Source of the DNA: Sphingomonas sp.
GTDB lineage: Bacteria; Pseudomonadota; Alphaproteobacteria; Sphingomonadales; Sphingomonadaceae
NCBI RefSeq assembly: GCF_017304615.1
Contig: NZ_JAFKLZ010000001.1
Coordinates: 744,001-808,000 of the forward strand
Length of the DNA: 64,000 nt
Reading direction: 5' to 3'
How positions within the stretch are numbered: position 1 is the stretch's first letter; the number at the start of each line of letters is the position of its first letter. Below the pieces are notes generated by a model. It was not told the DNA's origin. It made no database searches and was given only the letters and a program-made list of their open reading frames with translations. The position numbers and the translations under genes were made by a program. Positions 1 through 64,000 of the stretch are shown here, in pieces.

Positions 1-481
1 CGGCGTCTCGCGGTCGGCGGCGCACGGTCAGCGCCATGTAGGCTCGGTCGCCGAAGATGCGGTTCGTGCGGGCCAGCTGCTCCTCCGCCACGGCGTCGGC
101 GCGGTCCGGCACTAGCATCGCGAGCAGGCCCTCGTTCCACTCCTCCACGTCGGACCAGCCGAGCGTGCATGCGCCCTTGCCGCCGCGAGTCTTGCCGGCG
201 CTGAGCAGGCGGCACATCCGGCCATAGGCGGCGCGGTCGGTGGGATAGACGCACAGCGTCGTGCCATCGCTGAGGTCGAGGCGTGTGCCGACGATCGCGC
301 GCACGCCGGTCGTCTTCTCACCGTCCCAGGCCCGGACCATCCCCGCGACCGATCCCCGGTCGACGACGCCGAGCGCAGGCAGGCCGAGCAGCGCGGCGGC
401 GGCGAACAGCTCCTCCGGGCTGGACGCACCGCGCAGGAAGCTGAAGTGCGTGGTTACCTGAAGCTCGACGTATTGGGCCAT
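1..481 (-). CDS. dnaE2: Error-prone DNA polymerase DnaE2 (ImuC), N-terminal part
   Basis: This is the first 160 codons of an open frame that starts with ATG at 481 and runs off the left edge without a stop. The product begins MAQYVELQVTTHFSFLRGAS, the hallmark start of the DnaE2/ImuC PHP domain, and continues with a stretch close to DLSDGTTLCVYPTDRAAYGR, also typical of DnaE2. DnaE2 is the polymerase subunit of the SOS mutasome and works with ImuA and ImuB in translesion synthesis. A LexA box lies 60-74 bp upstream. Usually dnaE2 follows imuB directly; here an HNH gene and a tRNA-like sequence separate them. The polymerase active site is outside the window, so integrity of the gene cannot be judged. 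Confidence 0.93.
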   Translation of the reverse strand, partial: MAQYVELQVTTHFSFLRGASSPEELFAAAALLGLPALGVVDRGSVAGMVRAWDGEKTTGVRAIVGTRLDLSDGTTLCVYPTDRAAYGRMCRLLSAGKTRGGKGACTLGWSDVEEWNEGLLAMLVPDRADAVAEEQLARTNRIFGDRAYMALTVRRRPRDA

Positions 482-540
482 GGGCGCGGATCCTGGCAAT
501 TGGTTCAGATAGGTCCGCAGACAGTGGGTGCACGAATCAT

Positions 541-555
541 GTTCCCATTATGTTC
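541..555. promoter_or_regulatory. LexA box (SOS operator) upstream of dnaE2
   Basis: GTTC-CCATTAT-GTTC is a perfect match to the GTTC-N7-GTTC LexA operator of alphaproteobacteria. It lies 60 bp upstream of the dnaE2 start and on the other side faces the tRNA-like sequence and the HNH gene. A further GTTC at 561-564 has the wrong spacing (5 bp). Confidence 0.85.
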
Positions 556-627
556 CAATTGTTCGGCCGGTCAACGGCGACCCGATTCAATTATTGCAGA
601 CCGAAACGTCGATGTGCGACAAGGTAG

Positions 628-698
628 CTGGGCGTGGTCCATTGGCTGGGCACGGAGCTCCAAACTCCGCCAAGTCGGTTCGATTCCGACCGCCCGCT
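628..698 (+). tRNA. tRNA-like sequence, anticodon CCA (Trp)
   Basis: The stretch folds as a cloverleaf by eye: D stem 637-640/648-651, anticodon stem 653-657/665-669 with loop CTCCAAA (anticodon CCA at 660-662), a perfect T arm 674-678/686-690 with loop TTCGATT, and an acceptor helix 628-634/691-697 with a C-C mismatch at the first pair and a wobble at the second. No CCA is encoded. It sits between the dnaE2 LexA box and an HNH gene, not in a usual tRNA-Trp context. It may be an accessory tRNA, a decayed tRNA or a tRNA mimic. Confidence 0.55.
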
Positions 699-714
699 CG
701 CAAATCCATGCCCA

Positions 715-1953
715 GTGGCCGACGACGTGACCTGTATCTACTGCCAATCAGCCGGACCGTTCTCCGACGAGCACGTCATACCGGCCGGACTGGGGGGCGA
801 TGACAGGGATTGGCTGCTGAAGGACGTCGTCTGTGCGGTATGCAACACGAAGGTGTTCTCGCCGCTCGAAACGAAGGTCATGCGCTCGTCGCCTCTCGCT
901 ATCGCTCGGCTGTTCTACCAATCACGATCGCGGGATCGCGGTGGCAAGACGGTCGCGCCAACGATCCAAGCACCCGTCAGCTATTTCGACGACACCGGTT
1001 CGGGCCTGCTCCTAGAACAGCAGCTCGGGAGCGGCGGACAATCCACCGTCCATCCCCAGGTGATCGTCGTCCCGCCGAACAATATCACCGTGGCCGGCAG
1101 CGATGTCGCGACGATGAACGCGCTGGTCGATGAGCTGCGCTCGTTACCCGACACTTTGACGATCTGCGAAAAGTTTCGTGACGGCGTCGAGGTCCGCTTC
1201 GATCTGACGCCGCTGACCTGGAATGGCAGAAGTTACGTGGTCGGCGTAGCTGCGGGCCATAACAAGGCGCCAGCCGATGCCATCTGGCTCGAGCCGCTGG
1301 AGCTTCCGGCAACCGAGATCGTCGGTATCTTGACGCCTCGCGTATTCCGACGGTCGAAAGGGCCGATGGTCTGCCGTGCCGATAGCTTGGCGGATGCAGC
1401 TGTCCTGCTTTCGTTCGTCCGCGCCAACCACGAGGTTCTCGCCGTGCCGGCGGACGCAACGGCCACGGCTACCGAAACCCCGGGCATTCATTTTCGACAG
1501 ACGATGGATGAGGACGCGTATGACCGCGTTCTTACGAAGATCGGGATCAATTTGTGCGCCCATCTTTTCGGAGCGGAGGCCGTCAGGGCGCCGGCGTTCG
1601 ATCAGGCCAGAGAATTTGCCCGAACTGGTTCGGGACGTGTGAGAATGTTGCCGGTTGATCAGGCCAAGCAGTTGACCGACAAGTTCCCAAGGCTGCCGCG
1701 CCACCATCTTCTGGTGGTTTTGATCGAGCCGGCTAGCGCTGGGCAGGTCGGGCACGCTGCGGTTCTCATGCAATTCTACGGTGGCCTGATGCACGCAGTG
1801 GTCGTGGCGCAAGGTTCTTCGGGCCTCCCTTCAACATCCGACCTGATCTACGTGGTCGTGGACTACGAAGCGAACTCGATCACGCGGTGCACCCCGGATC
1901 AGTTTGCCGAGTATGCCATTAGGGTCGGAGCGGAGATGCCATTTCCGTTTTGA
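715..1953 (+). CDS. HNH endonuclease family protein
   Basis: A 412-residue protein, taking the GTG at 715 as start; an in-frame GTG at 634 would lie inside the tRNA-like sequence. The N-terminus has CIYC (about residue 9), then SDEHVIP, then VCAVCN, the CxxC-H-CxxC pattern of the HNH_5 nuclease group, with the DEH motif as the likely metal and catalytic site. The remaining 370 residues match nothing I recognise. The gene runs opposite to dnaE2 and imuB and separates them, so it looks like an insertion into the mutasome cassette. It could be a homing-type or defence nuclease. No clear Shine-Dalgarno precedes GTG 715, so the start is uncertain. Confidence 0.7.
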   Translation: MADDVTCIYCQSAGPFSDEHVIPAGLGGDDRDWLLKDVVCAVCNTKVFSPLETKVMRSSPLAIARLFYQSRSRDRGGKTVAPTIQAPVSYFDDTGSGLLLEQQLGSGGQSTVHPQVIVVPPNNITVAGSDVATMNALVDELRSLPDTLTICEKFRDGVEVRFDLTPLTWNGRSYVVGVAAGHNKAPADAIWLEPLELPATEIVGILTPRVFRRSKGPMVCRADSLADAAVLLSFVRANHEVLAVPADATATATETPGIHFRQTMDEDAYDRVLTKIGINLCAHLFGAEAVRAPAFDQAREFARTGSGRVRMLPVDQAKQLTDKFPRLPRHHLLVVLIEPASAGQVGHAAVLMQFYGGLMHAVVVAQGSSGLPSTSDLIYVVVDYEANSITRCTPDQFAEYAIRVGAEMPFPF

Positions 1954-1983
1954 ATGTGTGCGATCCGCCGTGTTGGCCAGCGC

Positions 1984-3528
1984 CTATGCGAATGCCCCGT
2001 GGATGAACCAGCGCATCGGACCGGTCGACGGGTTCACCCCGTCGCCGAGCCGGAACAGCCAGTATCGCCCGCCCGTCGCCGTCTCGACCTGGTAGTAGTC
2101 GCGCACCGTATATGGCCGCTCACCCTCGACCCCGCCGTCCCGCCACCATTCCCCGTGCAGCCGTTCGGGACCGTCGCCGCGCGCGACCGGGAACCGCCTG
2201 CCGCGCCAGACGAAGAGGCGCGGCGCGTCGTCCGGGAGGAGCGCGATCACCTCGACCGGCTCGGGCCGGGCGAGCATGCGCGCCGGGCGGGGAAGATCGT
2301 CGTCCCAGGCGACGGCACGCGCGGCGTCGAGCGCGGCGGGCGCGTCGATCGATCGCTCGGGCATCGTGCCCGCGCGCGGGGCCGTGCGGTGTAGGCTGCG
2401 GTGCCCGAAGCGGTTGGACAGCGCGTCGACGAGCGCGGCGAGGTCGGGGCCGCGCCCCATGCCGGTCTCCAGCCCGTCCCGCTGGGACGAGCCCATCGCC
2501 TCGGCGAGCGGCACGACAAGCGTCATCGCCTCGATGCCGAGGCCGGGTTCGACGATCTCGATCTTCGCGCGCAGCAGCTTCGCCATGTGCGCGGCGTCGC
2601 GCGTCGGCGTGGCCATGCCGACCCGGACCGCCTGGACGTGCCCGTCGACGCGGTGGAACAGGCAGTCGAGGCGCCGCGCGCCCTTGCCGATGCGGACCAG
2701 CTGGTCGACGACGTCGGCGGCGAGGTCGCCGATGACGCGGCCGAACGCCTCGGGCGTCGCGATCGGCTCCATGAAACCACGCCGCGCGCGCGGCGTGTGC
2801 TCCGGGAAGACCGGCTCGATCGGCTCGGGCAGGTTGCCGAGCGCTTGGTCGAGCCGGCGGTGGAGGCCGAGGCCGAACCGCTTGGCGAGCGGCGCGCGCG
2901 GCGTGCCGATTAGCTGCTCGATGCGCTCGAACCCGAGCTTGCGCAGGCCATCCACCGTCGTCGCCTCGAGCCGCAGCGCCGCTATGGGCAGGAGCGCGAT
3001 TGCCTTGCGCACGTCGCCGGGCTCGACCGTCACGGGCCGCCCGGCGGGGACGTGACGCGCGACCGCGTGCGCGCAGCCGGCGGTGTCGGCGACGGCGATC
3101 TGGACCGTGAGGCCGAAGGCGGCGGTGCGGCGGTGGAGGTCCTTCAGCAGCGCGCGCTCGGTCGAGAACAGGCCTTCGCATCCCTTCACGTCCAGCCAGA
3201 GGCCGTTCGGCGGATCGGGCGCGACCAGTGGCGAATATCGGGTGCCGGCCCACAGTGCGAGGCGGCGCAGGCCGTCCGCGTCGGCATCCGGCTCTGCATC
3301 GACCACCTGCAGCTCGGGAGCGAACGTCCGCGCCTTCGTCAGCGTCATGCCTGCCGCGACCCCTACCGCGCGGGCTGCGCCGTCCGCCGCAGCGATGACG
3401 CGGCGGCCGTGGTCGGGGACGACCGTGGCCAGCGGCGTGTCGGCCGCAAGCTCACGGGCGGTATCCTTCCGCCGGAGCCGGTCGGTCTGCCACGTCGGCA
3501 GGAAGATGGAGACGACGCGGCGGGGCAT
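1984..3528 (-). CDS. imuB: ImuB, catalytically inactive Y-family polymerase-like mutasome subunit
   Basis: A 514-residue protein that starts MPRRVVSIFLPTWQTDRLRR. In active Y-family polymerases this first motif carries a metal-binding aspartate; here it reads FLPTWQTDRL, as in ImuB proteins, which bridge DnaE2 and the beta clamp without polymerising. The palm/finger-like region and a helix-hairpin-helix-like part (TTVDGLRKLGFERIEQLIG) can be followed to about residue 260. It carries its own LexA box 35-49 bp upstream. The next gene upstream on the same strand is the RTX gene, not imuA. Confidence 0.93.
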   Translation of the reverse strand: MPRRVVSIFLPTWQTDRLRRKDTARELAADTPLATVVPDHGRRVIAAADGAARAVGVAAGMTLTKARTFAPELQVVDAEPDADADGLRRLALWAGTRYSPLVAPDPPNGLWLDVKGCEGLFSTERALLKDLHRRTAAFGLTVQIAVADTAGCAHAVARHVPAGRPVTVEPGDVRKAIALLPIAALRLEATTVDGLRKLGFERIEQLIGTPRAPLAKRFGLGLHRRLDQALGNLPEPIEPVFPEHTPRARRGFMEPIATPEAFGRVIGDLAADVVDQLVRIGKGARRLDCLFHRVDGHVQAVRVGMATPTRDAAHMAKLLRAKIEIVEPGLGIEAMTLVVPLAEAMGSSQRDGLETGMGRGPDLAALVDALSNRFGHRSLHRTAPRAGTMPERSIDAPAALDAARAVAWDDDLPRPARMLARPEPVEVIALLPDDAPRLFVWRGRRFPVARGDGPERLHGEWWRDGGVEGERPYTVRDYYQVETATGGRYWLFRLGDGVNPSTGPMRWFIHGAFA

Positions 3529-3562
3529 GGGCGTGGGCTGGCACTCGGATCATGGATGGCCT

Positions 3563-3577
3563 GTTCCTAGTTTGTTC
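3563..3577. promoter_or_regulatory. LexA box upstream of imuB
   Basis: GTTC-CTAGTTT-GTTC is a perfect GTTC-N7-GTTC operator. It lies 34 bp upstream of the imuB start and downstream of the RTX gene stop at 3641, so imuB has a private SOS promoter. Confidence 0.87.
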
Positions 3578-3640
3578 TATTTCGGGTCGAGGTCAAGCGG
3601 CCGCGCGTTTCGCGGTTCGGGGGATATGGCTGGCGGGATC

Positions 3641-6085
3641 CTAAAGCAGCATGTGCGTGCCCATGTCGTAGAGCCGGCCGGTGTCGGCGAACCGCAGATA
3701 TTCGATGCCGAACAGCTCGTCGGAGAGGCCGGGGCCGTAGATGAACGCATGCGATGCGTCGCCCGAGATGAGCAGCGAATCTAGCGACGCGTATTCGGCG
3801 ATGTCGAACACGCCGGCGCCGTGCATCTCGTTGTGGCCGGAGCCGCCGGAGAACACGCAGTTGTCGGCGACCCCGGAGAGGTAGTCGTCGCCATCGCCGC
3901 CGATGAGGGTGTTCTGCCGCAGCCCGTAGAGCTGGTCGTTTCCGGTGCCCCCGATCAGGATGCCGTTGCCGAAGTCGTAGATGACGTCGTCGCCCTCTCC
4001 GCCATCGAAGGTGTCGAAGTTGAAGAAGCCGTAGCCCTTGATCAGGTCGTTGCCGCCGCCTCCGGACACCGATCCGCCGGCGAACGAGCTCGGCGAGCCG
4101 AGCAGTGCATCCAGCTTGTGGTTGCCCTCGATGATCTCGTCGGCGGCCGTGCCGGTGATGTCTAATTTGCCGTAGGGGTTGGAGTAGTGCTCGAACCCAT
4201 CGGCGACGCCCGACCCGATGTCCGACGTGAACGTGTGGTCGACGAGGTGGACGGAGACGGTCGTCGCGCCGCTGGGGCCGAAGTCGAGCGTGTCCTCGCC
4301 GGCGTCGCCGAACAGGACGTAGGGGCCGCTCTCGGTCAGGCGGAACGTGTCGTTCCCGTCGCCGCCATGCACGACGACGTTGCTGCCGACGAGGATGGTG
4401 TCGTCGCCGCCGGCGCCATCGACCGTCTGGGTGGCATGGGGCATGCCCTGCGATCTGGCGTCGATGGTGTCGTTGCCCGAACTCCCGACGAGGCTCGCGA
4501 TTTCGATGTCGGCGTTGCCGTTGAGCTGGACCGACACGCCGCCGGCGGCGAGGTCGAAGATGACTTGGCTGCCGGGTCCGCCGTGCACGCCGATGAGGTC
4601 GGACAGGTGGAAGGTGTCGGCTCCGCCGCCGCCGTAGATCACGCCGGGATTGCCCCAGAAGACGTCGTCGAACGGGGTGCCGGCGACCTGCTCGATGCCG
4701 GTCATGGTCGACACGTGGTTCTCCGATGTGACCGTGCCGTTGCGCGTGTCGACGATCACGCCCGCCCCGAGGTTCGACAGCAGCAGGAGATCGGCGTCGC
4801 CGCCGCCGTCGTAGAGGTTCTCCTGGTCGGTGCCGATGATGACGTCGTTGCCGGCGCCCCCGTGGAACTGCGCAGCCCCGCTAGCGATGAGGAGATCGTC
4901 CCCGTCGCCGCCGTAGAGCTCGTCCTGACCAGTGTTGTGGGACGCGTGCGAGATGATCAGGTCGTTGCCGGAACCGCCGATGAGCTTGTCATGCGATCCA
5001 GTGGCAGAGGCGGCGCCGAAGATGATCTCGCCGTCGAGGGCACCGCTGCGGTCGATCGAGATCGTGGATGGAGGCGATCCGTTCGAATCGATAACGCCAG
5101 CGATGTCGAGTTGATGTCCGGACTGATAGTCGAAGTAGTGGTCGGCACCCAGTCCGACGGCGCTGCTTTGCGCCGCTCCCGCCGCCGAGGCGAAGTTGGG
5201 TGCGCGCAGAGTGTAGCTCAGGGCGGCGGCTATCGCGGTGCCCGTCAAAGACGTCGAAGTGAAAGCGGGCGAATGCATGACGCTGTCGATGAAGCGGCTG
5301 GCTGAGCCGCCGGCCGAATAGACGCCGTTCGCGGAAGCGTTCAGCAGCGGGCTGTTGAGATGGATCGTGTCGAGGATGTAGTGGACATATTGTTGTCCGC
5401 CGACGGAATAGCCCGGGGCGTGGTATTCCCTGGAGACGCTGCCCGTTCCGTTTGAGGCCGTGAACCTCACGGTGACGTTGTTGTCGACACTCATTTGAGC
5501 CGGTCCGAACCCGGAGAAGAACAGGGCGCCGGATGTGCCGGGCGAGCCCGAATAGTCGGACTGATGTCCAATGCGGACGTTGCTTGAGTTCAGCATGCCC
5601 ATTGCGGCAGGGACGTAGATCAGGTTCTCCGCCGCGACTGCGAGCTCTTCCTCGAGGTCGAAGACTCCCCCTTGAATCTGCCACAGACTTGGGTGGGGGT
5701 TGGCCGGGTTCGGACCATCGCCGTGGAAGTCGAAGCGCGCGTGCATCATCTCGTGAAAGAGCGCTCGCTCCATACCGAGCGGCGCGACGGTGCCCGTGCC
5801 CCACATGACGTTCTCAGACGCGTTGGGATCGAGGCGGATGTAGATCGAGGCGGGCGCGAGCCCTGCGCTCGCCTTCACGTATTTCGGGTCGCCGGTGACG
5901 TGGGATCCTGCGGTGTAGGCGCCCGACTTTCCCGCGACTGACACGTCGGTGAACGAGATCAAGGTGTCTGCCGCCGGGCCTATCGCGGCGGCCAGCGCGG
6001 GGCGGTTGAGGATGCTGGTGAGCAGCGATTGGATCTGCCCCTGCTCGCTACCGCTGAGTGAAGTGTCGATCGAGTAGTTCGGCAT
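3641..6085 (-). CDS. RTX-repeat protein with N-terminal zincin-like HExxH motif
   Basis: An 814-residue protein. Residues 1 to about 190 contain a zincin motif, HEMMH at 111-115, followed by a conserved acidic region (DLEEELAVAAENL), as in zinc metallopeptidase-like domains. From about residue 370 to 780 there are many glycine/aspartate nonapeptides of the GGxGNDxL type, which bind calcium in RTX proteins. There is no N-terminal signal peptide, so export by a type I secretion system is likely; none is encoded nearby. It is 12 bp downstream of a membrane protein gene, so they probably form one transcript. The pair sits between imuA and imuB. Its role is unknown; a secreted protease or adhesin is plausible. 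Confidence 0.78.
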   Translation of the reverse strand: MPNYSIDTSLSGSEQGQIQSLLTSILNRPALAAAIGPAADTLISFTDVSVAGKSGAYTAGSHVTGDPKYVKASAGLAPASIYIRLDPNASENVMWGTGTVAPLGMERALFHEMMHARFDFHGDGPNPANPHPSLWQIQGGVFDLEEELAVAAENLIYVPAAMGMLNSSNVRIGHQSDYSGSPGTSGALFFSGFGPAQMSVDNNVTVRFTASNGTGSVSREYHAPGYSVGGQQYVHYILDTIHLNSPLLNASANGVYSAGGSASRFIDSVMHSPAFTSTSLTGTAIAAALSYTLRAPNFASAAGAAQSSAVGLGADHYFDYQSGHQLDIAGVIDSNGSPPSTISIDRSGALDGEIIFGAASATGSHDKLIGGSGNDLIISHASHNTGQDELYGGDGDDLLIASGAAQFHGGAGNDVIIGTDQENLYDGGGDADLLLLSNLGAGVIVDTRNGTVTSENHVSTMTGIEQVAGTPFDDVFWGNPGVIYGGGGADTFHLSDLIGVHGGPGSQVIFDLAAGGVSVQLNGNADIEIASLVGSSGNDTIDARSQGMPHATQTVDGAGGDDTILVGSNVVVHGGDGNDTFRLTESGPYVLFGDAGEDTLDFGPSGATTVSVHLVDHTFTSDIGSGVADGFEHYSNPYGKLDITGTAADEIIEGNHKLDALLGSPSSFAGGSVSGGGGNDLIKGYGFFNFDTFDGGEGDDVIYDFGNGILIGGTGNDQLYGLRQNTLIGGDGDDYLSGVADNCVFSGGSGHNEMHGAGVFDIAEYASLDSLLISGDASHAFIYGPGLSDELFGIEYLRFADTGRLYDMGTHMLL

Positions 6086-6097
6086 GTTTTGAACCTG

Positions 6098-6940
6098 TCA
6101 GTGCGAGAAGGGGTCGGCGGCGCCGAAGCATTGGCGATGCGCTGGGTTCGGACCGGACTCCGCCTGGACGTCCGGCACTCCGGCGACATCGAGACTGAAG
6201 AATTCGAGGTTTCCGCTCCGGATGTTCATGATGATCTGGCGGGGGTCCTTGGGGCGCAGCGCGCACGACTCGACCGAGCGCGTCATGAGACAACCGCCGA
6301 AGGGCGGGGCGCATTCGGAGGCGACCAAGCCGAATTGGGGCGTCTCTTCCCTAGCGGATACATAGGACGCATCGTCGATTCTGGGATCGCACGTCCTGGA
6401 ATACGCCGCTGACGTCGGGGTACCCAACTGGGCAATCATCAAGCTCGTGTTGGAGAAGCCGATCCTCGGCTGCTCGAACGAGATGAGGATCTGGAAGACG
6501 TGTCTTCCCGACCAGGTCGAGGCAGTGGTGTAGCGGACGGTCAACTCGGTCGGCTTGCGCCCGATGGACCGGCTGAACTCGGACAGCCATGGATATCGAG
6601 TTGGTATGGTGAAGTGTGTCCCGCCCTTATCGATTGGCGCTGAGCCGATGGCCTTCATCCGTGAGGTCATCGCGTCGGGCGACAGGCCGAAGGCGAAGCC
6701 GGGCGGGAGCTTTGAGATGATGTTGGCGCGGGAATACGTCGGTCCGCCCTCCGCCACAGATCCTGCGCACTCGAAGCCATGGCGGCCCTTCGAGAAGGTT
6801 TTTGGAACCGGAGCGTAGGACGGCGGCATCTGTGAATAGGTGAAGGCGCCGATGCCGGCGGCAATGAGCAGCACGGTCGCTGCAGCAACGGAGCGCCGGT
6901 GCTTGGAAATTGTTTCGAACTTCGAAGTTCCTTGTCTCAT
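6098..6940 (-). CDS. Hypothetical single-pass membrane or exported protein
   Basis: A 280-residue protein with a basic N-terminus and one hydrophobic segment at about residues 16-36, then a soluble domain rich in cysteine (pairs near CDPRIDD, SECAPPFGGC and ESCALRP). I do not recognise the family. It is followed after 12 bp by the RTX gene on the same strand, so the two are likely co-transcribed. The cysteines and the N-terminal anchor suggest a periplasmic domain. No LexA box is visible upstream (6941-7071). Confidence 0.6.
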   Translation of the reverse strand: MRQGTSKFETISKHRRSVAAATVLLIAAGIGAFTYSQMPPSYAPVPKTFSKGRHGFECAGSVAEGGPTYSRANIISKLPPGFAFGLSPDAMTSRMKAIGSAPIDKGGTHFTIPTRYPWLSEFSRSIGRKPTELTVRYTTASTWSGRHVFQILISFEQPRIGFSNTSLMIAQLGTPTSAAYSRTCDPRIDDASYVSAREETPQFGLVASECAPPFGGCLMTRSVESCALRPKDPRQIIMNIRSGNLEFFSLDVAGVPDVQAESGPNPAHRQCFGAADPFSH

Positions 6941-7071
6941 CTTTCTTCTCCGGGTCGACGATCGTCGGCCGGATTCAGGGTGGCAATCACCCCCTTCGAC
7001 GAAATTTTATCCTCTGTTCGTGGTAGGATGATCGGTTCGCTCGATCTCCCCGGCCGCCATGCCGGCGAAGG

Positions 7072-7800
7072 TTAGGCTGCGGCTGGTCGACGTTCCCTAT
7101 CCAGGTCCGCTTCTGATGGCCTTGGCAGCGCGATCCGCCCCTGCGCATCGCACCCCTCCACGATCCAGACGTGCGGATTGCCGCCGCGCGCGCGTTCGAG
7201 TGCGACGCGCCAGCGCGGCCGGCCCAGGCTCGGGATGCCGAGGTCCTCGCTCGGCTCGGCGGTGACCCGCCAGCGCGTGACGGCTGCCGTCCCGTCTACC
7301 GCCTGTTCGGGTTTCGACGAGCGGCGGAACACGAAGGCGGCGACGCCGGACGCCTCGGCGGCGAGCTGGAGCCGCTTAGAGGCGGTGGTGGAATACTTTG
7401 CGATCTCGCCGACGACGCCGGCGAGTCCGGCATGCCGCAGGCATTCCTCCATCGCGAGAAGGACGTTCGCGTCGCTGCCGGCCTCGACGTGGATCACGCG
7501 GTCGGGATGAAGACCGGCGAGATGGAGGGCGGGAGCGAACAGGTCGCGCCAGCGCAGGCACCACAGCACCGGCCCGTCGATGCGGGCTAAGATGCCGGCG
7601 AGGAAGATGGTCGCACTCGCGTCGTCCGCGATGTCCGGGCCGCCGCAAATCTCGTGCAGCGCGCCCATCGTGATCCCGCCGCCGGGAATCCGGCCATCGA
7701 TCGGGCCGATGCCAAATGGGAGCCTCCAGCGGGTGACGGCCGTCCCCTCAATGCACGCGATGCGAGCACGCAGACCTTCGAGGATGGCAGCAGTTTCCAT
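7072..7800 (-). CDS. imuA: ImuA, RecA-like mutasome accessory protein
   Basis: A 242-residue protein of the ImuA (SulA/RecA-like) family: an N-terminal segment ending in GIGPIDGRIPGGGITMGALHEI, a core with VLWCLRWRDLFAPAL and a C-terminal region WRVALERARGGNPHVWIVEG, all typical. It works with ImuB and DnaE2 in damage-induced mutagenesis. In most genomes it is the first gene of an imuA-imuB-dnaE2 operon; here 3.5 kb separates it from imuB. A LexA box lies 30 bp upstream of the start. Confidence 0.9.
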   Translation of the reverse strand: METAAILEGLRARIACIEGTAVTRWRLPFGIGPIDGRIPGGGITMGALHEICGGPDIADDASATIFLAGILARIDGPVLWCLRWRDLFAPALHLAGLHPDRVIHVEAGSDANVLLAMEECLRHAGLAGVVGEIAKYSTTASKRLQLAAEASGVAAFVFRRSSKPEQAVDGTAAVTRWRVTAEPSEDLGIPSLGRPRWRVALERARGGNPHVWIVEGCDAQGRIALPRPSEADLDRERRPAAA

Positions 7801-7829
7801 TTAGACGACAAGACTCAGCAGGTTGATTC

Positions 7830-7844
7830 GTTCCTTTTTTGTTC
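7830..7844. promoter_or_regulatory. LexA box upstream of imuA
   Basis: GTTC-CTTTTTT-GTTC, a perfect GTTC-N7-GTTC operator 30 bp upstream of imuA. It lies in the divergent spacer to the trypsin-like protease gene, so it could affect that gene too. Confidence 0.87.
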
Positions 7845-7995
7845 TCAATATGCCCAACGTGTCAATCGTCCGCGACCAGATCGAGAGATGTGCCGACTGA
7901 CGCCCGCGCTAGTGCGCTGCGCCCATCGCGATGTCGCAGCATCGTGCAGTTCGCGCCTTCTTCAAAAAGCGGGCCCGACCCACGAGATTGGGATC

Positions 7996-8943
7996 ATGTC
8001 GGAAGGCCGTCCTCAACTGAACCAAGACCCGCGTCTTCGGGCGATGATTATGCCCATCTTCCGCTTCGATCCTAACTCGCCATCGGACCGGCCATTCGGT
8101 CTGGGAACGGCATTCCGGATCGATCCGTGGGGAAACTGCGCGACCGCCTTCCACGTAATCGAGGAGATGCTGAAGCTCTACAAAGGCAAGGTTATCTTAC
8201 GCGATGACGTGCGGTTCGCGGCCCTCGAGATCGAAGGCATCCTCTACGGCGCGCCTCCGGTTCCGAAGGATGCTTGGCGCCCCCTCTCTGGTTTCTATGC
8301 CGAGGCGGGCGCTACCCAACCGGCGCTGCTGCACGAGAAGCCCGAGATCAAGAACTTGACGGAGATCGCATGCCTGACCATCGGCCGATCGCACCGCAGG
8401 ACGCCGATGCCCTATATGCCGGTGGCGCTGACGTCGGAGCCGCCCGGAGTGGGGGACGTCGTCACGGGCTACGGCTTCGCAGGTTTGGACGTAGCGAAGG
8501 ACGGCAAGGGCGAGGACCGGCCGATGACCCAGTATCTCTACGAGAGCGCGGGGAAGGTGATCGAGGTCACTCCTGCCGACCTGCAGTCGACCATGCCGTG
8601 GCCGCGCTTCCGGGTGTCCGCCGAATGGCCGAGCGGTATGAGCGGCGGTCCGGTCGTCAATGCGGCGGGCAACGTGATCGGAGTCATATCGCGCGGTTGG
8701 ACCGGCGAGGCGGATTCGACGGCCACACACTTCGCGGGATGGGATGTCAGCCGGCGGACCTTCGCCTCGCTCGATCCTTTCGCACCGAGGCGGTTCCGTG
8801 CGTTCGCCGCCATTGATGGCGATGGCAACGTCAGGTTCGCGGGACAGGACGTTGACGAGGCGAAAGCGTTCGCGGCCAAGGCAGGTCTCACGGTCCGAGC
8901 AGTGTCCTTCAGTCCTGACACAGGCGAATGGCTCTCGATTTGA
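7996..8943 (+). CDS. Trypsin-like serine protease family protein
   Basis: A 315-residue protein with the trypsin-fold landmarks GLGTAFRID followed by CATAFHVIE (putative catalytic His about 53) and SGMSGGPVVN (putative nucleophile Ser about 217). The strand that usually carries the catalytic Asp (DIALL) reads TEIACL here, so Glu may replace Asp or the triad may be incomplete. There is no signal peptide, so it is probably cytoplasmic, unlike housekeeping Deg proteases, and it lacks a PDZ domain. It is divergent from imuA across a LexA box. An in-frame ATG at 7888 is an alternative start. Proteases of this kind occur in defence islands, but a role here is only inference. Confidence 0.72.
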   Translation: MSEGRPQLNQDPRLRAMIMPIFRFDPNSPSDRPFGLGTAFRIDPWGNCATAFHVIEEMLKLYKGKVILRDDVRFAALEIEGILYGAPPVPKDAWRPLSGFYAEAGATQPALLHEKPEIKNLTEIACLTIGRSHRRTPMPYMPVALTSEPPGVGDVVTGYGFAGLDVAKDGKGEDRPMTQYLYESAGKVIEVTPADLQSTMPWPRFRVSAEWPSGMSGGPVVNAAGNVIGVISRGWTGEADSTATHFAGWDVSRRTFASLDPFAPRRFRAFAAIDGDGNVRFAGQDVDEAKAFAAKAGLTVRAVSFSPDTGEWLSI

Positions 8944-9019
8944 CGCAACGCCGTTCGCGTCGCGCAGCCCGCTGGTCGAGGATCGAAACAGAGCCGGAAG
9001 GGAGTTTGCTGCGCGCCAT

Positions 9020-10897
9020 TTACGTAGCCGCTCGTGTCGGTTGGCGAGCACACTTCGCTCGCTGGGTTTGCTGGATGAAGAGCTCAGCAGCCGGGCGATC
9101 GAAGCCGGTGCCTTTTCGCGGCAGTCCCGCGCGCGCTGCGGCCGACAGGGCGGCCATCGACGACAGGCCGGTGCGAAGCGCCAATTCGGTCAACTGCATC
9201 GCGCGGCGCACGGTCTCTTCGACCGCCGCGACCGGCACCTGACCGACGTGGCCGTCCGAATTCGGCCACTGGTCGAGAACGATCGCGGCATTTCGCGAGT
9301 AGAGGTTCAGCTCGAGCCGGACGTCGACCTTCGACATCTTCGGAGAATATGCGAACGTCGTCTGCGGTTCGGTCAGCCCCTCGATCTGAGGGAGATCCTG
9401 GCGGCGGATGCGCAGGCGGCCGGCGATGCCGCGACCGGTATCCGCGACGGTCGCGGCGATCTCGCCCATCGCCATTGCTTCGAGCAGCGGTCCCCACGGC
9501 TTCAGTCTTCCGCCGGCCGCAAGCAGGCCGACGGGCACGGTGACGGTGTCGGCCGCGTGGCATTTGGGCAGAGCGGTCAGCCGGCCGATGAACGCATCCA
9601 GCGACCGCGCGCCGACGAGACCCTCGGGTCGGGTGACGGCGATGATGGCATCGAGATGATGCTCGAGCGTTCCCGACGCGATCAGCTGCTCGACGCCGCG
9701 CCGAGGTATCCCCAGCCGGCTGGCGGCCTCCTCGATCGGAACGCCGTCACCGGTGGCGTCGGCGGTGCGGCGGACGGCATCGGCGCAGAGTAACGGGACC
9801 GGGTTTCCGTTCCAGAGCGCGAACAGCGCGGGTATTTCGCCGGCCCGGCGAAGGTCGGCCAGCACGCCGGTGCGCCGACCGATGGCGCGAGCTGCTTCGG
9901 TGATGCCGATTCCCCTTTCGTGGATGCGCGCGTCGACCAGGTCGGTGTCGATGTCGTTCCTGAAGCGGCTGATGAGAGCCTTCACCGCCGGCCTTTCCAC
10001 CGTCGACGTCGCGCTGCGCAGGAAGCGCATCGTCGCGCCGCGATTGCCATCGGCGTATCGGCCGACCCGTCGGGCGACGCGTTCCGAGATCATGCGCTCG
10101 AAGCCGTTTGGCCAGTCGGAGAGCATGGGCCACGCGTCTGCGAGTGCGGCCGTCCACGCAGCCGGGTCGCTCGTCCACGACGGTGATTTGGACGACCTGA
10201 TGTCCGGCGAGGCGGCGCAGGCGATGCGGATAGCGAGCGCAACGGCGCCTCCCGGTCCCAGATCCCTGACCTCCTCGGGCAGCGTTGCCATTGCCGCCGC
10301 GCGCCGTCCGGCATCCCAGTGGAGGAGACTGGAGATGGATGCGAGGTTCGGTCGATGGCGTTCGGGCACGAGCGGGGCCGGTGGGGACGTCAGGGAGCGC
10401 GCGCACTCGTCGCACCTGTCCACGCCCATCGTGCGGGTCCAGCGCTGTCGTGCCTGGCAGTCCGGATGGGGGCACGCCTCCGCCAGCATCTCCCAGGTCT
10501 CGCCGCAGAAGGGGAGGATCCGGAGCTGCCACATCGCGCGGTGATGCCTAGAGGTGGCGTAGCCCGTCGGCGAGAAGCGGCGTGCGCGTATCTCGAGCCA
10601 TCTGGCGTCGACCTCCACGCCGAAGAAGAGGCGCCGGTGGGCATCGGTCTGCGGATACGTGCGGCCGGCCAGGTCCTGGGGATCCGCGCCGAGGCAGTCT
10701 GCGACGACCGCGACCTCGTCGCTGCGCCGCAGCGTCATCGTGGGGAAGCAGTGTGCCGACGCGCCGGCCAGCGACGTCACGTCCAGAAGGCGGTCGAGAT
10801 GGGCGCCGGCGACACGCTCGGCGACGTATCCGTCGAGATGCTCGCCGGGCAGGGGGTCTCGGCCCGGTGGGAGGCGCCAAGGCGCATGGATCGTCAT
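9020..10897 (-). CDS. tniQ: TniQ/TnsD family target-selection protein
   Basis: A 625-residue protein starting at ATG 10897, which overlaps the tnsC stop by 4 bp. The N-terminal half has the TniQ layout: an opening PLPGEHLDGYVAERV, then a zinc ribbon with Cys about 142, 147, 162 and 165 (CPHPDC and CDEC). The long C-terminal half has several helix-turn-helix-like stretches (GITEAARAIGRRTGVLADL, and IEEAASRLGIPRRGVEQLI). TniQ/TnsD proteins bind the attachment site and recruit TnsC. The length is nearer TnsD than the short TniQ of Tn5053 or CAST elements, which fits recognition of a fixed target such as the adjacent tRNA-Cys. Confidence 0.85.
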   Translation of the reverse strand: MTIHAPWRLPPGRDPLPGEHLDGYVAERVAGAHLDRLLDVTSLAGASAHCFPTMTLRRSDEVAVVADCLGADPQDLAGRTYPQTDAHRRLFFGVEVDARWLEIRARRFSPTGYATSRHHRAMWQLRILPFCGETWEMLAEACPHPDCQARQRWTRTMGVDRCDECARSLTSPPAPLVPERHRPNLASISSLLHWDAGRRAAAMATLPEEVRDLGPGGAVALAIRIACAASPDIRSSKSPSWTSDPAAWTAALADAWPMLSDWPNGFERMISERVARRVGRYADGNRGATMRFLRSATSTVERPAVKALISRFRNDIDTDLVDARIHERGIGITEAARAIGRRTGVLADLRRAGEIPALFALWNGNPVPLLCADAVRRTADATGDGVPIEEAASRLGIPRRGVEQLIASGTLEHHLDAIIAVTRPEGLVGARSLDAFIGRLTALPKCHAADTVTVPVGLLAAGGRLKPWGPLLEAMAMGEIAATVADTGRGIAGRLRIRRQDLPQIEGLTEPQTTFAYSPKMSKVDVRLELNLYSRNAAIVLDQWPNSDGHVGQVPVAAVEETVRRAMQLTELALRTGLSSMAALSAAARAGLPRKGTGFDRPAAELFIQQTQRAKCARQPTRAAT

Positions 10898-11862
10898 GCG
10901 GCGAACGGATTGACCGAGATGAAGCGGTTCTCGATCGCGTAGCCATCGGTCGCGTATTCGAGGTCGACCCTCTCGATCCGGTCGCTGCCGCGACCGACCG
11001 CCTCGACGAGCGCCTCCCGGATGATCGAGCACAGTTCGCGGATCGACCCGCGCGAGGCCAGCCACAGCTTCTCCGCCGTGCTGCGGCGAGCGAGGCCCGA
11101 GATGTTCGGCAGGATGTCGGCGTCGACGATCGCGGCATCGAGCGCATCGAGGAATTCGAGGTAGATGGCGCGGTCCACCTCCTCGTCGGCCCAGTCGATG
11201 GGGTCCATCTTGATCGGTGCGCCGAGGCGCTGGCGGAGACCGGGTGCCATCTTGAGCGCGGTCCGGGCGTCCTCGCTCCCCACGAACGCCACGGGACACA
11301 CGCCGGCGTCCATCACGTGCTGGCGGATCGCTGTGGCGATCGATCCTGCGACCGTGTGGCGCCGCGCCGCGCGGTTGAATTCGTCGAACACCAGGAGCTG
11401 GACACCATGGCGGCGCAACGCTTCGGTCGCGCGGATCCACCGGACACCCTCCCTGCCGGCCGTCGCCTTCGGCTCTCCAAGGCTGGCCAGGATGGCCGTG
11501 GGGACCGAATCGGTCGTGCCGGCGGTGTCGATCTCGACGAGCAGGACGGGGCACTGTCCGGGCATTGGACCGGAGCTTTCGTCGACGAAGTCCCTCAGCA
11601 GCTCGAGCATCACGGTCTTGCCGGCGCCGAAGGGCGCCACGAGGTAGGCGCCGCGCTTCGGCTGCCCGGGATTGTGCAGCCCGGTCCGGCGGATCAGGTC
11701 GAGGGCGCTGATCGCGGCGTCCTGCCGTTCGTAGCGGACGCGGATGCCGTCGAAGCGACCGATCGCCTCCGCCACGCGCTCGTTGTGCGCGGAGGGCTTG
11801 TGCTCGGGCGATCCGGTGATCGCGCGCGGCGCGGATTCTTCCATCGGGGAACTCCTATTCAT
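10894..11862 (-). CDS. tnsC: TnsC/TniB-like AAA+ ATPase
   Basis: A 322-residue AAA+ protein. Walker A is APFGAGKT at about residues 76-83 and Walker B is LLVFDEFNR with D160 and E161; an arginine-rich sensor region follows (QRLGAPIKMDPIDWAD). TnsC-type ATPases form filaments on target DNA, link TniQ/TnsD to the transposase and give target immunity. The start overlaps the tnsB end by 8 bp and the stop overlaps the tniQ start by 4 bp, so translation is probably coupled. Confidence 0.87.
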   Translation of the reverse strand: MNRSSPMEESAPRAITGSPEHKPSAHNERVAEAIGRFDGIRVRYERQDAAISALDLIRRTGLHNPGQPKRGAYLVAPFGAGKTVMLELLRDFVDESSGPMPGQCPVLLVEIDTAGTTDSVPTAILASLGEPKATAGREGVRWIRATEALRRHGVQLLVFDEFNRAARRHTVAGSIATAIRQHVMDAGVCPVAFVGSEDARTALKMAPGLRQRLGAPIKMDPIDWADEEVDRAIYLEFLDALDAAIVDADILPNISGLARRSTAEKLWLASRGSIRELCSIIREALVEAVGRGSDRIERVDLEYATDGYAIENRFISVNPFAA

Positions 11863-14014
11863 ACTGGGGATGGCGCCGGCGCGACCGACCGACCGGGCGG
11901 GGGGCGGGGGCGTCGTCGTCGTCGTCGTCGACGGCGGGTCGGGGGCGGCCGCCCCACGGCTTGCGTGGCGCGAGGATCTCGGTGTCCAGGGCGGTGAGCG
12001 ACTGCAGCTGGGCGGGGATGAAGTCGGCCATCGCTGCGGACTCGGCGGTGCTCGTGTCGAGGTGCTCGATGGGCCCGGTCAGCGCGCGGATGCGCGGAAT
12101 CTCATACAGCTTGGCGACGGCGGCGCGCGCGCGGGCGCTGGCATTCGGGTCGAGCGCCTTCACGAACTCGACGAGACGGTTGCGCGTCGCGCGCAGCGTG
12201 GCGGGGTCGATATACGCCTCGCCATCCGCCTTCATCTGGGCCAGCACCTGCTTGTGGACGGCGAGCGGCATGCCCTCGCAGTATTCCGGATCGCTTGCAC
12301 GCAGTTCGACATACTGGCGCGTTTTGACGTTCCAGACCCAGATCGATCCGATGTTCAGCGGATCGTACTTAACCTTCACCGTGGCCGTCTGCTTGCCGGC
12401 GCGGCGTCGCCGACCTTCGAGCGGGAGGAGATCGCCGAGTAGCTCCTGAACGGCGCGCGCACCTTGATAGCGCATTCCCCAGAGTTCGATGCCGCTGTTC
12501 GTCAGGGTGGCGGCTGGAATGACGGGCATCGATTCGATGCAGAACGCCCGCAGGTTGGGCGGATTGACAAGGCCATGCTGGCCAGCGAGCTCCTCCCAGA
12601 GCAGGGCGGGGGGACGCTTGCCCTCGAGCCGGTTGGGCCTGATGTTCAGATGGGCGATGGCATGGCGGGTGACCGCCTCTACCTCGTCGATGACGTGGAA
12701 CGCCTCGGCCTCGCCGTTGTAGTCGCGGCGGCGGGACTCCGCGATCGGGATGGCGCGGCCGCGCAGCCTCCAGCAGACGTAGCGGTTGAGGGTGCCGAGC
12801 TTGCGTTCGCCCTTCGCCTTGTGGCGGGGATGGTTCTTCTTGACCCAGCGGATGCTCGTCCCGATGCCCTTCGCCGCGCTCTCGAAGGAGAGGCTGCGGA
12901 GTTCGGGGCCGTTGTCGACGATGGCCAGTCTGATCGTGCCACGCATCGACCGCAAGGCCGGGAACTGCTCCGCGAGATCGGCCGGGGGCTTCTTCGGCTT
13001 CGCCACTTCGAGGAGCAGCTTGCTGATCGTCCAGGTGCTTGGCTCGTGGAAGGAGATCAGGTGGCCGACGATCGCGCCCGTGGCGACGTCGACGGCAAGG
13101 CTGAGCCAAGGGCGGCCGAACACCATCCGGCGCTCGGGGTCGACGCAGTAGACGTCCATCTCGGTGTGATCGATGATGACCTTCTGCATCGCGAAGCGGG
13201 CGGTGAGAGCCTTTCCGCCGCCCTCATAGTCCTGGTAGGCGGCCGCTTCGCCGATCCTTTCCGCCTCGGTCGCGCGCTGCTTGAGCCTGATGCAGTGGCG
13301 GTAGATCGTCCAGTAGGACTGGACGGGATGGGGGACGTCGGGTTTGGGGTAGAGGTCGCTTCGGCCCTCGTTGATCGCGTTCATTTCGGCTTCGTAGCCG
13401 TCGTGGACGGCATAGTAGGGCATGTCCTTGGCGAAGTGGAGGAGGACGTGCTTGGCGCGCACCTCCGCCGCGACGTCGGATACGTTGGGCGCGAGCCGCA
13501 TGCGGCCCTGCATCGCCACCATGTGACGTGGAAGCCTGGAGTGTACATGTCCACGGGTGCGCCGCCACTTGCGGACGGTCTCGCCCTTGGGGCGCGGGCC
13601 GACGTCGGCCTCGTGCTTCGCGGTCCACTTGGCGCTCAGGAAGATGTCGATGGCCTTGGCGCCGTTCGGAACGCCCGCCGCGTCGCACATCGTGCATGCG
13701 GCGAGCCGGACCTTCGCGACGGGATCGAGATCCTTGAGGTCGTCGTAGCACCACTCGGACGCGTTGCGAACGGCATCGGTCTTGTCGGTGCTGGCAGGGG
13801 GGAGGATCTCGACCGCCTCGGCTTCGAGGAGATCCTCGAAGTCGTCGTCGGTCGGCATGCCGACCGTCCCGTCCCGCCGCTTCATCACGAAGGGCGCGGA
13901 CCGGTTGGGATCGAGGAAGTTGAGGAAGTTCGCCGCGTAGCCCTGCCAGACGTGGCCGACGCCGTGAATGAGCACGAGCGCGCCCGGCGGGAATACGTTG
14001 CGGGGCCTGCTCAA
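11855..14014 (-). CDS. tnsB: TnsB-like DDE transposase (Mu/Tn7 type)
   Basis: A 719-residue protein; the TTG at 14014 overlaps the stop of sORF2. The RNase H fold core has IDHTEMD (first Asp about 282), AIVDNGPE (second Asp about 367) and GERKLGTLNR (Glu about 403), a D-35-E spacing that looks complete. A Mu-type beta-barrel domain follows (NIGSIWVWN about 555-565), then a C-terminal tail with a run of six aspartates encoded by a GTC repeat near 11,911-11,931. TnsB binds the transposon ends, cuts the 3' strands and joins them to the target; the tail usually contacts TnsC. Confidence 0.9.
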   Translation of the reverse strand: MSRPRNVFPPGALVLIHGVGHVWQGYAANFLNFLDPNRSAPFVMKRRDGTVGMPTDDDFEDLLEAEAVEILPPASTDKTDAVRNASEWCYDDLKDLDPVAKVRLAACTMCDAAGVPNGAKAIDIFLSAKWTAKHEADVGPRPKGETVRKWRRTRGHVHSRLPRHMVAMQGRMRLAPNVSDVAAEVRAKHVLLHFAKDMPYYAVHDGYEAEMNAINEGRSDLYPKPDVPHPVQSYWTIYRHCIRLKQRATEAERIGEAAAYQDYEGGGKALTARFAMQKVIIDHTEMDVYCVDPERRMVFGRPWLSLAVDVATGAIVGHLISFHEPSTWTISKLLLEVAKPKKPPADLAEQFPALRSMRGTIRLAIVDNGPELRSLSFESAAKGIGTSIRWVKKNHPRHKAKGERKLGTLNRYVCWRLRGRAIPIAESRRRDYNGEAEAFHVIDEVEAVTRHAIAHLNIRPNRLEGKRPPALLWEELAGQHGLVNPPNLRAFCIESMPVIPAATLTNSGIELWGMRYQGARAVQELLGDLLPLEGRRRRAGKQTATVKVKYDPLNIGSIWVWNVKTRQYVELRASDPEYCEGMPLAVHKQVLAQMKADGEAYIDPATLRATRNRLVEFVKALDPNASARARAAVAKLYEIPRIRALTGPIEHLDTSTAESAAMADFIPAQLQSLTALDTEILAPRKPWGGRPRPAVDDDDDDAPAPRPVGRSRRRHPQYE

Positions 14015-14166
14015 CGGACGTGACCGACGTGATGGCCGACGACGGCGCCGGTGATGCAGTCGATGGCGAAGGTGACGGTTGGGCGGCTGTCGTCCTCCGG
14101 CGCGCGGCGTTCCTGCTTGCGCGTCGACGTCCGGACCGTCGCCTTGGGTGTCTTGCGGTGGGTCAT
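14011..14166 (-). CDS. sORF2, 51-residue protein with a TnsB-like beta-hairpin motif
   Basis: A small ORF in the 155 bp between tnsA and tnsB, with a good ribosome site (AGGA about 8 bp upstream of ATG 14166) and its stop overlapping the TTG start of tnsB. The first 30 residues are basic and polar. Residues 34-45, AIDCITGAVVGH, match 8 of 12 positions of the second RNase H strand of TnsB itself (AVDVATGAIVGH, about 307-318). No catalytic residues are present. It could be a translational coupler, a fragment left by gene remodelling, or a small regulator that mimics part of the transposase. Confidence 0.5.
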   Translation of the reverse strand: MTHRKTPKATVRTSTRKQERRAPEDDSRPTVTFAIDCITGAVVGHHVGHVR

Positions 14167-14168
14167 CT

Positions 14169-15032
14169 TCAGGTCCTCTTGCTGATGGTCACAGGGGTGT
14201 CGTCGTTCAGCCACGCGCGAAGGTCGAAGGTCACGCGGTGGCGGACGACGAGGGCATGGATGACGGCCTTGCCGTAGACCGGCCTGTCGGGTTCGAGGCA
14301 GGCGGCGAGGCATCCGTATGCGATCGTGCCGTTCGTCTTCGCGAGCCTCTCGATGCAGGCGAGGTGCCTGAGCGTCGGCTCGACGAACTGATGCATGGCG
14401 ACGAGCTCGCAGTTCCTGCTGTGATGGCGGTTGGCGAAGATCTGGTCGCGCATGACCACCTCGGTCTCGAGGCCCTCTCGGCGGAAGCATTCGAACGCGA
14501 TCGCGAGATGCTGGCGGTATTTGGGATTCGCCAGATCGCGTTCGCTCCGCTTGATCTCGATCGCGCGGCGGACGCCGCTGCGGAACGTGACGAGCGCGTC
14601 GGCCGTGTAGGTGAACTTGCGGCCGTCGGCCGGGATGTTGACGACCACGCGCGGCGTCTCGGTCACCACGAAGGCCACCTCGGGGTCGCTCTCGCACCGG
14701 GTGACGAACGCCTCCGCAGCCTCGCCTTCGCAATGGAGCGTGCGCTTGGCGCGGAACGACTGGATCTGGGCGCATTCGCTGCCTCTCGCGCCGGCGAACG
14801 TGCGGATGCTGCCGCCGTCCTTGGCCAGCATGACGGTGGCGACGATCGGACTCGCGGGCGATGCGAACGCACCGATGCCTTCGCCGATCCGGTGGGACGA
14901 CAGTTCGTATGCATCGCTCAGCGGTCCCGGCTGGAACGGTGCGAGGTCCACGCCGACCTTCTCCCTGGCGGGAACGGTGCGCGGATCGAAGGTCTCGACG
15001 TCCCAGCTGCGGGCGAGGGGTTCGAAATACAT
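14169..15032 (-). CDS. tnsA: TnsA-like endonuclease
   Basis: A 287-residue protein placed as in Tn7, upstream of tnsB. The core FTYTADALVTF then VRRAIEIKRS gives the D145, E159, K161 set of a PD-(D/E)xK nuclease, as in TnsA, which cleaves the 5' strands so that the element moves by cut-and-paste. The C-terminal half has a winged-helix-like character. The start overlaps the sORF1 stop by one base (TGATG), and the stop is 2 bp from sORF2. Confidence 0.82.
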   Translation of the reverse strand: MYFEPLARSWDVETFDPRTVPAREKVGVDLAPFQPGPLSDAYELSSHRIGEGIGAFASPASPIVATVMLAKDGGSIRTFAGARGSECAQIQSFRAKRTLHCEGEAAEAFVTRCESDPEVAFVVTETPRVVVNIPADGRKFTYTADALVTFRSGVRRAIEIKRSERDLANPKYRQHLAIAFECFRREGLETEVVMRDQIFANRHHSRNCELVAMHQFVEPTLRHLACIERLAKTNGTIAYGCLAACLEPDRPVYGKAVIHALVVRHRVTFDLRAWLNDDTPVTISKRT

Positions 15033-15229
15033 CAGTCGTCACCCCGGGCGGTGTCGCGACCGGACGTTGGATCGACGACTGCCCCCGCGATCGTCCCGTA
15101 GGTGATCGCGACGTCGGCGCCGCCATCGCGGCGGCGGCCGACCAGCCTGCCGTCGCATATCGCGATGCGGCAGCGGTCGCCGCCGATCTCTAGCGGCATG
15201 CCAGGGTTCAGGTTGAGGTGTTGCGTCAT
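15032..15229 (-). CDS. sORF1, 65-residue first gene of the tns operon
   Basis: A small ORF with a strong ribosome site (AAAGGA) before ATG 15229. It overlaps the tnsA start by one base. Its opening LNPGMPLEIGGDRCRI resembles the N-terminus of TnsB here (VFPPGALVLIHGVGHV), and its middle VAITYGTIAGAVVD recalls the beta-hairpin motif of sORF2. These likenesses are weak and by eye only. As first gene of the operon, next to the palindrome at 15,241-15,266, it could be a regulator. Confidence 0.5.
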   Translation of the reverse strand: MTQHLNLNPGMPLEIGGDRCRIAICDGRLVGRRRDGGADVAITYGTIAGAVVDPTSGRDTARGDD

Positions 15230-15240
15230 GGAGGGCGTCC

Positions 15241-15266
15241 TTTCACCAACCTGATATGTGGTGAAA
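15241..15266. promoter_or_regulatory. Inverted repeat in the divergent promoter of the tns operon
   Basis: TTTCACCA-N10-TGGTGAAA is a perfect 8-bp-arm inverted repeat 12 bp upstream of sORF1, in the 118 bp shared with the divergent gene at 15,348. A second, smaller palindrome (AACCA-N6-TGGTT) is at 15,290-15,305, and a TATATT box near 15,313 could be the -10 of the rightward gene. The repeat is probably an operator for a dimeric repressor. Confidence 0.6.
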
Positions 15267-15347
15267 TCGACCTCCGCCGCAAGCTCTTTAACCATCTTTG
15301 TGGTTGGTAGGGTATATTTTTAGGATTCCGGGTGGTAGCGGTCAGGG

Positions 15348-16400
15348 ATGGACGCGGATGTTCAGGACGACCCGGGCGATCTGATCCGCCGCAACTTGTT
15401 CGGCGGCGACGAGGAGCGCGAGATGGCGGCGTTCGGAGCGCTCTCTCCTCAGCGCAGGGTCCGCGTGCTCGACCGGCTCCGCGCCATAGACGGATACGAG
15501 CGCGCAGGGCGGACGATGGCGGCGGCGGCGGACTGCGCGGCCTCGGTCGGGATGTCCACCGGCGGCTTCCTGAATCTGCGCACGCGGGCGGTGAAGCACG
15601 GGCCCGTCACCGGCATGGCTCCGTATCAGCGGCGCCAGCAGCGCCCGTCCGCCAGCCGGGACGGGCTGCCCGCCATTGCCGAGAACGTGATCAGGCGGAT
15701 GTTGGCGGCCGACCCCGCCGCCCGGACGTCTGCCATCGTCGCGGCGGTCGAGGACCGGATGGCCCGGTCCGGCAGGGGCGCCATCCCGACCACCACGGTC
15801 CAGCGCCGGATCGAGGCCGTCAGGGGCAGGCGGCCGCGCTTCCTGGCCGTGGGGCGGCGGGTTTCCGTCGTCCAGCTCCGCTGCCGGACCGAACTGCTGG
15901 GCGACGAGTGGCTGACGATCGTCTACGACGAGGACTGGTCGATCGTGTTCGGCAACGCGAACGACGCCGACCCGGAAGCCAGCCTGGAGCAGGCGCTGAC
16001 CAGCGCCGTGGCGGGGATAGGCGATCTCGCTGCCGCCGGCGTGCCGATTTCGGCCCGCGTTGAGCGTGTCGCCGTCCGGGTCGCCCCGGCGATGTCCGAA
16101 TGGGTCGGCCGATGGGAGCGCGAAGCGGGCAGGATGCGTCCGGACGTCGAGTTTCGTGGGGAGTACGGGAGCGGGGCGGCGTCGGTCCCGGTCCTGGGGT
16201 CCGTGGCTGTCGGCGGCGTCGTCGGACTGGACCCGTTCGCCTTGAGGCGTCTGGTCCGGGAATGGAATGCGGGCCTATTGGACCGCGCGCATCCGCGCGC
16301 GCGCACGGGGGTCGACGACGGGTCGGCGCTGCGCACTGCGCTCGACACGCTGAGGCTGCGCTTCGGCTCGGGGTCGGCGACGCAGGCCGTCCCGGCCTGA
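15348..16400 (+). CDS. Transposase-like protein without DDE triad (paralogue A)
   Basis: A 350-residue protein divergent from the tns operon. Residues about 30-110 resemble the N-terminal helical DNA-binding part of Mu/TnsB-type transposases (LSPQRRVRVLDRL, then SVGMSTGGFLNLRTR). A second helical region follows (about 110-170), ending TTVQRRIEAVRGRRP. From about 175 the pattern of an RNase H fold can be followed (VSVVQLRC, EWLTIVYDEDWSIVFGNA), but the catalytic acidic residues are absent. The layout matches the convergent gene at 16,403-17,329. I infer a domesticated transposase relative, perhaps a DNA-binding regulator or accessory factor. The function is unknown. Confidence 0.6.
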   Translation: MDADVQDDPGDLIRRNLFGGDEEREMAAFGALSPQRRVRVLDRLRAIDGYERAGRTMAAAADCAASVGMSTGGFLNLRTRAVKHGPVTGMAPYQRRQQRPSASRDGLPAIAENVIRRMLAADPAARTSAIVAAVEDRMARSGRGAIPTTTVQRRIEAVRGRRPRFLAVGRRVSVVQLRCRTELLGDEWLTIVYDEDWSIVFGNANDADPEASLEQALTSAVAGIGDLAAAGVPISARVERVAVRVAPAMSEWVGRWEREAGRMRPDVEFRGEYGSGAASVPVLGSVAVGGVVGLDPFALRRLVREWNAGLLDRAHPRARTGVDDGSALRTALDTLRLRFGSGSATQAVPA

Positions 16401-16402
16401 CG

Positions 16403-17329
16403 TCATCGGGCGATCGAGGCGTTGCGGCGCGCGACGAGCAGGTCGATGACGGCCACGGCGTCCTCGACCAGCGTCGGCGCGAACGCGGGCGGATGCCTGT
16501 TCGGCCACGATCGCGAGATGCTGACCTTGCCGATGCGCGATCCGAACACCGCATGCAGCGCCGATCCGGTGCCGAGCTGCCGCGATCCGGCGAGATCGAG
16601 GGCGATGCCGTGCTCGCTCAGCTGCGCGACGAGTTCACCGGGCACGTCGGCGAGGTCCTTCGTGACGAGCAGCGTGCGCCGGGGACCTCCGGCAGCGCCG
16701 AGTTCCGGCGCGATCAGATCGGCCAGGTCGATGGCGCTTGGCCGGCCGGCGACCAGGCGGTGCGCCAGGATTCGGCCGGTTGGGATGCAGACGACCACGG
16801 CGAGCGCCGCCGGCTGCGGCCCGCCGGGCATGTCCAGCAGGATGTCGACGCCGGCGGCATCCAGCACCAGGTCGCCCTTCCGCCTGAGCGCGCGGGCCAC
16901 GTCGGGCGCCCGCGCCATGGCGGCGTCCATCCTCGCGATCCGGCTCTTCACCGCGTTCGCCGACGGGTTCGCCAGGCCTGCGGCGGCGCAAAGCGATTCC
17001 ACCTGGCGGATGATCGCGGCGAGCGGGGCGCCCGGGCCTGCCGCGCGGACGGCATCGGCGACGATGCCGTCGAGCGCGTCGTCGAGCCTGCCGCCGCCGC
17101 CCCTGGTCTCGATCGTGTGGCGGGGGCTGCCGCTCGCCTTGTATAGCGTGGCGATCCGGTAGAACGGCTGGAGGCCGATGCCCATCGCGGCGCCGGCGCG
17201 CATGGCATCCTCGACCGACGGGCGCTCGATGGCGAGATACGCCTCGAGCACGTCCGCGCGTCGGCGCGTCTCGCTCCAGTTCCTGGGCGTCAGGTCGGCG
17301 ACCAGCGTCGCCAGGGTCTCCGGCGTCAT
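16403..17329 (-). CDS. Transposase-like protein without DDE triad (paralogue B), LexA-linked
   Basis: A 308-residue protein with start ATG 17329; an upstream ATG at 17428 would read through the LexA box. The N-terminal region (LTPRNWSETRRRADVLEAYL, then MGIGLQPFYRIATLYKASG) looks like the helix-turn-helix part of Mu/TnsB transposases. Residues about 155-270 follow an RNase H fold (VDILLDM, ALAVVVCIPTGRILAHRLV, RTLLVTKDLADV, then SALHAVFGSRIGKV), but the position of the essential Glu reads His-Ala and the DNG motif is TKD. It is therefore probably inactive as a transposase. It ends 2 bp from the convergent paralogue A. A nine-codon ORF and a LexA box lie upstream. Confidence 0.6.
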   Translation of the reverse strand: MTPETLATLVADLTPRNWSETRRRADVLEAYLAIERPSVEDAMRAGAAMGIGLQPFYRIATLYKASGSPRHTIETRGGGGRLDDALDGIVADAVRAAGPGAPLAAIIRQVESLCAAAGLANPSANAVKSRIARMDAAMARAPDVARALRRKGDLVLDAAGVDILLDMPGGPQPAALAVVVCIPTGRILAHRLVAGRPSAIDLADLIAPELGAAGGPRRTLLVTKDLADVPGELVAQLSEHGIALDLAGSRQLGTGSALHAVFGSRIGKVSISRSWPNRHPPAFAPTLVEDAVAVIDLLVARRNASIAR

Positions 17330-17355
17330 CGCCGCCGCTCGCGAGCTTTGCGCAT
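17326..17355 (-). CDS. Nine-codon leader ORF (MRKARERRR)
   Basis: An ATG at 17355 with a good ribosome site (AAAGGA, about 7 bp upstream) opens a frame of only nine codons, six of them for Arg or Lys. Its TGA overlaps the ATG of paralogue B (ATGA). The strong site belongs to the mini-ORF, and paralogue B itself has none, so translation of paralogue B may depend on re-initiation. It could also simply be a coupling device. Confidence 0.4.
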   Translation of the reverse strand: MRKARERRR

Positions 17356-17389
17356 TTCTTGTCCTTTCAGCCGATTGCCACCGGCTGAT

Positions 17390-17404
17390 GTTCTTAATAT
17401 GTTC
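17390..17404. promoter_or_regulatory. LexA box upstream of paralogue B
   Basis: GTTC-TTAATAT-GTTC is a perfect GTTC-N7-GTTC operator, 35-49 bp upstream of the leader ORF. It is the fourth perfect box in the first 17.4 kb and ties a gene of the transposon region to the SOS response. Confidence 0.82.
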
Positions 17405-17420
17405 TTTTCTCGGTTTTGCG

Positions 17421-17483
17421 ACTTGCATCGAGGGGACGGGTCCGCCCAGCTCGTTGCCGGGCGCGCCCGGTTCCGGACTTGCA
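17421..17483. repeat. Internal copies of a transposon-end motif
   Basis: ACTTGCA (17,421-17,427) followed by GGGGACGG (17,432-17,439) repeats, with one base less spacing, the ACTTGCA/GGGGACGG arrangement of the right end (25,130-25,149). A second ACTTGCA is at 17,477-17,483. They may mark an older transposon end or binding sites for TnsB or its relatives. Chance in GC-rich DNA cannot be excluded. Confidence 0.35.
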
Positions 17484-17557
17484 TGGCGGGATGTTGGGGC
17501 GCGTGCCGCTCTGCGGGCGGCGGCGACGTCGGCGGCACCGACCCGCCGATGCGCCTG

Positions 17558-17842
17558 CTAGCGTTGGTTGGGCGCCAAGCTGGTCAGAAGGTCGCCGAGC
17601 TGCGCCATCGCCGGACCGACGAGGCGGTAGGTGATCGTCCGTCCCGACGTCTTTCCCTTGATGAGGCCGGCGGTCGATAGCGTCTTCAGGTGGTTGGACA
17701 GCGCGCTGCGCTGTAGCTTCAGCCGGTCGGCCAGGACCGATGCCTGCAGTCCTTCTGGGGACTTCGCGAGTTCGCGCACGACGTCGAGCCTCGTCCCGTG
17801 GGCGAGCGCGGAGAGTTTCGCGACGGCGTTCGCGCTGTTCAT
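17558..17842 (-). CDS. ArsR-family winged-helix regulator
   Basis: A 94-residue protein with the ArsR/SmtB layout: KLSALAHGTRLDVVREL, then the recognition region LADRLKLQRSALSNHLKTLSTAGLI and the beta-wing GRTITYRLVG. The usual metal-binding cysteines are missing, so it is more like a generic or SdpR-type repressor. The start is taken at ATG 17842; an upstream start at 17884 is possible. It faces a divergent gene pair across a palindrome at 17,905-17,928 and may repress both units. Confidence 0.82.
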   Translation of the reverse strand: MNSANAVAKLSALAHGTRLDVVRELAKSPEGLQASVLADRLKLQRSALSNHLKTLSTAGLIKGKTSGRTITYRLVGPAMAQLGDLLTSLAPNQR

Positions 17843-17904
17843 GTCCCGGACTCTGGCCGATCGGAGGCGTAATCTCAACGACAACTAGCGCCAGAACGGA
17901 TAAG

Positions 17905-17928
17905 ATAGTTCACAAGTTCATAAACTAT
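17905..17928. promoter_or_regulatory. Inverted repeat in an AT-rich divergent promoter
   Basis: ATAGTT-N12-AACTAT in an AT-rich 60 bp between the ArsR-like gene and the gene at 18,035. Its position fits an operator of the ArsR-like protein. The two GTTC copies inside are 4 bp apart and do not form a LexA box. Confidence 0.45.
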
Positions 17929-18034
17929 TGAATTGTTGAATCCGTCCACTAGATGTCCGCGCGCCGAGGTCGCCGATACTGCCTGGATCGAACACGGGGC
18001 GGCCGCGATCCTGAGTCAAGGAAGGGAAACCGAG

Positions 18035-18844
18035 ATGCTGGATTTGATCGACGAGCCGCAGGTCGCGAACGCGAACGGAAGGAACTCTTCGAGCGGGGGG
18101 CGCTCCTGCGGGGTCGCGCTGGTGAGGGAGCCGACGCCGCCCGTGGCTGCCGGCCGGTATCTGCCGGGACCCGGAGAGCTCGAGGTCGCCGACCTCGACC
18201 CGTTCGCCGCCGACGAGATCTCCGATGGCTGGGCGCGCGTGTCCACGCGGCAGCTCCTGCGCCTGGCGATCGTCGCCGCCGACACCGGGGCGCGGTTCGA
18301 GCGCGAGGGGATCGGGCACGATCCGGTCGCTTGGCTCCTTGCGCCGCGCGAGCTGTTCTGCGGCAGCGCGGCGCTCACCGCCTGCCAGTCGGTCGGCGGC
18401 TTCTCGCGCGCGCTGATGCTGCACGGCCTCGGGCTCGGCCTCGATGGCGATCCTGCCGTCATCGATGGTCTCCTGGCCGACGACGCGGAGGCGCCCCCCG
18501 GTGTCGGGACGTCCGTGCGGGACGAGGACGGTGGCACGCCCGCCGGTCTCGGTCTGTTCACCTGCTTCGTCCAGAGCTCGATGGCTGATGGCGAGGTGTT
18601 CATCGAGGCGGTGCGCGCGATCGTCGCCACGGAGGAGGGGGAGGTGAGGTCGCTGCTCGAGCGGCGCTACGGCCTGAAGACCGCGCGCGGCGCCCGCATC
18701 GAAAGGGGTTTTCCGGCCGACGATCCCGACGTCGTCAGCCTCGTGCCGAAGCCGGCCGGCGACATGATCGCCGCCATCGCCGCCAACCCCACCGGCCTGC
18801 TGGCGCGGGGCTTCGACCTCACCATCGAGCACCGCCTCGCATGA
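18035..18844 (+). CDS. Hypothetical protein, coupled to an exonuclease gene
   Basis: A 269-residue protein with a good ribosome site (GGAAGGG before ATG 18035). It has a helical central region (STRQLLRLAIVAADTGARFE, then DPVAWLLAPRELFCGSAAL and FSRALMLHGLGLGLDGD) and no signal peptide or membrane segment. I do not recognise the family. Its ATGA overlap with the following DEDDh exonuclease gene implies coupled translation and a shared task, perhaps as partner or adaptor. Confidence 0.55.
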   Translation: MLDLIDEPQVANANGRNSSSGGRSCGVALVREPTPPVAAGRYLPGPGELEVADLDPFAADEISDGWARVSTRQLLRLAIVAADTGARFEREGIGHDPVAWLLAPRELFCGSAALTACQSVGGFSRALMLHGLGLGLDGDPAVIDGLLADDAEAPPGVGTSVRDEDGGTPAGLGLFTCFVQSSMADGEVFIEAVRAIVATEEGEVRSLLERRYGLKTARGARIERGFPADDPDVVSLVPKPAGDMIAAIAANPTGLLARGFDLTIEHRLA

Positions 18845-19740
18845 GGTCGCAGCGGGAGGTCGCCGCCGTCCCGATTCCCGTCGAGACGCTTGCGCGCTCG
18901 ATCGCTCGGCATCCGGACTATCGCGTGCAGCGCCGGTCGGTCGACCTGGACCGGCGCGAACCACGGCTTCGCAAGACGGGAGAGCTGTCGGTCGCGGTCA
19001 TCGACTGCGAGACGACCGGAACGGACCCGACCAAGGACCGCATCATCGAACTCGCGGTGCAGCGCATCGCCGTCGATGGCCGGGGCGCGATCGTCGAGAC
19101 GGGACCGATGCGCAGCTGGCTGGAGGATCCGGGCATGCCGATCTCCGCCGAGATCTCGCGGATCACCGGAATCACCGACGCGGACGTGCGCGGTCTCAGG
19201 ATCGCAGACGGCGAGGCGTATTCGATGATTGCCACCGCCGACATCCGCCTGGCGCACAACGCGGCGTTCGACCGGCCGTTCGTGGACCAGCGTCTCGAGC
19301 TGGGCGGCGAGGCCTGGATCTGCAGCCTCAACGACATGGACTGGACGGCCCACGGCTTCGAGTGCCGGAAGCTGGGCTGCGTGCTGGGCCGGTGCGGCGG
19401 ATTCCATGACGCCCATCGCGCCGCAGGCGACGTCTCGGCGCTCGTGAACATCCTCGATCACCGCCTGCCGGGCGGGTCGACGGTGATGCGGGAGCTGATC
19501 CGGGGAGCGGCGCGCCCGACCTATCTGGTCGAGGCGCCGAAGACGCCGTTCGCGGCGACGCAGGAATTGCGTGGTCGCGGATACCGCTGGGACGAACGGC
19601 GCAAGCTGCGCTGGCGCTACGTCGGCGAGGAGGCCATCGATGCGGAAGTCGAATGGCTGATCAACGACGTCTATGCGGGCAAGCGTGAACCCGTCGTCGA
19701 GCGCGTCACCTGGCGTGAGCGGTACTCGTTGCGGGAATGA
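18841..19740 (+). CDS. DEDDh 3'-5' exonuclease (DnaQ-like)
   Basis: A 299-residue protein. Motif I is VIDCETTG (D55, E57); ISRITGITDADV is the usual link; motif II is LAHNAAFDRPF (Asp about 144); motif III is DAHRAAGDV (His about 194, Asp about 199), so the DEDDh set looks complete. Such enzymes degrade DNA or RNA from the 3' end. The C-terminal 100 residues (GYRWDERRKLRWRYV) are a short domain often found after these exonucleases. It overlaps the preceding unknown gene by 4 bp, is not part of a polymerase operon, and sits in the cargo region, so a defence or repair role is likelier than proofreading. Confidence 0.85.
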   Translation: MRSQREVAAVPIPVETLARSIARHPDYRVQRRSVDLDRREPRLRKTGELSVAVIDCETTGTDPTKDRIIELAVQRIAVDGRGAIVETGPMRSWLEDPGMPISAEISRITGITDADVRGLRIADGEAYSMIATADIRLAHNAAFDRPFVDQRLELGGEAWICSLNDMDWTAHGFECRKLGCVLGRCGGFHDAHRAAGDVSALVNILDHRLPGGSTVMRELIRGAARPTYLVEAPKTPFAATQELRGRGYRWDERRKLRWRYVGEEAIDAEVEWLINDVYAGKREPVVERVTWRERYSLRE

Positions 19741-19837
19741 GTCCGGCGGGGGCGGCCATGCCGCCGCCCCCGATCGCGCACGGGGCGCTTACATTGCCGA
19801 CCCGGCGCTGTTAGCCTGCTGCTGGAAAGGGGTGGTG

Positions 19838-22126
19838 ATGGATCAGGAGACGATCGAGTCGGCGGACGCGGCTTCGCTCGATGCCGGCGGAGAGGGACGG
19901 CCCAGCCATCTGCCGATGGCCATCCAGAGCGGCATCCTCAAGAGCCTGGGGATCAACCTCTACACCAGCATCGGCAAGGTGATCGTCGAGTTCATCGCCA
20001 ACGCGTATGACGCCGATGCCACCCGCGTCGAGATCACGATCCCAAGCGACCGGATCGCGGAGGAGCGGACGAAGGCCAAGGCCATCGCCGACGCGGCGAT
20101 CGCCGCTGCCGAGGCTGCGGCCAGCGGGCAGGGGACGCTCATGTCTGCAGAGGTCTCGCAGCCGGCTGGGCACAAGGCGCTGAACCTCGAGGCGCTGTTC
20201 GAGACGCTGCCCGCCGACGTGCAGGTCGTGATCGAGGACGATGGGCATGGAATGACCTGGGAGGAGGTTCGCGACCGCTTCCTCCCGCTCAATCGCCAGC
20301 GCCGGGCTGACGCCAAGGGTCATGAGGTCCTCCTCACGTCCCCAGGCGGTCGATACGTCATGGGTCGCAAGGGCGTCGGCAAGCTGGCGGGGTTCGGTGC
20401 GGCGCTGACCGTGGAGATTTGGACCAAGCGCAGGGGCGAGACGTCCGCGACCATCATCACCCTGGTCGACGAGGATCTCAACCACGCTGGGTCGATCCAC
20501 GACGTGCGCGTTCCGGTTCGCTATGAGGACGGACTTGACGCGGACAGCCAGGGGACGCGCGTCACGCTGAGCCGACTCAAGGCCGACGCGACGCGGGACA
20601 CCATGGACAAGATCCGCAAGGTGGTGACGAAGTCGTTCCACGCGATCCGGCCCGAGGATTTCTCCATCGAGATCAACGGCGAGCAGCTGCGCTTCGAGCT
20701 TCCCGACTACGAGTTCGTCTTCCCGACCGATTTGACGCGCGATTCGATCGCCGCCGGCGCGCGGCAGGAGGCGTCCGTCGTCGTGCCGGGCGCAGGCGTG
20801 CTGCGCTATCGCTATTACGTCGGATTCCTGCAGCGGTCGCACGCGGGCGGCGAGGAGCGCGGCGCCACCATCTACTGCAACAACCGCCTCGCCGCCGGTC
20901 CCGCACTGTTCGGGCTGCCCCCGGGCATGCACAGCTTCCATTCCGTCGACTACATGGACTGCATCATCGAGGCGGACGATCTCGACCGCACCGACATCGA
21001 CTTCGTGAACACGGCACGGAACGGCATCAAGGAGGGGAACGAGGTCGTCAGCGCGCTGTTGGAGGGAGTCGTCCGCGCCATGCGCGGCGCGATCGCCGCG
21101 CACGCCCGGTTCAAGAAGCAGGAGACCGACCGCAAGCTGCTCGAGGACCGGACCGCGCGCGTCATCGCCGCCACCATCGAGACGCTGCCGCCGAAGACCC
21201 GCAAGGCGGGCAAGAAGCTGCTTCAGACCCTGGCGAGCCGGTTCGAGGTCGGCACTCCCGAGTTCGAGGAGCTGGCCCCGACCATCGTGAACTCCATCAA
21301 TGCGACGGAGGTGCTCGTCGCGCTGGCGTCGCATGGCACCGACGCGGCCACGATCGCTCAGATCATGGGTCAGCTGCGCCAGCTGTCCGAGATCGAGAAG
21401 CAGGATTCGCTCAAGCTCTACCGCGCCCGTCGCGGCGGCATCGAGAAGCTGGAGATCCTCTACGAGAAGGGGAAGGACAACTGGAACAAGCGGCAGTTCG
21501 AGAAGGAGCTCCACCGCCTGCTGAAGGAGAATCCCTGGCTGATCCGGCCTGAGTTCTCGACCTACATCTCCAGCGACCAGAGCATCAACACGACGGTGAC
21601 CCGGCTGGCGCGAGAGTTGAGCGTGGATCAGTTTGCGCCGATCGTGAACGGCGACGAGCCGGCGGCCGACAGGCCGGATCTGGTGTTCCTGATGTCCGAT
21701 CCGATGGAGGAGGGGCCCTACACGGTGAAGATCGTCGAGCTGAAGAGCCCGGCGCTGGCGCTGAACATCGACCACTGGCGGCAGCTGGAGAACTACATCG
21801 CCGACGTGAGGGCATGGTGCGAGGCGAACCTGCCTCATGTCGTCCGGATCAACGGCTATCTCATCGGCACGATGCCCGAGCCCAATCCCACGAAGCGCGA
21901 GGAGAGGATGCTGGTCGACACCTATCGCGACAGCGGTCCGACGGGCCCGATCCAGATCATCGGTCTGCTCGAGCTCATTCGGCTGGCGCGAACCGTGCAC
22001 GTCGAGGCGATCAAGGCGCTCGAGCGCGACCTCGCCGGCGAGGAGGACGAAACCGTCGAGGACGTCGAGGATGACGATCCGATCACCGAGGACGACGAGA
22101 TCTGGAAGGCCGACGCTGCGTCGTGA
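19838..22126 (+). CDS. GHKL (Hsp90/MutL-type) ATPase with C-terminal PD-(D/E)xK-like nuclease domain
   Basis: A 762-residue protein; start ATG 19838 has a GGAAAGGGG site upstream. The N-terminal ATPase shows the N box EFIANAYDADA (51-61), G1 EDDGHGM (133-139) and G2 GRKGVGK (176-182). A helical linker follows (about 390-600), then RPDLVFL (Asp about 613) and KIVELKSP (Glu about 632, Lys about 634), the signature of a PD-(D/E)xK nuclease of the Shedu/DUF4263 kind. This fusion suggests ATP-gated DNA cleavage. It is convergent with a cytosine methyltransferase gene 36 bp away, so it may be the restriction half of a restriction-modification pair. Confidence 0.8.
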   Translation: MDQETIESADAASLDAGGEGRPSHLPMAIQSGILKSLGINLYTSIGKVIVEFIANAYDADATRVEITIPSDRIAEERTKAKAIADAAIAAAEAAASGQGTLMSAEVSQPAGHKALNLEALFETLPADVQVVIEDDGHGMTWEEVRDRFLPLNRQRRADAKGHEVLLTSPGGRYVMGRKGVGKLAGFGAALTVEIWTKRRGETSATIITLVDEDLNHAGSIHDVRVPVRYEDGLDADSQGTRVTLSRLKADATRDTMDKIRKVVTKSFHAIRPEDFSIEINGEQLRFELPDYEFVFPTDLTRDSIAAGARQEASVVVPGAGVLRYRYYVGFLQRSHAGGEERGATIYCNNRLAAGPALFGLPPGMHSFHSVDYMDCIIEADDLDRTDIDFVNTARNGIKEGNEVVSALLEGVVRAMRGAIAAHARFKKQETDRKLLEDRTARVIAATIETLPPKTRKAGKKLLQTLASRFEVGTPEFEELAPTIVNSINATEVLVALASHGTDAATIAQIMGQLRQLSEIEKQDSLKLYRARRGGIEKLEILYEKGKDNWNKRQFEKELHRLLKENPWLIRPEFSTYISSDQSINTTVTRLARELSVDQFAPIVNGDEPAADRPDLVFLMSDPMEEGPYTVKIVELKSPALALNIDHWRQLENYIADVRAWCEANLPHVVRINGYLIGTMPEPNPTKREERMLVDTYRDSGPTGPIQIIGLLELIRLARTVHVEAIKALERDLAGEEDETVEDVEDDDPITEDDEIWKADAAS

Positions 22127-22162
22127 CGCGGCAGAGGTCCTGGCCTTGCGTCGCGCGCCTCG

Positions 22163-23152
22163 TCAGGCGGCCAGCCGTTCGACTGCCGCTGCCCTGAAGG
22201 CGGCCATCACGCTGCTGCACACCGCCTCGGCGAGCGCTACCGGGACGCCGTTCCCGATCTGCCGTGCGACGGGATAGGGCTTGCCGACGAACTGCCAATC
22301 GTCCGGCACGCCCTGCAGCCGGGCACCCTCGCGGAGCGACAGGCACCGGTCTTCCGTGGGATGGAGGTAGCGCCCCTTCGATGGATTCTGGAAAGTACAC
22401 CGAAGCGTGTTGGCCGGCTGAGACGGATCGATCCGGCCCCAGACGTCGGTCGCCTGGCACCCGACCTTCTCCCATGAGGGCGGGCACAGGTGCGGTGCGA
22501 GCCGCATGACGTCGCGCTTGTCGCCCTTGGGCGGGATCAGGGCGATGCGCTGGGCGGCGATCCCGACCGGCGTCGGCCATACGTGCATCGGGTCCCCGGT
22601 CCGGATCGGCCGGGCGAGGACGTCGCCTGCGGTCCGGCGCTCGCGCTTCGACGGAGCGGGTTCGGCGATCGCGCCGATCTTCGAGGCGATGGTGAAGGAG
22701 CGACGGCGTAGCTGCGGCGCGCCGTAGTCGGCCGCCTCGAGCTCCCAGGCGTTCACGTCGAAGCCCAAGGCCTCGAACGCGACGACGAGCTCGCGCCATT
22801 TGGCGGAGCGCAGGAACGGCGGGACGTTCTCCACGACGACGACGTTCGCGCCGGTCATCGCCGCCCAGGTCGGCACCGCGAGGGCCAACGTGTTACGCAC
22901 GTCCAGAGGGTCCTGTCGGCCGAGCGTGGAAAAGCCCTGGCAGGGCGGTCCGGCGAGCAGGACGTCGACCTTGGGCAGGTCGCAGCCATCGAGCACGGAT
23001 CCGACGACGCCGACCGGCGCGATGTTCGCATTGTAGCTGGCGATGGCGTCCTTCGAGAGATCGATCGCGAACGCGGGCGTCATCCCCGACCGGACCGCGC
23101 CGGCGCTGAACAGCCCGGCGCCACTGAACATGTCGGCGAAGTCGATCCGCAT
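22163..23152 (-). CDS. DNA (cytosine-5-)-methyltransferase
   Basis: A 329-residue C5 methyltransferase. Motif I FADMFSGAGLFSAGA is near the N-terminus; motif IV is GPPCQGFS with catalytic Cys about 71; motif VI is VVVENVPPF; motif VIII is GAPQLRRRSF; motif X is QIGNGVPVALAEAV. The short variable region implies a single, unknown recognition sequence. It is convergent with the GHKL-nuclease gene and divergent from an HTH gene, with the promoter operator covering the start codons (ATG 23152 or ATG 23161). It likely protects host DNA from a linked nuclease. Confidence 0.92.
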   Translation of the reverse strand: MRIDFADMFSGAGLFSAGAVRSGMTPAFAIDLSKDAIASYNANIAPVGVVGSVLDGCDLPKVDVLLAGPPCQGFSTLGRQDPLDVRNTLALAVPTWAAMTGANVVVVENVPPFLRSAKWRELVVAFEALGFDVNAWELEAADYGAPQLRRRSFTIASKIGAIAEPAPSKRERRTAGDVLARPIRTGDPMHVWPTPVGIAAQRIALIPPKGDKRDVMRLAPHLCPPSWEKVGCQATDVWGRIDPSQPANTLRCTFQNPSKGRYLHPTEDRCLSLREGARLQGVPDDWQFVGKPYPVARQIGNGVPVALAEAVCSSVMAAFRAAAVERLAA

Positions 23153-23190
23153 AATACGCATAGCCAATAATGCGGAATATGCGTATATGC
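23149..23190. promoter_or_regulatory. Inverted-repeat operator between methyltransferase and HTH regulator
   Basis: GCATAATACGCATA (23,149-23,162) and TATGCGTATATGC (23,178-23,190) form an inverted repeat that differs by one inserted base, with a related ATGCGGAATATGCG between. It covers the methyltransferase start and the upstream region of the HTH gene, as in controller-regulated restriction-modification systems. Confidence 0.65.
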
Positions 23191-23199
23191 AAGCGAATC

Positions 23200-23598
23200 A
23201 TGGAAGATTCGAACCGTCTTTTCCGGCTCGCCGAGATCCTCAATCTGGTCGGGATGCCCACGCAGACGACGATCGCGCGAGGGGCGAACGTCCATCAGTC
23301 GTTGGTGTCGCGGGCGAAGCGCGGCCTGCTGAAGCGGCTCACGCCGAAGGTCGGCGAATTATGCGACTATGCGGAATCGCGGGCGGCGCAGATCGAGCGT
23401 TTCCGTGCCGAGCGGCAGGAGCGTCGAGAGCGGCGGCCGGCGCTCGCGGAGGACGTGCTGTCGGATTGCCGCCGATATCTCGACGAGGGTTGCGACCCTG
23501 TGGTCCTTCGTGATCAGCTGAACGTCCTGCGACGGGCCCAAGGGCAGCGTGCCAGGCTGCCCAGGGCTCAGTCGGCTACCGCTCCAGATGCAGCCTGA
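23200..23598 (+). CDS. Helix-turn-helix controller-like protein
   Basis: A 132-residue protein; ATG 23200 is preferred because ATG 23170 would lie in the operator. The segment TTIARGANVHQSLVSRAKRGLLKRL (about 26-50) reads as a helix-turn-helix with a basic recognition helix. The rest is basic and charged (RFRAERQERRERR). It is divergent from the methyltransferase gene and shares the TATGCG palindrome, so it probably controls that gene and itself. Its 3' end overlaps the convergent unknown gene by 23 bp. Confidence 0.65.
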   Translation: MEDSNRLFRLAEILNLVGMPTQTTIARGANVHQSLVSRAKRGLLKRLTPKVGELCDYAESRAAQIERFRAERQERRERRPALAEDVLSDCRRYLDEGCDPVVLRDQLNVLRRAQGQRARLPRAQSATAPDAA

Positions 23599-24958
23599 CG
23601 GGTTTCGGTTCGACCGTCACGCAGGGATCGGGCATGTCCAGGGGCGAATGCTCGCGCACGCCGTCCTCGTGGAATTGGGCGTATAGCGACCGGATCACGC
23701 GGATGGACCAGGCGACCTCGGCCGCGATCGCCGGATCGCAGTTCGGGTCGAGGAGCGGGTTCACGCAGAACTTCCCGCCCCGTCTCGCGGGATCGATGTC
23801 GTTCAGGAAGCGGGTCGCCATCGAGTTGGCTAGGACTTCCTCCTCGGTGATGATCTCGGACGGATCGTCGCCGAACGACACCCGGTGCCGGATGTATTCG
23901 ATGATCTTGAGCGCGATCCGGTGGTGATGTTCCACGGGTGCGCGACGGATCGTCCGCCAGGCTGCGTCCGCGATGGCCGGGATCTGCTGCCGCATCGCCG
24001 AGGGGAAGTCGTTCGGCACCTTCGCGGCCGGATCGCCCGGCGGGGCCGTGATCGGCAGCACCGTCCCGGCGCGCTCGAGGCGCTTCACGGCCAGCCAGAT
24101 CGGGACGCGCGCGTCGCGTGGCAGGCTGGCGGGCGCCAGCATCGCGAGCGCGTCCTCGGGTATCGGCGCCATGGTGATGAGCGGCATGGACACGGCCACC
24201 CAGACGTGGCCGTCCGGGCGGCGGTCGACGACGTCGCGGACGACGAGCTGCGCGAGGAGGTAGCCGACGGGCGCGTCGATCACGCCGATCGCGTCTCCGA
24301 GGCGGCTGCCCGGCCGGAGCGCGGCGATGTCGTCCAGGGGCTGTGGCTCGTCGAAGAGGAAGAACGTCTCCTGGAGCTGCTGGAGCACGACGCCGGGCGC
24401 GAGGTCGGCGTAGGTGGTGAGGAGCAGGTTGCCCTGGCGCGTGATGTTGACTTCGCCGGTCGTCACCTTTCTCAGCGTCACGGCGAAGCGGTCGTCGTGT
24501 CCGGCCATCGTCCAGACGTGATGCGAATCGGTCCCGTCGAGGCGCATGATCTCTTCGGTGATCTCGGTGGTGGCGAGCGACCAGGCCGGAGGAATGTCGC
24601 CTTCCCACCAGTCCATGCGCTTCATCATCGCCTCGCGGGCCATGGCGGCGGTGCAGAGGTCCAGGCATTTCCTGATGTGGTCGGGGTTTGTCGGCATCTC
24701 GCCGATGCGGATGGTCGCCATCGGCAGCGGGCCGACGGAAGGGGGCCAGTTCACGAACAGAAGGTCTGCCGTGTGGCTCACGGCGATCTCGTGTTCGGTC
24801 AGTCCGCGAGCGTACATCTCTGCGGCGATGAACGCGCCGGGGCGGGTGGACTCCCAGCCGATAGTGCGACGGACTAGCATCGGACCGACCCAGACCGGCG
24901 CGTCGAAGCCGACGCGGTAGAGCAGCCGGTTGTCGAACTGATCTGACGCGCCGCTCAT
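23576..24958 (-). CDS. Hypothetical protein, last gene before the transposon end
   Basis: A 460-residue soluble protein without signal peptide or membrane segment; ATG 24958 is chosen over upstream starts at 25,063 and 25,084 because these overlap a hairpin. It contains no motif I recognise. A region around 345-390 (EHHHRIALKIIEYIRHRVSFG, then SEIITEEEVLANSMATRFLND) is helical and charged, and the C-terminal GGKFCVNPLLDPNCDP has two cysteines. Its place beside the restriction-like genes and the transposon end makes it cargo; a role in the same defence module is possible but unproven. Confidence 0.55.
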   Translation of the reverse strand: MSGASDQFDNRLLYRVGFDAPVWVGPMLVRRTIGWESTRPGAFIAAEMYARGLTEHEIAVSHTADLLFVNWPPSVGPLPMATIRIGEMPTNPDHIRKCLDLCTAAMAREAMMKRMDWWEGDIPPAWSLATTEITEEIMRLDGTDSHHVWTMAGHDDRFAVTLRKVTTGEVNITRQGNLLLTTYADLAPGVVLQQLQETFFLFDEPQPLDDIAALRPGSRLGDAIGVIDAPVGYLLAQLVVRDVVDRRPDGHVWVAVSMPLITMAPIPEDALAMLAPASLPRDARVPIWLAVKRLERAGTVLPITAPPGDPAAKVPNDFPSAMRQQIPAIADAAWRTIRRAPVEHHHRIALKIIEYIRHRVSFGDDPSEIITEEEVLANSMATRFLNDIDPARRGGKFCVNPLLDPNCDPAIAAEVAWSIRVIRSLYAQFHEDGVREHSPLDMPDPCVTVEPKPVRLHLER

Positions 24959-25059
24959 GCGGAGGCGCCTTCGAATTCGCGGGCTTCGGTCGGGCGTCCG
25001 CCGTCGGTTTCGTGAAGGGGCGTCGAAGGTGTAGCAGGGGAACTCGGCATTGTGACCTC

Positions 25060-25077
25060 GCATCTTGTTGAAGATGC
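25060..25077. other. Hairpin inside the transposon right end
   Basis: GCATCTT-GTTG-AAGATGC, a perfect 7-bp stem, about 90 bp inside the proposed terminus and about 100 bp upstream of the gene starting at 24,958. There is no T-run on either side, so a terminator is unlikely; an operator or an end-binding site fits better. Confidence 0.4.
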
Positions 25078-25097
25078 AGGACATGTGGCCAGGAGAT

Positions 25098-25166
25098 GTC
25101 GGTGCCGAGTCGCCTTAGAGGGGACGCGAACTTGCAACAGCGGGGACGGCTAAATGCTATCCGACA
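25098..25166. repeat. Proposed Tn7-like right end next to tRNA-Cys
   Basis: Read outward-in on the minus strand the end starts TGTCGGATAGC at 25,166, as expected for Tn7/Tn5053-type termini (TGT...). Inside, GGGGACG units at 25,120 and 25,142 are exactly 22 bp apart, and aligned 22-mers agree at about 12 of 20 positions; a weaker third unit starts at 25,098. Twenty-two-base phasing is the hallmark of TnsB sites. The outer end is 7 bp from the encoded CCA of tRNA-Cys; the next five bases, TCGCC, would be the target duplication. Confidence 0.6.
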
Positions 25167-25173
25167 TCGCCGC

Positions 25174-25247
25174 TGGAGGCCCGACCGGGAATCGAACCCG
25201 GGTGCAAGGATTTGCAGTCCTCTGCGTCACCACTCCGCCATCGGGCC
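25174..25247 (-). tRNA. tRNA-Cys (GCA)
   Basis: A 74-nt cloverleaf with encoded CCA (25,174-25,176): acceptor stem GGCCCGA/TCGGGCC, anticodon loop CTGCAAA with anticodon GCA, T arm CCGGG-TTCGATT-CCCGG. Its 3' end borders the accessory island, making it the probable attachment site of the Tn7-like element. Confidence 0.96.
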
Positions 25248-25425
25248 CCGATGCGGCAAGGCGCGGGGCTTTGCGCATGGGCGGCGGGCAAGTCAACCCA
25301 CGCTTTATATGATCATTGTAATTCAATATGCTATTCGGGTTGGCGTCGGCCCCACCGCGCCATATAGGAAGCCAGCAACATTTAGTGTGTTGCATAAGTA
25401 AAACAGCTATGCGAAGAGCGGGGCC

Positions 25426-26094
25426 ATGAGCGATCCGGCGGCGGACATCACCAATTTCGAAGCCATGCGTCATGCCATGGTGCAGAGCCAGTTGCGCACC
25501 AACGCGGTCAACGACCCGCGCGTTGTAACGGCGATGGCGATCGTTGCGCGCGAGAAGTTCGTGCCGGCGGAAGCTCGGCCGCTCGCGTATCGCGACACCG
25601 CGGTGGCGATCGGCAACGGCCGGTTCCTCAACGTGCCGATCGCGACGGGCAAGCTGCTGACGGAGGCCTATCTGCTGCCCGCCGACAAGGTGCTGCTGAT
25701 CGGCGCGGCGGGTGGCTACACGGCGGCGGTGCTGTCGCGGCTGGTCGCGTCGGTGGTCGCGGTTGAAAGCGATCCCGATCTCGCGGCGCACGCCAAGGCG
25801 GCGCTGGAAGGCCTGGCTAATGTCACTTTGGTCGAAGGGGCGCTAGAAAAGGGTCATGCCAAGGGCGCTCCGTATGACGTGCTGATCGTCGATGGCTGTG
25901 TCGAGCAATTGCCGGAGAGTCTGGTGGCCCAGGTCGCGCCGGGCGGCCGGGTGGTCGCCGGGATCGTCGAGCGCGGCGTTCGCCGGCTCGCGACGGGCCG
26001 CACGGTCAAGGGCGGGTTCGGGCTGCGCGCGTTCGCCGACATCGACTGCGTCGCGCTGCCCGGTTTCGCTGCGCCGCGCGGCTTTGCGTTCTAA
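25426..26094 (+). CDS. pcm: Protein-L-isoaspartate O-methyltransferase family protein
   Basis: A 222-residue protein. The N-terminal MVQSQLRTNAVNDPRVVTAM and REKFVPAEARPLAYRD are typical of the PCMT family; the SAM-binding loop is IGAAGGYTAAVLSRL, followed by VVAVESDPDLAAHA. In Sphingomonadales this family member usually precedes tolC and may have lost its original role, so the enzyme activity is inferred. It is 16 bp upstream of tolC and probably in one operon. The spacer to tRNA-Cys (25,248-25,425) is AT-rich near 25,305-25,330 and 25,380-25,410 and likely holds the promoter. Confidence 0.85.
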   Translation: MSDPAADITNFEAMRHAMVQSQLRTNAVNDPRVVTAMAIVAREKFVPAEARPLAYRDTAVAIGNGRFLNVPIATGKLLTEAYLLPADKVLLIGAAGGYTAAVLSRLVASVVAVESDPDLAAHAKAALEGLANVTLVEGALEKGHAKGAPYDVLIVDGCVEQLPESLVAQVAPGGRVVAGIVERGVRRLATGRTVKGGFGLRAFADIDCVALPGFAAPRGFAF

Positions 26095-26110
26095 CAGGGG
26101 TGGTGATTTG

Positions 26111-27619
26111 ATGCGCGTATCGGTTCTGCTCGCCGGCGTGGCGATGATCGGCATGGTGGCGGGGCCCGCCGCCGCCGACACGCTGCGCGAGGCTCTGGTC
26201 AAGGCCTATAACACCAATCCGGGCCTGGCCGCGGCGCGCGCCGACGTGCGTGCGACGGACGAGAACGTACCGATCGCCAAGTCGGCTGGCCGCCCCAGTC
26301 TGAGCGTCAACGGCAATTATACCGAGAACGCGCTGAACAGTTCGAATTCGCTCGCGAACCCCGATCGGCAGCTGGCGGGGAATACGCAGCTCACTGTTCC
26401 GATCTTCCGCGGCGGGCGTGTCGCCAATTCGGTCAAGGGCGCGGAGATTCGCTCCGACGCCGCGCGCGATCAGTTGCGCGGCACCGAATCCGACCTCTTC
26501 GTCGGCGTCGTCGGCGCCTATATGGACGTGATCCGTGACGAGGCCATCGTCGGGCTCAACAAGGAAAACGTGAAGGTGCTGGAGGTCAACCTCCAGGCCG
26601 CTCGGGACCGGTTCCAGGTCGGCGACCTGACCCGCACCGACGTCGCCCAGTCCGACGCGCGGCTTGCCCTGGCGCGCAGCCAGCTCGAGACCGCGATGGC
26701 GCGGCTGATCTCCAGCAAGGAGAATTACATCCGCCTGGTCGGTTCGCCGCCGGGCGTGCTGGAGGATCCGCCCGTTCTGCCCAACCTGCCCGAATCGCCC
26801 GATGCGGCGGTCGACGTTGCGCTGAAGAACAATCCGGTGCTGCTCGCGGCGGTGCGCGCCGGCGACGCCAGCAAGTATGACGTCAGCGCCGCCCGGGCGG
26901 CACGGCTGCCGACGCTGTCGGGCGTCGTCGGGGGCAATTACTTCAATTATCTCGGCTCGTTCGGCTCCGGCACCAGCCCCAAGCCCGGCCAGACCGGCAG
27001 CGCGGGCACGGTCGGGGTGCAGGTGACGTTGCCGCTCTATCAGGGCGGCTTGCCGTCGGCGCAGCTTCGCCAGGCGCAGGAACGCCGCGCGCAGGCGCTG
27101 GAGACCGTGACCGACACCGAACGCGCGGTAATCTCGCAGACGCGGTCGGCCTATGCGATCTGGAAATCGTCGCTCGAGGTGATCGCGTCCGCTCAGCGCG
27201 CGGTCGAGGCCAACAAATTGAGCCTCGAGGGTGTCCGCGCGGAGAACAGCGTCGGCAACCGCACGATCCTCGACATCCTCAACGCGGAGCAGGAATTGCT
27301 CAACAGCCAAGTGACGTTGGTGACCGCGCAGCGTGACGCTTATGTCGCGGGCTTCGCGCTACTCGCGGCGATGGGCCAGGCGGAGGCGCGCGACCTGGGG
27401 CTCGACGGCGGCGCGCTGTACGACCCGCTGACCAACTATAACAAGGTCAAGGGCGCGTGGAGCGATTTCGGCGGCAAGCCGGACTACAAACCGACCGGGA
27501 CCAGCACCCGCAACGCCCCGCCGCAGGACTCGTCGCAGGGCCGCCCGCTCGATCCGCAATTGAACGCGCCGGTTGACACGGCCCCCGGTAGTCCCGCAAA
27601 CGTGCTGAAGACGAATTAA
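26111..27619 (+). CDS. tolC: TolC-family outer membrane efflux protein
   Basis: A 502-residue protein with signal peptide (MRVSVLLAGVAMIGMVAGPAAA). Two repeats of the outer-membrane factor fold are visible: ADTLREALVKAYNTNPGLAAARA and VDVALKNNPVLLAAVRAG, each followed by long helices and a beta-hairpin (VPIFRGGRVANSVKGAE; LPLYQGGLPSAQLRQAQ). It forms the exit duct for multidrug efflux and type I secretion. The C-terminal 70 residues are polar and proline-rich, as often in alphaproteobacteria. It may also serve export of the RTX protein of the island. Confidence 0.93.
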   Translation: MRVSVLLAGVAMIGMVAGPAAADTLREALVKAYNTNPGLAAARADVRATDENVPIAKSAGRPSLSVNGNYTENALNSSNSLANPDRQLAGNTQLTVPIFRGGRVANSVKGAEIRSDAARDQLRGTESDLFVGVVGAYMDVIRDEAIVGLNKENVKVLEVNLQAARDRFQVGDLTRTDVAQSDARLALARSQLETAMARLISSKENYIRLVGSPPGVLEDPPVLPNLPESPDAAVDVALKNNPVLLAAVRAGDASKYDVSAARAARLPTLSGVVGGNYFNYLGSFGSGTSPKPGQTGSAGTVGVQVTLPLYQGGLPSAQLRQAQERRAQALETVTDTERAVISQTRSAYAIWKSSLEVIASAQRAVEANKLSLEGVRAENSVGNRTILDILNAEQELLNSQVTLVTAQRDAYVAGFALLAAMGQAEARDLGLDGGALYDPLTNYNKVKGAWSDFGGKPDYKPTGTSTRNAPPQDSSQGRPLDPQLNAPVDTAPGSPANVLKTN

Positions 27620-27636
27620 CCACGCGCTTCGCGTGG
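27620..27636 (+). terminator. Hairpin after tolC
   Basis: CCACGCG-CTT-CGCGTGG directly follows the tolC stop. The 7-bp stem is GC-rich but no T-run follows, so it is a weak terminator or a 3' stabiliser before popZ. Confidence 0.45.
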
Positions 27637-27667
27637 CCTATCGGTACGACAGGGAAGCAGGCTGCAT

Positions 27668-28198
27668 ATGGGGGATGTAAGCGCCGAACCGTCGATGGAG
27701 GACATCCTTGCCTCCATCAAGCGGATCATCGCCGAGGACGCCGAGAACGGCGCGACGATTCGCACGCGACGTCGTCCCGCGCCGGTGCCGGTCGAGGATT
27801 TCGTCGATGACGACGATGTGCTCGAACTGAGCGAGCAGGCGCCCGAGCCGGTCGCAGCCCAACCGATCGAGCCTCAGCCCGTCGCCGAACCGGCTCCTAT
27901 GCCGATGTCACCGCCGCCGGCGGCGGTGGCCGCCGAACCAGTGGTAGTGGCTGCTGCGCCCGCCACGCCAGCACCGGAAACGATCGTGTCGCCGCAGACC
28001 GCCGAAGCCAGCCGCGCCAAGCTCGATTCGCTGTCGCGGTTGGTGGTGAAGCCGGACACCGCGGGTGCCGACACGCTCGAAGGCTTGGTGCGCGAAATGT
28101 TGCGGCCGATGCTGAGCGACTGGCTCGACAGGAATCTGCCGGAGATCGTCGAATCGATGGTCGCCAAGGAAATCGCGCGGATCACCGGCGGGCGTTGA
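27668..28198 (+). CDS. popZ: PopZ-like pole-organising protein (DUF2497)
   Basis: A 176-residue protein with the PopZ layout: conserved N-terminal helix EPSMEDILASIKRIIAED, an acidic proline-rich middle (about 45-110), and the C-terminal oligomerisation region LEGLVREMLRPMLSDWLDRNLP followed by EIVESMVAKEIARI. PopZ condenses at the cell pole and anchors the centromere through ParB. The gene lies between tolC and the peptidase, upstream of valS, as in many alphaproteobacteria. Confidence 0.88.
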   Translation: MGDVSAEPSMEDILASIKRIIAEDAENGATIRTRRRPAPVPVEDFVDDDDVLELSEQAPEPVAAQPIEPQPVAEPAPMPMSPPPAAVAAEPVVVAAAPATPAPETIVSPQTAEASRAKLDSLSRLVVKPDTAGADTLEGLVREMLRPMLSDWLDRNLPEIVESMVAKEIARITGGR

Positions 28199-28219
28199 GG
28201 CCCACCACCTATGTTCCAT

Positions 28220-28307
28220 CGTCACCCCGGCCTTGTGCCAGGGGCCAGCTCTCCACCTGTCATATCGCTCGCCGCACCGCGGACCCCGCATCAAGTCCGG
28301 GGTGACG
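28220..28307. repeat. Paired palindromic intergenic repeat
   Basis: Arms CGTCACCCCGGCCTTGTGCC (from 28,220) and CATCAAGTCCGGGGTGACG (to 28,307) are imperfect inverses around a 34-bp centre. Similar units occur at 35,347, 46,768 and within folC at 50,217. It lies between popZ and the peptidase gene and could fold in the transcript. Confidence 0.8.
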
Positions 28308-28367
28308 CGTTGCTTTAGATCGGTGAGTGGTTGCTCGCGCAACGATCTTGCGGCAATTGTCGCTGCC

Positions 28368-30428
28368 ATGAGAAAGCTCCTGCTCGCGAGCGTCGCGCTC
28401 GCCACACCGATCTTCGTCACCGCAATTCCTGCCAGCGCGCGTCAACTCACGATCGAGGACGTGACGATGCTTAGCCGTGTGTCCGCGCCGGTCGTGTCGC
28501 CAGACGGGCGCTGGCTGGTGTGGCAGCAGCGCGAGACGGACATCGCCAAGAACAGGGGCCGCTTCGACCTGTGGCGGCTTGACCTGACGAACAAGGGCGC
28601 GAAGCCCGAGAAGCTCGTCGCCGACCCCACCGTCAACGAAACCGCGCCGCAATTCTCCGCCGACGGCAAGACCGTTTTCTTCCAGTCGGACCAGGGTGGC
28701 GAGGACAATGTCTGGTCGATCGCGATCGGGGGCGGCGCAGCGACGCAGGTCACCGACCTGAAGGGCGGGCTCGGCGGGTTCAAGGTCGCGCCGACCGGCG
28801 ACAAGTTGCTGATCTGGGCCGATCGCTTTCCCGGTGCGCCGTCGAGCGAGCCGCCGATGATCAAGAAGGGGCCGGACGACGGCAACGGCCGCACCTATGA
28901 CCAGCTGTTCGTTCGCCACTGGGCGAGCTGGGCGGACGGCACGCGGTCGCAATTGTTCGTCCTGCCGCTCGCGAACGGCAAGGCGAGCGGATACGGCGTC
29001 CCGATCGAGGGCGCGCTGGTCGGCGACACGCCCTCCAAGCCGTTCGGCGGCGGCGAGGAAGTGTCGTGGTCGGCCGATGGCAAGACAATATTCTTCGCGT
29101 TGCGCGAAGCGGGGCGGATCGAGCCGCTGTCGACCAATCTCGACATCTTCTCCGCGTCCGCCGACGGGTCGGGCGAGCCGGTCAACCTGACCGCCGGCAA
29201 CAAGGGGATGGACAACCTTCCCACCGTGTCGCCCGACGGCAAGTATCTCGCCTGGTTCGCGATGAAGCGGCCGGGCTACGAAGCCGATCGCCAGGTGCTG
29301 ATGCTGCGCGACCTTGCGACCGGCAAGGTGACGGCGCTGACCGAAAGCTGGGACCGCTCGGTCGGGTCGATCGCCTGGGCGCCCGATTCGAAGACGATCT
29401 ACGTCACCGCCGAGGATACGCAGGAAAACCCGATCTGGTCGGTGTCGCTGACCGGCAAGGTCACGCGGTTGACGCAGCAGGGCAACGTCAGCGCCGTAGT
29501 GCCGACCGCCAAGGGCGTGCTGTTCGCGATGAACTCGCTGACCGCGCCGGACGATTTCTACTGGCTGGCGGGCAAGAAGACGGTGCGGCTGACCAGCGTC
29601 AACGCCGACAAGCTGGCGGGGATCGACATGCCGACCGTCACGCGGTTCAGCTTCACCGGCGCGAACAACGACACGGTGTGGGGCTATGCGGTCAAGCCGG
29701 CGGGCCTGAAGGATGGCGCGAAGGGCCCGATGGCGTTCATGGTCCATGGCGGGCCGCAGGGATCGAGCAACAATAGCTGGTCGTATCGCTGGAACCCGGC
29801 GCTGTTCGCGGGCGCGGGTTACGCGCTGGTCGCGATCGATTTCCACGGAAGCACCGGTTACGGCCAGAAGTTCAGCGACGACATCCGCAACAATTGGGGC
29901 GGCTGGCCACTCGAGGACCTGAAGAAGGGGTTCGACGCCGCGACGGCCAAGTTCAGCTGGATCGACGGCAACAATGCCTGCGCGCTCGGCGCATCGTATG
30001 GCGGCTATATGATGAACTGGATCGAGGGCCAGTGGCCCGATCGCTTCAAGTGCATCGTCCAGCATGACGGCGTGTTCGACGCGCGCGCGATGGCCTACGA
30101 GACCGAGGAGCTGTGGTTCGACGAGTGGGAACATGGCGGCAAGGCGTATTTCGAGGACCCCGCCGCGTTCGAGAAATGGAACCCGGTCAACTATGTCGAC
30201 AAGTGGAAGACGCCGCAGCTCGTGATCACCAGCGAGGGCGATTACCGAATCCCCTATACGCAGGGAATCGCCGCCTTCACCGCGCTCCAGCGTCGCGACA
30301 TCCCTTCGCGGCTGGTCGTTTTCCCGGGCGGCAGCCACTGGGTGCTTTCGCCCAGGGAGAGCCGTCAATGGTATCGGGAAGTGCTCGGCTGGCTGGGCAA
30401 GTGGACCGCGAAAACGCCCGCTAACTGA
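28368..30428 (+). CDS. Exported S9-family (prolyl oligopeptidase type) peptidase
   Basis: A 686-residue protein with signal peptide (MRKLLLASVALATPIFVTAIPASA). The first 400 residues are a beta-propeller of WD40/TolB-like blades (FSADGKTVFFQSDQGG, VSWSADGKTIFFALRE, VSPDGKYLAWFAM). The C-terminal alpha/beta hydrolase has GASYGGYMMNW with the nucleophile Ser, ITSEGDYRIPYTQG with Asp and FPGGSHWVLSP with His. It cleaves short peptides, as dipeptidyl or acylaminoacyl peptidases do, probably in the periplasm. Confidence 0.92.
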   Translation: MRKLLLASVALATPIFVTAIPASARQLTIEDVTMLSRVSAPVVSPDGRWLVWQQRETDIAKNRGRFDLWRLDLTNKGAKPEKLVADPTVNETAPQFSADGKTVFFQSDQGGEDNVWSIAIGGGAATQVTDLKGGLGGFKVAPTGDKLLIWADRFPGAPSSEPPMIKKGPDDGNGRTYDQLFVRHWASWADGTRSQLFVLPLANGKASGYGVPIEGALVGDTPSKPFGGGEEVSWSADGKTIFFALREAGRIEPLSTNLDIFSASADGSGEPVNLTAGNKGMDNLPTVSPDGKYLAWFAMKRPGYEADRQVLMLRDLATGKVTALTESWDRSVGSIAWAPDSKTIYVTAEDTQENPIWSVSLTGKVTRLTQQGNVSAVVPTAKGVLFAMNSLTAPDDFYWLAGKKTVRLTSVNADKLAGIDMPTVTRFSFTGANNDTVWGYAVKPAGLKDGAKGPMAFMVHGGPQGSSNNSWSYRWNPALFAGAGYALVAIDFHGSTGYGQKFSDDIRNNWGGWPLEDLKKGFDAATAKFSWIDGNNACALGASYGGYMMNWIEGQWPDRFKCIVQHDGVFDARAMAYETEELWFDEWEHGGKAYFEDPAAFEKWNPVNYVDKWKTPQLVITSEGDYRIPYTQGIAAFTALQRRDIPSRLVVFPGGSHWVLSPRESRQWYREVLGWLGKWTAKTPAN

Positions 30429-30618
30429 CCGTTTCCAAAGCTGTTTTCGGCCCTTTCGGAGGGATGCGCCGGATGACGCGAGCCTGAGGTTCGTGCGGGG
30501 CGGGGCGTTGTCCGGAAACAACAATTTACACGGAAATTCAGCTTAATAGGTTAACGGCGTTGTAATCATTACAAAGCGGGCGCTTAAGGGGCCGATAGTT
30601 TGCGTAACGGGTCCGATC

Positions 30619-31275
30619 ATGAAGATTGACGTTCTAGTCAATGGCCAGACGGGCATGGTTGCAGCGTCGCTTCTGGCCACTGTGGGATTGGGGTTCATCT
30701 CCGCCCAGACGCCGATAATGGCGGCTCCACTGGATACCATGTCCGAAATCGCCAAGCTGGCGACGAAAGGCGGCGTCGGCGCGATCGAGGCGATGTACGA
30801 CGCCCGGTCGCCGGGATCGCGCGCGCCCGGCGCTCTCACCCAGACCAAGGCGCGGCGAGTCGCGTCGCTGAAGGATGCCTTCAACCCGAAGGAACGCGTG
30901 CTGAGTGGAGAGCGGACTCGTCCGGTCGACCCCGCCGCGCCCGCGATGGCCTATGAACTCGGCGACGTTGCTGGACCGTCGCCCGCTCCGAACGCGTTGC
31001 CGGAGAGCGCTCCCGGCATTGCCAGCCTCGAGTCGCTGCCCCCGCCCGCCTGGTTCAACCCGGTTTCCGGCGGCGGCGTGCCGCCGATCATCGTTGGCGG
31101 CGGCGGCGGCGGTGGTGGTGGCGGAAGCGACGGTGGAGGAGGCGGCGGAGGCGGCACGCCCGGCGTCGGACCTGCCGTGCCCGAACCGGCGACCTGGGCG
31201 AGCCTGCTGATCGGCTTCTTCGCGATCGGCTTCGGGCTGCGCGGCGGGGCGATACGGCGGCCCGTCCTGCAATAA
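30619..31275 (+). CDS. PEPxxWA-CTERM sorting-domain protein
   Basis: A 218-residue protein with an N-terminal hydrophobic stretch (about 12-36), a variable middle, a glycine-rich linker (about 158-182, encoded by GGC/GGT runs near 31,097-31,160) and a C-terminal VPEPATWASLLIGFFAIGFG plus LR and basic residues. This is the PEPxxWA-CTERM signal of Sphingomonadales, processed by an exosortase at the inner membrane and linked to surface or exopolysaccharide export. It lies 5 bp upstream of the L,D-transpeptidase gene. Confidence 0.85.
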   Translation: MKIDVLVNGQTGMVAASLLATVGLGFISAQTPIMAAPLDTMSEIAKLATKGGVGAIEAMYDARSPGSRAPGALTQTKARRVASLKDAFNPKERVLSGERTRPVDPAAPAMAYELGDVAGPSPAPNALPESAPGIASLESLPPPAWFNPVSGGGVPPIIVGGGGGGGGGGSDGGGGGGGGTPGVGPAVPEPATWASLLIGFFAIGFGLRGGAIRRPVLQ

Positions 31276-31280
31276 GTCGC

Positions 31281-31895
31281 ATGTCGGCCATCGCCCGGTT
31301 CGCGCTGCCGATCGTCATCGTCGTGATCGGGCTGGTGCTCTGGTCCAACTGGATCGCCCCGCCGATGACGCCGAAACCCGCGGTGACCGGCGTGGTGAAG
31401 GACGAGGTGCGGGTGCGCTATCCCGCCGGCAAGCAGCCGGCCCTCACGCTGCCCAATGGCGACCGGCGCACGGTGCAGAGCCTGCTCAACATCCGCACCA
31501 GGATGAAATTCGGCGACTTCGTGTGGAATGACGACGGCGTTGCGCCCGGCGCGGTGTGGGTCCGCATCGACCTGTCGCGGCAGATGTTGTCGGTGTTCCG
31601 CGCGGGCCAGGAGATCGGGTCGGCGGTGATCCTGTACGGCACCGACGGCAAGCCGACCCCGACCGGCGTGTTCCCGGTGCTGGAGAAGGCCGAGCGGCAC
31701 AGTTCGAACCTCTACGATGCCGAAATGCCCTATATGCTGCGGCTGACCAATGACGGCGTCGCGATCCATGCCAGCAATGTGCGGTTCGGCGCGGCGACGC
31801 ACGGCTGTATCGGCGTGCCGATCGAATTCGCGCGACTGCTGTTCGCGCAGGTTAAGCGCGGCGACCTGGTCGCGATCGTCGCGGCGGGAACGTAG
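31281..31895 (+). CDS. L,D-transpeptidase (YkuD family)
   Basis: A 204-residue protein with an N-terminal membrane anchor (ARFALPIVIVVIGLVLWSNW). The YkuD domain (about 90-200) has WVRIDLSRQMLSVFRAGQ, then AIHASN and the catalytic HGCIGVP with His and Cys. It forms 3-3 cross-links in peptidoglycan or attaches proteins to it, acting in the periplasm. It is 5 bp after the PEP-CTERM gene, so the pair is probably one operon. Confidence 0.9.
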   Translation: MSAIARFALPIVIVVIGLVLWSNWIAPPMTPKPAVTGVVKDEVRVRYPAGKQPALTLPNGDRRTVQSLLNIRTRMKFGDFVWNDDGVAPGAVWVRIDLSRQMLSVFRAGQEIGSAVILYGTDGKPTPTGVFPVLEKAERHSSNLYDAEMPYMLRLTNDGVAIHASNVRFGAATHGCIGVPIEFARLLFAQVKRGDLVAIVAAGT

Positions 31896-31959
31896 TTGAT
31901 CGCATCCTAACCATTGCCGGAAACCGGCAAGTTATTGCCGGTGCGTACACCCCGTCGTC

Positions 31960-32469
31960 ATGGCGGGACGTCTCACCCTGGTTTGCAGCGCACTCGCGTC
32001 GCCCTGGTTGCTCGGCGCAGCGAGCTTTGCGGGCAATTTCGACGACCGCGTGCTGGCGGCGCACAATCGCGAGCGGGCGTCGATCGGCATCGCGCCGCTG
32101 AACTGGGATCCCGCACTCGCCGCCGACGCCGCGCGATGGGCGAAATACCTCGCCGCGACGGGCAAGTTCGAACACGCGCCCGAAAACGTCCGCCAGCCCG
32201 AGGGCGAGAATCTGTGGGCGGGGACCAAGGGCTATTACAATGCCGAGGCGATGGTCGATGCCTGGGTGCGCGAGAAACGCTACTACAAGCCCGGCAAGTT
32301 CCCGGAAAACAGCACGACCGGAAGGGTCGGCGATGTCGGCCACTATACCCAGTTGATGTGGCGCGACACCGGCCGGGTCGGCTGCGCGATCGCGACGGGG
32401 GCGGAGGAGGACGTGCTGGTGTGCCGCTATAGCGACGCCGGCAATTATATCGGAGAACGACCCTTCTAG
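31960..32469 (+). CDS. CAP-domain (SCP-like) extracytoplasmic protein
   Basis: A 169-residue protein with a signal peptide of about 24 residues. The CAP domain follows: [44 protein letters not shown] and the signature [16 protein letters not shown]. The CAP-site His and Glu look present. Bacterial CAP proteins act outside the cytoplasm, often on the cell envelope, with unknown substrates. It is 44 bp upstream of valS. Confidence 0.9.
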
Positions 32470-32513
32470 CACCCGCTTCCGCTCGCGGGGCAGAGTGGCT
32501 ACAGGCCCTGTCC

Positions 32514-35339
32514 ATGAGCGAACTGCCGAAAACCTTCGACCCCGCCGAAATCGAGAAGCGCTGGTATGCGCATTGGGAAGGCGAGGGGCTGTTCCGTCCC
32601 GATCGCCCAGGCGCGGAGCCGTGGACGATCGTCAACCCGCCGCCCAACGTCACGGGCTCGCTCCATATCGGGCACGCGCTCGACAATACGTTGCAGGACG
32701 TGCTGGTCCGTCACGCGCGGCTGAAGGGCAAGGATGCGCTGTGGGTGGTCGGCACCGACCATGCCGGCATCGCGACGCAGATGGTGGTCGAGCGCCAGAT
32801 GGCCGAGCGACAGGATAGCCGTGCCAACTACACGCGCGACCAATTTGTCGAGAAGGTTTGGGAGTGGAAACGGGAGAGCGGCGGCGAGATCACGCAGCAG
32901 CTCCGCCGGCTCGGCTGTTCGATGGACTGGGCGAACGAGCGCTTCACGATGGACGAGGGCTTTTCGAAAGCCGTCCTGAAGGTGTTCGTCGACCTCTACA
33001 ATCAGGGCCTGATCTATCGCGACAAGCGCCTCGTGAATTGGGACCCCGGTCTCGGCACCGCGATTTCGGACCTCGAGGTCGAGACCAAGGAGATCAAGGG
33101 CAGCTTCTGGCAGATCCGCTATCCGCTGGCGGACGGGTCGGGGTCGATCACCGTCGCGACGACGCGGCCGGAGACGATGCTGGCCGACATGGCGGTCGCG
33201 GTGCATCCGGAGGACGAGCGCTACAAGGCGATGATCGGCAAGCAGGTGAAGCTGCCGATCACCGGCCGCCTGATCCCCGTCATCGGCGACGAACATGCCG
33301 ACCCCACGCTCGGCACGGGCGCGGTGAAGATCACGCCGGGCCACGACTTCAACGATTTCGAGGTGGGCAAGCGCGCGGGCATGAAGGCGGGCGAGATGCT
33401 CAACATGCTCGACGCCAAGGCGCAGGTCACGCAGACGAGCGACGGGCTGATCCCGGTCGATCTGCTCGGCGTCGACCGCTTCTGGGCGCGCAAGCTTGTG
33501 GTCGAGAAACTGAAGGCCGAGGGGTTCCTCGTGCCCTTCATCGACAAGGAGGGGGTCGAGCACGACGCCGAGCCGCGCACGATCCAGACACCCTATGGCG
33601 ACCGATCGGGCGAGGTGATCGAGCCGTGGCTGACCGACCAATGGTATGTCGATGCCGAGACGCTGGCGAAGCGCCCGATCGAGGCGGTCCAGTCGGGCGC
33701 GATCAAGATCGTGCCGAAAAGCTGGGAGAAGACGTTCTTCAACTGGATGGAGAACATCCAGCCGTGGTGCGTGTCGCGCCAGCTGTGGTGGGGGCATCGG
33801 ATCCCGGCGTGGTTCGGGCCCGATAAGGAGTTTGAGGCAGGCGTCGGAAATGCCAAGCATTTTGTCGGATTAGACCAAGAGCAAATCCGTCAAGAAGCTG
33901 CCGAGTTTTACGGTTTGCCGGCCGAGAGCATTTTCTTTTCGCAGACCGGGGAAGCTGGCCTGGAATGGCTTGATTTGTCCGATCCGGCAGTGGTTCTTTG
34001 GCAAGATACCGATGTCCTAGACACCTGGTTCTCCTCCGCGCTCTGGCCGTTCGCGACGATGGGCTGGCCGGACGATACGGACCCCAAACTCCACGGCCGC
34101 TACCCCAACGACGTGCTGATTTCCGGGTTCGACATCCTGTTCTTCTGGGACGCGCGGATGATGATGCAGGGGATGCACTTCATGCAGGATGTGCCGTTCC
34201 GCACGCTGTACCTGCACGGCCTCGTCCGCGCCGCCGACGGGCAGAAGATGTCCAAGTCGAAGGGCAATGTCGTCAATCCGCTCGGGCTGATCGACCAGTA
34301 CGGCGCCGACGCGCTGCGCTTCTTCATGGCGGCGATGGAAAGCCAGGGCCGCGACATCAAGATGGATGAGAAGCGGGTCGAGGGTTATCGCAACTTCGCG
34401 ACCAAGCTGTGGAACGCGGCGCGCTTCTGCCAGGCGAACGGGATCGGCGCGAGCACGACGCTGGAGGCACCCGCGGCGACGCTGGCGGTCAACAAATGGA
34501 TCATCGGCGAGACGATCCAGACGGTGCAGGCGGTCGACCTCGCGCTCGCCGACTATCGGTTCGACGGCGCGGCAAACGCGATCTACCAGTTCGCGTGGAG
34601 CCGGTTCTGCGACTGGTATCTCGAACTGATCAAGGGTGCGATCGACGACGAGACGAAGGCGGTCGCGGGCTGGGTGCTCGACCAGATCCTGGTGATGCTC
34701 CACCCGTTCATGCCCTTCGTGACCGAGGAATTGTGGTCGAAGCTCGGCGCGCGCGAGTATGATTTGATCGTCGCAAAGTGGCCGGTGGTGGATCACAACG
34801 ACATAGATGTCGATGCGAGTGACGAAGTAGATTGGATGGTCAGACTGATCGGTCAGATCCGTGCAGCGCGAACCGAACTCAACGTGCCTCCGGGCGCTAG
34901 ATTGAACATTCTGGCGCACCAGTCTGACGACAGCACTCGCAAGCGCGTTCAAAGGAACGCGACGGCTATCGGACGCATGGCGCGATTGGACGTAGCGGCA
35001 TTCACCGGAAACGGCTTAGTCGTGGATTTGAAAACCGGCTCGTTACTTCCCTACGAGGCTTCGGTTTGGACCGAGACCAAGGCAATACAGATAGTTGTAG
35101 ACTTCGTGACGTTCATGCTTCCCGTTGCGGACGTCATCGACCTCGACGCTGAGCGCACGCGTCTCACAAAGGCGATCGAAGCCGTGGCGAAAGAACGCGA
35201 CGCCCTCGCGGGCCGCCTCAACAATCCGAGCTTCGTCGAACGCGCCAAGCCTGAGGCGGTGGAAAAGGCCCGCGCCGATCACGCCGAGAAGGCGGCCGAG
35301 GCCGAGCGGCTGACGGCGGCGCTGGCGCGGTTGGGCTAG
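32514..35339 (+). CDS. valS: Valyl-tRNA synthetase
   Basis: A 941-residue class I synthetase, charging tRNA-Val. The HIGH motif ([16 protein letters not shown]) is at about 40-55; the editing domain ([13 protein letters not shown]) at about 218-230; [10 protein letters not shown] at about 577-586; an anticodon-binding domain and the C-terminal coiled coil (about 875-941) follow. Two internal stretches, about 33,826-34,020 and 34,755-35,120, use many A/T-ending codons (TTA, ATA, TTT, CTT), unlike the rest. The first also encodes a longer than usual insert before [11 protein letters not shown]. Both stay in frame with intact motifs, so the enzyme is probably active, but the gene looks mosaic. 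Confidence 0.96.
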
Positions 35340-35346
35340 GCAGGTG

Positions 35347-35432
35347 GTCACCCCGGACTTGTTCCGGGGTCCAAAGTGCCCCAAGCGCTGTCGCTCGTGG
35401 ATGGTTGGATGCCGGAACAAGTCCGGCATGAC
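35347..35432. repeat. Paired palindromic intergenic repeat
   Basis: Arms GTCACCCCGGACTTGTTCCG (from 35,347) and CCGGAACAAGTCCGGCATGAC (to 35,432) are imperfect inverses separated by about 36 bp. Same family as 28,220 and 46,768. It lies between valS and the MATE gene. Confidence 0.85.
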
Positions 35433-35446
35433 GGAGTAAGGGGGCG

Positions 35447-36907
35447 ATGGCAGTTTCACCAAATCGCTCCAACCGCCGCGACCTGACGGTCGGTCCGATC
35501 GGCCCTACGCTGCTCGCGTTCGCGCTGCCGACGCTGGCGTCGAACATCCTCCAGTCGCTCAACGGGTCGATCAATTCGATCTGGGTCGGGCGTTTCCTGG
35601 GGGAGGGCGCGCTGGCGGCGACGAGCAACGCCAACATCATCATGTTCCTGATGTTCAGCGCGGTGTTCGGGTTCGGCATGGCGGCGACGATCCTGATCGG
35701 CCAGTCGGTCGGGCGGCACGACATAGAGGCGGCGCGGCGCGCGTTCGGGTCCGCCGTGGGGCTGGTGGTCGGCGGCGCGGTGGTGATCGCGGTGGTCGGC
35801 TGGCTGTTCGCGCCGCAGATATTGCGGTTGCTCGCGACGCCGGGCGAGGCGCAAGGCTTGGCGCGAGACTATCTGCGCGTGATCTTCCTCGGGCTGCCCT
35901 TTTCGATGCTTGGCGTCCTCATCCAGATGAGCCTGCGCGGGACCGGCGATTCGCTGACGCCATTATGGTTCATGGGATTGTCGGTCGCGATCGACAGCGG
36001 CTTCAACCCGTTGCTGATCGACGGCATCGGGCCGTTTCCGAAGATGGGGATTGCGGGGTCGGCGACCGCGACGCTGATCGCGGGGGTCGTGTCGTCGGCG
36101 GGGCTGCTGATCTATGTCTACTGGCGCGACTTGCCGATCCGGCTGCGCGGGGCGGAGGTGCGCTACCTGATCCCCGAACCGGCGCTGGTGAAGACGATCC
36201 TCGCCAAGGGCCTGCCGATGGGCGCGCAGATGCTGGTTATGTCGACCGCGGGGCTGACGATGGTCGGGCTGGTCAACCGGTTGGGCGTGGAAACCGCTGC
36301 CGCCTATGCGGTGTCGCAACAACTCTGGACCTATATCCAGATGCCCGCGATGGCGATCGGCGTCGCGGTGTCCAGCATGGCGGCGCAGAATATCGGGGCG
36401 GGCAAATGGGATCGCGTCGGTGCGATCACGCGATCGGGGCTGATCTACAACACCGTTATCGTGCTGGTCGTGATCACCGCGATCATCCTGTTCGATCGTC
36501 CGATCATGGCGCTGTTCGTCGGCGCGGAGAGCCCGGCGATCCCGATCGCGCGGCACATCCAACTCATCGCGTCCTGGACCTTCGTGATGTTCGGCGCGAC
36601 GATGGTGCTGTTTTCGACCGTGCGCGCGAACGGCGCGACGGTGCCGCCGCTAGTGATCCTGGCGATTGCTTTCTATCCGGTCCGCCTGGGCTTCGCGATC
36701 GAGGGGCAGCGCTGGATCGGCAGCGACGCGCTGTGGCTGGCGTTCCCGATCGGGTCCGTCGTTTCGCTGGTGCTGGCCACGCTCTATTACCGCTACGGGC
36801 ACTGGCGCGAGCAAGTGCTGGTCGTCCCCCCCGAGCATCCGAGCGAGCCGGAGGAACACGCCCATGCCGACGGCGAACCCGCGGGGCGCTTGCACCCGAC
36901 CGGCTAG
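35447..36907 (+). CDS. MATE-family efflux transporter
   Basis: A 486-residue protein with about 12 hydrophobic segments in two six-helix halves, typical of the multidrug and toxic compound extrusion family (ALPTLASNILQSLNGSINSI near the start, and the half-repeat GLPMGAQMLVMSTAGLTMVG about 255-275). It exports cationic drugs or metabolites with Na+ or H+ at the inner membrane. The substrate cannot be read from the sequence. It is 18 bp upstream of hemB. Confidence 0.92.
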   Translation: MAVSPNRSNRRDLTVGPIGPTLLAFALPTLASNILQSLNGSINSIWVGRFLGEGALAATSNANIIMFLMFSAVFGFGMAATILIGQSVGRHDIEAARRAFGSAVGLVVGGAVVIAVVGWLFAPQILRLLATPGEAQGLARDYLRVIFLGLPFSMLGVLIQMSLRGTGDSLTPLWFMGLSVAIDSGFNPLLIDGIGPFPKMGIAGSATATLIAGVVSSAGLLIYVYWRDLPIRLRGAEVRYLIPEPALVKTILAKGLPMGAQMLVMSTAGLTMVGLVNRLGVETAAAYAVSQQLWTYIQMPAMAIGVAVSSMAAQNIGAGKWDRVGAITRSGLIYNTVIVLVVITAIILFDRPIMALFVGAESPAIPIARHIQLIASWTFVMFGATMVLFSTVRANGATVPPLVILAIAFYPVRLGFAIEGQRWIGSDALWLAFPIGSVVSLVLATLYYRYGHWREQVLVVPPEHPSEPEEHAHADGEPAGRLHPTG

Positions 36908-36925
36908 GGGAGCATGTGGCGACGC

Positions 36926-37915
36926 ATGAGCCACTACCCTGCACTTCGTCTTCGTCGCACGCGTGCTTCGGCCTGGAGCCGGCGGATGCACGCCGAAACC
37001 GTGCTGACCCCAGCCGACTTGATCTGGCCCTTGTTCATCGCCGAAGGGGAGGGTGTCGAGGAGCCGATCGCGAGCTTGCCCGGCGTGTCGCGCTGGTCGG
37101 TCGACGGCATCGTCGCACGGGCCAAGGAAGCGCGCGACCTCGGCATTCCGTGCGTTGCACTGTTCCCGAACACACAGGCCGATCGCCGCAGCGACCGCGG
37201 CGAGGAAGCGCTCAATCCCGACAATCTGATGTGCCGCGCGATCAAGGCGCTGAAGGATGCGGTGCCGGAGGTCGGGGTGCTGACCGACGTCGCGCTCGAT
37301 CCCTATACGAGCCACGGCCATGACGGGTTGCTCGATGCGGGCGGCTATGTCCTCAACGACGAGACCGCCGAGGTGCTGGTCGGCCAGGCGCTCAACCAGG
37401 CGGCGTCCGGCGCCGACATCATCGCGCCGTCGGACATGATGGACGGCCGCGTCGGGCTGATCCGCGACGCGCTGGAGGCCGACGGCCACGTCAACGTCCA
37501 GATCATGTCCTACGCCGCCAAATATGCCAGCGGCTTCTACGGCCCGTTCCGCGACGCGGTCGGCAGCAGGGGCCTGCTGAAGGGCGACAAGAAGACGTAC
37601 CAGATGGATTCGGCCAATGCCGAAGAAGCGCTGCGCGAAGTCCAACTCGATTTGGCCGAAGGCGCCGACAGCGTGATGGTCAAGCCCGGCCTGCCCTATC
37701 TCGACATCATCCTGCGTGTGAAATCGGAGTTTCAGGTGCCGGTGTTCGCCTATCAGGTGTCGGGCGAATACGCGATGATCGAGGCCGCGGTCGCGGCGGG
37801 CGCGGCGGAGCGTGACGCGGTGGTGCTGGAAACGCTGATGGCATTCAAGCGCGCGGGTTGTTCGGGGGTGCTAACCTATCACGCGCTCCACGCTGCGAAA
37901 CTGCTGGGCAAGTGA
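36926..37915 (+). CDS. hemB: Delta-aminolevulinic acid dehydratase (porphobilinogen synthase)
   Basis: A 329-residue protein from ATG 36926 (ATG 36914 is possible). It has the HemB signatures: LIWPLFIAEG, LTDVALDPYTSHGHDG, IIAPSDMMDGRVGLIRDAL, the active-site lysines in MSYAAKYASGFYGPFRDA and SVMVKPGLPYLDII, and AYQVSGEYAMI. It condenses two 5-aminolevulinate molecules to porphobilinogen in haem synthesis. DVALDPYTSHGHDG, without the zinc cysteines, points to the magnesium-dependent class. The stop overlaps the GTG of the next gene. Confidence 0.96.
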   Translation: MSHYPALRLRRTRASAWSRRMHAETVLTPADLIWPLFIAEGEGVEEPIASLPGVSRWSVDGIVARAKEARDLGIPCVALFPNTQADRRSDRGEEALNPDNLMCRAIKALKDAVPEVGVLTDVALDPYTSHGHDGLLDAGGYVLNDETAEVLVGQALNQAASGADIIAPSDMMDGRVGLIRDALEADGHVNVQIMSYAAKYASGFYGPFRDAVGSRGLLKGDKKTYQMDSANAEEALREVQLDLAEGADSVMVKPGLPYLDIILRVKSEFQVPVFAYQVSGEYAMIEAAVAAGAAERDAVVLETLMAFKRAGCSGVLTYHALHAAKLLGK

Positions 37916-38448
37916 TCGAGACCGATCGTCTGATCCTTCGCCCATGGCGCGAGAGCGACAAGCCGCGCTTCGATCAGATCATCAATACCCCGGCGATGAT
38001 GGCTCATTTCGGGGGTGTCTGGCCGCCGCGCGAGCATGACGCGCTGATCGACGCGCAAATAGCGAGCGAGGATCGCGACGGCTTTTCGATGTGGGCGGTC
38101 GATTGGCGTGAAAGCGGCGAACTCATCGGGGTGTGCGGGCTACGGCGCGCGCATCACCCGGATACGCCGGTGACGGGTGATCTCGAAATCGGCTGGCGGA
38201 TCGCCGAGCCATATTGGGGAAAGGGAGTCGCGCGCGAGGCGGCGGCGGCCAGCCTGGCGTGGGGCTGGGCGAATACCGCCGATCCGCGGATCATCGCCTA
38301 TACGACCGTCGAGAACACTCGCTCCTGGGGACTGATGGTGCGGCTCGGCATGGAGCGCCGCGCCGATCTCGACTTCCGGCATCCCAAGTTCGCCGCCGAC
38401 GATCCATTCGGAGCGATGGCGGTGTGGGCGATCGATCGGCCGCAATGA
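37912..38448 (+). CDS. GNAT-family N-acetyltransferase (first of tandem pair)
   Basis: A 178-residue RimJ/RimL-type acetyltransferase starting at GTG 37912, overlapping the hemB stop (GTGA). Features: VIETDRLILRPWRESDKPRF, the acetyl-CoA loop region EIGWRIAEPYWGKGVAREAA, and TVENTRSWGLMVRLGM. Its substrate is unknown. It overlaps the next, related gene by ATGA, so the pair arose by tandem duplication and is translated together. Confidence 0.9.
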   Translation: MIETDRLILRPWRESDKPRFDQIINTPAMMAHFGGVWPPREHDALIDAQIASEDRDGFSMWAVDWRESGELIGVCGLRRAHHPDTPVTGDLEIGWRIAEPYWGKGVAREAAAASLAWGWANTADPRIIAYTTVENTRSWGLMVRLGMERRADLDFRHPKFAADDPFGAMAVWAIDRPQ

Positions 38449-38990
38449 TCGAAACCGATCGCCTGATCCTGCGCGGCTGGCGCGACGGCGACATCGCGCC
38501 GTTCCACGCGATGGGCAATGACGCCGAGGTAATGCGCTATCTCGGCCCGCCGATGACGCTGGCCGACGCGCAAGCGGCGGGCGACCGGATGAACGCGGTG
38601 ATGGCTGAGCGCGGCTATTGCTTCTGGGCGGTCGAGCGGAAGGACGACGGAGCGTTCATCGGCTTCTGCGGATTGCAGCCGGGCTACGATTTCCTGGCGG
38701 GGCAGACCGAGATCGGCTGGCGGTTGCGGCGCGACGCCTGGGGCCGGGGCTATGCGCGCGAGGCGGCGGAAGCGAGTCTGGCCTGGGGGTGGGACAATCT
38801 CGACGTGCCAGCGATCACGGCGATTACCGTGCTGGCCAATACGCGAAGCTGGGGATTGATGGAGCGGCTGGGCATGACGCGCTATCCGGACGAGGATTTC
38901 GATCACCCAAAGGTGCCCGACGGCAGCCCGCTCAAGCGCCACATCCTCTATCGCATCGCGCGGCCTATTTCTCGCCGAGCAGCGCCTTGA
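38445..38990 (+). CDS. GNAT-family N-acetyltransferase (second of tandem pair)
   Basis: A 181-residue paralogue of the preceding gene: IETDRLILRGWRDGDIAPF, EIGWRLRRDAWGRGYAREAA and VLANTRSWGLMERLGM. The two share the same start and core but differ in the middle, so they may have different substrates. Its 3' end overlaps the convergent lipoprotein gene by 26 bp. Confidence 0.9.
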   Translation: MIETDRLILRGWRDGDIAPFHAMGNDAEVMRYLGPPMTLADAQAAGDRMNAVMAERGYCFWAVERKDDGAFIGFCGLQPGYDFLAGQTEIGWRLRRDAWGRGYAREAAEASLAWGWDNLDVPAITAITVLANTRSWGLMERLGMTRYPDEDFDHPKVPDGSPLKRHILYRIARPISRRAAP

Positions 38991-39459
38991 CCGCCGCGAC
39001 CTTCGCGATTTCGCGGTTGAGCTGATCCCGCGCCCGGGCGTGCAGTGCGTCCAGCGTAGGGTAGGGCGGCTGGCCGGCGATCCCGCGATCGGTCACCATC
39101 TGCTCCAGATCGCTGACCATGCCCTGCGTGTCGCCGTGCAGTCCCTCCAGTTCAGCGAGCGCTTCCTGCGCGGCGAGCCATTGGTCGCTGCCAGTCGCCA
39201 TCGCGCCCTTTGCGCGGGCGGCGGCGTCGGCCTTCGCCGCCAGGGTCGTAAAGTCGGCGTCGATCTGCGCGAGCTTGGCGGTGGACGCCGTGATCCGCGC
39301 ATCCAGCGCGGCGTCGGGCGTCGCCTCGACCACCGGCGCGACAGGCTCGGCCTCCGATCGAGTCTCGATCGGGCGCAGCGCCAGCGACGGATATTTGTCG
39401 GTCGATTGCGCGCAACCGGCGGCGGACAGGGCGATCAGGAGCAGGGCGGATCGTTTCAT
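38965..39459 (-). CDS. Hypothetical lipoprotein
   Basis: A 164-residue protein with a lipoprotein signal (MKRSALLLIALSAAGCAQS; Cys 16 would be lipidated). The mature part has long amphipathic helices (ARITASTAKLAQIDADFTTL, then AQEALAELEGLHGDTQGMV), likely coiled coil. No family was recognised. Start ATG 39459 is preferred because it opens the lipobox. Confidence 0.7.
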   Translation of the reverse strand: MKRSALLLIALSAAGCAQSTDKYPSLALRPIETRSEAEPVAPVVEATPDAALDARITASTAKLAQIDADFTTLAAKADAAARAKGAMATGSDQWLAAQEALAELEGLHGDTQGMVSDLEQMVTDRGIAGQPPYPTLDALHARARDQLNREIAKVAAVKALLGEK

Positions 39460-39542
39460 GGCGTTCGGTCTAGGGGGCGAAAAAGCCGCACGCAACGCAC
39501 TTGCGCTCGCTGAACGAGGTCTCTAAGGGACGCCTCTCTTGC

Positions 39543-39619
39543 GCGCCCGTAGCTCAGCTGGATAGAGCATCAGACTACGAATCTGAGGGTCGGACGTTCG
39601 AATCGTTCCGGGCGCGCCA
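39543..39619 (+). tRNA. tRNA-Arg (ACG)
   Basis: A 77-nt cloverleaf with encoded CCA: acceptor stem GCGCCCG/CGGGCGC, D arm AGCTCAGCTGGATAGAGC, anticodon loop CTACGAA with anticodon ACG (wobble A read as inosine), T loop TTCGAAT. A terminator follows 4 bp later. Confidence 0.96.
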
Positions 39620-39622
39620 ATG

Positions 39623-39665
39623 AAAGCCCCGCCGGTCAGGCCGACCGGCGGGGCTTTTGTTTTTG
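39623..39665 (+). terminator. Rho-independent terminator after tRNA-Arg
   Basis: A 14-bp perfect stem (AAAGCCCCGCCGGT/ACCGGCGGGGCTTT) with a 7-base loop, followed by a T-rich tail. A textbook intrinsic terminator for the tRNA transcript. Confidence 0.93.
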
Positions 39666-39838
39666 CCGCGTCGCAGCAACGGAGACGCCCAAATTGGGCA
39701 AGAATGCGGCAAGGCGTGCATTTTCTCCTATCAAATGGATAGGGATTGCGGCATAGGGGCCGGCGGAACACGGGTCCGGTTACGCGACGCATGGTGCAGA
39801 GCGGGGGTGCCGGCCCTGGAAGCCACGGAGTGATACAT

Positions 39839-40036
39839 ATGAAGAAGCTCGTTATTCTGTCGGTGATCGCGCCTGCCATGCTCGGCCTCGCCGCTTGCGG
39901 TGGCAATGTCGGCGCCGGCAACACGTCGACCAACGACGTCGTCGCCAATGTCGACGACGCCAACCTGTCGGTCGACGAGAACGCCACGGTGCTGAACGAC
40001 ACCGTTCCGGCCGACAACGTAGCCAACGCTAACTGA
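39839..40036 (+). CDS. Small lipoprotein
   Basis: A 65-residue protein with a lipoprotein signal (MKKLVILSVIAPAMLGLAACGG). The mature part is short and rich in Asn, Asp and Val (TNDVVANVDDANLSVDENAT), probably disordered. Such tiny entericidin-like or spacer lipoproteins are common in Sphingomonadales; the function is unknown. It is flanked by terminators on both sides, so it is a single-gene unit. Confidence 0.72.
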   Translation: MKKLVILSVIAPAMLGLAACGGNVGAGNTSTNDVVANVDDANLSVDENATVLNDTVPADNVANAN

Positions 40037-40066
40037 TCCTTAAGCGCTTTTGCGCTGACGATCACG

Positions 40067-40098
40067 GGGCCGCGTCATCCGATGGGATGGCGCGGCCC
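40067..40098 (+). terminator. Hairpin terminator between lipoprotein and rpiA
   Basis: GGGCCGCG and CGCGGCCC enclose an inner CATCC/GGATG stem, and are followed by TTCGCTTTTC. A strong GC-rich hairpin with a modest T-rich tail. Confidence 0.75.
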
Positions 40099-40124
40099 TT
40101 CGCTTTTCTGGTAGCGCGTCCCCC

Positions 40125-40808
40125 ATGCAGGACGACGACAAGAAGCTGGCGGCTGAGGCTGCGGTCGCGGAAATCCGCGACGGGATGCGTGTCGGGCTGG
40201 GCAGCGGGACAACGGTGGCGTTCGTCATCGCCGCGGCCGGGCGCCGTTTGGCGGAGTGGCCAGGCGCGACCTTCTTTTCGACATCGCAGCGGACCACCAA
40301 CGCGGCGCGCGACGCCGGTATTCCGATTTCGCGCTTCGCCGATCGGGCGGAACTCGACCTGGTGATCGACGGCGTGGACGAGATCGACCCGCAATTCCGC
40401 GCGATCAAGGGCGGGGGCGGGGCGATGCTTCGCGAGAAGATCCTCGCCAGCGCGGCGCGGCGGATGGTCGCGATCGCCGATGGCGGCAAGCGGGTCGATG
40501 TGCTGGGCGCGCGGCCGGTGCCGGTCGAGACCTTGCCGTTCGCCCGCAGCTTCGTCGCGGCGCGCGCGAAGGAACTGGGCGCCGATCCGGTCCTGCGAAT
40601 AAATATGGCGGGGAAGGAATACCGAACCAATCAGGGCAATCTGGTGCTCGATTGCCGGTTCGGCCCGATCACCGACCCCGCGCGACTCGCGCTCGACCTC
40701 CAGGCCGTTCCCGGCGCGCTCGGCCACGGCCTGTTCCTGACCGAAATCGACGCGCTTTATGTCGCGACGGGCGGGATCGTTACGAAAATGGAACGCCCCG
40801 CGCCGTGA
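40125..40808 (+). CDS. rpiA: Ribose-5-phosphate isomerase A
   Basis: A 227-residue protein with GMRVGLGSGTTVAFVI (phosphate loop), the catalytic region DLVIDGVDEIDPQFRAIKGGGGAMLREKI and ADGGKRVDVLG. It interconverts ribose-5-phosphate and ribulose-5-phosphate in the pentose phosphate pathway. It heads a same-strand group with tkt, tal and gnd, though 94 bp separate it from tkt. Confidence 0.95.
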   Translation: MQDDDKKLAAEAAVAEIRDGMRVGLGSGTTVAFVIAAAGRRLAEWPGATFFSTSQRTTNAARDAGIPISRFADRAELDLVIDGVDEIDPQFRAIKGGGGAMLREKILASAARRMVAIADGGKRVDVLGARPVPVETLPFARSFVAARAKELGADPVLRINMAGKEYRTNQGNLVLDCRFGPITDPARLALDLQAVPGALGHGLFLTEIDALYVATGGIVTKMERPAP

Positions 40809-40902
40809 TGGGTGGCACGAGCGAAAAGCCCGCCATATAGGACAGGTCAAAGCGCAACCCTGCCGGTGTTTGCGCGTTCGACCACCCGAGTGGGAGCCTT
40901 GC

Positions 40903-42984
40903 ATGTCCGATACCGAAACCGCCGCCCGGGATGTCGACCAGTTGAAGGAAGACGGGTCGATCGAGCGCCTGACGATCGACACGATCCGCACGCTGTCGAT
41001 GGACGCGGTGCAGAAGGCCAATTCGGGGCATCCCGGTACGCCGATGGCGCTCGCGCCGGTCGGCTATACGCTGTGGTCGCAATTCCTGCGCTACGATCCG
41101 TCCAAGCCCGACTGGCCCAATCGCGATCGCTTCGTGCTGTCGGTCGGGCACGCGTCGATGCTGCTCTATTCGCTGATCCACTTGGCGGGGATCGAGGAGA
41201 TCGATCGCGACGGGAACAAGACCGGCAAGCCTGCACTGAGCCTCGAGGATCTGGAGAACTTCCGTCAGCTCGGGTCGAAGACGCCGGGCCATCCCGAATA
41301 TCGCCATACGACGGGCGTCGAAACGACCACCGGACCGCTCGGTGCGGGATGCGGCAATTCGGTCGGCATGGCGATCGCCGAGCGCTGGCTCGCGGCGCGC
41401 TACAACCGACCGGGCTTCGATCTGTTCGACCATGATGTCTACGTCCTGTGCGGCGATGGCGACATGATGGAGGGCGTGTCGGCGGAAGCCGCCTCGATCG
41501 CTGGGCACCTGAAGCTCAGCAACCTGTGCTGGATCTACGACAGCAACCAGATTTCGATCGAGGGCTCGACCGACCTCGCCTTCGACGAGGATGTCGGCAA
41601 GCGTTTCGAGGCTTATGGCTGGAACGTCGTCCATGTCGTCGACGCCAACGATTGTGTGGCGATGGCGCAGGCGCTGGCGGCATTCAGGAAGACCGATGAC
41701 CGCCCGACCTTCATTCTGGTCCATTCGGTGATCGGCTGGGGCAGCCCACGCGCCGGCAGCGAAAAGGCGCATGGCGAACCGCTCGGCGTCGACAACGTCA
41801 AGGCGACCAAGGCGGCGTACGGCTGGCCGGACAAGGACTTCTATGTCCCGGACGGCGTGGTCGAGCATTTCAACGGGGCCGTCGCCGATCGTGGGCGGCC
41901 GTTGCGCGAGGCGTGGGAGGCGACCCTCGCCAGCTATCGCGAGACGTGGAGTGATCCGGCCAAGGAACTCGACCTGCTGCTCGCTGGCAAGTTGCCCGAG
42001 GGCTGGGACGCCGACATCCCGACCTTCGACGCCGATCCCAAGGGCATCGCCAGCCGCGATGCGGGGGGCAAGGTGCTCAACGCGATTGTCAAGACCGTGC
42101 CCTGGCTGGTCGGCGGCTCGGCCGACCTCGCGCCATCGACCAAGACCGACATCAAGGGGGCGGAATCGTTCGAGGCGAACAACTATGCCGGCGCGAACTT
42201 CCATTTCGGCGTGCGCGAACATGCGATGGGCGCGGTGGTCAACGGTATGACCCTGTCGCACCTGCGCTCGTATGGCAGTACGTTCCTGGTGTTCCTCGAC
42301 TACATGCGCGCGCCGGTGCGGCTGTCGGCGATCATGGAGCTGGGGTCGACCTGGGTTTACACACATGATTCGATCGGGGTGGGCGAGGACGGCCCGACGC
42401 ACCAGCCGATCGAACATCTCGCGACGCTACGCGCGATCCCGGGGCTCGACACGATCCGTCCGGGCGACGCGAACGAAGTCGCGGCGGCGTGGAAGGCGAT
42501 CGTGAACGATGGCCAGCATCCAACGGCCTTGATCCTGTCGCGTCAGGCGCTGCCGACGCTCGATCGTACCAAATATGCCAGCGCCGATGGCGTCGCGCAG
42601 GGCGGCTATGTGCTGGCCGACAGCGACGACCCGCAAGTGATCCTGATCGCGACGGGGTCCGAAGTGTCGCTCGCGGTCGAGGCATATGAAAAGCTCAAGG
42701 CCGATGGCGTGGCGGCGCGTGTCGTGTCGATGCCGAGCTGGTTCCGGTATGAGAAGCAGTCCGACGCCTATAAGGAATCGGTGCTGCCCAAAAGCGTGAC
42801 CGCGCGGGTCGCGATCGAGATGGCGGGCGAGCTCGGCTGGGACCGCTATGTCGGGTCGGCGGGCAAGGTGGTCGGCATGGCGACCTTCGGCGCCTCAGCC
42901 CCGATCGCCAAGTTGCAGGACAAGTTCGGCTTCACGGTCGATAACGTCGTGAAGGTCGCCAAATCGTTGCTGGAGACGAAGTGA
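40903..42984 (+). CDS. tkt: Transketolase
   Basis: A 693-residue thiamine diphosphate enzyme. Typical segments: TLSMDAVQKANSGHPGTPMA, TGPLGAGCGNSVGMAIAE, the ThDP motif GDGDMMEGVSAEAASIAGHL ending in LCWIYDSNQISIEG, the pyrimidine-domain NFHFGVREHAMGAVVNGM, and THDSIGVGEDGPTHQPIEHL. It moves two-carbon units between sugar phosphates. The stop overlaps the tal start (GTGATG), so translation is coupled. Confidence 0.96.
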   Translation: MSDTETAARDVDQLKEDGSIERLTIDTIRTLSMDAVQKANSGHPGTPMALAPVGYTLWSQFLRYDPSKPDWPNRDRFVLSVGHASMLLYSLIHLAGIEEIDRDGNKTGKPALSLEDLENFRQLGSKTPGHPEYRHTTGVETTTGPLGAGCGNSVGMAIAERWLAARYNRPGFDLFDHDVYVLCGDGDMMEGVSAEAASIAGHLKLSNLCWIYDSNQISIEGSTDLAFDEDVGKRFEAYGWNVVHVVDANDCVAMAQALAAFRKTDDRPTFILVHSVIGWGSPRAGSEKAHGEPLGVDNVKATKAAYGWPDKDFYVPDGVVEHFNGAVADRGRPLREAWEATLASYRETWSDPAKELDLLLAGKLPEGWDADIPTFDADPKGIASRDAGGKVLNAIVKTVPWLVGGSADLAPSTKTDIKGAESFEANNYAGANFHFGVREHAMGAVVNGMTLSHLRSYGSTFLVFLDYMRAPVRLSAIMELGSTWVYTHDSIGVGEDGPTHQPIEHLATLRAIPGLDTIRPGDANEVAAAWKAIVNDGQHPTALILSRQALPTLDRTKYASADGVAQGGYVLADSDDPQVILIATGSEVSLAVEAYEKLKADGVAARVVSMPSWFRYEKQSDAYKESVLPKSVTARVAIEMAGELGWDRYVGSAGKVVGMATFGASAPIAKLQDKFGFTVDNVVKVAKSLLETK

Positions 42985-44096
42985 TGGGACGCCTCAACGA
43001 TCTCGAAAAACTCGGCCAGGCGGTGTGGCTCGACTTCATCGACCGCAGATCGCTCGCCGAGGGCGGGTTGCAGAAGCTGGTCGATGAGGACGGGATAACC
43101 GGCGTCACCAGCAACCCGTCGATCTTCGAGAAAGCGATGGGGCATGGCGACGCCTATGACGCCGCGCTCGCAGAGTTCGACAAGGCGAACCCGGATGCGT
43201 CGGCGATGGCGCGTTACGAGCATCTCGCGATCCAGGACATTCAGGCCGCTGCCGACACGCTCCGCCCGATCTACGATCGGCTCGATGCGAAGGACGGCTA
43301 TGTCAGCATGGAAGTGTCGCCCTATCTCGCCGCCGATACCGACGGCACCGCGGCGGAGGCCGAACGGCTGTGGCGCGCGGTCGACCGGCCCAATCTGATG
43401 ATCAAGATTCCCGGCACGCCGGCGGGCGTCCCCGCGATCGCCGCGACGATCGACAAGGGGATCAACGTCAACGTGACCCTGCTGTTCGGGATCGAGGCGT
43501 ACAAGGCGGTCGCGCTGGCGTCCGTCGAGGGGCTCGAAAAGCGCGCCGCGCGGGGTGAGGCGATCGACCGGATCGCCAGCGTCGCGAGCTTCTTCGTCAG
43601 CCGGATCGACACAAAGATCGACGATGCGATCGACGCCGGTACGGGGGACGACGCCGCCAAGCCGTTGAAGGGCAAGGTCGCGATCGCCAATGCGAAGCTG
43701 GCGTATCAATGGTATCTAGACTTCATCAAGTCCGACCGCTGGCAGGCGCTGGCCGCGAAGGGCGCTATGCCGCAGCGGCTGCTCTGGGCGTCGACGGGGA
43801 CCAAGAACCCCGATTATCCCGACACGCTCTACCTCGACACGCTGATCGGCCCGGACACGGTCAACACCGTGCCGCCCAAGACGCTCGACGCGTTCCGCGA
43901 CCATGGTACCCCGGCGGAAACGCTGACGGCCGACGTGGACGGGGCCCGCCACGTCCTCGCCGAGACGGAGCGGCTCGGGTTGGACCTTGACGGCGTCACC
44001 GACACCCTGGTCGAGGAAGGGGTGCAGTCGTTCGCCAAGGCGTTCGACGACCTGCTCGGCGCGATCGCCGCCAAGCATCCGGCGGAGGCAACCTAA
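42984..44096 (+). CDS. tal: Transaldolase (TalAB-long type)
   Basis: A 370-residue protein: [38 protein letters not shown] and [21 protein letters not shown], whose Lys forms the Schiff base, and [18 protein letters not shown]. This is the longer transaldolase form that in some organisms is fused to glucose-6-phosphate isomerase; here it stands alone. It links the pentose phosphate pathway to glycolysis. It overlaps tkt by one base. Confidence 0.94.
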
Positions 44097-44107
44097 CCGA
44101 ATCTTCT

Positions 44108-44174
44108 CCGTTCGTGCTGAGCTTGTCGAAGCACGTGGTGTGGACACGCCCTTGGACAGGCTCAGGGCGAACGG
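44108..44174. repeat. Palindromic intergenic repeat, second family
   Basis: Arms CCGTTCGTGCTGAGCTTGTC (from 44,108) and GACAGGCTCAGGGCGAACGG (to 44,174) are imperfect inverses, a repeat type common between genes of sphingomonads. It lies between tal and gnd, 19 bp before the gnd start, and may shape relative expression. Confidence 0.85.
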
Positions 44175-44193
44175 TTGGAAGGGTGAGCATTAC

Positions 44194-45180
44194 ATGAAGC
44201 TAGGGATCATCGGCCTGGGCCGGATGGGCGCCAACATCGCGCGGCGCCTGATGCGCGCGGGGCATCAGACGGTGGTCTATGACCGCTCGGCAGATACAGT
44301 GAAGGGACTGGCCGGCGAAGGCGCGATCGGCGTCAATTCGCTCGACGAGATGAGGGCCGCGCTCGATGGCCCGCGCATCTTCTGGGTCATGCTCCCCGCG
44401 GGCGATCCGACCGAAAGCACCATCGCCGCGCTGACCGCCACGTGCGCGAAGGGCGACATCATCATCGACGGCGGCAACACCTTCTACAAGGACGACATTC
44501 GCCGGTCCAAGGCGCTTGCGGAAAAGGGCGTCCACTATGTCGACGTCGGTACGTCGGGCGGCGTGTGGGGGCTGGAGCGCGGCTATTGCATGATGGTCGG
44601 CGGCGAAGCGGACGTGATCAAGACGATCGACCCGATCCTGGAGGCGCTGGCGCCCGGGCTCGGCACGATTGCGCGCACCCCCAACCGGATGGAGCAGGAG
44701 GGCGAGGATCCGCGCGCCGAACTAGGCTATATCCATGCCGGGCCGGCGGGGGCGGGGCATTTCGTCAAGATGGTCCATAACGGCATCGAATACGGCCTGA
44801 TGCAGGCCTATGCCGAGGGCTTCGACATTCTGGCGTCGAAGAAGTCGGACAAGTTGCCGGAGGACGAACGGTATGACCTCAACCTGACCGACATCGCCGA
44901 AGTGTGGCGGCGCGGGAGCGTGATCTCGTCCTGGCTGCTCGATCTGTGTGCGCAGCAACTCGCGCAGGACATGCAGCTCTCCAAATTCACCGGCAACGTC
45001 GCCGATTCGGGCGAGGGGCACTGGACGATCGAGGCGGCGATGGAGGAAGCGGTGCCCGCGCACGTCCTGACCGCCGCCCTGTTCGCGCGCTATCGCAGCC
45101 GGGTGGAGCATACGTATGGCGACAAATTGCTGTCGGCGATGCGCTTCGGGTTCGGCGGGCATGTGGAAATGCCACAGTGA
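44194..45180 (+). CDS. gnd: 6-phosphogluconate dehydrogenase, decarboxylating (short form)
   Basis: A 328-residue protein with the nucleotide-binding [20 protein letters not shown], then [30 protein letters not shown], the substrate region [21 protein letters not shown] and [16 protein letters not shown]. The length matches the short, usually NAD-preferring YqeC/GntZ type. It oxidises 6-phosphogluconate to ribulose-5-phosphate. The stop overlaps the next start (GTGA). Confidence 0.95.
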
Positions 45181-46004
45181 CATCAAGCAGGGGCGCGACG
45201 ATTCGTCTGGTCGTGTCGGATGTCGACGGCACGATCGTCCGCAAGGACAAGTCGCTCAGCCCCGAAGTGATCGCCGCGGTGCATCGGCTGCGCGGGGCGG
45301 GAATCGCGTTCACGCTGATCAGCGCGCGGCCGATGTCGGGCGTGATGCCGCTGGTCGCGCCGCTTGGCATCGACATTCCGGTCGCCGGCATAAACGGGGG
45401 CGTGATCTTCCGGCCGGACGGATCGGTGATCGCCGAACGCAGGGTCGATCCCGGCGTAGTGGCCGGACTGTTCGCGATGGCGGAAGGGGCGGCGGTCGAT
45501 CGCTGGATCTTCGCCGAAAACCGCTGGTACGTCTCGTCGCTCGACGGTGAACGGATCGCGCGCGAGCGTATCGCCTCCAATGCCGAACCGATCCTGCGGG
45601 CGGATTTCTCCGACCTCTATGACCGCGCCGACAAGGTGACGTTCGTGAGCTTCGACGCGCCGATGCTGCGCGCGTTGACCGAGCGGGCCGCCGCCGCGTT
45701 CGGCGACCGCGCGACCGTCGGGCAGAGCCAGACCTATTATCTCGACGTCACCGACACCGCGGCGAACAAGGGCGACGGCGTCGCGGCGCTGGCGAAGATG
45801 CTCGGCGTCGACTTGGCCGATGTCGCGGTGTTCGGCGACATGAACAATGACGTGGCCATGTTCGAGCGCGCCGGTTTCTCGGTCGCGATGGGCCAGGCGC
45901 CCGACGCGGTGAAGGCACGCGCCGACGAAATTTCCACCAGCAACGAGGAGAACGGCGTCGCGCATGCGATCGACTCGTTCATCCTGCCAAGGGCTAGACC
46001 ATGA
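45177..46004 (+). CDS. Cof-type HAD-IIB phosphatase
   Basis: A 275-residue protein starting at GTG 45177. HAD motif [11 protein letters not shown] (nucleophile Asp and acid/base Asp), motif II TLISARP, the C2 cap region (about 85-190), then [20 protein letters not shown] and motif [17 protein letters not shown]. These enzymes dephosphorylate sugar phosphates or similar small molecules. Overlaps with gnd and the next gene suggest a role in sugar phosphate turnover. Confidence 0.92.
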
Positions 46005-46750
46005 AGAAACTGATCGCGTTCGACCTCGACGGCACGCTGGCACTGTCGAAACAACCCCTCGATGATCGCATGGCGAACGCGCTCGCCGACCTGCTCGACG
46101 TGGCGAAGGTCGACATCATCTCGGGCGGGGACTGGCCGCAATTCGAGAAGCAGGTGGTCGGGCGGATGATCGACCGCGCGAACCTGGCGAACCTGTTCAT
46201 CCAGCCGACGACTGGGACCAAGCTCTATCGGTTCGTGGATGGCGAATGGAAGGCGATCTACGCCGAACTGTTCACGCCAGAGGAGCGCAAGGCGATCATC
46301 GACGCATTCGACAAGGCGATGGCCGAAGAAGGGCTCGGCCAGGGCAAGACCTGGGGCGAACGGGTCGAGGATCGCGGCAGCCAGGTGACGTTCTCCGCGC
46401 TTGGTCAGCAAGCGCCGCTAGAGGCGAAGGACGCGTGGGATCCCGACCATGCCAAGCGCAAGAAGCTGCAGGCGCGGCTTCAGACGATGCTCCCCGATCT
46501 GTCGATCAATATCGGCGGATCGACCTCGATCGACATAACGCGCAAGGGCGTCGACAAGGCGTACGGATTACGGAAACTGTTGTCCGAGGCGGGGGTGACG
46601 GCAGACGAGGTGCTGTTCCTGGGCGATGCGATCTTCCCTGGCGGGAACGACTATCCGGCGAAGGAAATGGGACTCGACACTATCAAGGTCGAGTCGATCG
46701 AGGATACGCGGCGCGTGATCGAAACGATCGTGTTGGTGTTGAAGCACTAG
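46001..46750 (+). CDS. HAD-IIB hydrolase, phosphomannomutase-like
   Basis: A 249-residue protein: motif I IAFDLDGTLALSKQPLDDRM, motif II DIISGGDWPQF, a cap with WERVEDRGSQ-like residues (GERVEDRGSQVTFSALGQQA), and SIDITRKGVDKAYGLRKLL then LFLGDAIFPGGNDYPA. The cap and the RGSQ segment resemble eukaryotic-type phosphomannomutases, so it may act on a hexose phosphate. It overlaps the preceding HAD gene by ATGA. Confidence 0.88.
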   Translation: MKKLIAFDLDGTLALSKQPLDDRMANALADLLDVAKVDIISGGDWPQFEKQVVGRMIDRANLANLFIQPTTGTKLYRFVDGEWKAIYAELFTPEERKAIIDAFDKAMAEEGLGQGKTWGERVEDRGSQVTFSALGQQAPLEAKDAWDPDHAKRKKLQARLQTMLPDLSINIGGSTSIDITRKGVDKAYGLRKLLSEAGVTADEVLFLGDAIFPGGNDYPAKEMGLDTIKVESIEDTRRVIETIVLVLKH

Positions 46751-46767
46751 CGCAGCCAAATACCGTC

Positions 46768-46858
46768 CGTCACCCCGGCCTTGTGCCGGGGCCCGCGTCG
46801 CCACATGGAAGCCGACAGTTGCTGCACTGCGGATGCCGGGACAAGCCCGGCATGACGG
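46768..46858. repeat. Paired palindromic intergenic repeat
   Basis: Arms CGTCACCCCGGCCTTGTGCC (from 46,768) and GACAAGCCCGGCATGACGG (to 46,858). Same family as 28,220 and 35,347. It lies between the convergent HAD and Rieske oxygenase genes and may act as a bidirectional terminator. Confidence 0.85.
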
Positions 46859-46864
46859 ATGGGG

Positions 46865-48007
46865 CTAGTTGGCCAGCGCCGCCTCCACCGCATCGTGAAA
46901 CACTTTGATTCCGCCTTCCAGGCCGCCGAGCGTCAGCCGGTCGATCGCGCCCGACATCAGCCCCTCCTGTCCTAGGGCCGCCGCACGGAAATCCTCCGCG
47001 CCGAACACGCCGCCGTCGAGCAAGTTCCAGCTTTTCTCCCAATGTGCCAGTGCTTTGTCAGTCGCGGGCGGTTCGGGGATCAGCATGAAATCCTCGACCA
47101 GCACGCGATCGACGCCGCGCGGCATCAGTGTCATCAGGTTCATGTAATCGGGACTGACGATCAGGATCGTCGCGGGAAACATCTGGTAGGTATAGGTGAT
47201 CGCGCGGCGGAGCGTCGGCCAGTCCTCCGCCGCGCATTCGATCGCCTCCACATCACGGCCGACCGCCGAACGCTGATGCGCCCCGATCGTGTCGGCCGAT
47301 GCGACGCCGTCCTTGAAGAAGGGACCGATGGTGGCCGCGTGGAGCCGCTGGACGTGATAGCTTTCCAGGAGCGCGTCCATGATCAGCTTCCAGTTCGCCG
47401 CGACATCATGCGTGCGGCGGCGGAACAGGTGCTGTCCGGCAAGGTCGAAAGCGTCGAAATCGAGGCCCAGCGTGTCGGGCTCGGCGAAGTCGGCGGCCTC
47501 ATCGAACGCGAACCAGATCAGCCCGCCCGCCTCGCGCGTCGGCAGGCGCTTCAGGCCGAACGCCGCCTTGTCGAGGCCCGGGAAGGCATCGTTCCGCGGC
47601 AGCGCGAGCAGCTTGCCATCGAGGCCGTAGGTCCAGGCATGATACGGACAGACCAGCCGTCCGGCGCACACCGGCTCCACCCCTTCGACCAGCCGTGTGC
47701 CGCGATGCCGGCAGACGTTGAGGAAGACATGGGCCGCCCCATCGCGGTCGCGCGTGACGAGCAGAGGCTTGCCGTAGCCATCATGCGGCACCGCCATCCC
47801 CGGTTCGGGCAGCAACGCGGATGGCGCTATCACCAGAGGTCGTCGTCCGAACAGTCGCTCGCGCTCAGCGGCATAACGCGCCGGATCGGTATAGGCCGCC
47901 GCGTCGATATGCGTGACCGTCGTCTCGCGTTGCCCGCCGCCTGCCGCGAGCTGTTTCGCCAGCGCGAGCTGTCCCGGCGTCGGAGCGATTTTCGCCGCCA
48001 CGTTCAT
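46865..48007 (-). CDS. Rieske-type aromatic ring-hydroxylating oxygenase alpha subunit
   Basis: A 380-residue protein. The Rieske cluster ligands are in CRHRGTRL and CPYHAWTYGLDG (about 98-122). The catalytic domain has NWKLIMDALLESYHVQRLHA, with the mononuclear iron histidines and the bridging Asp. It adds oxygen to an aromatic or quaternary amine substrate using electrons from a reductase, which is not encoded nearby. Substrate unknown. Confidence 0.9.
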   Translation of the reverse strand: MNVAAKIAPTPGQLALAKQLAAGGGQRETTVTHIDAAAYTDPARYAAERERLFGRRPLVIAPSALLPEPGMAVPHDGYGKPLLVTRDRDGAAHVFLNVCRHRGTRLVEGVEPVCAGRLVCPYHAWTYGLDGKLLALPRNDAFPGLDKAAFGLKRLPTREAGGLIWFAFDEAADFAEPDTLGLDFDAFDLAGQHLFRRRTHDVAANWKLIMDALLESYHVQRLHAATIGPFFKDGVASADTIGAHQRSAVGRDVEAIECAAEDWPTLRRAITYTYQMFPATILIVSPDYMNLMTLMPRGVDRVLVEDFMLIPEPPATDKALAHWEKSWNLLDGGVFGAEDFRAAALGQEGLMSGAIDRLTLGGLEGGIKVFHDAVEAALAN

Positions 48008-48069
48008 GGGCTTCCTCTCCCGATTTTTGCGGCTAGTGTCTGCCGTAATAAGACGGGGAGCAAGCCTGA

Positions 48070-49389
48070 ATGACCGACGTGGAACGGCCGCATAGCTGGG
48101 TCGACAGCGTTCGTCCCTATTTCGAAAAGGCGCCGCTGGCCGCGTTGGCGCTGGGCGTGTCGTCGGGTTTTCCGTTCGCGATGATCGCCGCGACGCTGAC
48201 CACGCGATTGAAACAGGATGGCATCACCAAGGCGACTGTCACCGCGTTCAGCCTGGCGATCCTCGTCTATAACCTGAAATGGCTGTGGTCCTGGATGGTC
48301 GACGGCGTGCGGCTGCCTGTCATCGGGCGGCTGGGCCAGCGCGTGTCGTGGATGCTGCTCGCCGGGGTGCTGGTGATCGCCGCGGTCGCCAATCTGGCGC
48401 TGGCCGATCCGAAGGTCAGTATCGGCGGCATGGCGATCGCCGCGATCCTGGTGGGGCTGGCAGGCGCGACGTTCGATACGGTGATCGACGCGTATCGCAT
48501 CGAGTTGCTCGAACCGCGCCAGCTCGGCGTCGGGTCGGGCATGGCGCAATATGGCTATCGGATCGGCAATGTCGGCGCGGCGTCGCTGGCGCTGCTCGTG
48601 GCGGCCTCGTCCAACTGGACGGTCGCGTATCTGACCTGTTGCATCCTGGCGCTGCCGGCGATGCTGACCGCGCTGGCACTGGGCGAACCCTCGCGGCGCC
48701 AGGTAGTGACGGAGCGGCGCAGCGTCGCGCAGGTGCTGACGTCGATCTGGGGACCCTTCGCCGAATTCTTCAAGCGGCGCGGCGCGATCATCGTGCTGAT
48801 CTTTATCCTTGTCCACAAGGTCGGCGACACGCTGGCCAATCTGACGTTCCGCTTGCTGTTCGACGACCTGAAATTCACCAACGCCGAGATTGCAGGGTAT
48901 GACGTTTTCCTGGGCTTCTGGGCGTATATGGTCGGCATCTTCATCGGCGGCGTGCTCTATGCAAAGCTGGGGCTGAAGCGGTCGGTGTTCATCGCGCTGA
49001 TCCTGATGGCGGTTTCGAACCTCAGCTTTGCGGCGCTTGCGGCGGCGGGGCATTCGAACCTGGGAATGGCCGGGGCGATCGGGTTCGAGAATATCGCGAG
49101 CGGCTATGGCGGCGTCGTCGTCACGGCCTATTTCTCGGCGCTGACCGACCTGCGCTTCACCGCTGCGCAATATGCGCTGATCTCGGCTGCGGCGAGCATT
49201 CTGGGCCGCTTGCTGACGGGCGCCACGGCGGGCGCGCTGATCGACGGCATCGGTTATGTGAACTTCTACGTGCTGACCACGGTCATCGCCTTGCCCGGCG
49301 TGCTGATCTTCTGGTGGATGATGCGCAGCGGCCTGGTCGATGAGGCGATGGGCACGGCGGGGACCGAGACGGCGAGCGAGACCGGGTGA
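48070..49389 (+). CDS. ampG: AmpG-like MFS permease
   Basis: A 439-residue protein with about 12 hydrophobic segments and AmpG landmarks: ALGVSSGFPFAMIAATLTTR, NLKWLWSWMVDGVRLP, GATFDTVIDAYRIELLEP, and GFFAYMVGIFIGGVLYAKLG-like (GFWAYMVGIFIGG). AmpG imports anhydromuropeptides for cell wall recycling. Housekeeping AmpG is slightly longer in some species; a different substrate is possible. It is divergent from the Rieske oxygenase gene. Confidence 0.85.
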   Translation: MTDVERPHSWVDSVRPYFEKAPLAALALGVSSGFPFAMIAATLTTRLKQDGITKATVTAFSLAILVYNLKWLWSWMVDGVRLPVIGRLGQRVSWMLLAGVLVIAAVANLALADPKVSIGGMAIAAILVGLAGATFDTVIDAYRIELLEPRQLGVGSGMAQYGYRIGNVGAASLALLVAASSNWTVAYLTCCILALPAMLTALALGEPSRRQVVTERRSVAQVLTSIWGPFAEFFKRRGAIIVLIFILVHKVGDTLANLTFRLLFDDLKFTNAEIAGYDVFLGFWAYMVGIFIGGVLYAKLGLKRSVFIALILMAVSNLSFAALAAAGHSNLGMAGAIGFENIASGYGGVVVTAYFSALTDLRFTAAQYALISAAASILGRLLTGATAGALIDGIGYVNFYVLTTVIALPGVLIFWWMMRSGLVDEAMGTAGTETASETG

Positions 49390-49417
49390 TCGGCGTCATG
49401 CCGGTGTCGCGCGCGGG

Positions 49418-49888
49418 CTAGCCCCCGATCGGCATCCCGGCGTCGGAAAAAGCGGCGGAGACCGCGGCGGCGGTTGCGACGATGGCGTCGGCGCGGCGTT
49501 CGGCCATCACGTCGGCGAGCAACAGACGTGTGAGATCGGGGCGGCGCTCGGCATTGCCAATCGCGGCGATCAGCGCGGCCTCCGCCCAGGTCATCCGCGC
49601 GCAGCAGCACGGCGCGATCGCGATCGTCGTCGTCGCGGTGGCAGCGAGTTCGGCCATGAACGCGCGGGCGAGGACCAGCGGACGACGAAACCCGCTGCCG
49701 AACGCGGCGAGGTAGCTTTGTGCGACATGCGCGTCGGCGAGGCCGTTAGCCCCCATCCGCCGGATCGCGAGCAGGATCAGCCGGTCGCCCAGCGCCGAGG
49801 GCAGGGGATGCGGCAACGCGCTCGGGCTCTGGGCGGGCGAGGGGGCGGGAAGAATGGTCAAGGCGCGACTCCGTTGTGGGATCGCCAT
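49418..49888 (-). CDS. DUF6628-like protein
   Basis: A 156-residue protein with a helical core (ALGDRLILLAIRRMGANGLAD, FGSGFRRPLVLARAFMAEL) and the diagnostic IAPCCCARMTWAEAALI with three consecutive cysteines. It matches a sphingomonad family of unknown function (DUF6628, from memory). Start ATG 49888; an upstream ATG at 49,966 would overlap folC. It is 40 bp downstream of folC. Confidence 0.75.
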   Translation of the reverse strand: MAIPQRSRALTILPAPSPAQSPSALPHPLPSALGDRLILLAIRRMGANGLADAHVAQSYLAAFGSGFRRPLVLARAFMAELAATATTTIAIAPCCCARMTWAEAALIAAIGNAERRPDLTRLLLADVMAERRADAIVATAAAVSAAFSDAGMPIGG

Positions 49889-49928
49889 CCTCCAAAACTC
49901 GCTATTGATAGTCAATCGCAATAATGCG

Positions 49929-51293
49929 TCATTCTGGTAGTTCGTCGTTGGCGGCGAGCACCTCACCGGCGAGATAGAGTGAGCCGAGGATCAGCACGCG
50001 GGCCGGGGCGTCGTTCGCCAGGTCGCGTAGTGCGGTCGGCACGTCGGTTGCGGTGCCGCTCTGGATACCGAGCGTGGCGGCGATCGCGGCGAGATCGGCG
50101 GCCGAATGATGTTCATGATCGGGCACCGGCACCGCGATCAGCCGGTCGGCAAAAGGGGCGACACGCTCAAGGAAGCCGCGCGGATCCTTGTTCGACAGCA
50201 TCCCCACCACCAATCGCCACCCCGGCGAGGGCCGGGGTCCAGTCTCGGGCTGCGTCGTAACTGGACCCCGGCCTTCGCCGGGGTGGAGTGCGCGGAGAGC
50301 GGCGGCGATGGCTTCGCCCGCCGCCGGATTATGCCCGCCATCCAGCCAGACCTCGCTCCCTTCGGGCAGCAAGCGGGTCAGCGGGCCGTCGCCCAGCCGC
50401 TGCATCCGCGCCGGCCAGGTCGCGCGCTGGGCCGCCGCGGCGTAAGCTTCAGGCGGGATCGTCAGTGCTTGCTGGTGACGCAACATCGCGATGGCGAGCG
50501 CGAGATTGCCGGGCTGGTGCGGTCCGGCCAGCCGGGGCAGCGGTGTCGTTACCTTGTCCGCGGCGTCGCGATAGGTGACGTGGTCGGCCTCCGCCGCCCA
50601 GAACCAGTGCCCGCCCTCGGCCGCGATCGGCGCGCCGGCTGCCCGGGCGACCGCCGCGATCCGCGCCTCGACCTTCGCCGGATAGCGCATCGTCACCAGC
50701 GGCACGTGTGGCTTGGCGATTCCGGCTTTTTCCGCGGCGATCCCTTCGATGTCGCTGCCCAGGAAGCGCTCATGGTCGATCCCGAGCTGCGCGATGCCGG
50801 TGACGATCGGGTCGGCGATCACGTTGGTCGCGTCGAGCCGACCGCCCAGCCCGACCTCGACGATGCAGGCGTCGGCGGGGGTACGCGAAAACGCCAGGAA
50901 CGCCGCGGCCGTCGTCACCTCAAAGAAGCTCGCCCCGATGTCGCCCCCGGCGTCGAGCACCTCCGCCAGCAGCGGCGCGAGTTCGGCATCCTCGACCAGC
51001 CGCCCGGCCAGCCGGATGCGCTCGTTGAACCGTACCAGATGCGGGCTCGAATAGACATGCGTCGCATAACCCGCCGCTTCGATCGCGGCGCGCAGGAACG
51101 CGCAGGTCGATCCCTTGCCGTTGGTCCCCGCGACATGGAGGACGGGCGGCAGGCGCAGATGCGGGTCGCCGATCCGCGCGAGCAGGGCGGTGATCCGCTC
51201 CAGCCCCAGAATGTCCGCGCCGGGCGATAGCGCCCACAGCCGGTCGAGCTGCGCCTGGACGGCGGGGTCGGTGGAACGGGCGTGGTCAGCCAT
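49929..51293 (-). CDS. folC: Bifunctional dihydrofolate/folylpolyglutamate synthase with repeat-encoded insert
   Basis: A 454-residue Mur-ligase-type enzyme. P-loop VAGTNGKGSTCAFLRAAIEAAG; GLGGRLDATNVI; IAAEKAGIAKPHVPLV; GPHQPGNLALAIAMLRHQ; and WLDGGHNPAAGEAIAAAL. It makes dihydrofolate and adds glutamates. After WLDGGHNPAAGEAIAAALRA the protein reads HPGEGRGPVTTQPETGPRPS, a segment encoded by a palindromic repeat (50,217-50,286) and absent from usual FolC proteins. The repeat keeps the frame; the insert lies in the C-terminal domain on a probable surface loop. Last gene but one of the trp-acc-fol cluster. Confidence 0.95.
   Translation of the reverse strand: MADHARSTDPAVQAQLDRLWALSPGADILGLERITALLARIGDPHLRLPPVLHVAGTNGKGSTCAFLRAAIEAAGYATHVYSSPHLVRFNERIRLAGRLVEDAELAPLLAEVLDAGGDIGASFFEVTTAAAFLAFSRTPADACIVEVGLGGRLDATNVIADPIVTGIAQLGIDHERFLGSDIEGIAAEKAGIAKPHVPLVTMRYPAKVEARIAAVARAAGAPIAAEGGHWFWAAEADHVTYRDAADKVTTPLPRLAGPHQPGNLALAIAMLRHQQALTIPPEAYAAAAQRATWPARMQRLGDGPLTRLLPEGSEVWLDGGHNPAAGEAIAAALRALHPGEGRGPVTTQPETGPRPSPGWRLVVGMLSNKDPRGFLERVAPFADRLIAVPVPDHEHHSAADLAAIAATLGIQSGTATDVPTALRDLANDAPARVLILGSLYLAGEVLAANDELPE
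50217..50286. repeat. Palindromic repeat inserted in the folC coding region
   Basis: The two 27-bp arms (50,217-50,243 and 50,260-50,286) are inverted copies with one mismatch, around a 16-bp centre. The arm core CCACCCCGGCGAGGGCCGGG is related to the intergenic repeats at 28,220 and 46,768. It is read as protein in folC. Confidence 0.88.
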
Positions 51294-51302
51294 GGGCGGC
51301 AG

Positions 51303-52160
51303 CTATGCCGCTTTCCGCCGTTCGCAAAGATAACCGATGATGTTCGCCAGCGTCGTCTTCAGCTCGGCCCGTTCGACGACCATGTCGAGCATGCCGTGAT
51401 CGAGAAGATACTCAGCGCGCTGGAATCCTTCGGGCAGTTTCTCGCGGATCGTCTGTTCGATCACGCGTTGCCCCGCGAACCCGATCAGCGCGCCCGGCTC
51501 GGCGATCTGGACGTCGCCGAGCATCGCATAGCTCGCGGTGACCCCGCCGGTGGTGGGGTCGGTCAGCACGACGATATAGGGCAGGCCCGCGTCGTGAAGC
51601 ATCTCGATGGCCACGGTCGCGCGCGGCATCTGCATCAGGCTAAGAATGCCCTCCTGCATGCGTGCCCCGCCCGCCGCGGTGAAGATGATGTAGGGAGCGC
51701 CGCGTTCGATCGCCGCCTCGACGCCGCGTACGAACGCTTCGCCGACCGCGAGACCCATCGACCCGCCCATGAACGCGAAGTCCTGCACGCCGACCACTGC
51801 CTTGCGGCCGTCGATCGTGCCGACCGCGTTGATCAGCGCGTCGTTCTCGCCCGTCGCGGCGCGTGCCGCCTTGATTCGCTCGACATATTTCTTCTGGTCG
51901 CGGAACTTGAGCGGATCCTCGGGCACGCGCGGTGCCGCGAGTTGCTCATAGCTGCCCTCGTCGAAAATCTGCGCGAACCGCTGCGCCGAGCCGATCCGTT
52001 CGTGGTGCCCGCAATTCGGGCAGACGCTAAGATTGTCCTCCAACTCGCGCGTGAACACCATCTGCCCGCACCCCTTGCACTTATGCCAGAGGTTATCGGG
52101 GGTCTCCTTCTTCGGCATGACGTAGGAGAGCGCGTTGCGGACGCTGGACAGCCAGCTCAT
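51303..52160 (-). CDS. accD: Acetyl-CoA carboxylase carboxyltransferase subunit beta
   Basis: A 285-residue protein. Zinc ribbon [12 protein letters not shown] and [13 protein letters not shown] (about 24-54), then the crotonase-fold core: [12 protein letters not shown]-type [29 protein letters not shown]-type [16 protein letters not shown], and [17 protein letters not shown]. With AccA it transfers the carboxyl group to acetyl-CoA to start fatty acid synthesis. Its start overlaps the trpA stop (ATGA). Confidence 0.96.
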
Positions 52161-52948
52161 ACAGGTTCCTTCCTTGCGGCGCGGACGGCGCTCGACAGGG
52201 TTGCTATATAGTCGCGGACGTGGCGCGGCGCATCCTCGCCATGCTGGCCGACCAGCTCGACGATCGCGGAGCCGACCACGACGCCGTCCGCCACACGCGC
52301 GATGGCGGCGGCCTGATCCGGCGTGCGGATGCCGAAGCCGACCGCGACGGGCAGGTCGGTCGCAGCCTTCAGGCGTGCGACGGCGTCCTCGATCGAGGCC
52401 TGCGCCGCTTGTTGCTTGCCGGTGATCCCCGCGACCGAGACGTAGTAGAGGAACCCGCTCGCGCCATTCAGCACTTGCGGCAGGCGCGCGGCGTCGGTGG
52501 TGGGGGTGGCAAGGCGGATCAGGTCGATCCCGGAACCCCGCAATGCGCGGCCGAGCGAATCGTCCTCCTCGGGCGGGATGTCGACGCAGATCACCCCGTC
52601 GACGCCCGCCTCCTTGCAGCGATCGGCGAACCAGTCGCTCCCACGCCGCGTCATCGGGTTGGCATAGCCCATCAGCACAATCGGCACGTCGGGGTGACGC
52701 TGGCGAAAGGCCGTCGCGATCGCGAGGATGTCGGCGGTCGTCGTGCCGGCGGCGAGGCTGCGCAAGTTCGCGGCCTGGATCGCAGGGCCATCGGCCATCG
52801 GATCGGTGAACGGCATGCCGAGCTCGATCACGTCCGCGCCGCCTTCGACGAGCGAATCGAGGATCGCGGTGGTCGGGCCATCGCCACCGGTCACGAACGT
52901 GACGAGGGCAGGATTCCCTTTACCGAAGGCGGTCGAGAGCCTCGTCAT
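52157..52948 (-). CDS. trpA: Tryptophan synthase alpha chain
   Basis: A 263-residue TIM-barrel protein: [34 protein letters not shown] (catalytic Glu and Asp), [27 protein letters not shown] and [20 protein letters not shown] with VVGSAIV. It cleaves indole-glycerol phosphate to indole. It overlaps accD by 4 bp and the small membrane protein gene by 4 bp. Confidence 0.96.
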
Positions 52949-53142
52949 CGGCGACCTCGCGATTGACCGACCAGTTGTGACATTGCGCCGATCAACGCGC
53001 CGCTCACCAGTGCTTCCACAACGCGCGGCGCACGCAAGCTCCACTGGGCAAAGTCGAGCCCGAACTGGTTGATTTCGCGCACTAGCAAAGCAACGACCGC
53101 GCCGACGGCGATACCTGTCAGCAGGTTGCGGATATTGATCAT
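52945..53142 (-). CDS. Small membrane protein between trpB and trpA
   Basis: A 65-residue protein with two hydrophobic segments ([18 protein letters not shown] at about 7-24 and [20 protein letters not shown] at about 41-60). Both its start and its stop overlap neighbouring trp genes by 4 bp, so it is co-translated with them. I do not recognise the family. Its fixed place inside the operon argues for expression; the role is unknown. Confidence 0.65.
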
Positions 53143-54377
53143 ATCGCAACCCCCAACGCTTCGGCGACGGTGAAGATGTCCTTGTCGCCGCGGCCACACA
53201 GATTGGCGAGGATAATCTGGTTCTCGTCCATTTCCCGTGCTTTGCGAGTCACGGCTGCGATAGCGTGGGAAGGCTCTAGCGCGGGGATGATGCCCTCGGT
53301 CTTGCATAGCAACTGGAACGCGCTGAGGGCGTCCTCGTCGGTCGCGGATGTATATTCGACCCGCCCGATCTCCTTCAGCCACGAATGCTCGGGCCCGATC
53401 CCCGGATAATCGAGCCCCGCCGAGATCGAATGCGCCTCGGCGATCTGGCCGTCCTCGTCCTGCAACAGATAGGTCTTGTTGCCGTGCAGGATACCGGGGA
53501 ATCCGCCCGCCAGGCTTGCGGCGTGCTTGGCGTCGAGCCCTTCGCCCGCCGCCTCGACGCCCAGCATCTTCACGTCAGGGTCGTCAAGAAACGGGTGGAA
53601 CAGGCCGATCGCGTTGGACCCGCCGCCGATCGCCGCGACCAGCAGGTCAGGCAGGCGCCCGGTCCGGTTGAGCATTTGTTCGCGCGCCTCGCGGCCGATC
53701 ACGCTCTGAAAGTCGCGCACGAGTTCGGGGTAGGGATGAGGACCCGCCGCGGTGCCGATGATGTAGAAGGTGTCGTGGACGTTCGCGACCCAGTCGCGCA
53801 GCGCCTCGTTCATCGCGTCCTTCAGCGTGTTCGCACCGCTGGTGACCGGAACGACCTCGGCGCCGAGCAGTTTCATCCGGAACACGTTCGGCGCCTGCCG
53901 CTCGACGTCCTTTGCACCCATATAGATCACGCACGGCAACCCGAACCGCGCGCACACGGTCGCGGTGGCGACGCCGTGCTGGCCCGCCCCGGTCTCGGCG
54001 ATGATCCGGGTCTTGCCCATCCGCCGCGCGAGCAGGATCTGGCCGATGCAATTGTTGATCTTGTGCGCGCCGGTATGATTGAGTTCGTCGCGCTTGAACC
54101 AGATTTGCGCGCCCTTGCCCGGTTCGCAGCCCGCGCGGACCGCGGCCGTCAGGCGCTCGGCGAAATAGAGAGGGCTGGGGCGGCCTACGTAATGTTCGAG
54201 CAAATCCTCGAACTCGGCCGCAAACGCCGGGTCCGCCTTTGCCGCGCGATATTCGCGCTCGAGGTCAAGGATCAGCGGCATCAGCGTCTCGGCGACATAG
54301 CGCCCGCCGAACTGACCGAAATGCCCGCGCTCGTCGGGCTGGTTACGCAGGGAATTGGGCAACGTGCTGGTGGTCAT
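53139..54377 (-). CDS. trpB: Tryptophan synthase beta chain
   Basis: A 412-residue pyridoxal-phosphate enzyme: [30 protein letters not shown], the PLP lysine region [52 protein letters not shown] and [14 protein letters not shown]. It condenses indole with serine. It lies downstream of trpF and overlaps the small membrane protein gene. Confidence 0.97.
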
Positions 54378-54455
54378 GGATTGCTCGCAGATATGAGGGA
54401 ACGGATCGCTTGGAAAAAAGCGATCAGCGCCATCGAGCCGCGGGGGTGCACAGGG

Positions 54456-55094
54456 TCAGCATTGCGCCACCGCTTGAAGGAACGCGGCGATCTTGTCCAC
54501 ATCCTTGACGCCGGGCGCGGTCTCCACCCCGGACGAAACGTCGACCAGCGTCGCGCCGGTGCGCCGCGCCGCTTCGCCGACATTGTCCGCGCTCAGCCCC
54601 CCTGACAGTGCCCAGGGCAGGGGATGCCGGAACCCGTCGACCAGTCCCCAGTCGAACCGCACGCCCATCCCGCCGGGGAGCGCCCCCACCGGCGTCTTGG
54701 CGTCATACAGGATTTTATCGGCCGCTTGCCGGTAGTTGGCGGCGGTATCGAGATCGGCGCGCGTCTTGACCGCGACCGCAACCCAGACCTCCAGGCGGGT
54801 GCGTTGCCTGAGCGCGGCGGCACGGTCGGGCGTCACCTTGTGCAGCTGAATCGCATCGAGCGTACCGCTCGCGATAGCCTGATCGACCAGCGCGTCATCA
54901 GGGTCCACGAAAACGCCAACCTTGCCGACACGCCCCGGCACGCGGGCAGCCAGACCGCGCACCGCGTCGAACGACACCGCGCGGGGGGAGCGCGGGTAGA
55001 ACATGAAGCCGACATGGCTCGCCCCGCCCGCAATCGCGGCGTCGAGCGTTTCGGGCGTGCTGAGGCCGCAAATCTTGGCGGTGACGCGGGACAT
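54456..55094 (-). CDS. trpF: Phosphoribosylanthranilate isomerase
   Basis: A 212-residue TIM-barrel enzyme: KICGLSTPETLDAAIAGGAS, VGFMFYPRSPRAVSFD, VGVFVDPDD, AIQLHKVTP, DWGLVDGFRHPLPWALSGGL and VDVSSGVETAPGVKD. It converts phosphoribosylanthranilate to its deoxyribulose isomer in tryptophan synthesis. It is 78 bp upstream of trpB. Confidence 0.96.
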   Translation of the reverse strand: MSRVTAKICGLSTPETLDAAIAGGASHVGFMFYPRSPRAVSFDAVRGLAARVPGRVGKVGVFVDPDDALVDQAIASGTLDAIQLHKVTPDRAAALRQRTRLEVWVAVAVKTRADLDTAANYRQAADKILYDAKTPVGALPGGMGVRFDWGLVDGFRHPLPWALSGGLSADNVGEAARRTGATLVDVSSGVETAPGVKDVDKIAAFLQAVAQC

Positions 55095-55154
55095 GGCGTC
55101 TCTTTGGCGAGGCTTGGCGACATTGTCACTCGCGGCGCTGTGCCCGCAATGATT

Positions 55155-55379
55155 TTAGCGCTTGCGATCGACCGATGTGTATAACGTCGAGATGATCTTA
55201 TTGACGCCCAGGGAAATCAGCAGCGCAGCGATCAAACTTAGCCAAACTCCGACAATGATTATGAACAACATACCAAGCATCGAGTGCTTTAGCTCCGGCA
55301 TGACAAACACCCAGAGGCGGAGGGCGACATAGATTGGGACAGGCAGCGCAAGCCATGCGATACCCAAGCGTCGCTTCAT
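55155..55379 (-). CDS. Small two-segment membrane protein
   Basis: A 74-residue protein with two hydrophobic segments (about 7-28 and 34-60) and a basic C-terminus. Its start overlaps the pyrF stop by 4 bp (ATGA), so it is co-translated with pyrF. Codon use here is lower in GC than in the neighbours. Family not recognised. Confidence 0.6.
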   Translation of the reverse strand: MKRRLGIAWLALPVPIYVALRLWVFVMPELKHSMLGMLFIIIVGVWLSLIAALLISLGVNKIISTLYTSVDRKR

Positions 55380-56050
55380 AGCGTCGCGCCGATTTCCCGA
55401 GCGGCGAGGTCGGGGTCTTCCGCGCCGGTGATCGGCCGCCCCACCACCAGGATCGACGCGCCCGCATCGAGCGCGGCGCGCGGGGTAACGACTCGTTTCT
55501 GGTCGCCGATCGCGCCATTCGCCGGCCGCACGCCGGGGACGACGAAGAACCCCTTTGGCCAATGCTTGTGCGCCGCCCTGACCTCGTCGCCCGAACAGAC
55601 GATGCCGTCGAGCCCGGCGTCCATCGCGAGGTCGGTCAGCCGCAGCACCTGGTCGTGCGCGCTGCCCTCTATGCCGGTTGTGCGCAGATCGTTCTCGTCG
55701 AGGCTGGTCAGCATCGTCACCGCAACCACCTTGGTGCCGAGCGGGGCGGCGGCCTTTGCGTCCTCCAGCATAGCGCGGCCGCCCGCGCCGTGGACGGTCA
55801 GCACCGCCGGGTCGAGTCCGCGCAGCGCCTGCACCGCCTTGCCGACGGTGTTGGGAATGTCGTGCAGCTTGAGGTCGAGGAAGATCGGCAGGCCGAGGTC
55901 GTGCATTTCCTGCACGCCGTGCCGGCCGTTCGCCATGAAGAATTCGAGGCCGAGCTTGATTCCGCCGACATGGTGGCGGACGCGGTTGGCGATCGCCTTC
56001 GCCCGGTCGAGGTCGGGCGTGTCGAGCGCGACGTAGATGCGGCTGCTCAT
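55376..56050 (-). CDS. pyrF: Orotidine 5'-phosphate decarboxylase
   Basis: A 224-residue protein: IYVALDTPDLDRAKAIANRV, GGIKLGLEFFMANG, the catalytic FLDLKLHDIPNTVGKAVQAL (Asp-Lys-Asp), LTVHGAGG, VTMLTSLDENDL and VVPGVRP followed by SILVVGRPITGAEDP. It makes UMP. It overlaps lapA and the small membrane protein gene by 4 bp each. Confidence 0.96.
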   Translation of the reverse strand: MSSRIYVALDTPDLDRAKAIANRVRHHVGGIKLGLEFFMANGRHGVQEMHDLGLPIFLDLKLHDIPNTVGKAVQALRGLDPAVLTVHGAGGRAMLEDAKAAAPLGTKVVAVTMLTSLDENDLRTTGIEGSAHDQVLRLTDLAMDAGLDGIVCSGDEVRAAHKHWPKGFFVVPGVRPANGAIGDQKRVVTPRAALDAGASILVVGRPITGAEDPDLAAREIGATL

Positions 56051-56400
56051 GGCGCGAGCGGCAGCGTCGACTGGGCGGGCGTCGACCCGGCGGGAGAGGC
56101 GGGCATGGGGACCGGCGGCGGCGCGGGGTCTCCGGCGATGACGACCGGCGCGGGCTTTAGCTCGGCGATAACGCGCTCTGCGGTGTTAAGCCGCTGCGCC
56201 AGCCGCCAGCGCTGCGTGCGGTAATAGAGCCAGGTCGGCAGCCACCCGGCGAGAAAGGTCAGCAGCATCAGGAACGGCAGGTTCGCCTCCGCGACCAGCC
56301 CACCCCACAGATTGATCGTGACCCACGTCCAGTTGCCGAAGGTGAAGATCGCTGCGACGAACGCCAGCAGAACCCACAGCAGGATCTTGAGGAATTGCAT
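56047..56400 (-). CDS. lapA: LapA-domain (DUF1049) inner membrane protein
   Basis: A 117-residue protein with two membrane segments (about 4-24 and 37-60) and the LapA-like pattern NWTWVTINLWGG, then FLAGWLPTWLYYRTQRWRL, followed by a short coil and a proline-rich tail. LapA/LapB proteins take part in LPS assembly control. It starts the pyrF-trp-acc-fol cluster. Confidence 0.8.
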   Translation of the reverse strand: MQFLKILLWVLLAFVAAIFTFGNWTWVTINLWGGLVAEANLPFLMLLTFLAGWLPTWLYYRTQRWRLAQRLNTAERVIAELKPAPVVIAGDPAPPPVPMPASPAGSTPAQSTLPLAP

Positions 56401-56439
56401 GAAGGGGAGGCTAGCGGGGATTGGCGAGGTTGGCCAGCC

Positions 56440-58725
56440 TCAGCCCACTTCCTTCCTGAGCGCGTCGATCAGACCGGGCACTGCGCCGAGCCGTGCCTCT
56501 TCCTCGTCGAGAATCGCGTGGAATGCCTGGCGCTTGATCGCGGCGACGCGTCCCGGCTTCATTCGGCTGCGCGGCGGGAGCGCGGAAACGACGATGTCGA
56601 TCATCCGCTCCGCGCCGTGGAGGCGGCCCCACAGATAGTCGTTCTCGCGATAGGCGCGGCTGAAGAAGGCGCCGAAATCGTTGAACTGAATGCCTTTCAG
56701 CGTCGCAGCCGCGCCGCCCTGGCGGATCGATCCGGCATCCTCCGGCGAGATGCGGTCGACCTTGATCGGGTCGAATTCGTCCAGCCCTTCGCCTTGAAGC
56801 AACGGCAGGGTCGCGACATCGAAGAACGGGAAGCCGAGATAGGCGAGCAACAGCGGGCGCTTCACGTTCTTGCTCATCCCGTCGAACGCCGCCGCCATCT
56901 TGATGTCGGTCGCGTCGTCCAGCCCGCGCAAGTTGAGCGACTCGGCGAGAGCGTCGAGCACCGGCTGCGCGTCGGACTGCATCGACCGGACCATGCGTCG
57001 CAGCCCGGCATGCGCGTCGGTGCGCTTGGCCTCCAGATAGCCGGCCAGCGCGTCGTAGATCGCCTCGCGCGCGGCGGCGAGCTCGGCTTCGCTCAATTCG
57101 TCCTCGAGTTCGGCCAGCCGCCGCACGACGAGCCGCAACCGGCGAATGCGGAAGCCGAGATCGAACGATCGCAGGAACAGGATCGCCGACGGGCTCGCCT
57201 TGCCGGAAAAGGTCAGGCCGCCGTCCATCGCCTGCACCGCGTCCTCGACGGCGTGGCGGATGCGGCCAAGTCGTTCGGGCGCCAGCTCGCCGCCGACCGA
57301 ATGGAGCAGGTTGGCGATCAAGTCGACGACACCCGCGACCTTCAGATGGCCATAGGCGGCGTACCCGAAGCCCGACCGCGCCGCCGCGGCGTTCTGCGCC
57401 TTGGTCCGCCAGGCGGCGAGCCGGGCGGGCGTCGGCGAATCGAGGAACAGCGTGAGGCCGAATAGCGATTCGATTTGCCCCTCGACCTCGGGCCGGATCG
57501 ACCGCGTGATGGCGCGCATCCGGTCAATGCGTTCGCTGCGCTCGCGAATCGCCTCCAGATTGTCGCGGATCGGCTGCTGGCGTGGGATTTCGGAAATCGC
57601 ACCGATGATGGTCTGGAAAAAGCCGGGCGTCGTCGCCCTGGTCGCGCCGAACTGGAAACTCGCGCCGGGCGAGGGGTCGATATAGACGAAGCGGCGATCG
57701 ACCTCGCGCTTGGCGGGGCGTTCGCGCAGCGCGTCCATCGCCGGGCGGAACGGCGCGTTGACCAGCACCGACCCGTCGATCAGCACCGCGCCCTCCGCCG
57801 CATTGACCGCCGACTGGCGCGGCAGCGCGCGTTCGAGGAAGTCCGAGCGGCCCGGCCAGGCAAGGCTCCGCCTGTCGAGCACGCGATCAAGCTCGCCGAC
57901 CGAAAAGGGCGGGAACGCGCCGGGAAAGCTTGAGGTCGCGCGCGCCGCGAACGCCAGTTCGGCGGGGTCGGCGAACGCGCCGGTGCCATGGTCGCTGAAC
58001 GGAATGATCAGGCGGTGTTCGGTCTCCACCACTTCGGCGGGCGAATGGAGTGCGAGCCGTTCGGGATGCCCGCGAAAATCGGTAACGGTGACGAACAGGT
58101 CGAGCGGCTGTCCGCCCGGCAACAGCCGCCCGTCGCCACCCGCCGCGTGCATCGCCTCCAGCGCGTCGAGGATCAGGTTGACGAACCGCTCGCCCCCGAA
58201 CGGCGGCTCGAACCAGCGCGACCGGACGAAATGCGACAGCTTGGTCTGCACCTCGGCTCGCGCCTCCGCCTCGACCAGTTCGTTGAGCTGCGCCGCGCCG
58301 CGCTTCTGCGCCATCCACGCGATCGGCAGCGCCCAGCGCTTGGTCCAGACGTGGCGCGGCGCCTGATCGGGATCGATCAGCGCCTCTATGTCCGCGGAAT
58401 CGAGCCACAGTTGGGTCAGCGGCTCCAGGCTCTGGCCGGTCGCGATCGCCTGGCTCAGGAACACGCCGTTGATCCCGCCCGCGCTCGCCCCCGCGATGAT
58501 GTCCGGCAATACCCGCAGCCTGAGGTCGGTCTCCTGGGCGATCTCCGCGAGCAAGTCGTAATAGACGCGCTCCGCCGGATGGATCGCGGGCGGCGTCTCG
58601 GCATGGAAGGCGCGGGACGCCCGCGCCAGCCGCCAGATTTCCTTGGTGATGCCGTGCATATACACCGCCAGGCTGATCCCGCCGTAGCAGACCAGCGCCA
58701 TACGGATTTCCTTCTCGCGCCTCAT
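56440..58725 (-). CDS. Patatin-like phospholipase family protein (DUF3376 type)
   Basis: A 761-residue protein. N-terminal patatin domain: MALVCYGGISLAVYMHGITK (oxyanion region), IIAGASAGGINGVFLSQAI with the GxSxG nucleophile, and AEGAVLIDGSVLVNAPFRPA with the DG(S) Asp. A long helical C-terminal part follows (about 350-760). It probably hydrolyses membrane lipids; no signal peptide is present. The start ATG 58725 overlaps the stop of the EEP gene, so the pair is an operon. Confidence 0.88.
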   Translation of the reverse strand: MRREKEIRMALVCYGGISLAVYMHGITKEIWRLARASRAFHAETPPAIHPAERVYYDLLAEIAQETDLRLRVLPDIIAGASAGGINGVFLSQAIATGQSLEPLTQLWLDSADIEALIDPDQAPRHVWTKRWALPIAWMAQKRGAAQLNELVEAEARAEVQTKLSHFVRSRWFEPPFGGERFVNLILDALEAMHAAGGDGRLLPGGQPLDLFVTVTDFRGHPERLALHSPAEVVETEHRLIIPFSDHGTGAFADPAELAFAARATSSFPGAFPPFSVGELDRVLDRRSLAWPGRSDFLERALPRQSAVNAAEGAVLIDGSVLVNAPFRPAMDALRERPAKREVDRRFVYIDPSPGASFQFGATRATTPGFFQTIIGAISEIPRQQPIRDNLEAIRERSERIDRMRAITRSIRPEVEGQIESLFGLTLFLDSPTPARLAAWRTKAQNAAAARSGFGYAAYGHLKVAGVVDLIANLLHSVGGELAPERLGRIRHAVEDAVQAMDGGLTFSGKASPSAILFLRSFDLGFRIRRLRLVVRRLAELEDELSEAELAAAREAIYDALAGYLEAKRTDAHAGLRRMVRSMQSDAQPVLDALAESLNLRGLDDATDIKMAAAFDGMSKNVKRPLLLAYLGFPFFDVATLPLLQGEGLDEFDPIKVDRISPEDAGSIRQGGAAATLKGIQFNDFGAFFSRAYRENDYLWGRLHGAERMIDIVVSALPPRSRMKPGRVAAIKRQAFHAILDEEEARLGAVPGLIDALRKEVG

Positions 58726-59417
58726 GCCGTTTCGATCCGAGCCCAGATGGGCAAATGGTCGGAGGCGGTGCGCGACGCGGGCGTATGGTGGACGCCGCAC
58801 TCGGCGATGCGCAGGTCGGGCGAGACCATGATCCGGTCGAGCCGCCCGACCGGCCGCCGCGCGTGAAAGCTCGGGCCGGTCGTCGCGATCGTATAGTGTT
58901 TCCCGAAATCCTTGAGGCACCCGGAATGCCGCGTCCATTCGTTGAGGTCGCCCATCAGCACCGTCGGCAGCTTTTCCGTGCTGGTGTCGAGATGGGCGAT
59001 GATCGCGTCCGCCTGACGCCGCCGCATCAGGCCCGACAGGTCGAGATGCATGCCGACGATCCGCAGGTGCTCGCCATTGACTCTAAGGTCCGCCATCACC
59101 GCGCCGCGCGGTTCGAGCGTCGGCAAATGGATCGCCTCGCAATCGACGATCTGAGAGCCTTTGCGCACCAGCAACACGTTGCCGTGCCACCCCGCCGAAT
59201 GCTCGCGATGGCCGAACGGCACCGCCTTCCACGGCGAATGATCCTCCAGGTGATGCGGCGCCAGGATCGCCGCGCGCCGCCCGAACCGGCGATCCGCCTC
59301 CTGCAGCGCAATGACGTCGGCGTCGATTTCCTTGAGCACCTGAAGGATGCGGTCGGGGCTGCGGATACGGTCGGTGCCGATCCCCTTGCGGATGTTATAG
59401 CTCGCGACCTTGATCAT
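58722..59417 (-). CDS. Endonuclease/exonuclease/phosphatase-fold hydrolase
   Basis: A 231-residue protein of the EEP superfamily: KVASYNIRKGIGTDR, VIALQEADRRFG (metal-binding Glu), HLRIVGMHLDLSG, VLMGDLNEW and RLDRIMVSPDL then TASDHLPIWARI (catalytic His). Substrates in this family range from DNA to phospholipids; the patatin partner suggests lipid hydrolysis. Start ATG 59417. Confidence 0.88.
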   Translation of the reverse strand: MIKVASYNIRKGIGTDRIRSPDRILQVLKEIDADVIALQEADRRFGRRAAILAPHHLEDHSPWKAVPFGHREHSAGWHGNVLLVRKGSQIVDCEAIHLPTLEPRGAVMADLRVNGEHLRIVGMHLDLSGLMRRRQADAIIAHLDTSTEKLPTVLMGDLNEWTRHSGCLKDFGKHYTIATTGPSFHARRPVGRLDRIMVSPDLRIAECGVHHTPASRTASDHLPIWARIETA

Positions 59418-59481
59418 TGAGCCAGCGTAACGCCCCCGCAATGGTGCGGGTTTCACCTAGGCGGTCTATTGATGGGCGGCA

Positions 59482-59844
59482 ATGACCGACTCATCGATCG
59501 CCGACATCGCCCGCGTGCGTGGCCTTCTCATCGCGGCGGCACGCGAAGGAAGGGCGATAAGCTATTCGGAACTGCTCGGCGAGCTGGGCCATCGCTTCAC
59601 CCGGCCGAAGATGCGCGCGGTGTGCAGGACGCTCGATACGATCGACGAGGCGGCGATCGCGGCGGGCGAACCGGAACTGGCGGTGCTCGTGGTGCGCGAA
59701 TCGGATGGATTGCCGGGGCAGGGCTGGTGGGGCGGGGCGCGAGCGTTCGTGCTGGGCTATGACGGCCCGTGGACCGGCCCGCGCGCGATAAAGCTGGTGC
59801 GCGAAAAGCAGCAGGTCGTGTTCGATTATTGGCGGGACCGGTAG
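59482..59844 (+). CDS. Hypothetical protein with winged-helix-like N-terminus
   Basis: A 120-residue protein. The first 55 residues (RVRGLLIAAAREGRAISYSEL, then FTRPKMRAVCRTLDTID) resemble a winged helix of the alkyltransferase-like kind, but no catalytic cysteine motif is present. The second half has VLVVRESDGLPGQGWWGG. Function unknown. It sits 46 bp before tRNA-Thr. Confidence 0.65.
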   Translation: MTDSSIADIARVRGLLIAAAREGRAISYSELLGELGHRFTRPKMRAVCRTLDTIDEAAIAAGEPELAVLVVRESDGLPGQGWWGGARAFVLGYDGPWTGPRAIKLVREKQQVVFDYWRDR

Positions 59845-59890
59845 CGCGGTACTGGACCTTCCGTGCCGCATGCCGCATGGGAGCCGCCGT

Positions 59891-59966
59891 GCCGGTTTAG
59901 CTCAGCTGGTAGAGCAGCGGTTTTGTAAACCGAAGGTCGCGGGTTCGATTCCTGCAACCGGCACCA
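59891..59966 (+). tRNA. tRNA-Thr (TGT)
   Basis: A 76-nt cloverleaf with encoded CCA: acceptor stem GCCGGTT/AACCGGC, D arm AGCTCAGCTGGTAGAGC, anticodon TGT in TTTGTAA, T loop TTCGATT. No strong terminator is visible in the 8 bp before the convergent gene. Confidence 0.96.
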
Positions 59967-59974
59967 TCCACAAG

Positions 59975-60841
59975 TCAGGCGACGCCAAACGTCCAGCCTT
60001 CGGTTCGGGCGATCTCCGGCGTCAATCGCGCGGGCGTCCACAATTCGGGCCGCCCGACATTGGCGCGCAGCCAGGCGGCGGCCAGTATCGCATCGGTCGA
60101 GTGGTCGTCGTAGCGCGCGAGCGGCGCGTGCGGTTTCGATCCCAATGCCGCCAGCGCCCCATCGAGCGATTCCGGAGTGCGCAGCTTGCTCAGGCCCTTG
60201 CGCAGTCCCGCCGCGCGCGCTGCGATCGCGGTGTAGATTTCGATGATGGCCATGCCCGACGCTGGCGCAGGATCGAACGGCCACACCGCCACCCGCCCGT
60301 CGAGATGGTGGAGCAGGCGCATCCCGGCGAAGCTTGCCTTCGCCACCTGCGCCGCGCCGATCGCGTCGTAGACGGTGGTCGCCTTGCCGAACCCCGCGTC
60401 GTTATGGATCGCCTCCACCCGGCGGAAGTGCAGGAAACTCGCTTTCGCGCCGTCCGCCGCGCCCAGATAGAAATGCGTGCCGCGCCGGCTGTCGAGGAAC
60501 GAGGCCGCACCCAGATCATCGTCCGGGCTGTTCGCATCGACATAGGCCCAGAAGGATTTCGCGTCGGCCTGCGTGCTTTCGCCGGGGAGATACGCGCCGC
60601 GCTCGAGGAACGGTGCACTGAAACTCATGTCGAACCCGACCAGCATCGGCTCGGCGCGATGCGCAAGCAGCCAGGCAAGGATCGCGGTGCGCGACCATAC
60701 GCCGCCCGGCGGATCGACCAGCACCGGCGCGGCCTGGCCCGTCGTGCACACCGCGAGCGCGATCCCCTTGTGCCGCTTGCCCTTCGCGCCCGACCAGTCG
60801 ATCGCAGCGAAGCGGGTGAAATGGTCAGGGGCGCTCGCCAA
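59975..60841 (-). CDS. Hypothetical protein, DUF429-like RNase H-fold
   Basis: A 288-residue protein. The opening FAAIDWSGAKG and MLVGFDMSFSAP, plus a late YDDHSTDAILAAAWLR, give the Asp-rich pattern of DUF429-type RNase H-like proteins (predicted nuclease or ATPase fold). The function is unknown. It overlaps the YjbR gene by 17 bp on the same strand. Confidence 0.65.
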   Translation of the reverse strand: MASAPDHFTRFAAIDWSGAKGKRHKGIALAVCTTGQAAPVLVDPPGGVWSRTAILAWLLAHRAEPMLVGFDMSFSAPFLERGAYLPGESTQADAKSFWAYVDANSPDDDLGAASFLDSRRGTHFYLGAADGAKASFLHFRRVEAIHNDAGFGKATTVYDAIGAAQVAKASFAGMRLLHHLDGRVAVWPFDPAPASGMAIIEIYTAIAARAAGLRKGLSKLRTPESLDGALAALGSKPHAPLARYDDHSTDAILAAAWLRANVGRPELWTPARLTPEIARTEGWTFGVA

Positions 60842-61178
60842 ACGCCGCCCGCTGCGCCTTTGACGCCTTGTCCCACCAGGCGCGCATGATCACCGTCCGC
60901 ACGCGTTCCGGATCGGGTGCGCCGTACCGGACCAGCAAGCCGGGCCAGCCCTCATAATGCGGCGTCTGCCAGAACGTGTCGGGGCCGGTTTCGATCAGCA
61001 CTTCCTTTTCGTGGTGCGGGCTGGGAACGTGGAAGCTGTCGGCCTCGCGGCCGGGCGACACGAACGCCTTCTTGTTCACCTTGGGCGCGAGGTCGCCGTA
61101 GAAACTTTCCATATACGTGTCGGGCAGCGTCAGCGCGAACGCCACGACCTGATCCCAACTATCGAGCGAGTCAGCCAT
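60825..61178 (-). CDS. MmcQ/YjbR-family protein
   Basis: A 117-residue protein of the YjbR (CyaY-like fold) family: ALTLPDTYMESFYGDLAPKV, then FWQTPHYEGWPGLLVRYG and a C-terminal AWWDKASKAQRAAF. Members are predicted double-stranded DNA binders; the role is unproven. It overlaps rarA by 8 bp and the DUF429-like gene by 17 bp, which suggests one transcript. Confidence 0.85.
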   Translation of the reverse strand: MADSLDSWDQVVAFALTLPDTYMESFYGDLAPKVNKKAFVSPGREADSFHVPSPHHEKEVLIETGPDTFWQTPHYEGWPGLLVRYGAPDPERVRTVIMRAWWDKASKAQRAAFGERP

Positions 61179-62487
61179 CGCGCTTTCTCAAGCTGTCCCA
61201 ATAGTCCAACCGCTCCCGTATCCGCTTCTCGAACCCACGATCGGTCGGCGTATAGAAGGTCTGCGGCGCCATTTCCTCGGGCCAGTAATTGTCGCCCGAA
61301 AAGCCATGCGCGGTGTCGGGATCGTAATTGTATCCCTTGCCGTAGCCGATATCCTTCATCAGCTTCGTTGGCGCGTTGAGGATATTCTGCGGTGGCATCA
61401 GCGATCCGGTCTCGCGCGCCGATTTCCACGCCGCGCCCATCGCCTTGTAGCTCGATACCGATTTGGGCGCGGTCGCGAGGTAGAGGCACGCCTGCACCAG
61501 CGCGAGTTCGCCTTCGGGCGAGCCGAGGAAGTCGTACGTGTCCTTGGCCGCGATGCACTGGACCAGCGCGTTGGGATCGGCGAGGCCAATGTCCTCGATC
61601 GCCATCCGCACCAGCCGGCGCAGCACGTAGAGCGGTTCCTCGCCCGCGGTCAGCATCCGCGCGAGGTAATAGAGCGCCGCCTGTGGGTCGCTGCCGCGCA
61701 CCGATTTATGGAGCGCGGAGATGAGGTTGTAATGCCCTTCGCGATCCTTGTCGTACACCGCAACTCGGCGCTGGAGGAATTGGCCGAGTCCCGCCGGGTC
61801 GAGCGGTTCGGGCAGGTCGACAGAAAACAGCGTCTCGGCCTGGTTGAGCAGGAAGCGGCCATCGCCATCGGCGCTCGCCACCATCGCGTCGCGGGCTTCC
61901 GGGTTGAGGGGGAGGGGACGCCCCTCCAATTCCTCGGCGCGGTCGAGCAACTTGGTGAGCGCTGCGTGGTCGAGGCGGTGCAGTATCAGAACCTGCGCGC
62001 GGCTCAGCACGGCGGCGTTGAGTTCGAAGCTGGGATTCTCGGTCGTCGCGCCGACCAAAGTGACGGTGCCGTCCTCGACATAGGGCAGGAAACCGTCCTG
62101 CTGCGCGCGGTTGAAGCGGTGGATCTCGTCCACGAACAGCAACGTGCGCTTGCCGATCCGGGCATGCTCCCGCGCCTCGGCGAACGCTTTCTTGAGATCG
62201 GCGACGCCGGAGAACACCGCGCTGATCGCGACGAAGCGCAGGCCCACCGCGTCGGCGAGCAATCGCGCGATTGTCGTCTTGCCGGTGCCGGGCGGCCCCC
62301 ACAGGATCATCGACGACAGCCGCCCCGCGGCGACCATCCGCCCGATCGCGCCGTCGGGGCCGGTCAGATGTTCCTGGCCGACGACGTCCGACAGCTGTTG
62401 CGGCCGCAGTTTGTCCGCGAGCGGCGCGTTCGCGTGGATCGTGTCGGGAGCGGCTTCGGGTTCGAAACCGGCGAAGAGGTCGGCCAT
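61171..62487 (-). CDS. rarA: Replication-associated recombination protein A
   Basis: A 438-residue clamp-loader-like AAA+ ATPase. Start ATG 62487. Segments: LADKLRPQQLSDVVGQEHL, Walker A GPPGTGKTTIARLLADAVG, Walker B LLFVDEIHRFNRAQQDGFLP, sensor 1 GATTENPSFELNAAVLSRAQ, and the C-terminal SALHKSVRGSDPQAALYYLA with GYNYDPDT-type GYGKGYNYDPDT. RarA (MgsA) acts at stalled forks with SSB. Its promoter is shared with the divergent PadR gene. Confidence 0.96.
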   Translation of the reverse strand: MADLFAGFEPEAAPDTIHANAPLADKLRPQQLSDVVGQEHLTGPDGAIGRMVAAGRLSSMILWGPPGTGKTTIARLLADAVGLRFVAISAVFSGVADLKKAFAEAREHARIGKRTLLFVDEIHRFNRAQQDGFLPYVEDGTVTLVGATTENPSFELNAAVLSRAQVLILHRLDHAALTKLLDRAEELEGRPLPLNPEARDAMVASADGDGRFLLNQAETLFSVDLPEPLDPAGLGQFLQRRVAVYDKDREGHYNLISALHKSVRGSDPQAALYYLARMLTAGEEPLYVLRRLVRMAIEDIGLADPNALVQCIAAKDTYDFLGSPEGELALVQACLYLATAPKSVSSYKAMGAAWKSARETGSLMPPQNILNAPTKLMKDIGYGKGYNYDPDTAHGFSGDNYWPEEMAPQTFYTPTDRGFEKRIRERLDYWDSLRKRDG

Positions 62488-62552
62488 ACGGGGGAAGATA
62501 GGCGCTGCCGCCACCGAATCCCACCCAACACAGTACACCGCGACATTCTTCA

Positions 62553-62589
62553 AAGATATATCTTGACGCAATCGAAATGAGATATATCT
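62553..62589. promoter_or_regulatory. Tandem palindromes, probable PadR operator
   Basis: AAGATATATCTT (62,553-62,564) and AGATATATCT (62,580-62,589) are perfect palindromes 26 bp apart centre to centre, in an AT-rich spacer between rarA and the PadR gene. Two sites on nearly the same helix face fit a dimeric PadR repressor controlling itself and perhaps rarA. Confidence 0.75.
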
Positions 62590-62623
62590 TAGAGCCATCG
62601 TGATATAGAAAGGATTTCCACGA

Positions 62624-63223
62624 ATGTTCTATTATTTTGAAAACCGGGGGCGCCATGGCTGCCATCCCGGCATGCGCGAGGCGATGCGCGGCGGCTGGGG
62701 TCATCATGGCCGCCATTGGGGCGGTCGCGGTGAGCGTAGTAGCGGACGCGGCGAGGGCCGTGCGCGCCGGATGTTCGACGGCGGCGAGCTGCGGCTCGTG
62801 CTGCTCAAGCTGATCGCCGACGAACCGCGCCACGGTTACGACCTGATCCGCGAGATCGAGAACCTGACCGGCGGCGCTTATGCTCCGAGCCCCGGCGTCG
62901 TCTATCCGACCATCACCATGCTCGACGACATGGGCTTCATCGAACAGCAGCAGAGCGAGGGCGCGAAAAAGGCGTTCGCGATCACCGACGCCGGCACCGC
63001 CGAACTGGAGGCCAACAAGGAATTGGTCGACACGCTGTTCGCCCGCCTGACCGCGTTGGGTGAGGAGCGGCAGCGGACCGATTCAAGTTCGGTGCGCCGC
63101 GCGATGGGCAACCTTCGCGAAGTGCTGGTCAACCGGCTGCGCTCGGGCGATGTCGACGACGCGACGCTCCATGAGATCGTCGCCCTGATCGACGAGGCCG
63201 CGCAGAAGATCGAGCGGCTGTAA
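62624..63223 (+). CDS. PadR-family transcriptional regulator
   Basis: A 199-residue protein with a glycine/histidine/arginine-rich N-terminus (first 50 residues), then the PadR winged helix: GELRLVLLKLIADEPRHGYD, PSPGVVYPTITMLDDMGFIE, and a C-terminal dimerisation coil (about 130-199). The His-rich head (HHGRHWGGRG) could bind metal. The palindromes at 62,553-62,589 are its likely operator. It is followed by a DUF2218 gene, a pairing seen with siderophore or iron genes. Confidence 0.92.
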   Translation: MFYYFENRGRHGCHPGMREAMRGGWGHHGRHWGGRGERSSGRGEGRARRMFDGGELRLVLLKLIADEPRHGYDLIREIENLTGGAYAPSPGVVYPTITMLDDMGFIEQQQSEGAKKAFAITDAGTAELEANKELVDTLFARLTALGEERQRTDSSSVRRAMGNLREVLVNRLRSGDVDDATLHEIVALIDEAAQKIERL

Positions 63224-63307
63224 ACAGTGTGAGCGGGATCACCCGTCTCCAGATCCTTCGCCGGCGGCTGGGCATTCCAGCCGCCGGCATTTCACCGGAA
63301 AGCTCCC

Positions 63308-63631
63308 ATGACGATTTCCTCGACCGCGCGCGTGCCGACCGCGAGCGCCAGCAAATACCTCCAGCAGCTCTGCAAGCACTGGCAGCACAACCTGACCGTT
63401 GAATTAACGCCGGACCACGGCACCGTCGTCTTCCCGAAGGACGCTCGTGGGGCGGACTGGCCGGGCGATGCGCTGGTGACGTTCGACGCGGGCGCGGATG
63501 CGCTCGACGTGCGGATCGACGCGAGCGTCGCGGGGCAACTGGAAGGCCTGAAAGGCGCCGTCGCCCGCCACCTGGATCGCTTCGCCTTCCGCGAGGCGCC
63601 GCTGACGTTCGACTGGCAACCCGTCTCCTGA
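63308..63631 (+). CDS. DUF2218 domain protein
   Basis: A 107-residue protein: ARVPTASASKYLQQLCKHWQ, DALDVRIDASVAGQLEGLKG and a C-terminal HLDRFAFREAPLTFDWQ. This matches DUF2218, a small domain often encoded beside siderophore-interacting FAD reductases and PadR regulators. The function is unknown. It is 84 bp after the PadR gene. Confidence 0.82.
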   Translation: MTISSTARVPTASASKYLQQLCKHWQHNLTVELTPDHGTVVFPKDARGADWPGDALVTFDAGADALDVRIDASVAGQLEGLKGAVARHLDRFAFREAPLTFDWQPVS

Positions 63632-63650
63632 TAGCGCCGACTGTCCTCGA

Positions 63651-64000
63651 TTATTTGGCGCAGGCGGCGGCGAGTTGCTTGGCGGCCAACCGTGCGGCGC
63701 GCAGTTGCGTGCGGTCGCCGAAGCTGAGCGCGAACACCGCATCCGGCCGTCCCATCGTGATGTCGAGATCGGTCGCCGAACTCTCGTCGTCGATCGTCGC
63801 CGTCTTCCAGTCGATGTCCCAGCTTTCCTTACCAGCGACCAGATGCGTGGTGCAGGCCGAGGTGGATGACCGTGTCACGGTACGGGGGCCGGCGATCCCA
63901 AAGGCCTGCGCCCGCCCGGCGACGATAGCGCCGTCCAGTCGTGCGCCTGCGGCCCGGGGATCGACGCGTTGAGCGTGACTGGCAGAAGCGACCCCGGCCA
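63651..64000 (-). CDS. Hypothetical exported protein, cut by the right edge
   Basis: An open frame continues from the stop at 63,651 to the window end; the ATG is outside. The visible 116 residues begin with a signal-peptide-like end (GVASASHAQ), followed by GPRTVTRSSTSACTTHLVAG and IDWKTATIDDESSATDLDIT, and end GDRTQLRAARLAAKQLAAAC plus AK. I do not recognise it. It is convergent with the DUF2218 gene. Confidence 0.55.
   Translation of the reverse strand, partial: AGVASASHAQRVDPRAAGARLDGAIVAGRAQAFGIAGPRTVTRSSTSACTTHLVAGKESWDIDWKTATIDDESSATDLDITMGRPDAVFALSFGDRTQLRAARLAAKQLAAACAK

Follow-up and report, generated by a model that had tools for sequence, protein, structure and literature searches.

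Adjoining the tnsA-tnsB-tnsC-tniQ genes of a Tn7-like element in Sphingomonas sp. lie two convergent genes, here called A and B, whose products, judged from their sequences, are homologous to each other and to the DNA-binding part and RNase H-like core of the transposase TnsB. Neither carries a complete DDE triad. The origin and pairing of these proteins are in our judgement close to certain, and the pair has very probably been exchanged as a cassette between transposon cores. Our best reading of its function, for which the chances fall a little short of even, is a two-part sequence-specific DNA-binding regulator acting on the promoter region between tnsA and A, with a link to the SOS response in some elements. 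Throughout, the window denotes the whole 64,000-nucleotide stretch that was analysed.

Layout of the locus

The first-pass annotation of this DNA had described a convergent pair with a 2-bp gap beside an active-looking Tn7-like operon. Both open reading frames are indeed present with 2 bp between their stop codons, and the tns operon adjoins them on the minus strand, its TnsB retaining D282, D367 and E403. With tnsA, tnsB with an intact triad, tnsC and tniQ all found, the host element is classed as a Tn7-like transposon. The features discussed below are as follows.

9020-10900, minus strand: tniQ, start approximate
10894-11862, minus strand: tnsC (TniB/AAA+)
11855-14014, minus strand: tnsB, all three triad residues present
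14169-15032, minus strand: tnsA, profile match below the Pfam cut-off
15033-15347, no strand: divergent tnsA/A promoter region
15348-16400, plus strand: paralogue A, 350 aa, TnsB-derived, without a complete DDE triad
16403-17329, minus strand: paralogue B, 308 aa, TnsB-derived, first Asp the sole triad residue kept
17390-17404, plus strand: consensus LexA box GTTC-N7-GTTC, about 60 bp upstream of the B start
17558-17884, minus strand: ArsR-family regulator adjoining B
17933-18844, B side: gene with relatives in loci L016 and L054
18841-19740, B side: 3'-5' exonuclease
19838-22126, B side: BbrUII-like protein with a HATPase domain, below the NCBIfam cut-off
22163-23167, B side: cytosine methyltransferase

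GC content by codon position is gene-like for A (0.74/0.56/0.89) and for B when read from 17329 (0.74/0.55/0.91). A possible N-terminal extension of B, 17330-17428, has a non-coding look by the same measure (0.48/0.55/0.52), and a start at 17329 is therefore likelier than one at 17428.

Derivation from TnsB

At E<=1, window A and B find no match in Pfam, NCBIfam or PHROG, nor do they in PADLOC at E<=0.001. Family matches to individual alignment rows are scattered: at E<=0.01 a 25-row alignment (A9) gives HTH_23 in two rows and HTH_28, HTH_29, DUF6930, JetD and TnsB in one row each, and a 7-row alignment (A1) gives HTH_28 in two rows and HTH_29 and HTH_23 in one each. Profiles built from seven A and six B proteins align with each other at E 3e-21 (hhalign, probability 99.4%), which bears out the proposed paralogy; against TnsB these smaller profiles give a weak alignment, located in the opening strands of the RNase H core. 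With 25 rows each, the profiles reach E 4e-14 (A) and 4e-16 (B) against the TnsB profile, and the match runs from the N-terminal part through the whole core. Among solved structures, the B profile matches TnsB of ShCAST (E 3.5e-8) and of Tn7 (E 1.4e-5); it also matches two designed proteins (5e-7 and 7e-6), in which no stretch passes alone.

The structure models, low in confidence, agree with the profiles. The model of B (five rows, pLDDT 58.5) has the RNase H order of strands and helices, and its best Foldseek match is ShCAST TnsB (E 1.6e-8), followed by MuA and Tn7 TnsB. There are 73 matches at E<=1e-3, and the best 50 of these 73 are all DDE transposases or retroviral integrases. TM-scores are low over the whole chain (about 0.3) and reach 0.65 when taken by target length (retroviral integrase cores). 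The model of A is poorer (five rows, pLDDT 53.6, core mostly below 50), with one match at E<=1e-3, again ShCAST TnsB (3.2e-4). A Mu/TnsB-type origin with an RNase H-like core, as first proposed from the letters of the DNA, is hence borne out by profiles and models together. A tyrosine-recombinase fold such as that of TnsF does not fit B, given the RNase H order of the model and the best 50 Foldseek matches, all of them DDE enzymes.

The TnsB proteins of Tn7-like elements and CASTs (ShCAST, 7svw and 8ea3; Tn7, 9bw1 and 7pik) are homologous to most of A and B, over the N-terminal DNA-binding part and the RNase H-like core. A and B differ from them in lacking both a complete DDE triad and the C-terminal Mu-type domain; the Pfam domain Mu-transpos_C lies at 502-568 of window TnsB, just below the cut-off, and is absent from window A and B, whose profiles align only to the end of the core. 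Furthermore, A and B come on top of a TnsB gene, in transcription units of their own that diverge from tnsA, and neither lies between tnsA and tnsC, the place of a TnsB gene in the operon.

Loss of the catalytic triad

Both products had been said to lack the DDE triad, and a complete one is indeed missing from every row, 25 of A and 25 of B. In a joint alignment that is unsure around the second and third catalytic columns, D, D and E fill the three columns in 41 of 41 TnsB rows and in 0 of 50 A/B rows; the second column holds an Asp in 17 of the 25 A proteins and in 11 of the 25 B proteins, but amid gaps and in a different local motif, and Glu stands in the third in one of 25 of each. The first Asp survives in most A proteins (23 of 25) and in 10 of the 25 B proteins. 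Window A is gapped at the first two catalytic columns, and its first core strand, read by eye, is RVSVVQL, with V in the place of Asp. Window B has the first Asp (LVLDAAG) and neither of the other two residues. Several A proteins have, again by eye, a Glu nearby in an E-R-R-F-G-like motif, and a few distant A proteins may keep a triad of odd spacing.

Distribution of the pair

Single-sequence searches found A in four and B in nine of 196 genomes of the order, three of the four and six of the nine matches being pair loci. Used as bait, TnsB matched 63 of 396 genomes, and 33 further stretches were examined; a scan of named genomes added 79 loci, and a named-genome scan with the window TnsB alone gave no match. 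This survey of neighbourhoods beside tns genes, which the first-pass annotation had proposed as a check, recovered the convergent pair in 26 loci: a set of 25, window included, and one found later (G174). Of the 25, 21 come from the TnsB-bait stretches, again counting the window, and four from named genomes. Named carriers are Sphingomonas sp. AR_OL41, a Sphingomonas MAG, Sphingopyxis granuli and Qipengyuania sp. XHP0207.

A and B are separated by -107 to 269 bp at all but two of the 25 loci, the exceptions being L065 and L157 with 1.1 and 4.6 kb between the genes; B looks broken in L018, L022 and L076. A single gene of A/B type occurs in L045 and in L066, while L070, L071 and L072 hold four, three and two such genes in other arrangements. 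Some of these copies are nearly identical between L070 and L071. Close tns loci without the pair also exist (L056, identical with L159; L067; L156; L163; L164); L057, identical with L160, and L069 are cut by contig ends. The pair is absent from 70 more distant loci (L165-L234), some of these cut short.

A profile of the 25 B rows, run over 346 genomes of the order, placed 18 matches below E 1e-50, all beside tns genes. Seventeen of these 18 places are themselves rows of the profile, most of them found through TnsB, and G174, with a full tns-A-B arrangement, is the sole new one. No clear orphan pair was seen: in the 346 genomes the B profile gave nothing below E 1e-50 away from tns genes, and its weaker matches, inspected in part, are known A genes or mostly frames of at least 480 aa. 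Homologues lying mostly away from transposons, the finding named beforehand as fatal to the idea, were thus not encountered; G174 is one independent case in its favour, and there is no counter-case.

Several candidates were set aside. Weak matches away from tns genes in G183 (A, E 2.5e-6) and in G039 and G074 (B, 3e-4 and 4e-4) are missed by later profiles even at E 0.01, a short frame at a contig end in G694 scores best as TnsB, and the A/B labels of L049, L050 and L085 were dropped since the iterated profiles had drifted into TnsB fragments. No relative of A, B or TnsB was found in viral contigs. Plasmids gave no B match; TnsB matches 3682 plasmid records, in no case across more than 80% of the query.

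Probable exchange between transposon cores

In a maximum-likelihood tree of 69 proteins, the 25 A proteins and three of 11 extra copies form one clade (100/99), the 25 B proteins and seven extra copies another (98/91), and eight TnsB proteins a third (100/100), apart from A and B. The single gene of L045, which belongs to another Tn7-like element in the genome of the window, groups on the side of TnsB, though the support is weak (94/62). By eye, it reads FDHCLVDIF at the first catalytic strand and has no Asp at the expected second position. This gene is possibly of the ancestor type of A and B. Because it falls on the TnsB side with the second Asp missing, it suggests an order running from TnsB through a dead single copy to the pair, in which a TnsB would have lost its C-terminal domain and catalytic triad and then duplicated.

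Trees were compared over 24 of the 25 loci, L065 being omitted because its tnsC and tniQ lie beyond the contig end. Distances in the A tree follow those in the B tree (rho 0.69; 12 of 21 splits in common; 0 of 500 permutations as high), and those of TnsA, TnsB, TnsC and TniQ agree among themselves (rho 0.75-0.85; 13-15 splits). Between A or B and any of the four Tns trees, rho is -0.12 to 0.08 and one of 21 splits is shared. It is because the A and B trees match each other and not the trees of the tns core that we see the pair as a cassette exchanged between cores. One locus, L019, is a chimera by blastn: L073 matches it only at 8310-11489, which comprises the B-side flank, B, A and the promoter region (75%), and its match to L061 is confined to the tns core, starting at 11875 (71-75%). 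The two parts join close to where tnsA starts.

A regulator needs only its own operator, and so could move between cores without fitting TnsB, TnsC or the ends. The same cannot be said for a heteromer of target selection or immunity, in which A and B would bind particular sites, damaged or replicating DNA, or copies of the element and steer or block TnsC. A device of this sort has to fit TnsC or TniQ, yet no co-divergence with either is seen (rho about 0), and A and B are divergent from tnsA rather than in an operon with tniQ. In favour of such a role, target selection in Tn7-like elements is modular and has in one case drawn on a dead enzyme, as the accessible text of PMC10293859 describes, and the pair is exchanged between cores. 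A damage-linked target would suit both the retention of the RNase H core and a B under LexA. On balance we regard a targeting role as unlikely, without dismissing it.

Decay is a further possibility to be weighed here: A and B might be functionless leftovers of an old second transposase. The lack of a complete triad, the high divergence and the three loci in which B appears broken would be expected of leftovers. They are hard to reconcile with the keeping of the pair in 26 loci, with two deep clades whose trees match, and with an excess of change at third codon positions: between L019 and L073 the changes at the three positions are 0.135/0.093/0.537 in A and 0.191/0.131/0.500 in B. We give this explanation almost no weight.

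Repeats in the tnsA-A promoter region

The 170 bp before A were searched for pairs of 13-mers, direct or inverted, 19-60 bp apart and with 12-13 matches, a pair being significant when reached by at most two of 100 dinucleotide shuffles. Locus-specific repeats of this kind occur in six of 23 testable loci, the window not among them, and the other 17 have none at the chosen threshold. Coding controls gave 1/25 and 0/25, and the region upstream of B 2/24. In the window the best pair has 10 of 13 matches, reached by 36 of 40 shuffles; the region does hold imperfect 22-nt inverted arms at 15245-15266 and 15287-15308 (73% as an inverted pair). L073, too short for the test, has the same motif as L019 though their tns cores differ. 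Repeats in some tnsA-A regions are what an operator would look like.

The repeats also bear on whether A and B are direct inhibitors, occupying the transposon ends or poisoning the transpososome. Truncated transposase inhibitors occur in other elements, Tn5 Inh being an example, and A and B would have the right build for one, with the DNA-binding and RNase H-like domains kept and the C-terminal part of TnsB missing. An inhibitor should match its own TnsB and ends, though, and the trees are unrelated; moreover, in eight of ten loci the promoter motif has no further copy with at most two mismatches (12-22 kb searched in each, tniQ-side flank included; three of the ten were not significant alone). 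Direct inhibition is accordingly improbable in our view. For a targeting role, too, repeats at the pair's own promoter in some loci are an awkward fit.

The independence of the A/B trees from the tns trees, the promoter repeats and the position divergent from tnsA together make a regulatory cassette the best reading. The pair and its promoter region would be kept, nearly always together, between tnsA and the cargo of one Tn7-like lineage. A, alone or with B, may bind sites in the divergent tnsA/A promoter and so restrain tnsABC-tniQ and A itself, with the level of B tipping the balance of control. We infer DNA binding, repression, separate roles for A and B, and LexA action at the box. Points against a regulator are that the RNase H core is kept, and the first Asp in 23 of 25 A proteins, which is more than a plain repressor requires, and that no repeat in the window's own promoter exceeds shuffles, with 17 of 23 loci showing none at the chosen threshold.

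A LexA box upstream of B in some elements

B had been reported to lie under LexA control. For the window this stands as a prediction: a box, GTTCTTAATATGTTC, at 17390-17404 scores 23.5 on a matrix derived from the genus's imuA promoters, where the boxes themselves score 20.5-25.6. As a general property of the pair it does not stand, since a good box occurs upstream of B in four of 25 loci. The genes that supplied the matrix are ones we take to be imuA, the neighbouring imuB having been named by the Pfam domain IMS; 29 of the 30 examined have GTTC-N7-GTTC in the promoter (both strands). A tightened pattern, devised after such sites had been seen, finds nine sites in the 3.34-Mb genome of the window and one in the reversed control. 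Four of the nine fall inside the window, at 541, imuB, imuA and B.

Sites upstream of B score 23.5 in the window, 22.4 in L058, 20.4 in L018, 17.8 in L162 and 13.5 in L021. At a score of at least 10 this makes five of 25 loci against 0.9 expected from shuffles, and leaves 20 of 25 with none upstream of B. In L072 a site scores 17.8, and eight other A/B-type starts in five loci have none above 9.2. By our reading the site overlaps or touches the likely start codon in L018, L021, L072 and L162. In L018, one of the four loci with a good box, the B gene looks interrupted. Absence of the box in 20 of 25 loci and a broken B in three count against a regulator.

A plain GTTC-N7-GTTC scan of two regions in the 25 loci gave 10 matches against 0.55 expected, about half of which score poorly on the imuA matrix. 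By matrix score, the tnsA/A gap gives three loci against 1.5 expected from shuffles. The plain-scan sites of that gap in L016 (14.2), L018 (10.6) and L019 (8.1, in an apparent coding start) were rejected as LexA boxes; those of L062 (9.9) and L068 (nothing above 0) were likewise not counted.

Where the box is present, in the window element and a few others, DNA damage would shift the ratio of A to B and hence expression of the transposase.

Apart from the box at B, consensus LexA boxes of the window stand at 541, 3563 and 7830. Compared with G740, DNA has been inserted twice in the imuA-imuB mutagenesis operon (474-1985 and 3523-7123), whose third gene is presumably dnaE2.

Relation to known systems

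Tn7-like elements, CASTs included, have been widely studied. Among the titles and abstract openings listed for them, with subscription papers mostly outside, none describes such a pair, which agrees with the initial view of something new; the accessible part of PMC8649781 has nothing relevant on TnsB-like paralogs or Sphingo- hosts. The earlier interpretation as a whole is partly supported: for its proposal that the proteins bind transposon ends or targets and act in mobility or immunity, the unrelated trees and the promoter repeats of some loci favour instead a regulatory cassette that has binding sites of its own.

A close parallel is TnsF of Tn6022, an inactivated tyrosine recombinase that serves a Tn7-like element from an operon with tniQ (PMC10293859, available text). 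Like TnsF, A and B are catalytically inactive recombinase-type accessories of a Tn7-like element; unlike it, they derive from TnsB, come as a pair and lie on the tnsA side. The survey in that paper, as its available text has it, sought new target selectors among genes in operons with tniQ or tnsD, and a screen of that kind would overlook two genes placed divergently on the side of tnsA. If the regulatory reading is right, the pair also resembles CvkR (MerR) and the Xre regulators, which give CASTs element-borne control of tns and cas genes (PMC9938897 and PMC11406308, in the parts available). Those belong to ordinary HTH regulator families, whereas A and B come from the transposase itself and as a pair.

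Control by LexA, predicted here for B, would place these elements beside integrons, ICEs and prophages, the SOS-controlled mobile elements treated in the accessible part of PMC12452197. The same text reports no SOS effect on tnsB or cas8 transcripts of a CAST, which its authors regard as consistent with earlier findings on Tn7; in contrast to that CAST, the gene with the box is here an accessory one, and only a minority of the elements have such a box. A long-kept and exchanged pair of dead transposases would show that transposons make regulators, or selectors, from their own enzyme. It would also bring SOS-wired control to the Tn7-like family, for which our search of the Tn7/SOS literature found no example, and perhaps offer a portable on/off module for transposition tools. 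That A and B represent a new type of control, an exchanged two-protein cassette of dead transposases at a fixed position in divergent cores, with its own operator and in some elements an SOS link, is possible, and we advance it tentatively.

Cargo and element ends

The genes beyond B vary between loci, as cargo would: an RND efflux pump, cation efflux, MerR, a major intrinsic protein and ArsR-type regulators are found there. Four more of the 25 loci have, on their B side, a frame similar to the ArsR-family gene of the window, at most 0.3 kb from B in three of them and 4.2 kb away in L062. The stretch 19838-23167 is possible restriction-modification cargo.

These genes matter for the proposal that A and B lie outside the transposon, the element ending in the tnsA-A gap and the pair marking its target. 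It would explain the unrelated trees; no ends were found in the window, and distal ends are tentative at best. Nonetheless, no clear A/B pair without tns genes was found, the genes lying past B in several loci (metal-efflux, MerR, ArsR and aquaporin types) look like cargo, and one genome has, tentatively, a possible distal end about 79 kb off. We consider an outside position very unlikely.

A search of the window for TGT/ACA ends with 5-bp repeats gave no pair above background, and a scan of 20-mers for end motifs produced mostly noise. The tniQ-side ends of L019, L061, L063 and L064 could be read by eye.

In L045 (9146-10597 and 7166-8239), a single-copy TnsB relative is divergent from tnsA and a relative of the window exonuclease at 18841-19740 adjoins. 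A small conserved gene, or pair of genes, lies on the B side in five loci (L019 8309-9105, L021 10827-11555, L022 4417-4875, L059 2434-3239 and L073 10886-11682); the L019 copy has no Pfam match. The elements of L061 and L063 end, by eye, close to a tRNA-Thr(CGT) gene. L063 and L064 lie on one contig (G593 contig 21) and have in common a TGTCAC end and the bases after it, perhaps as a tandem at one attachment site. Lastly, homology of the window to L147, L150, L151 and L152 resumes at the 3' end of a tRNA-Cys gene (25166-25174), and to L153 extends on to 23615, a break such as might be seen for an island integrated at the tRNA.
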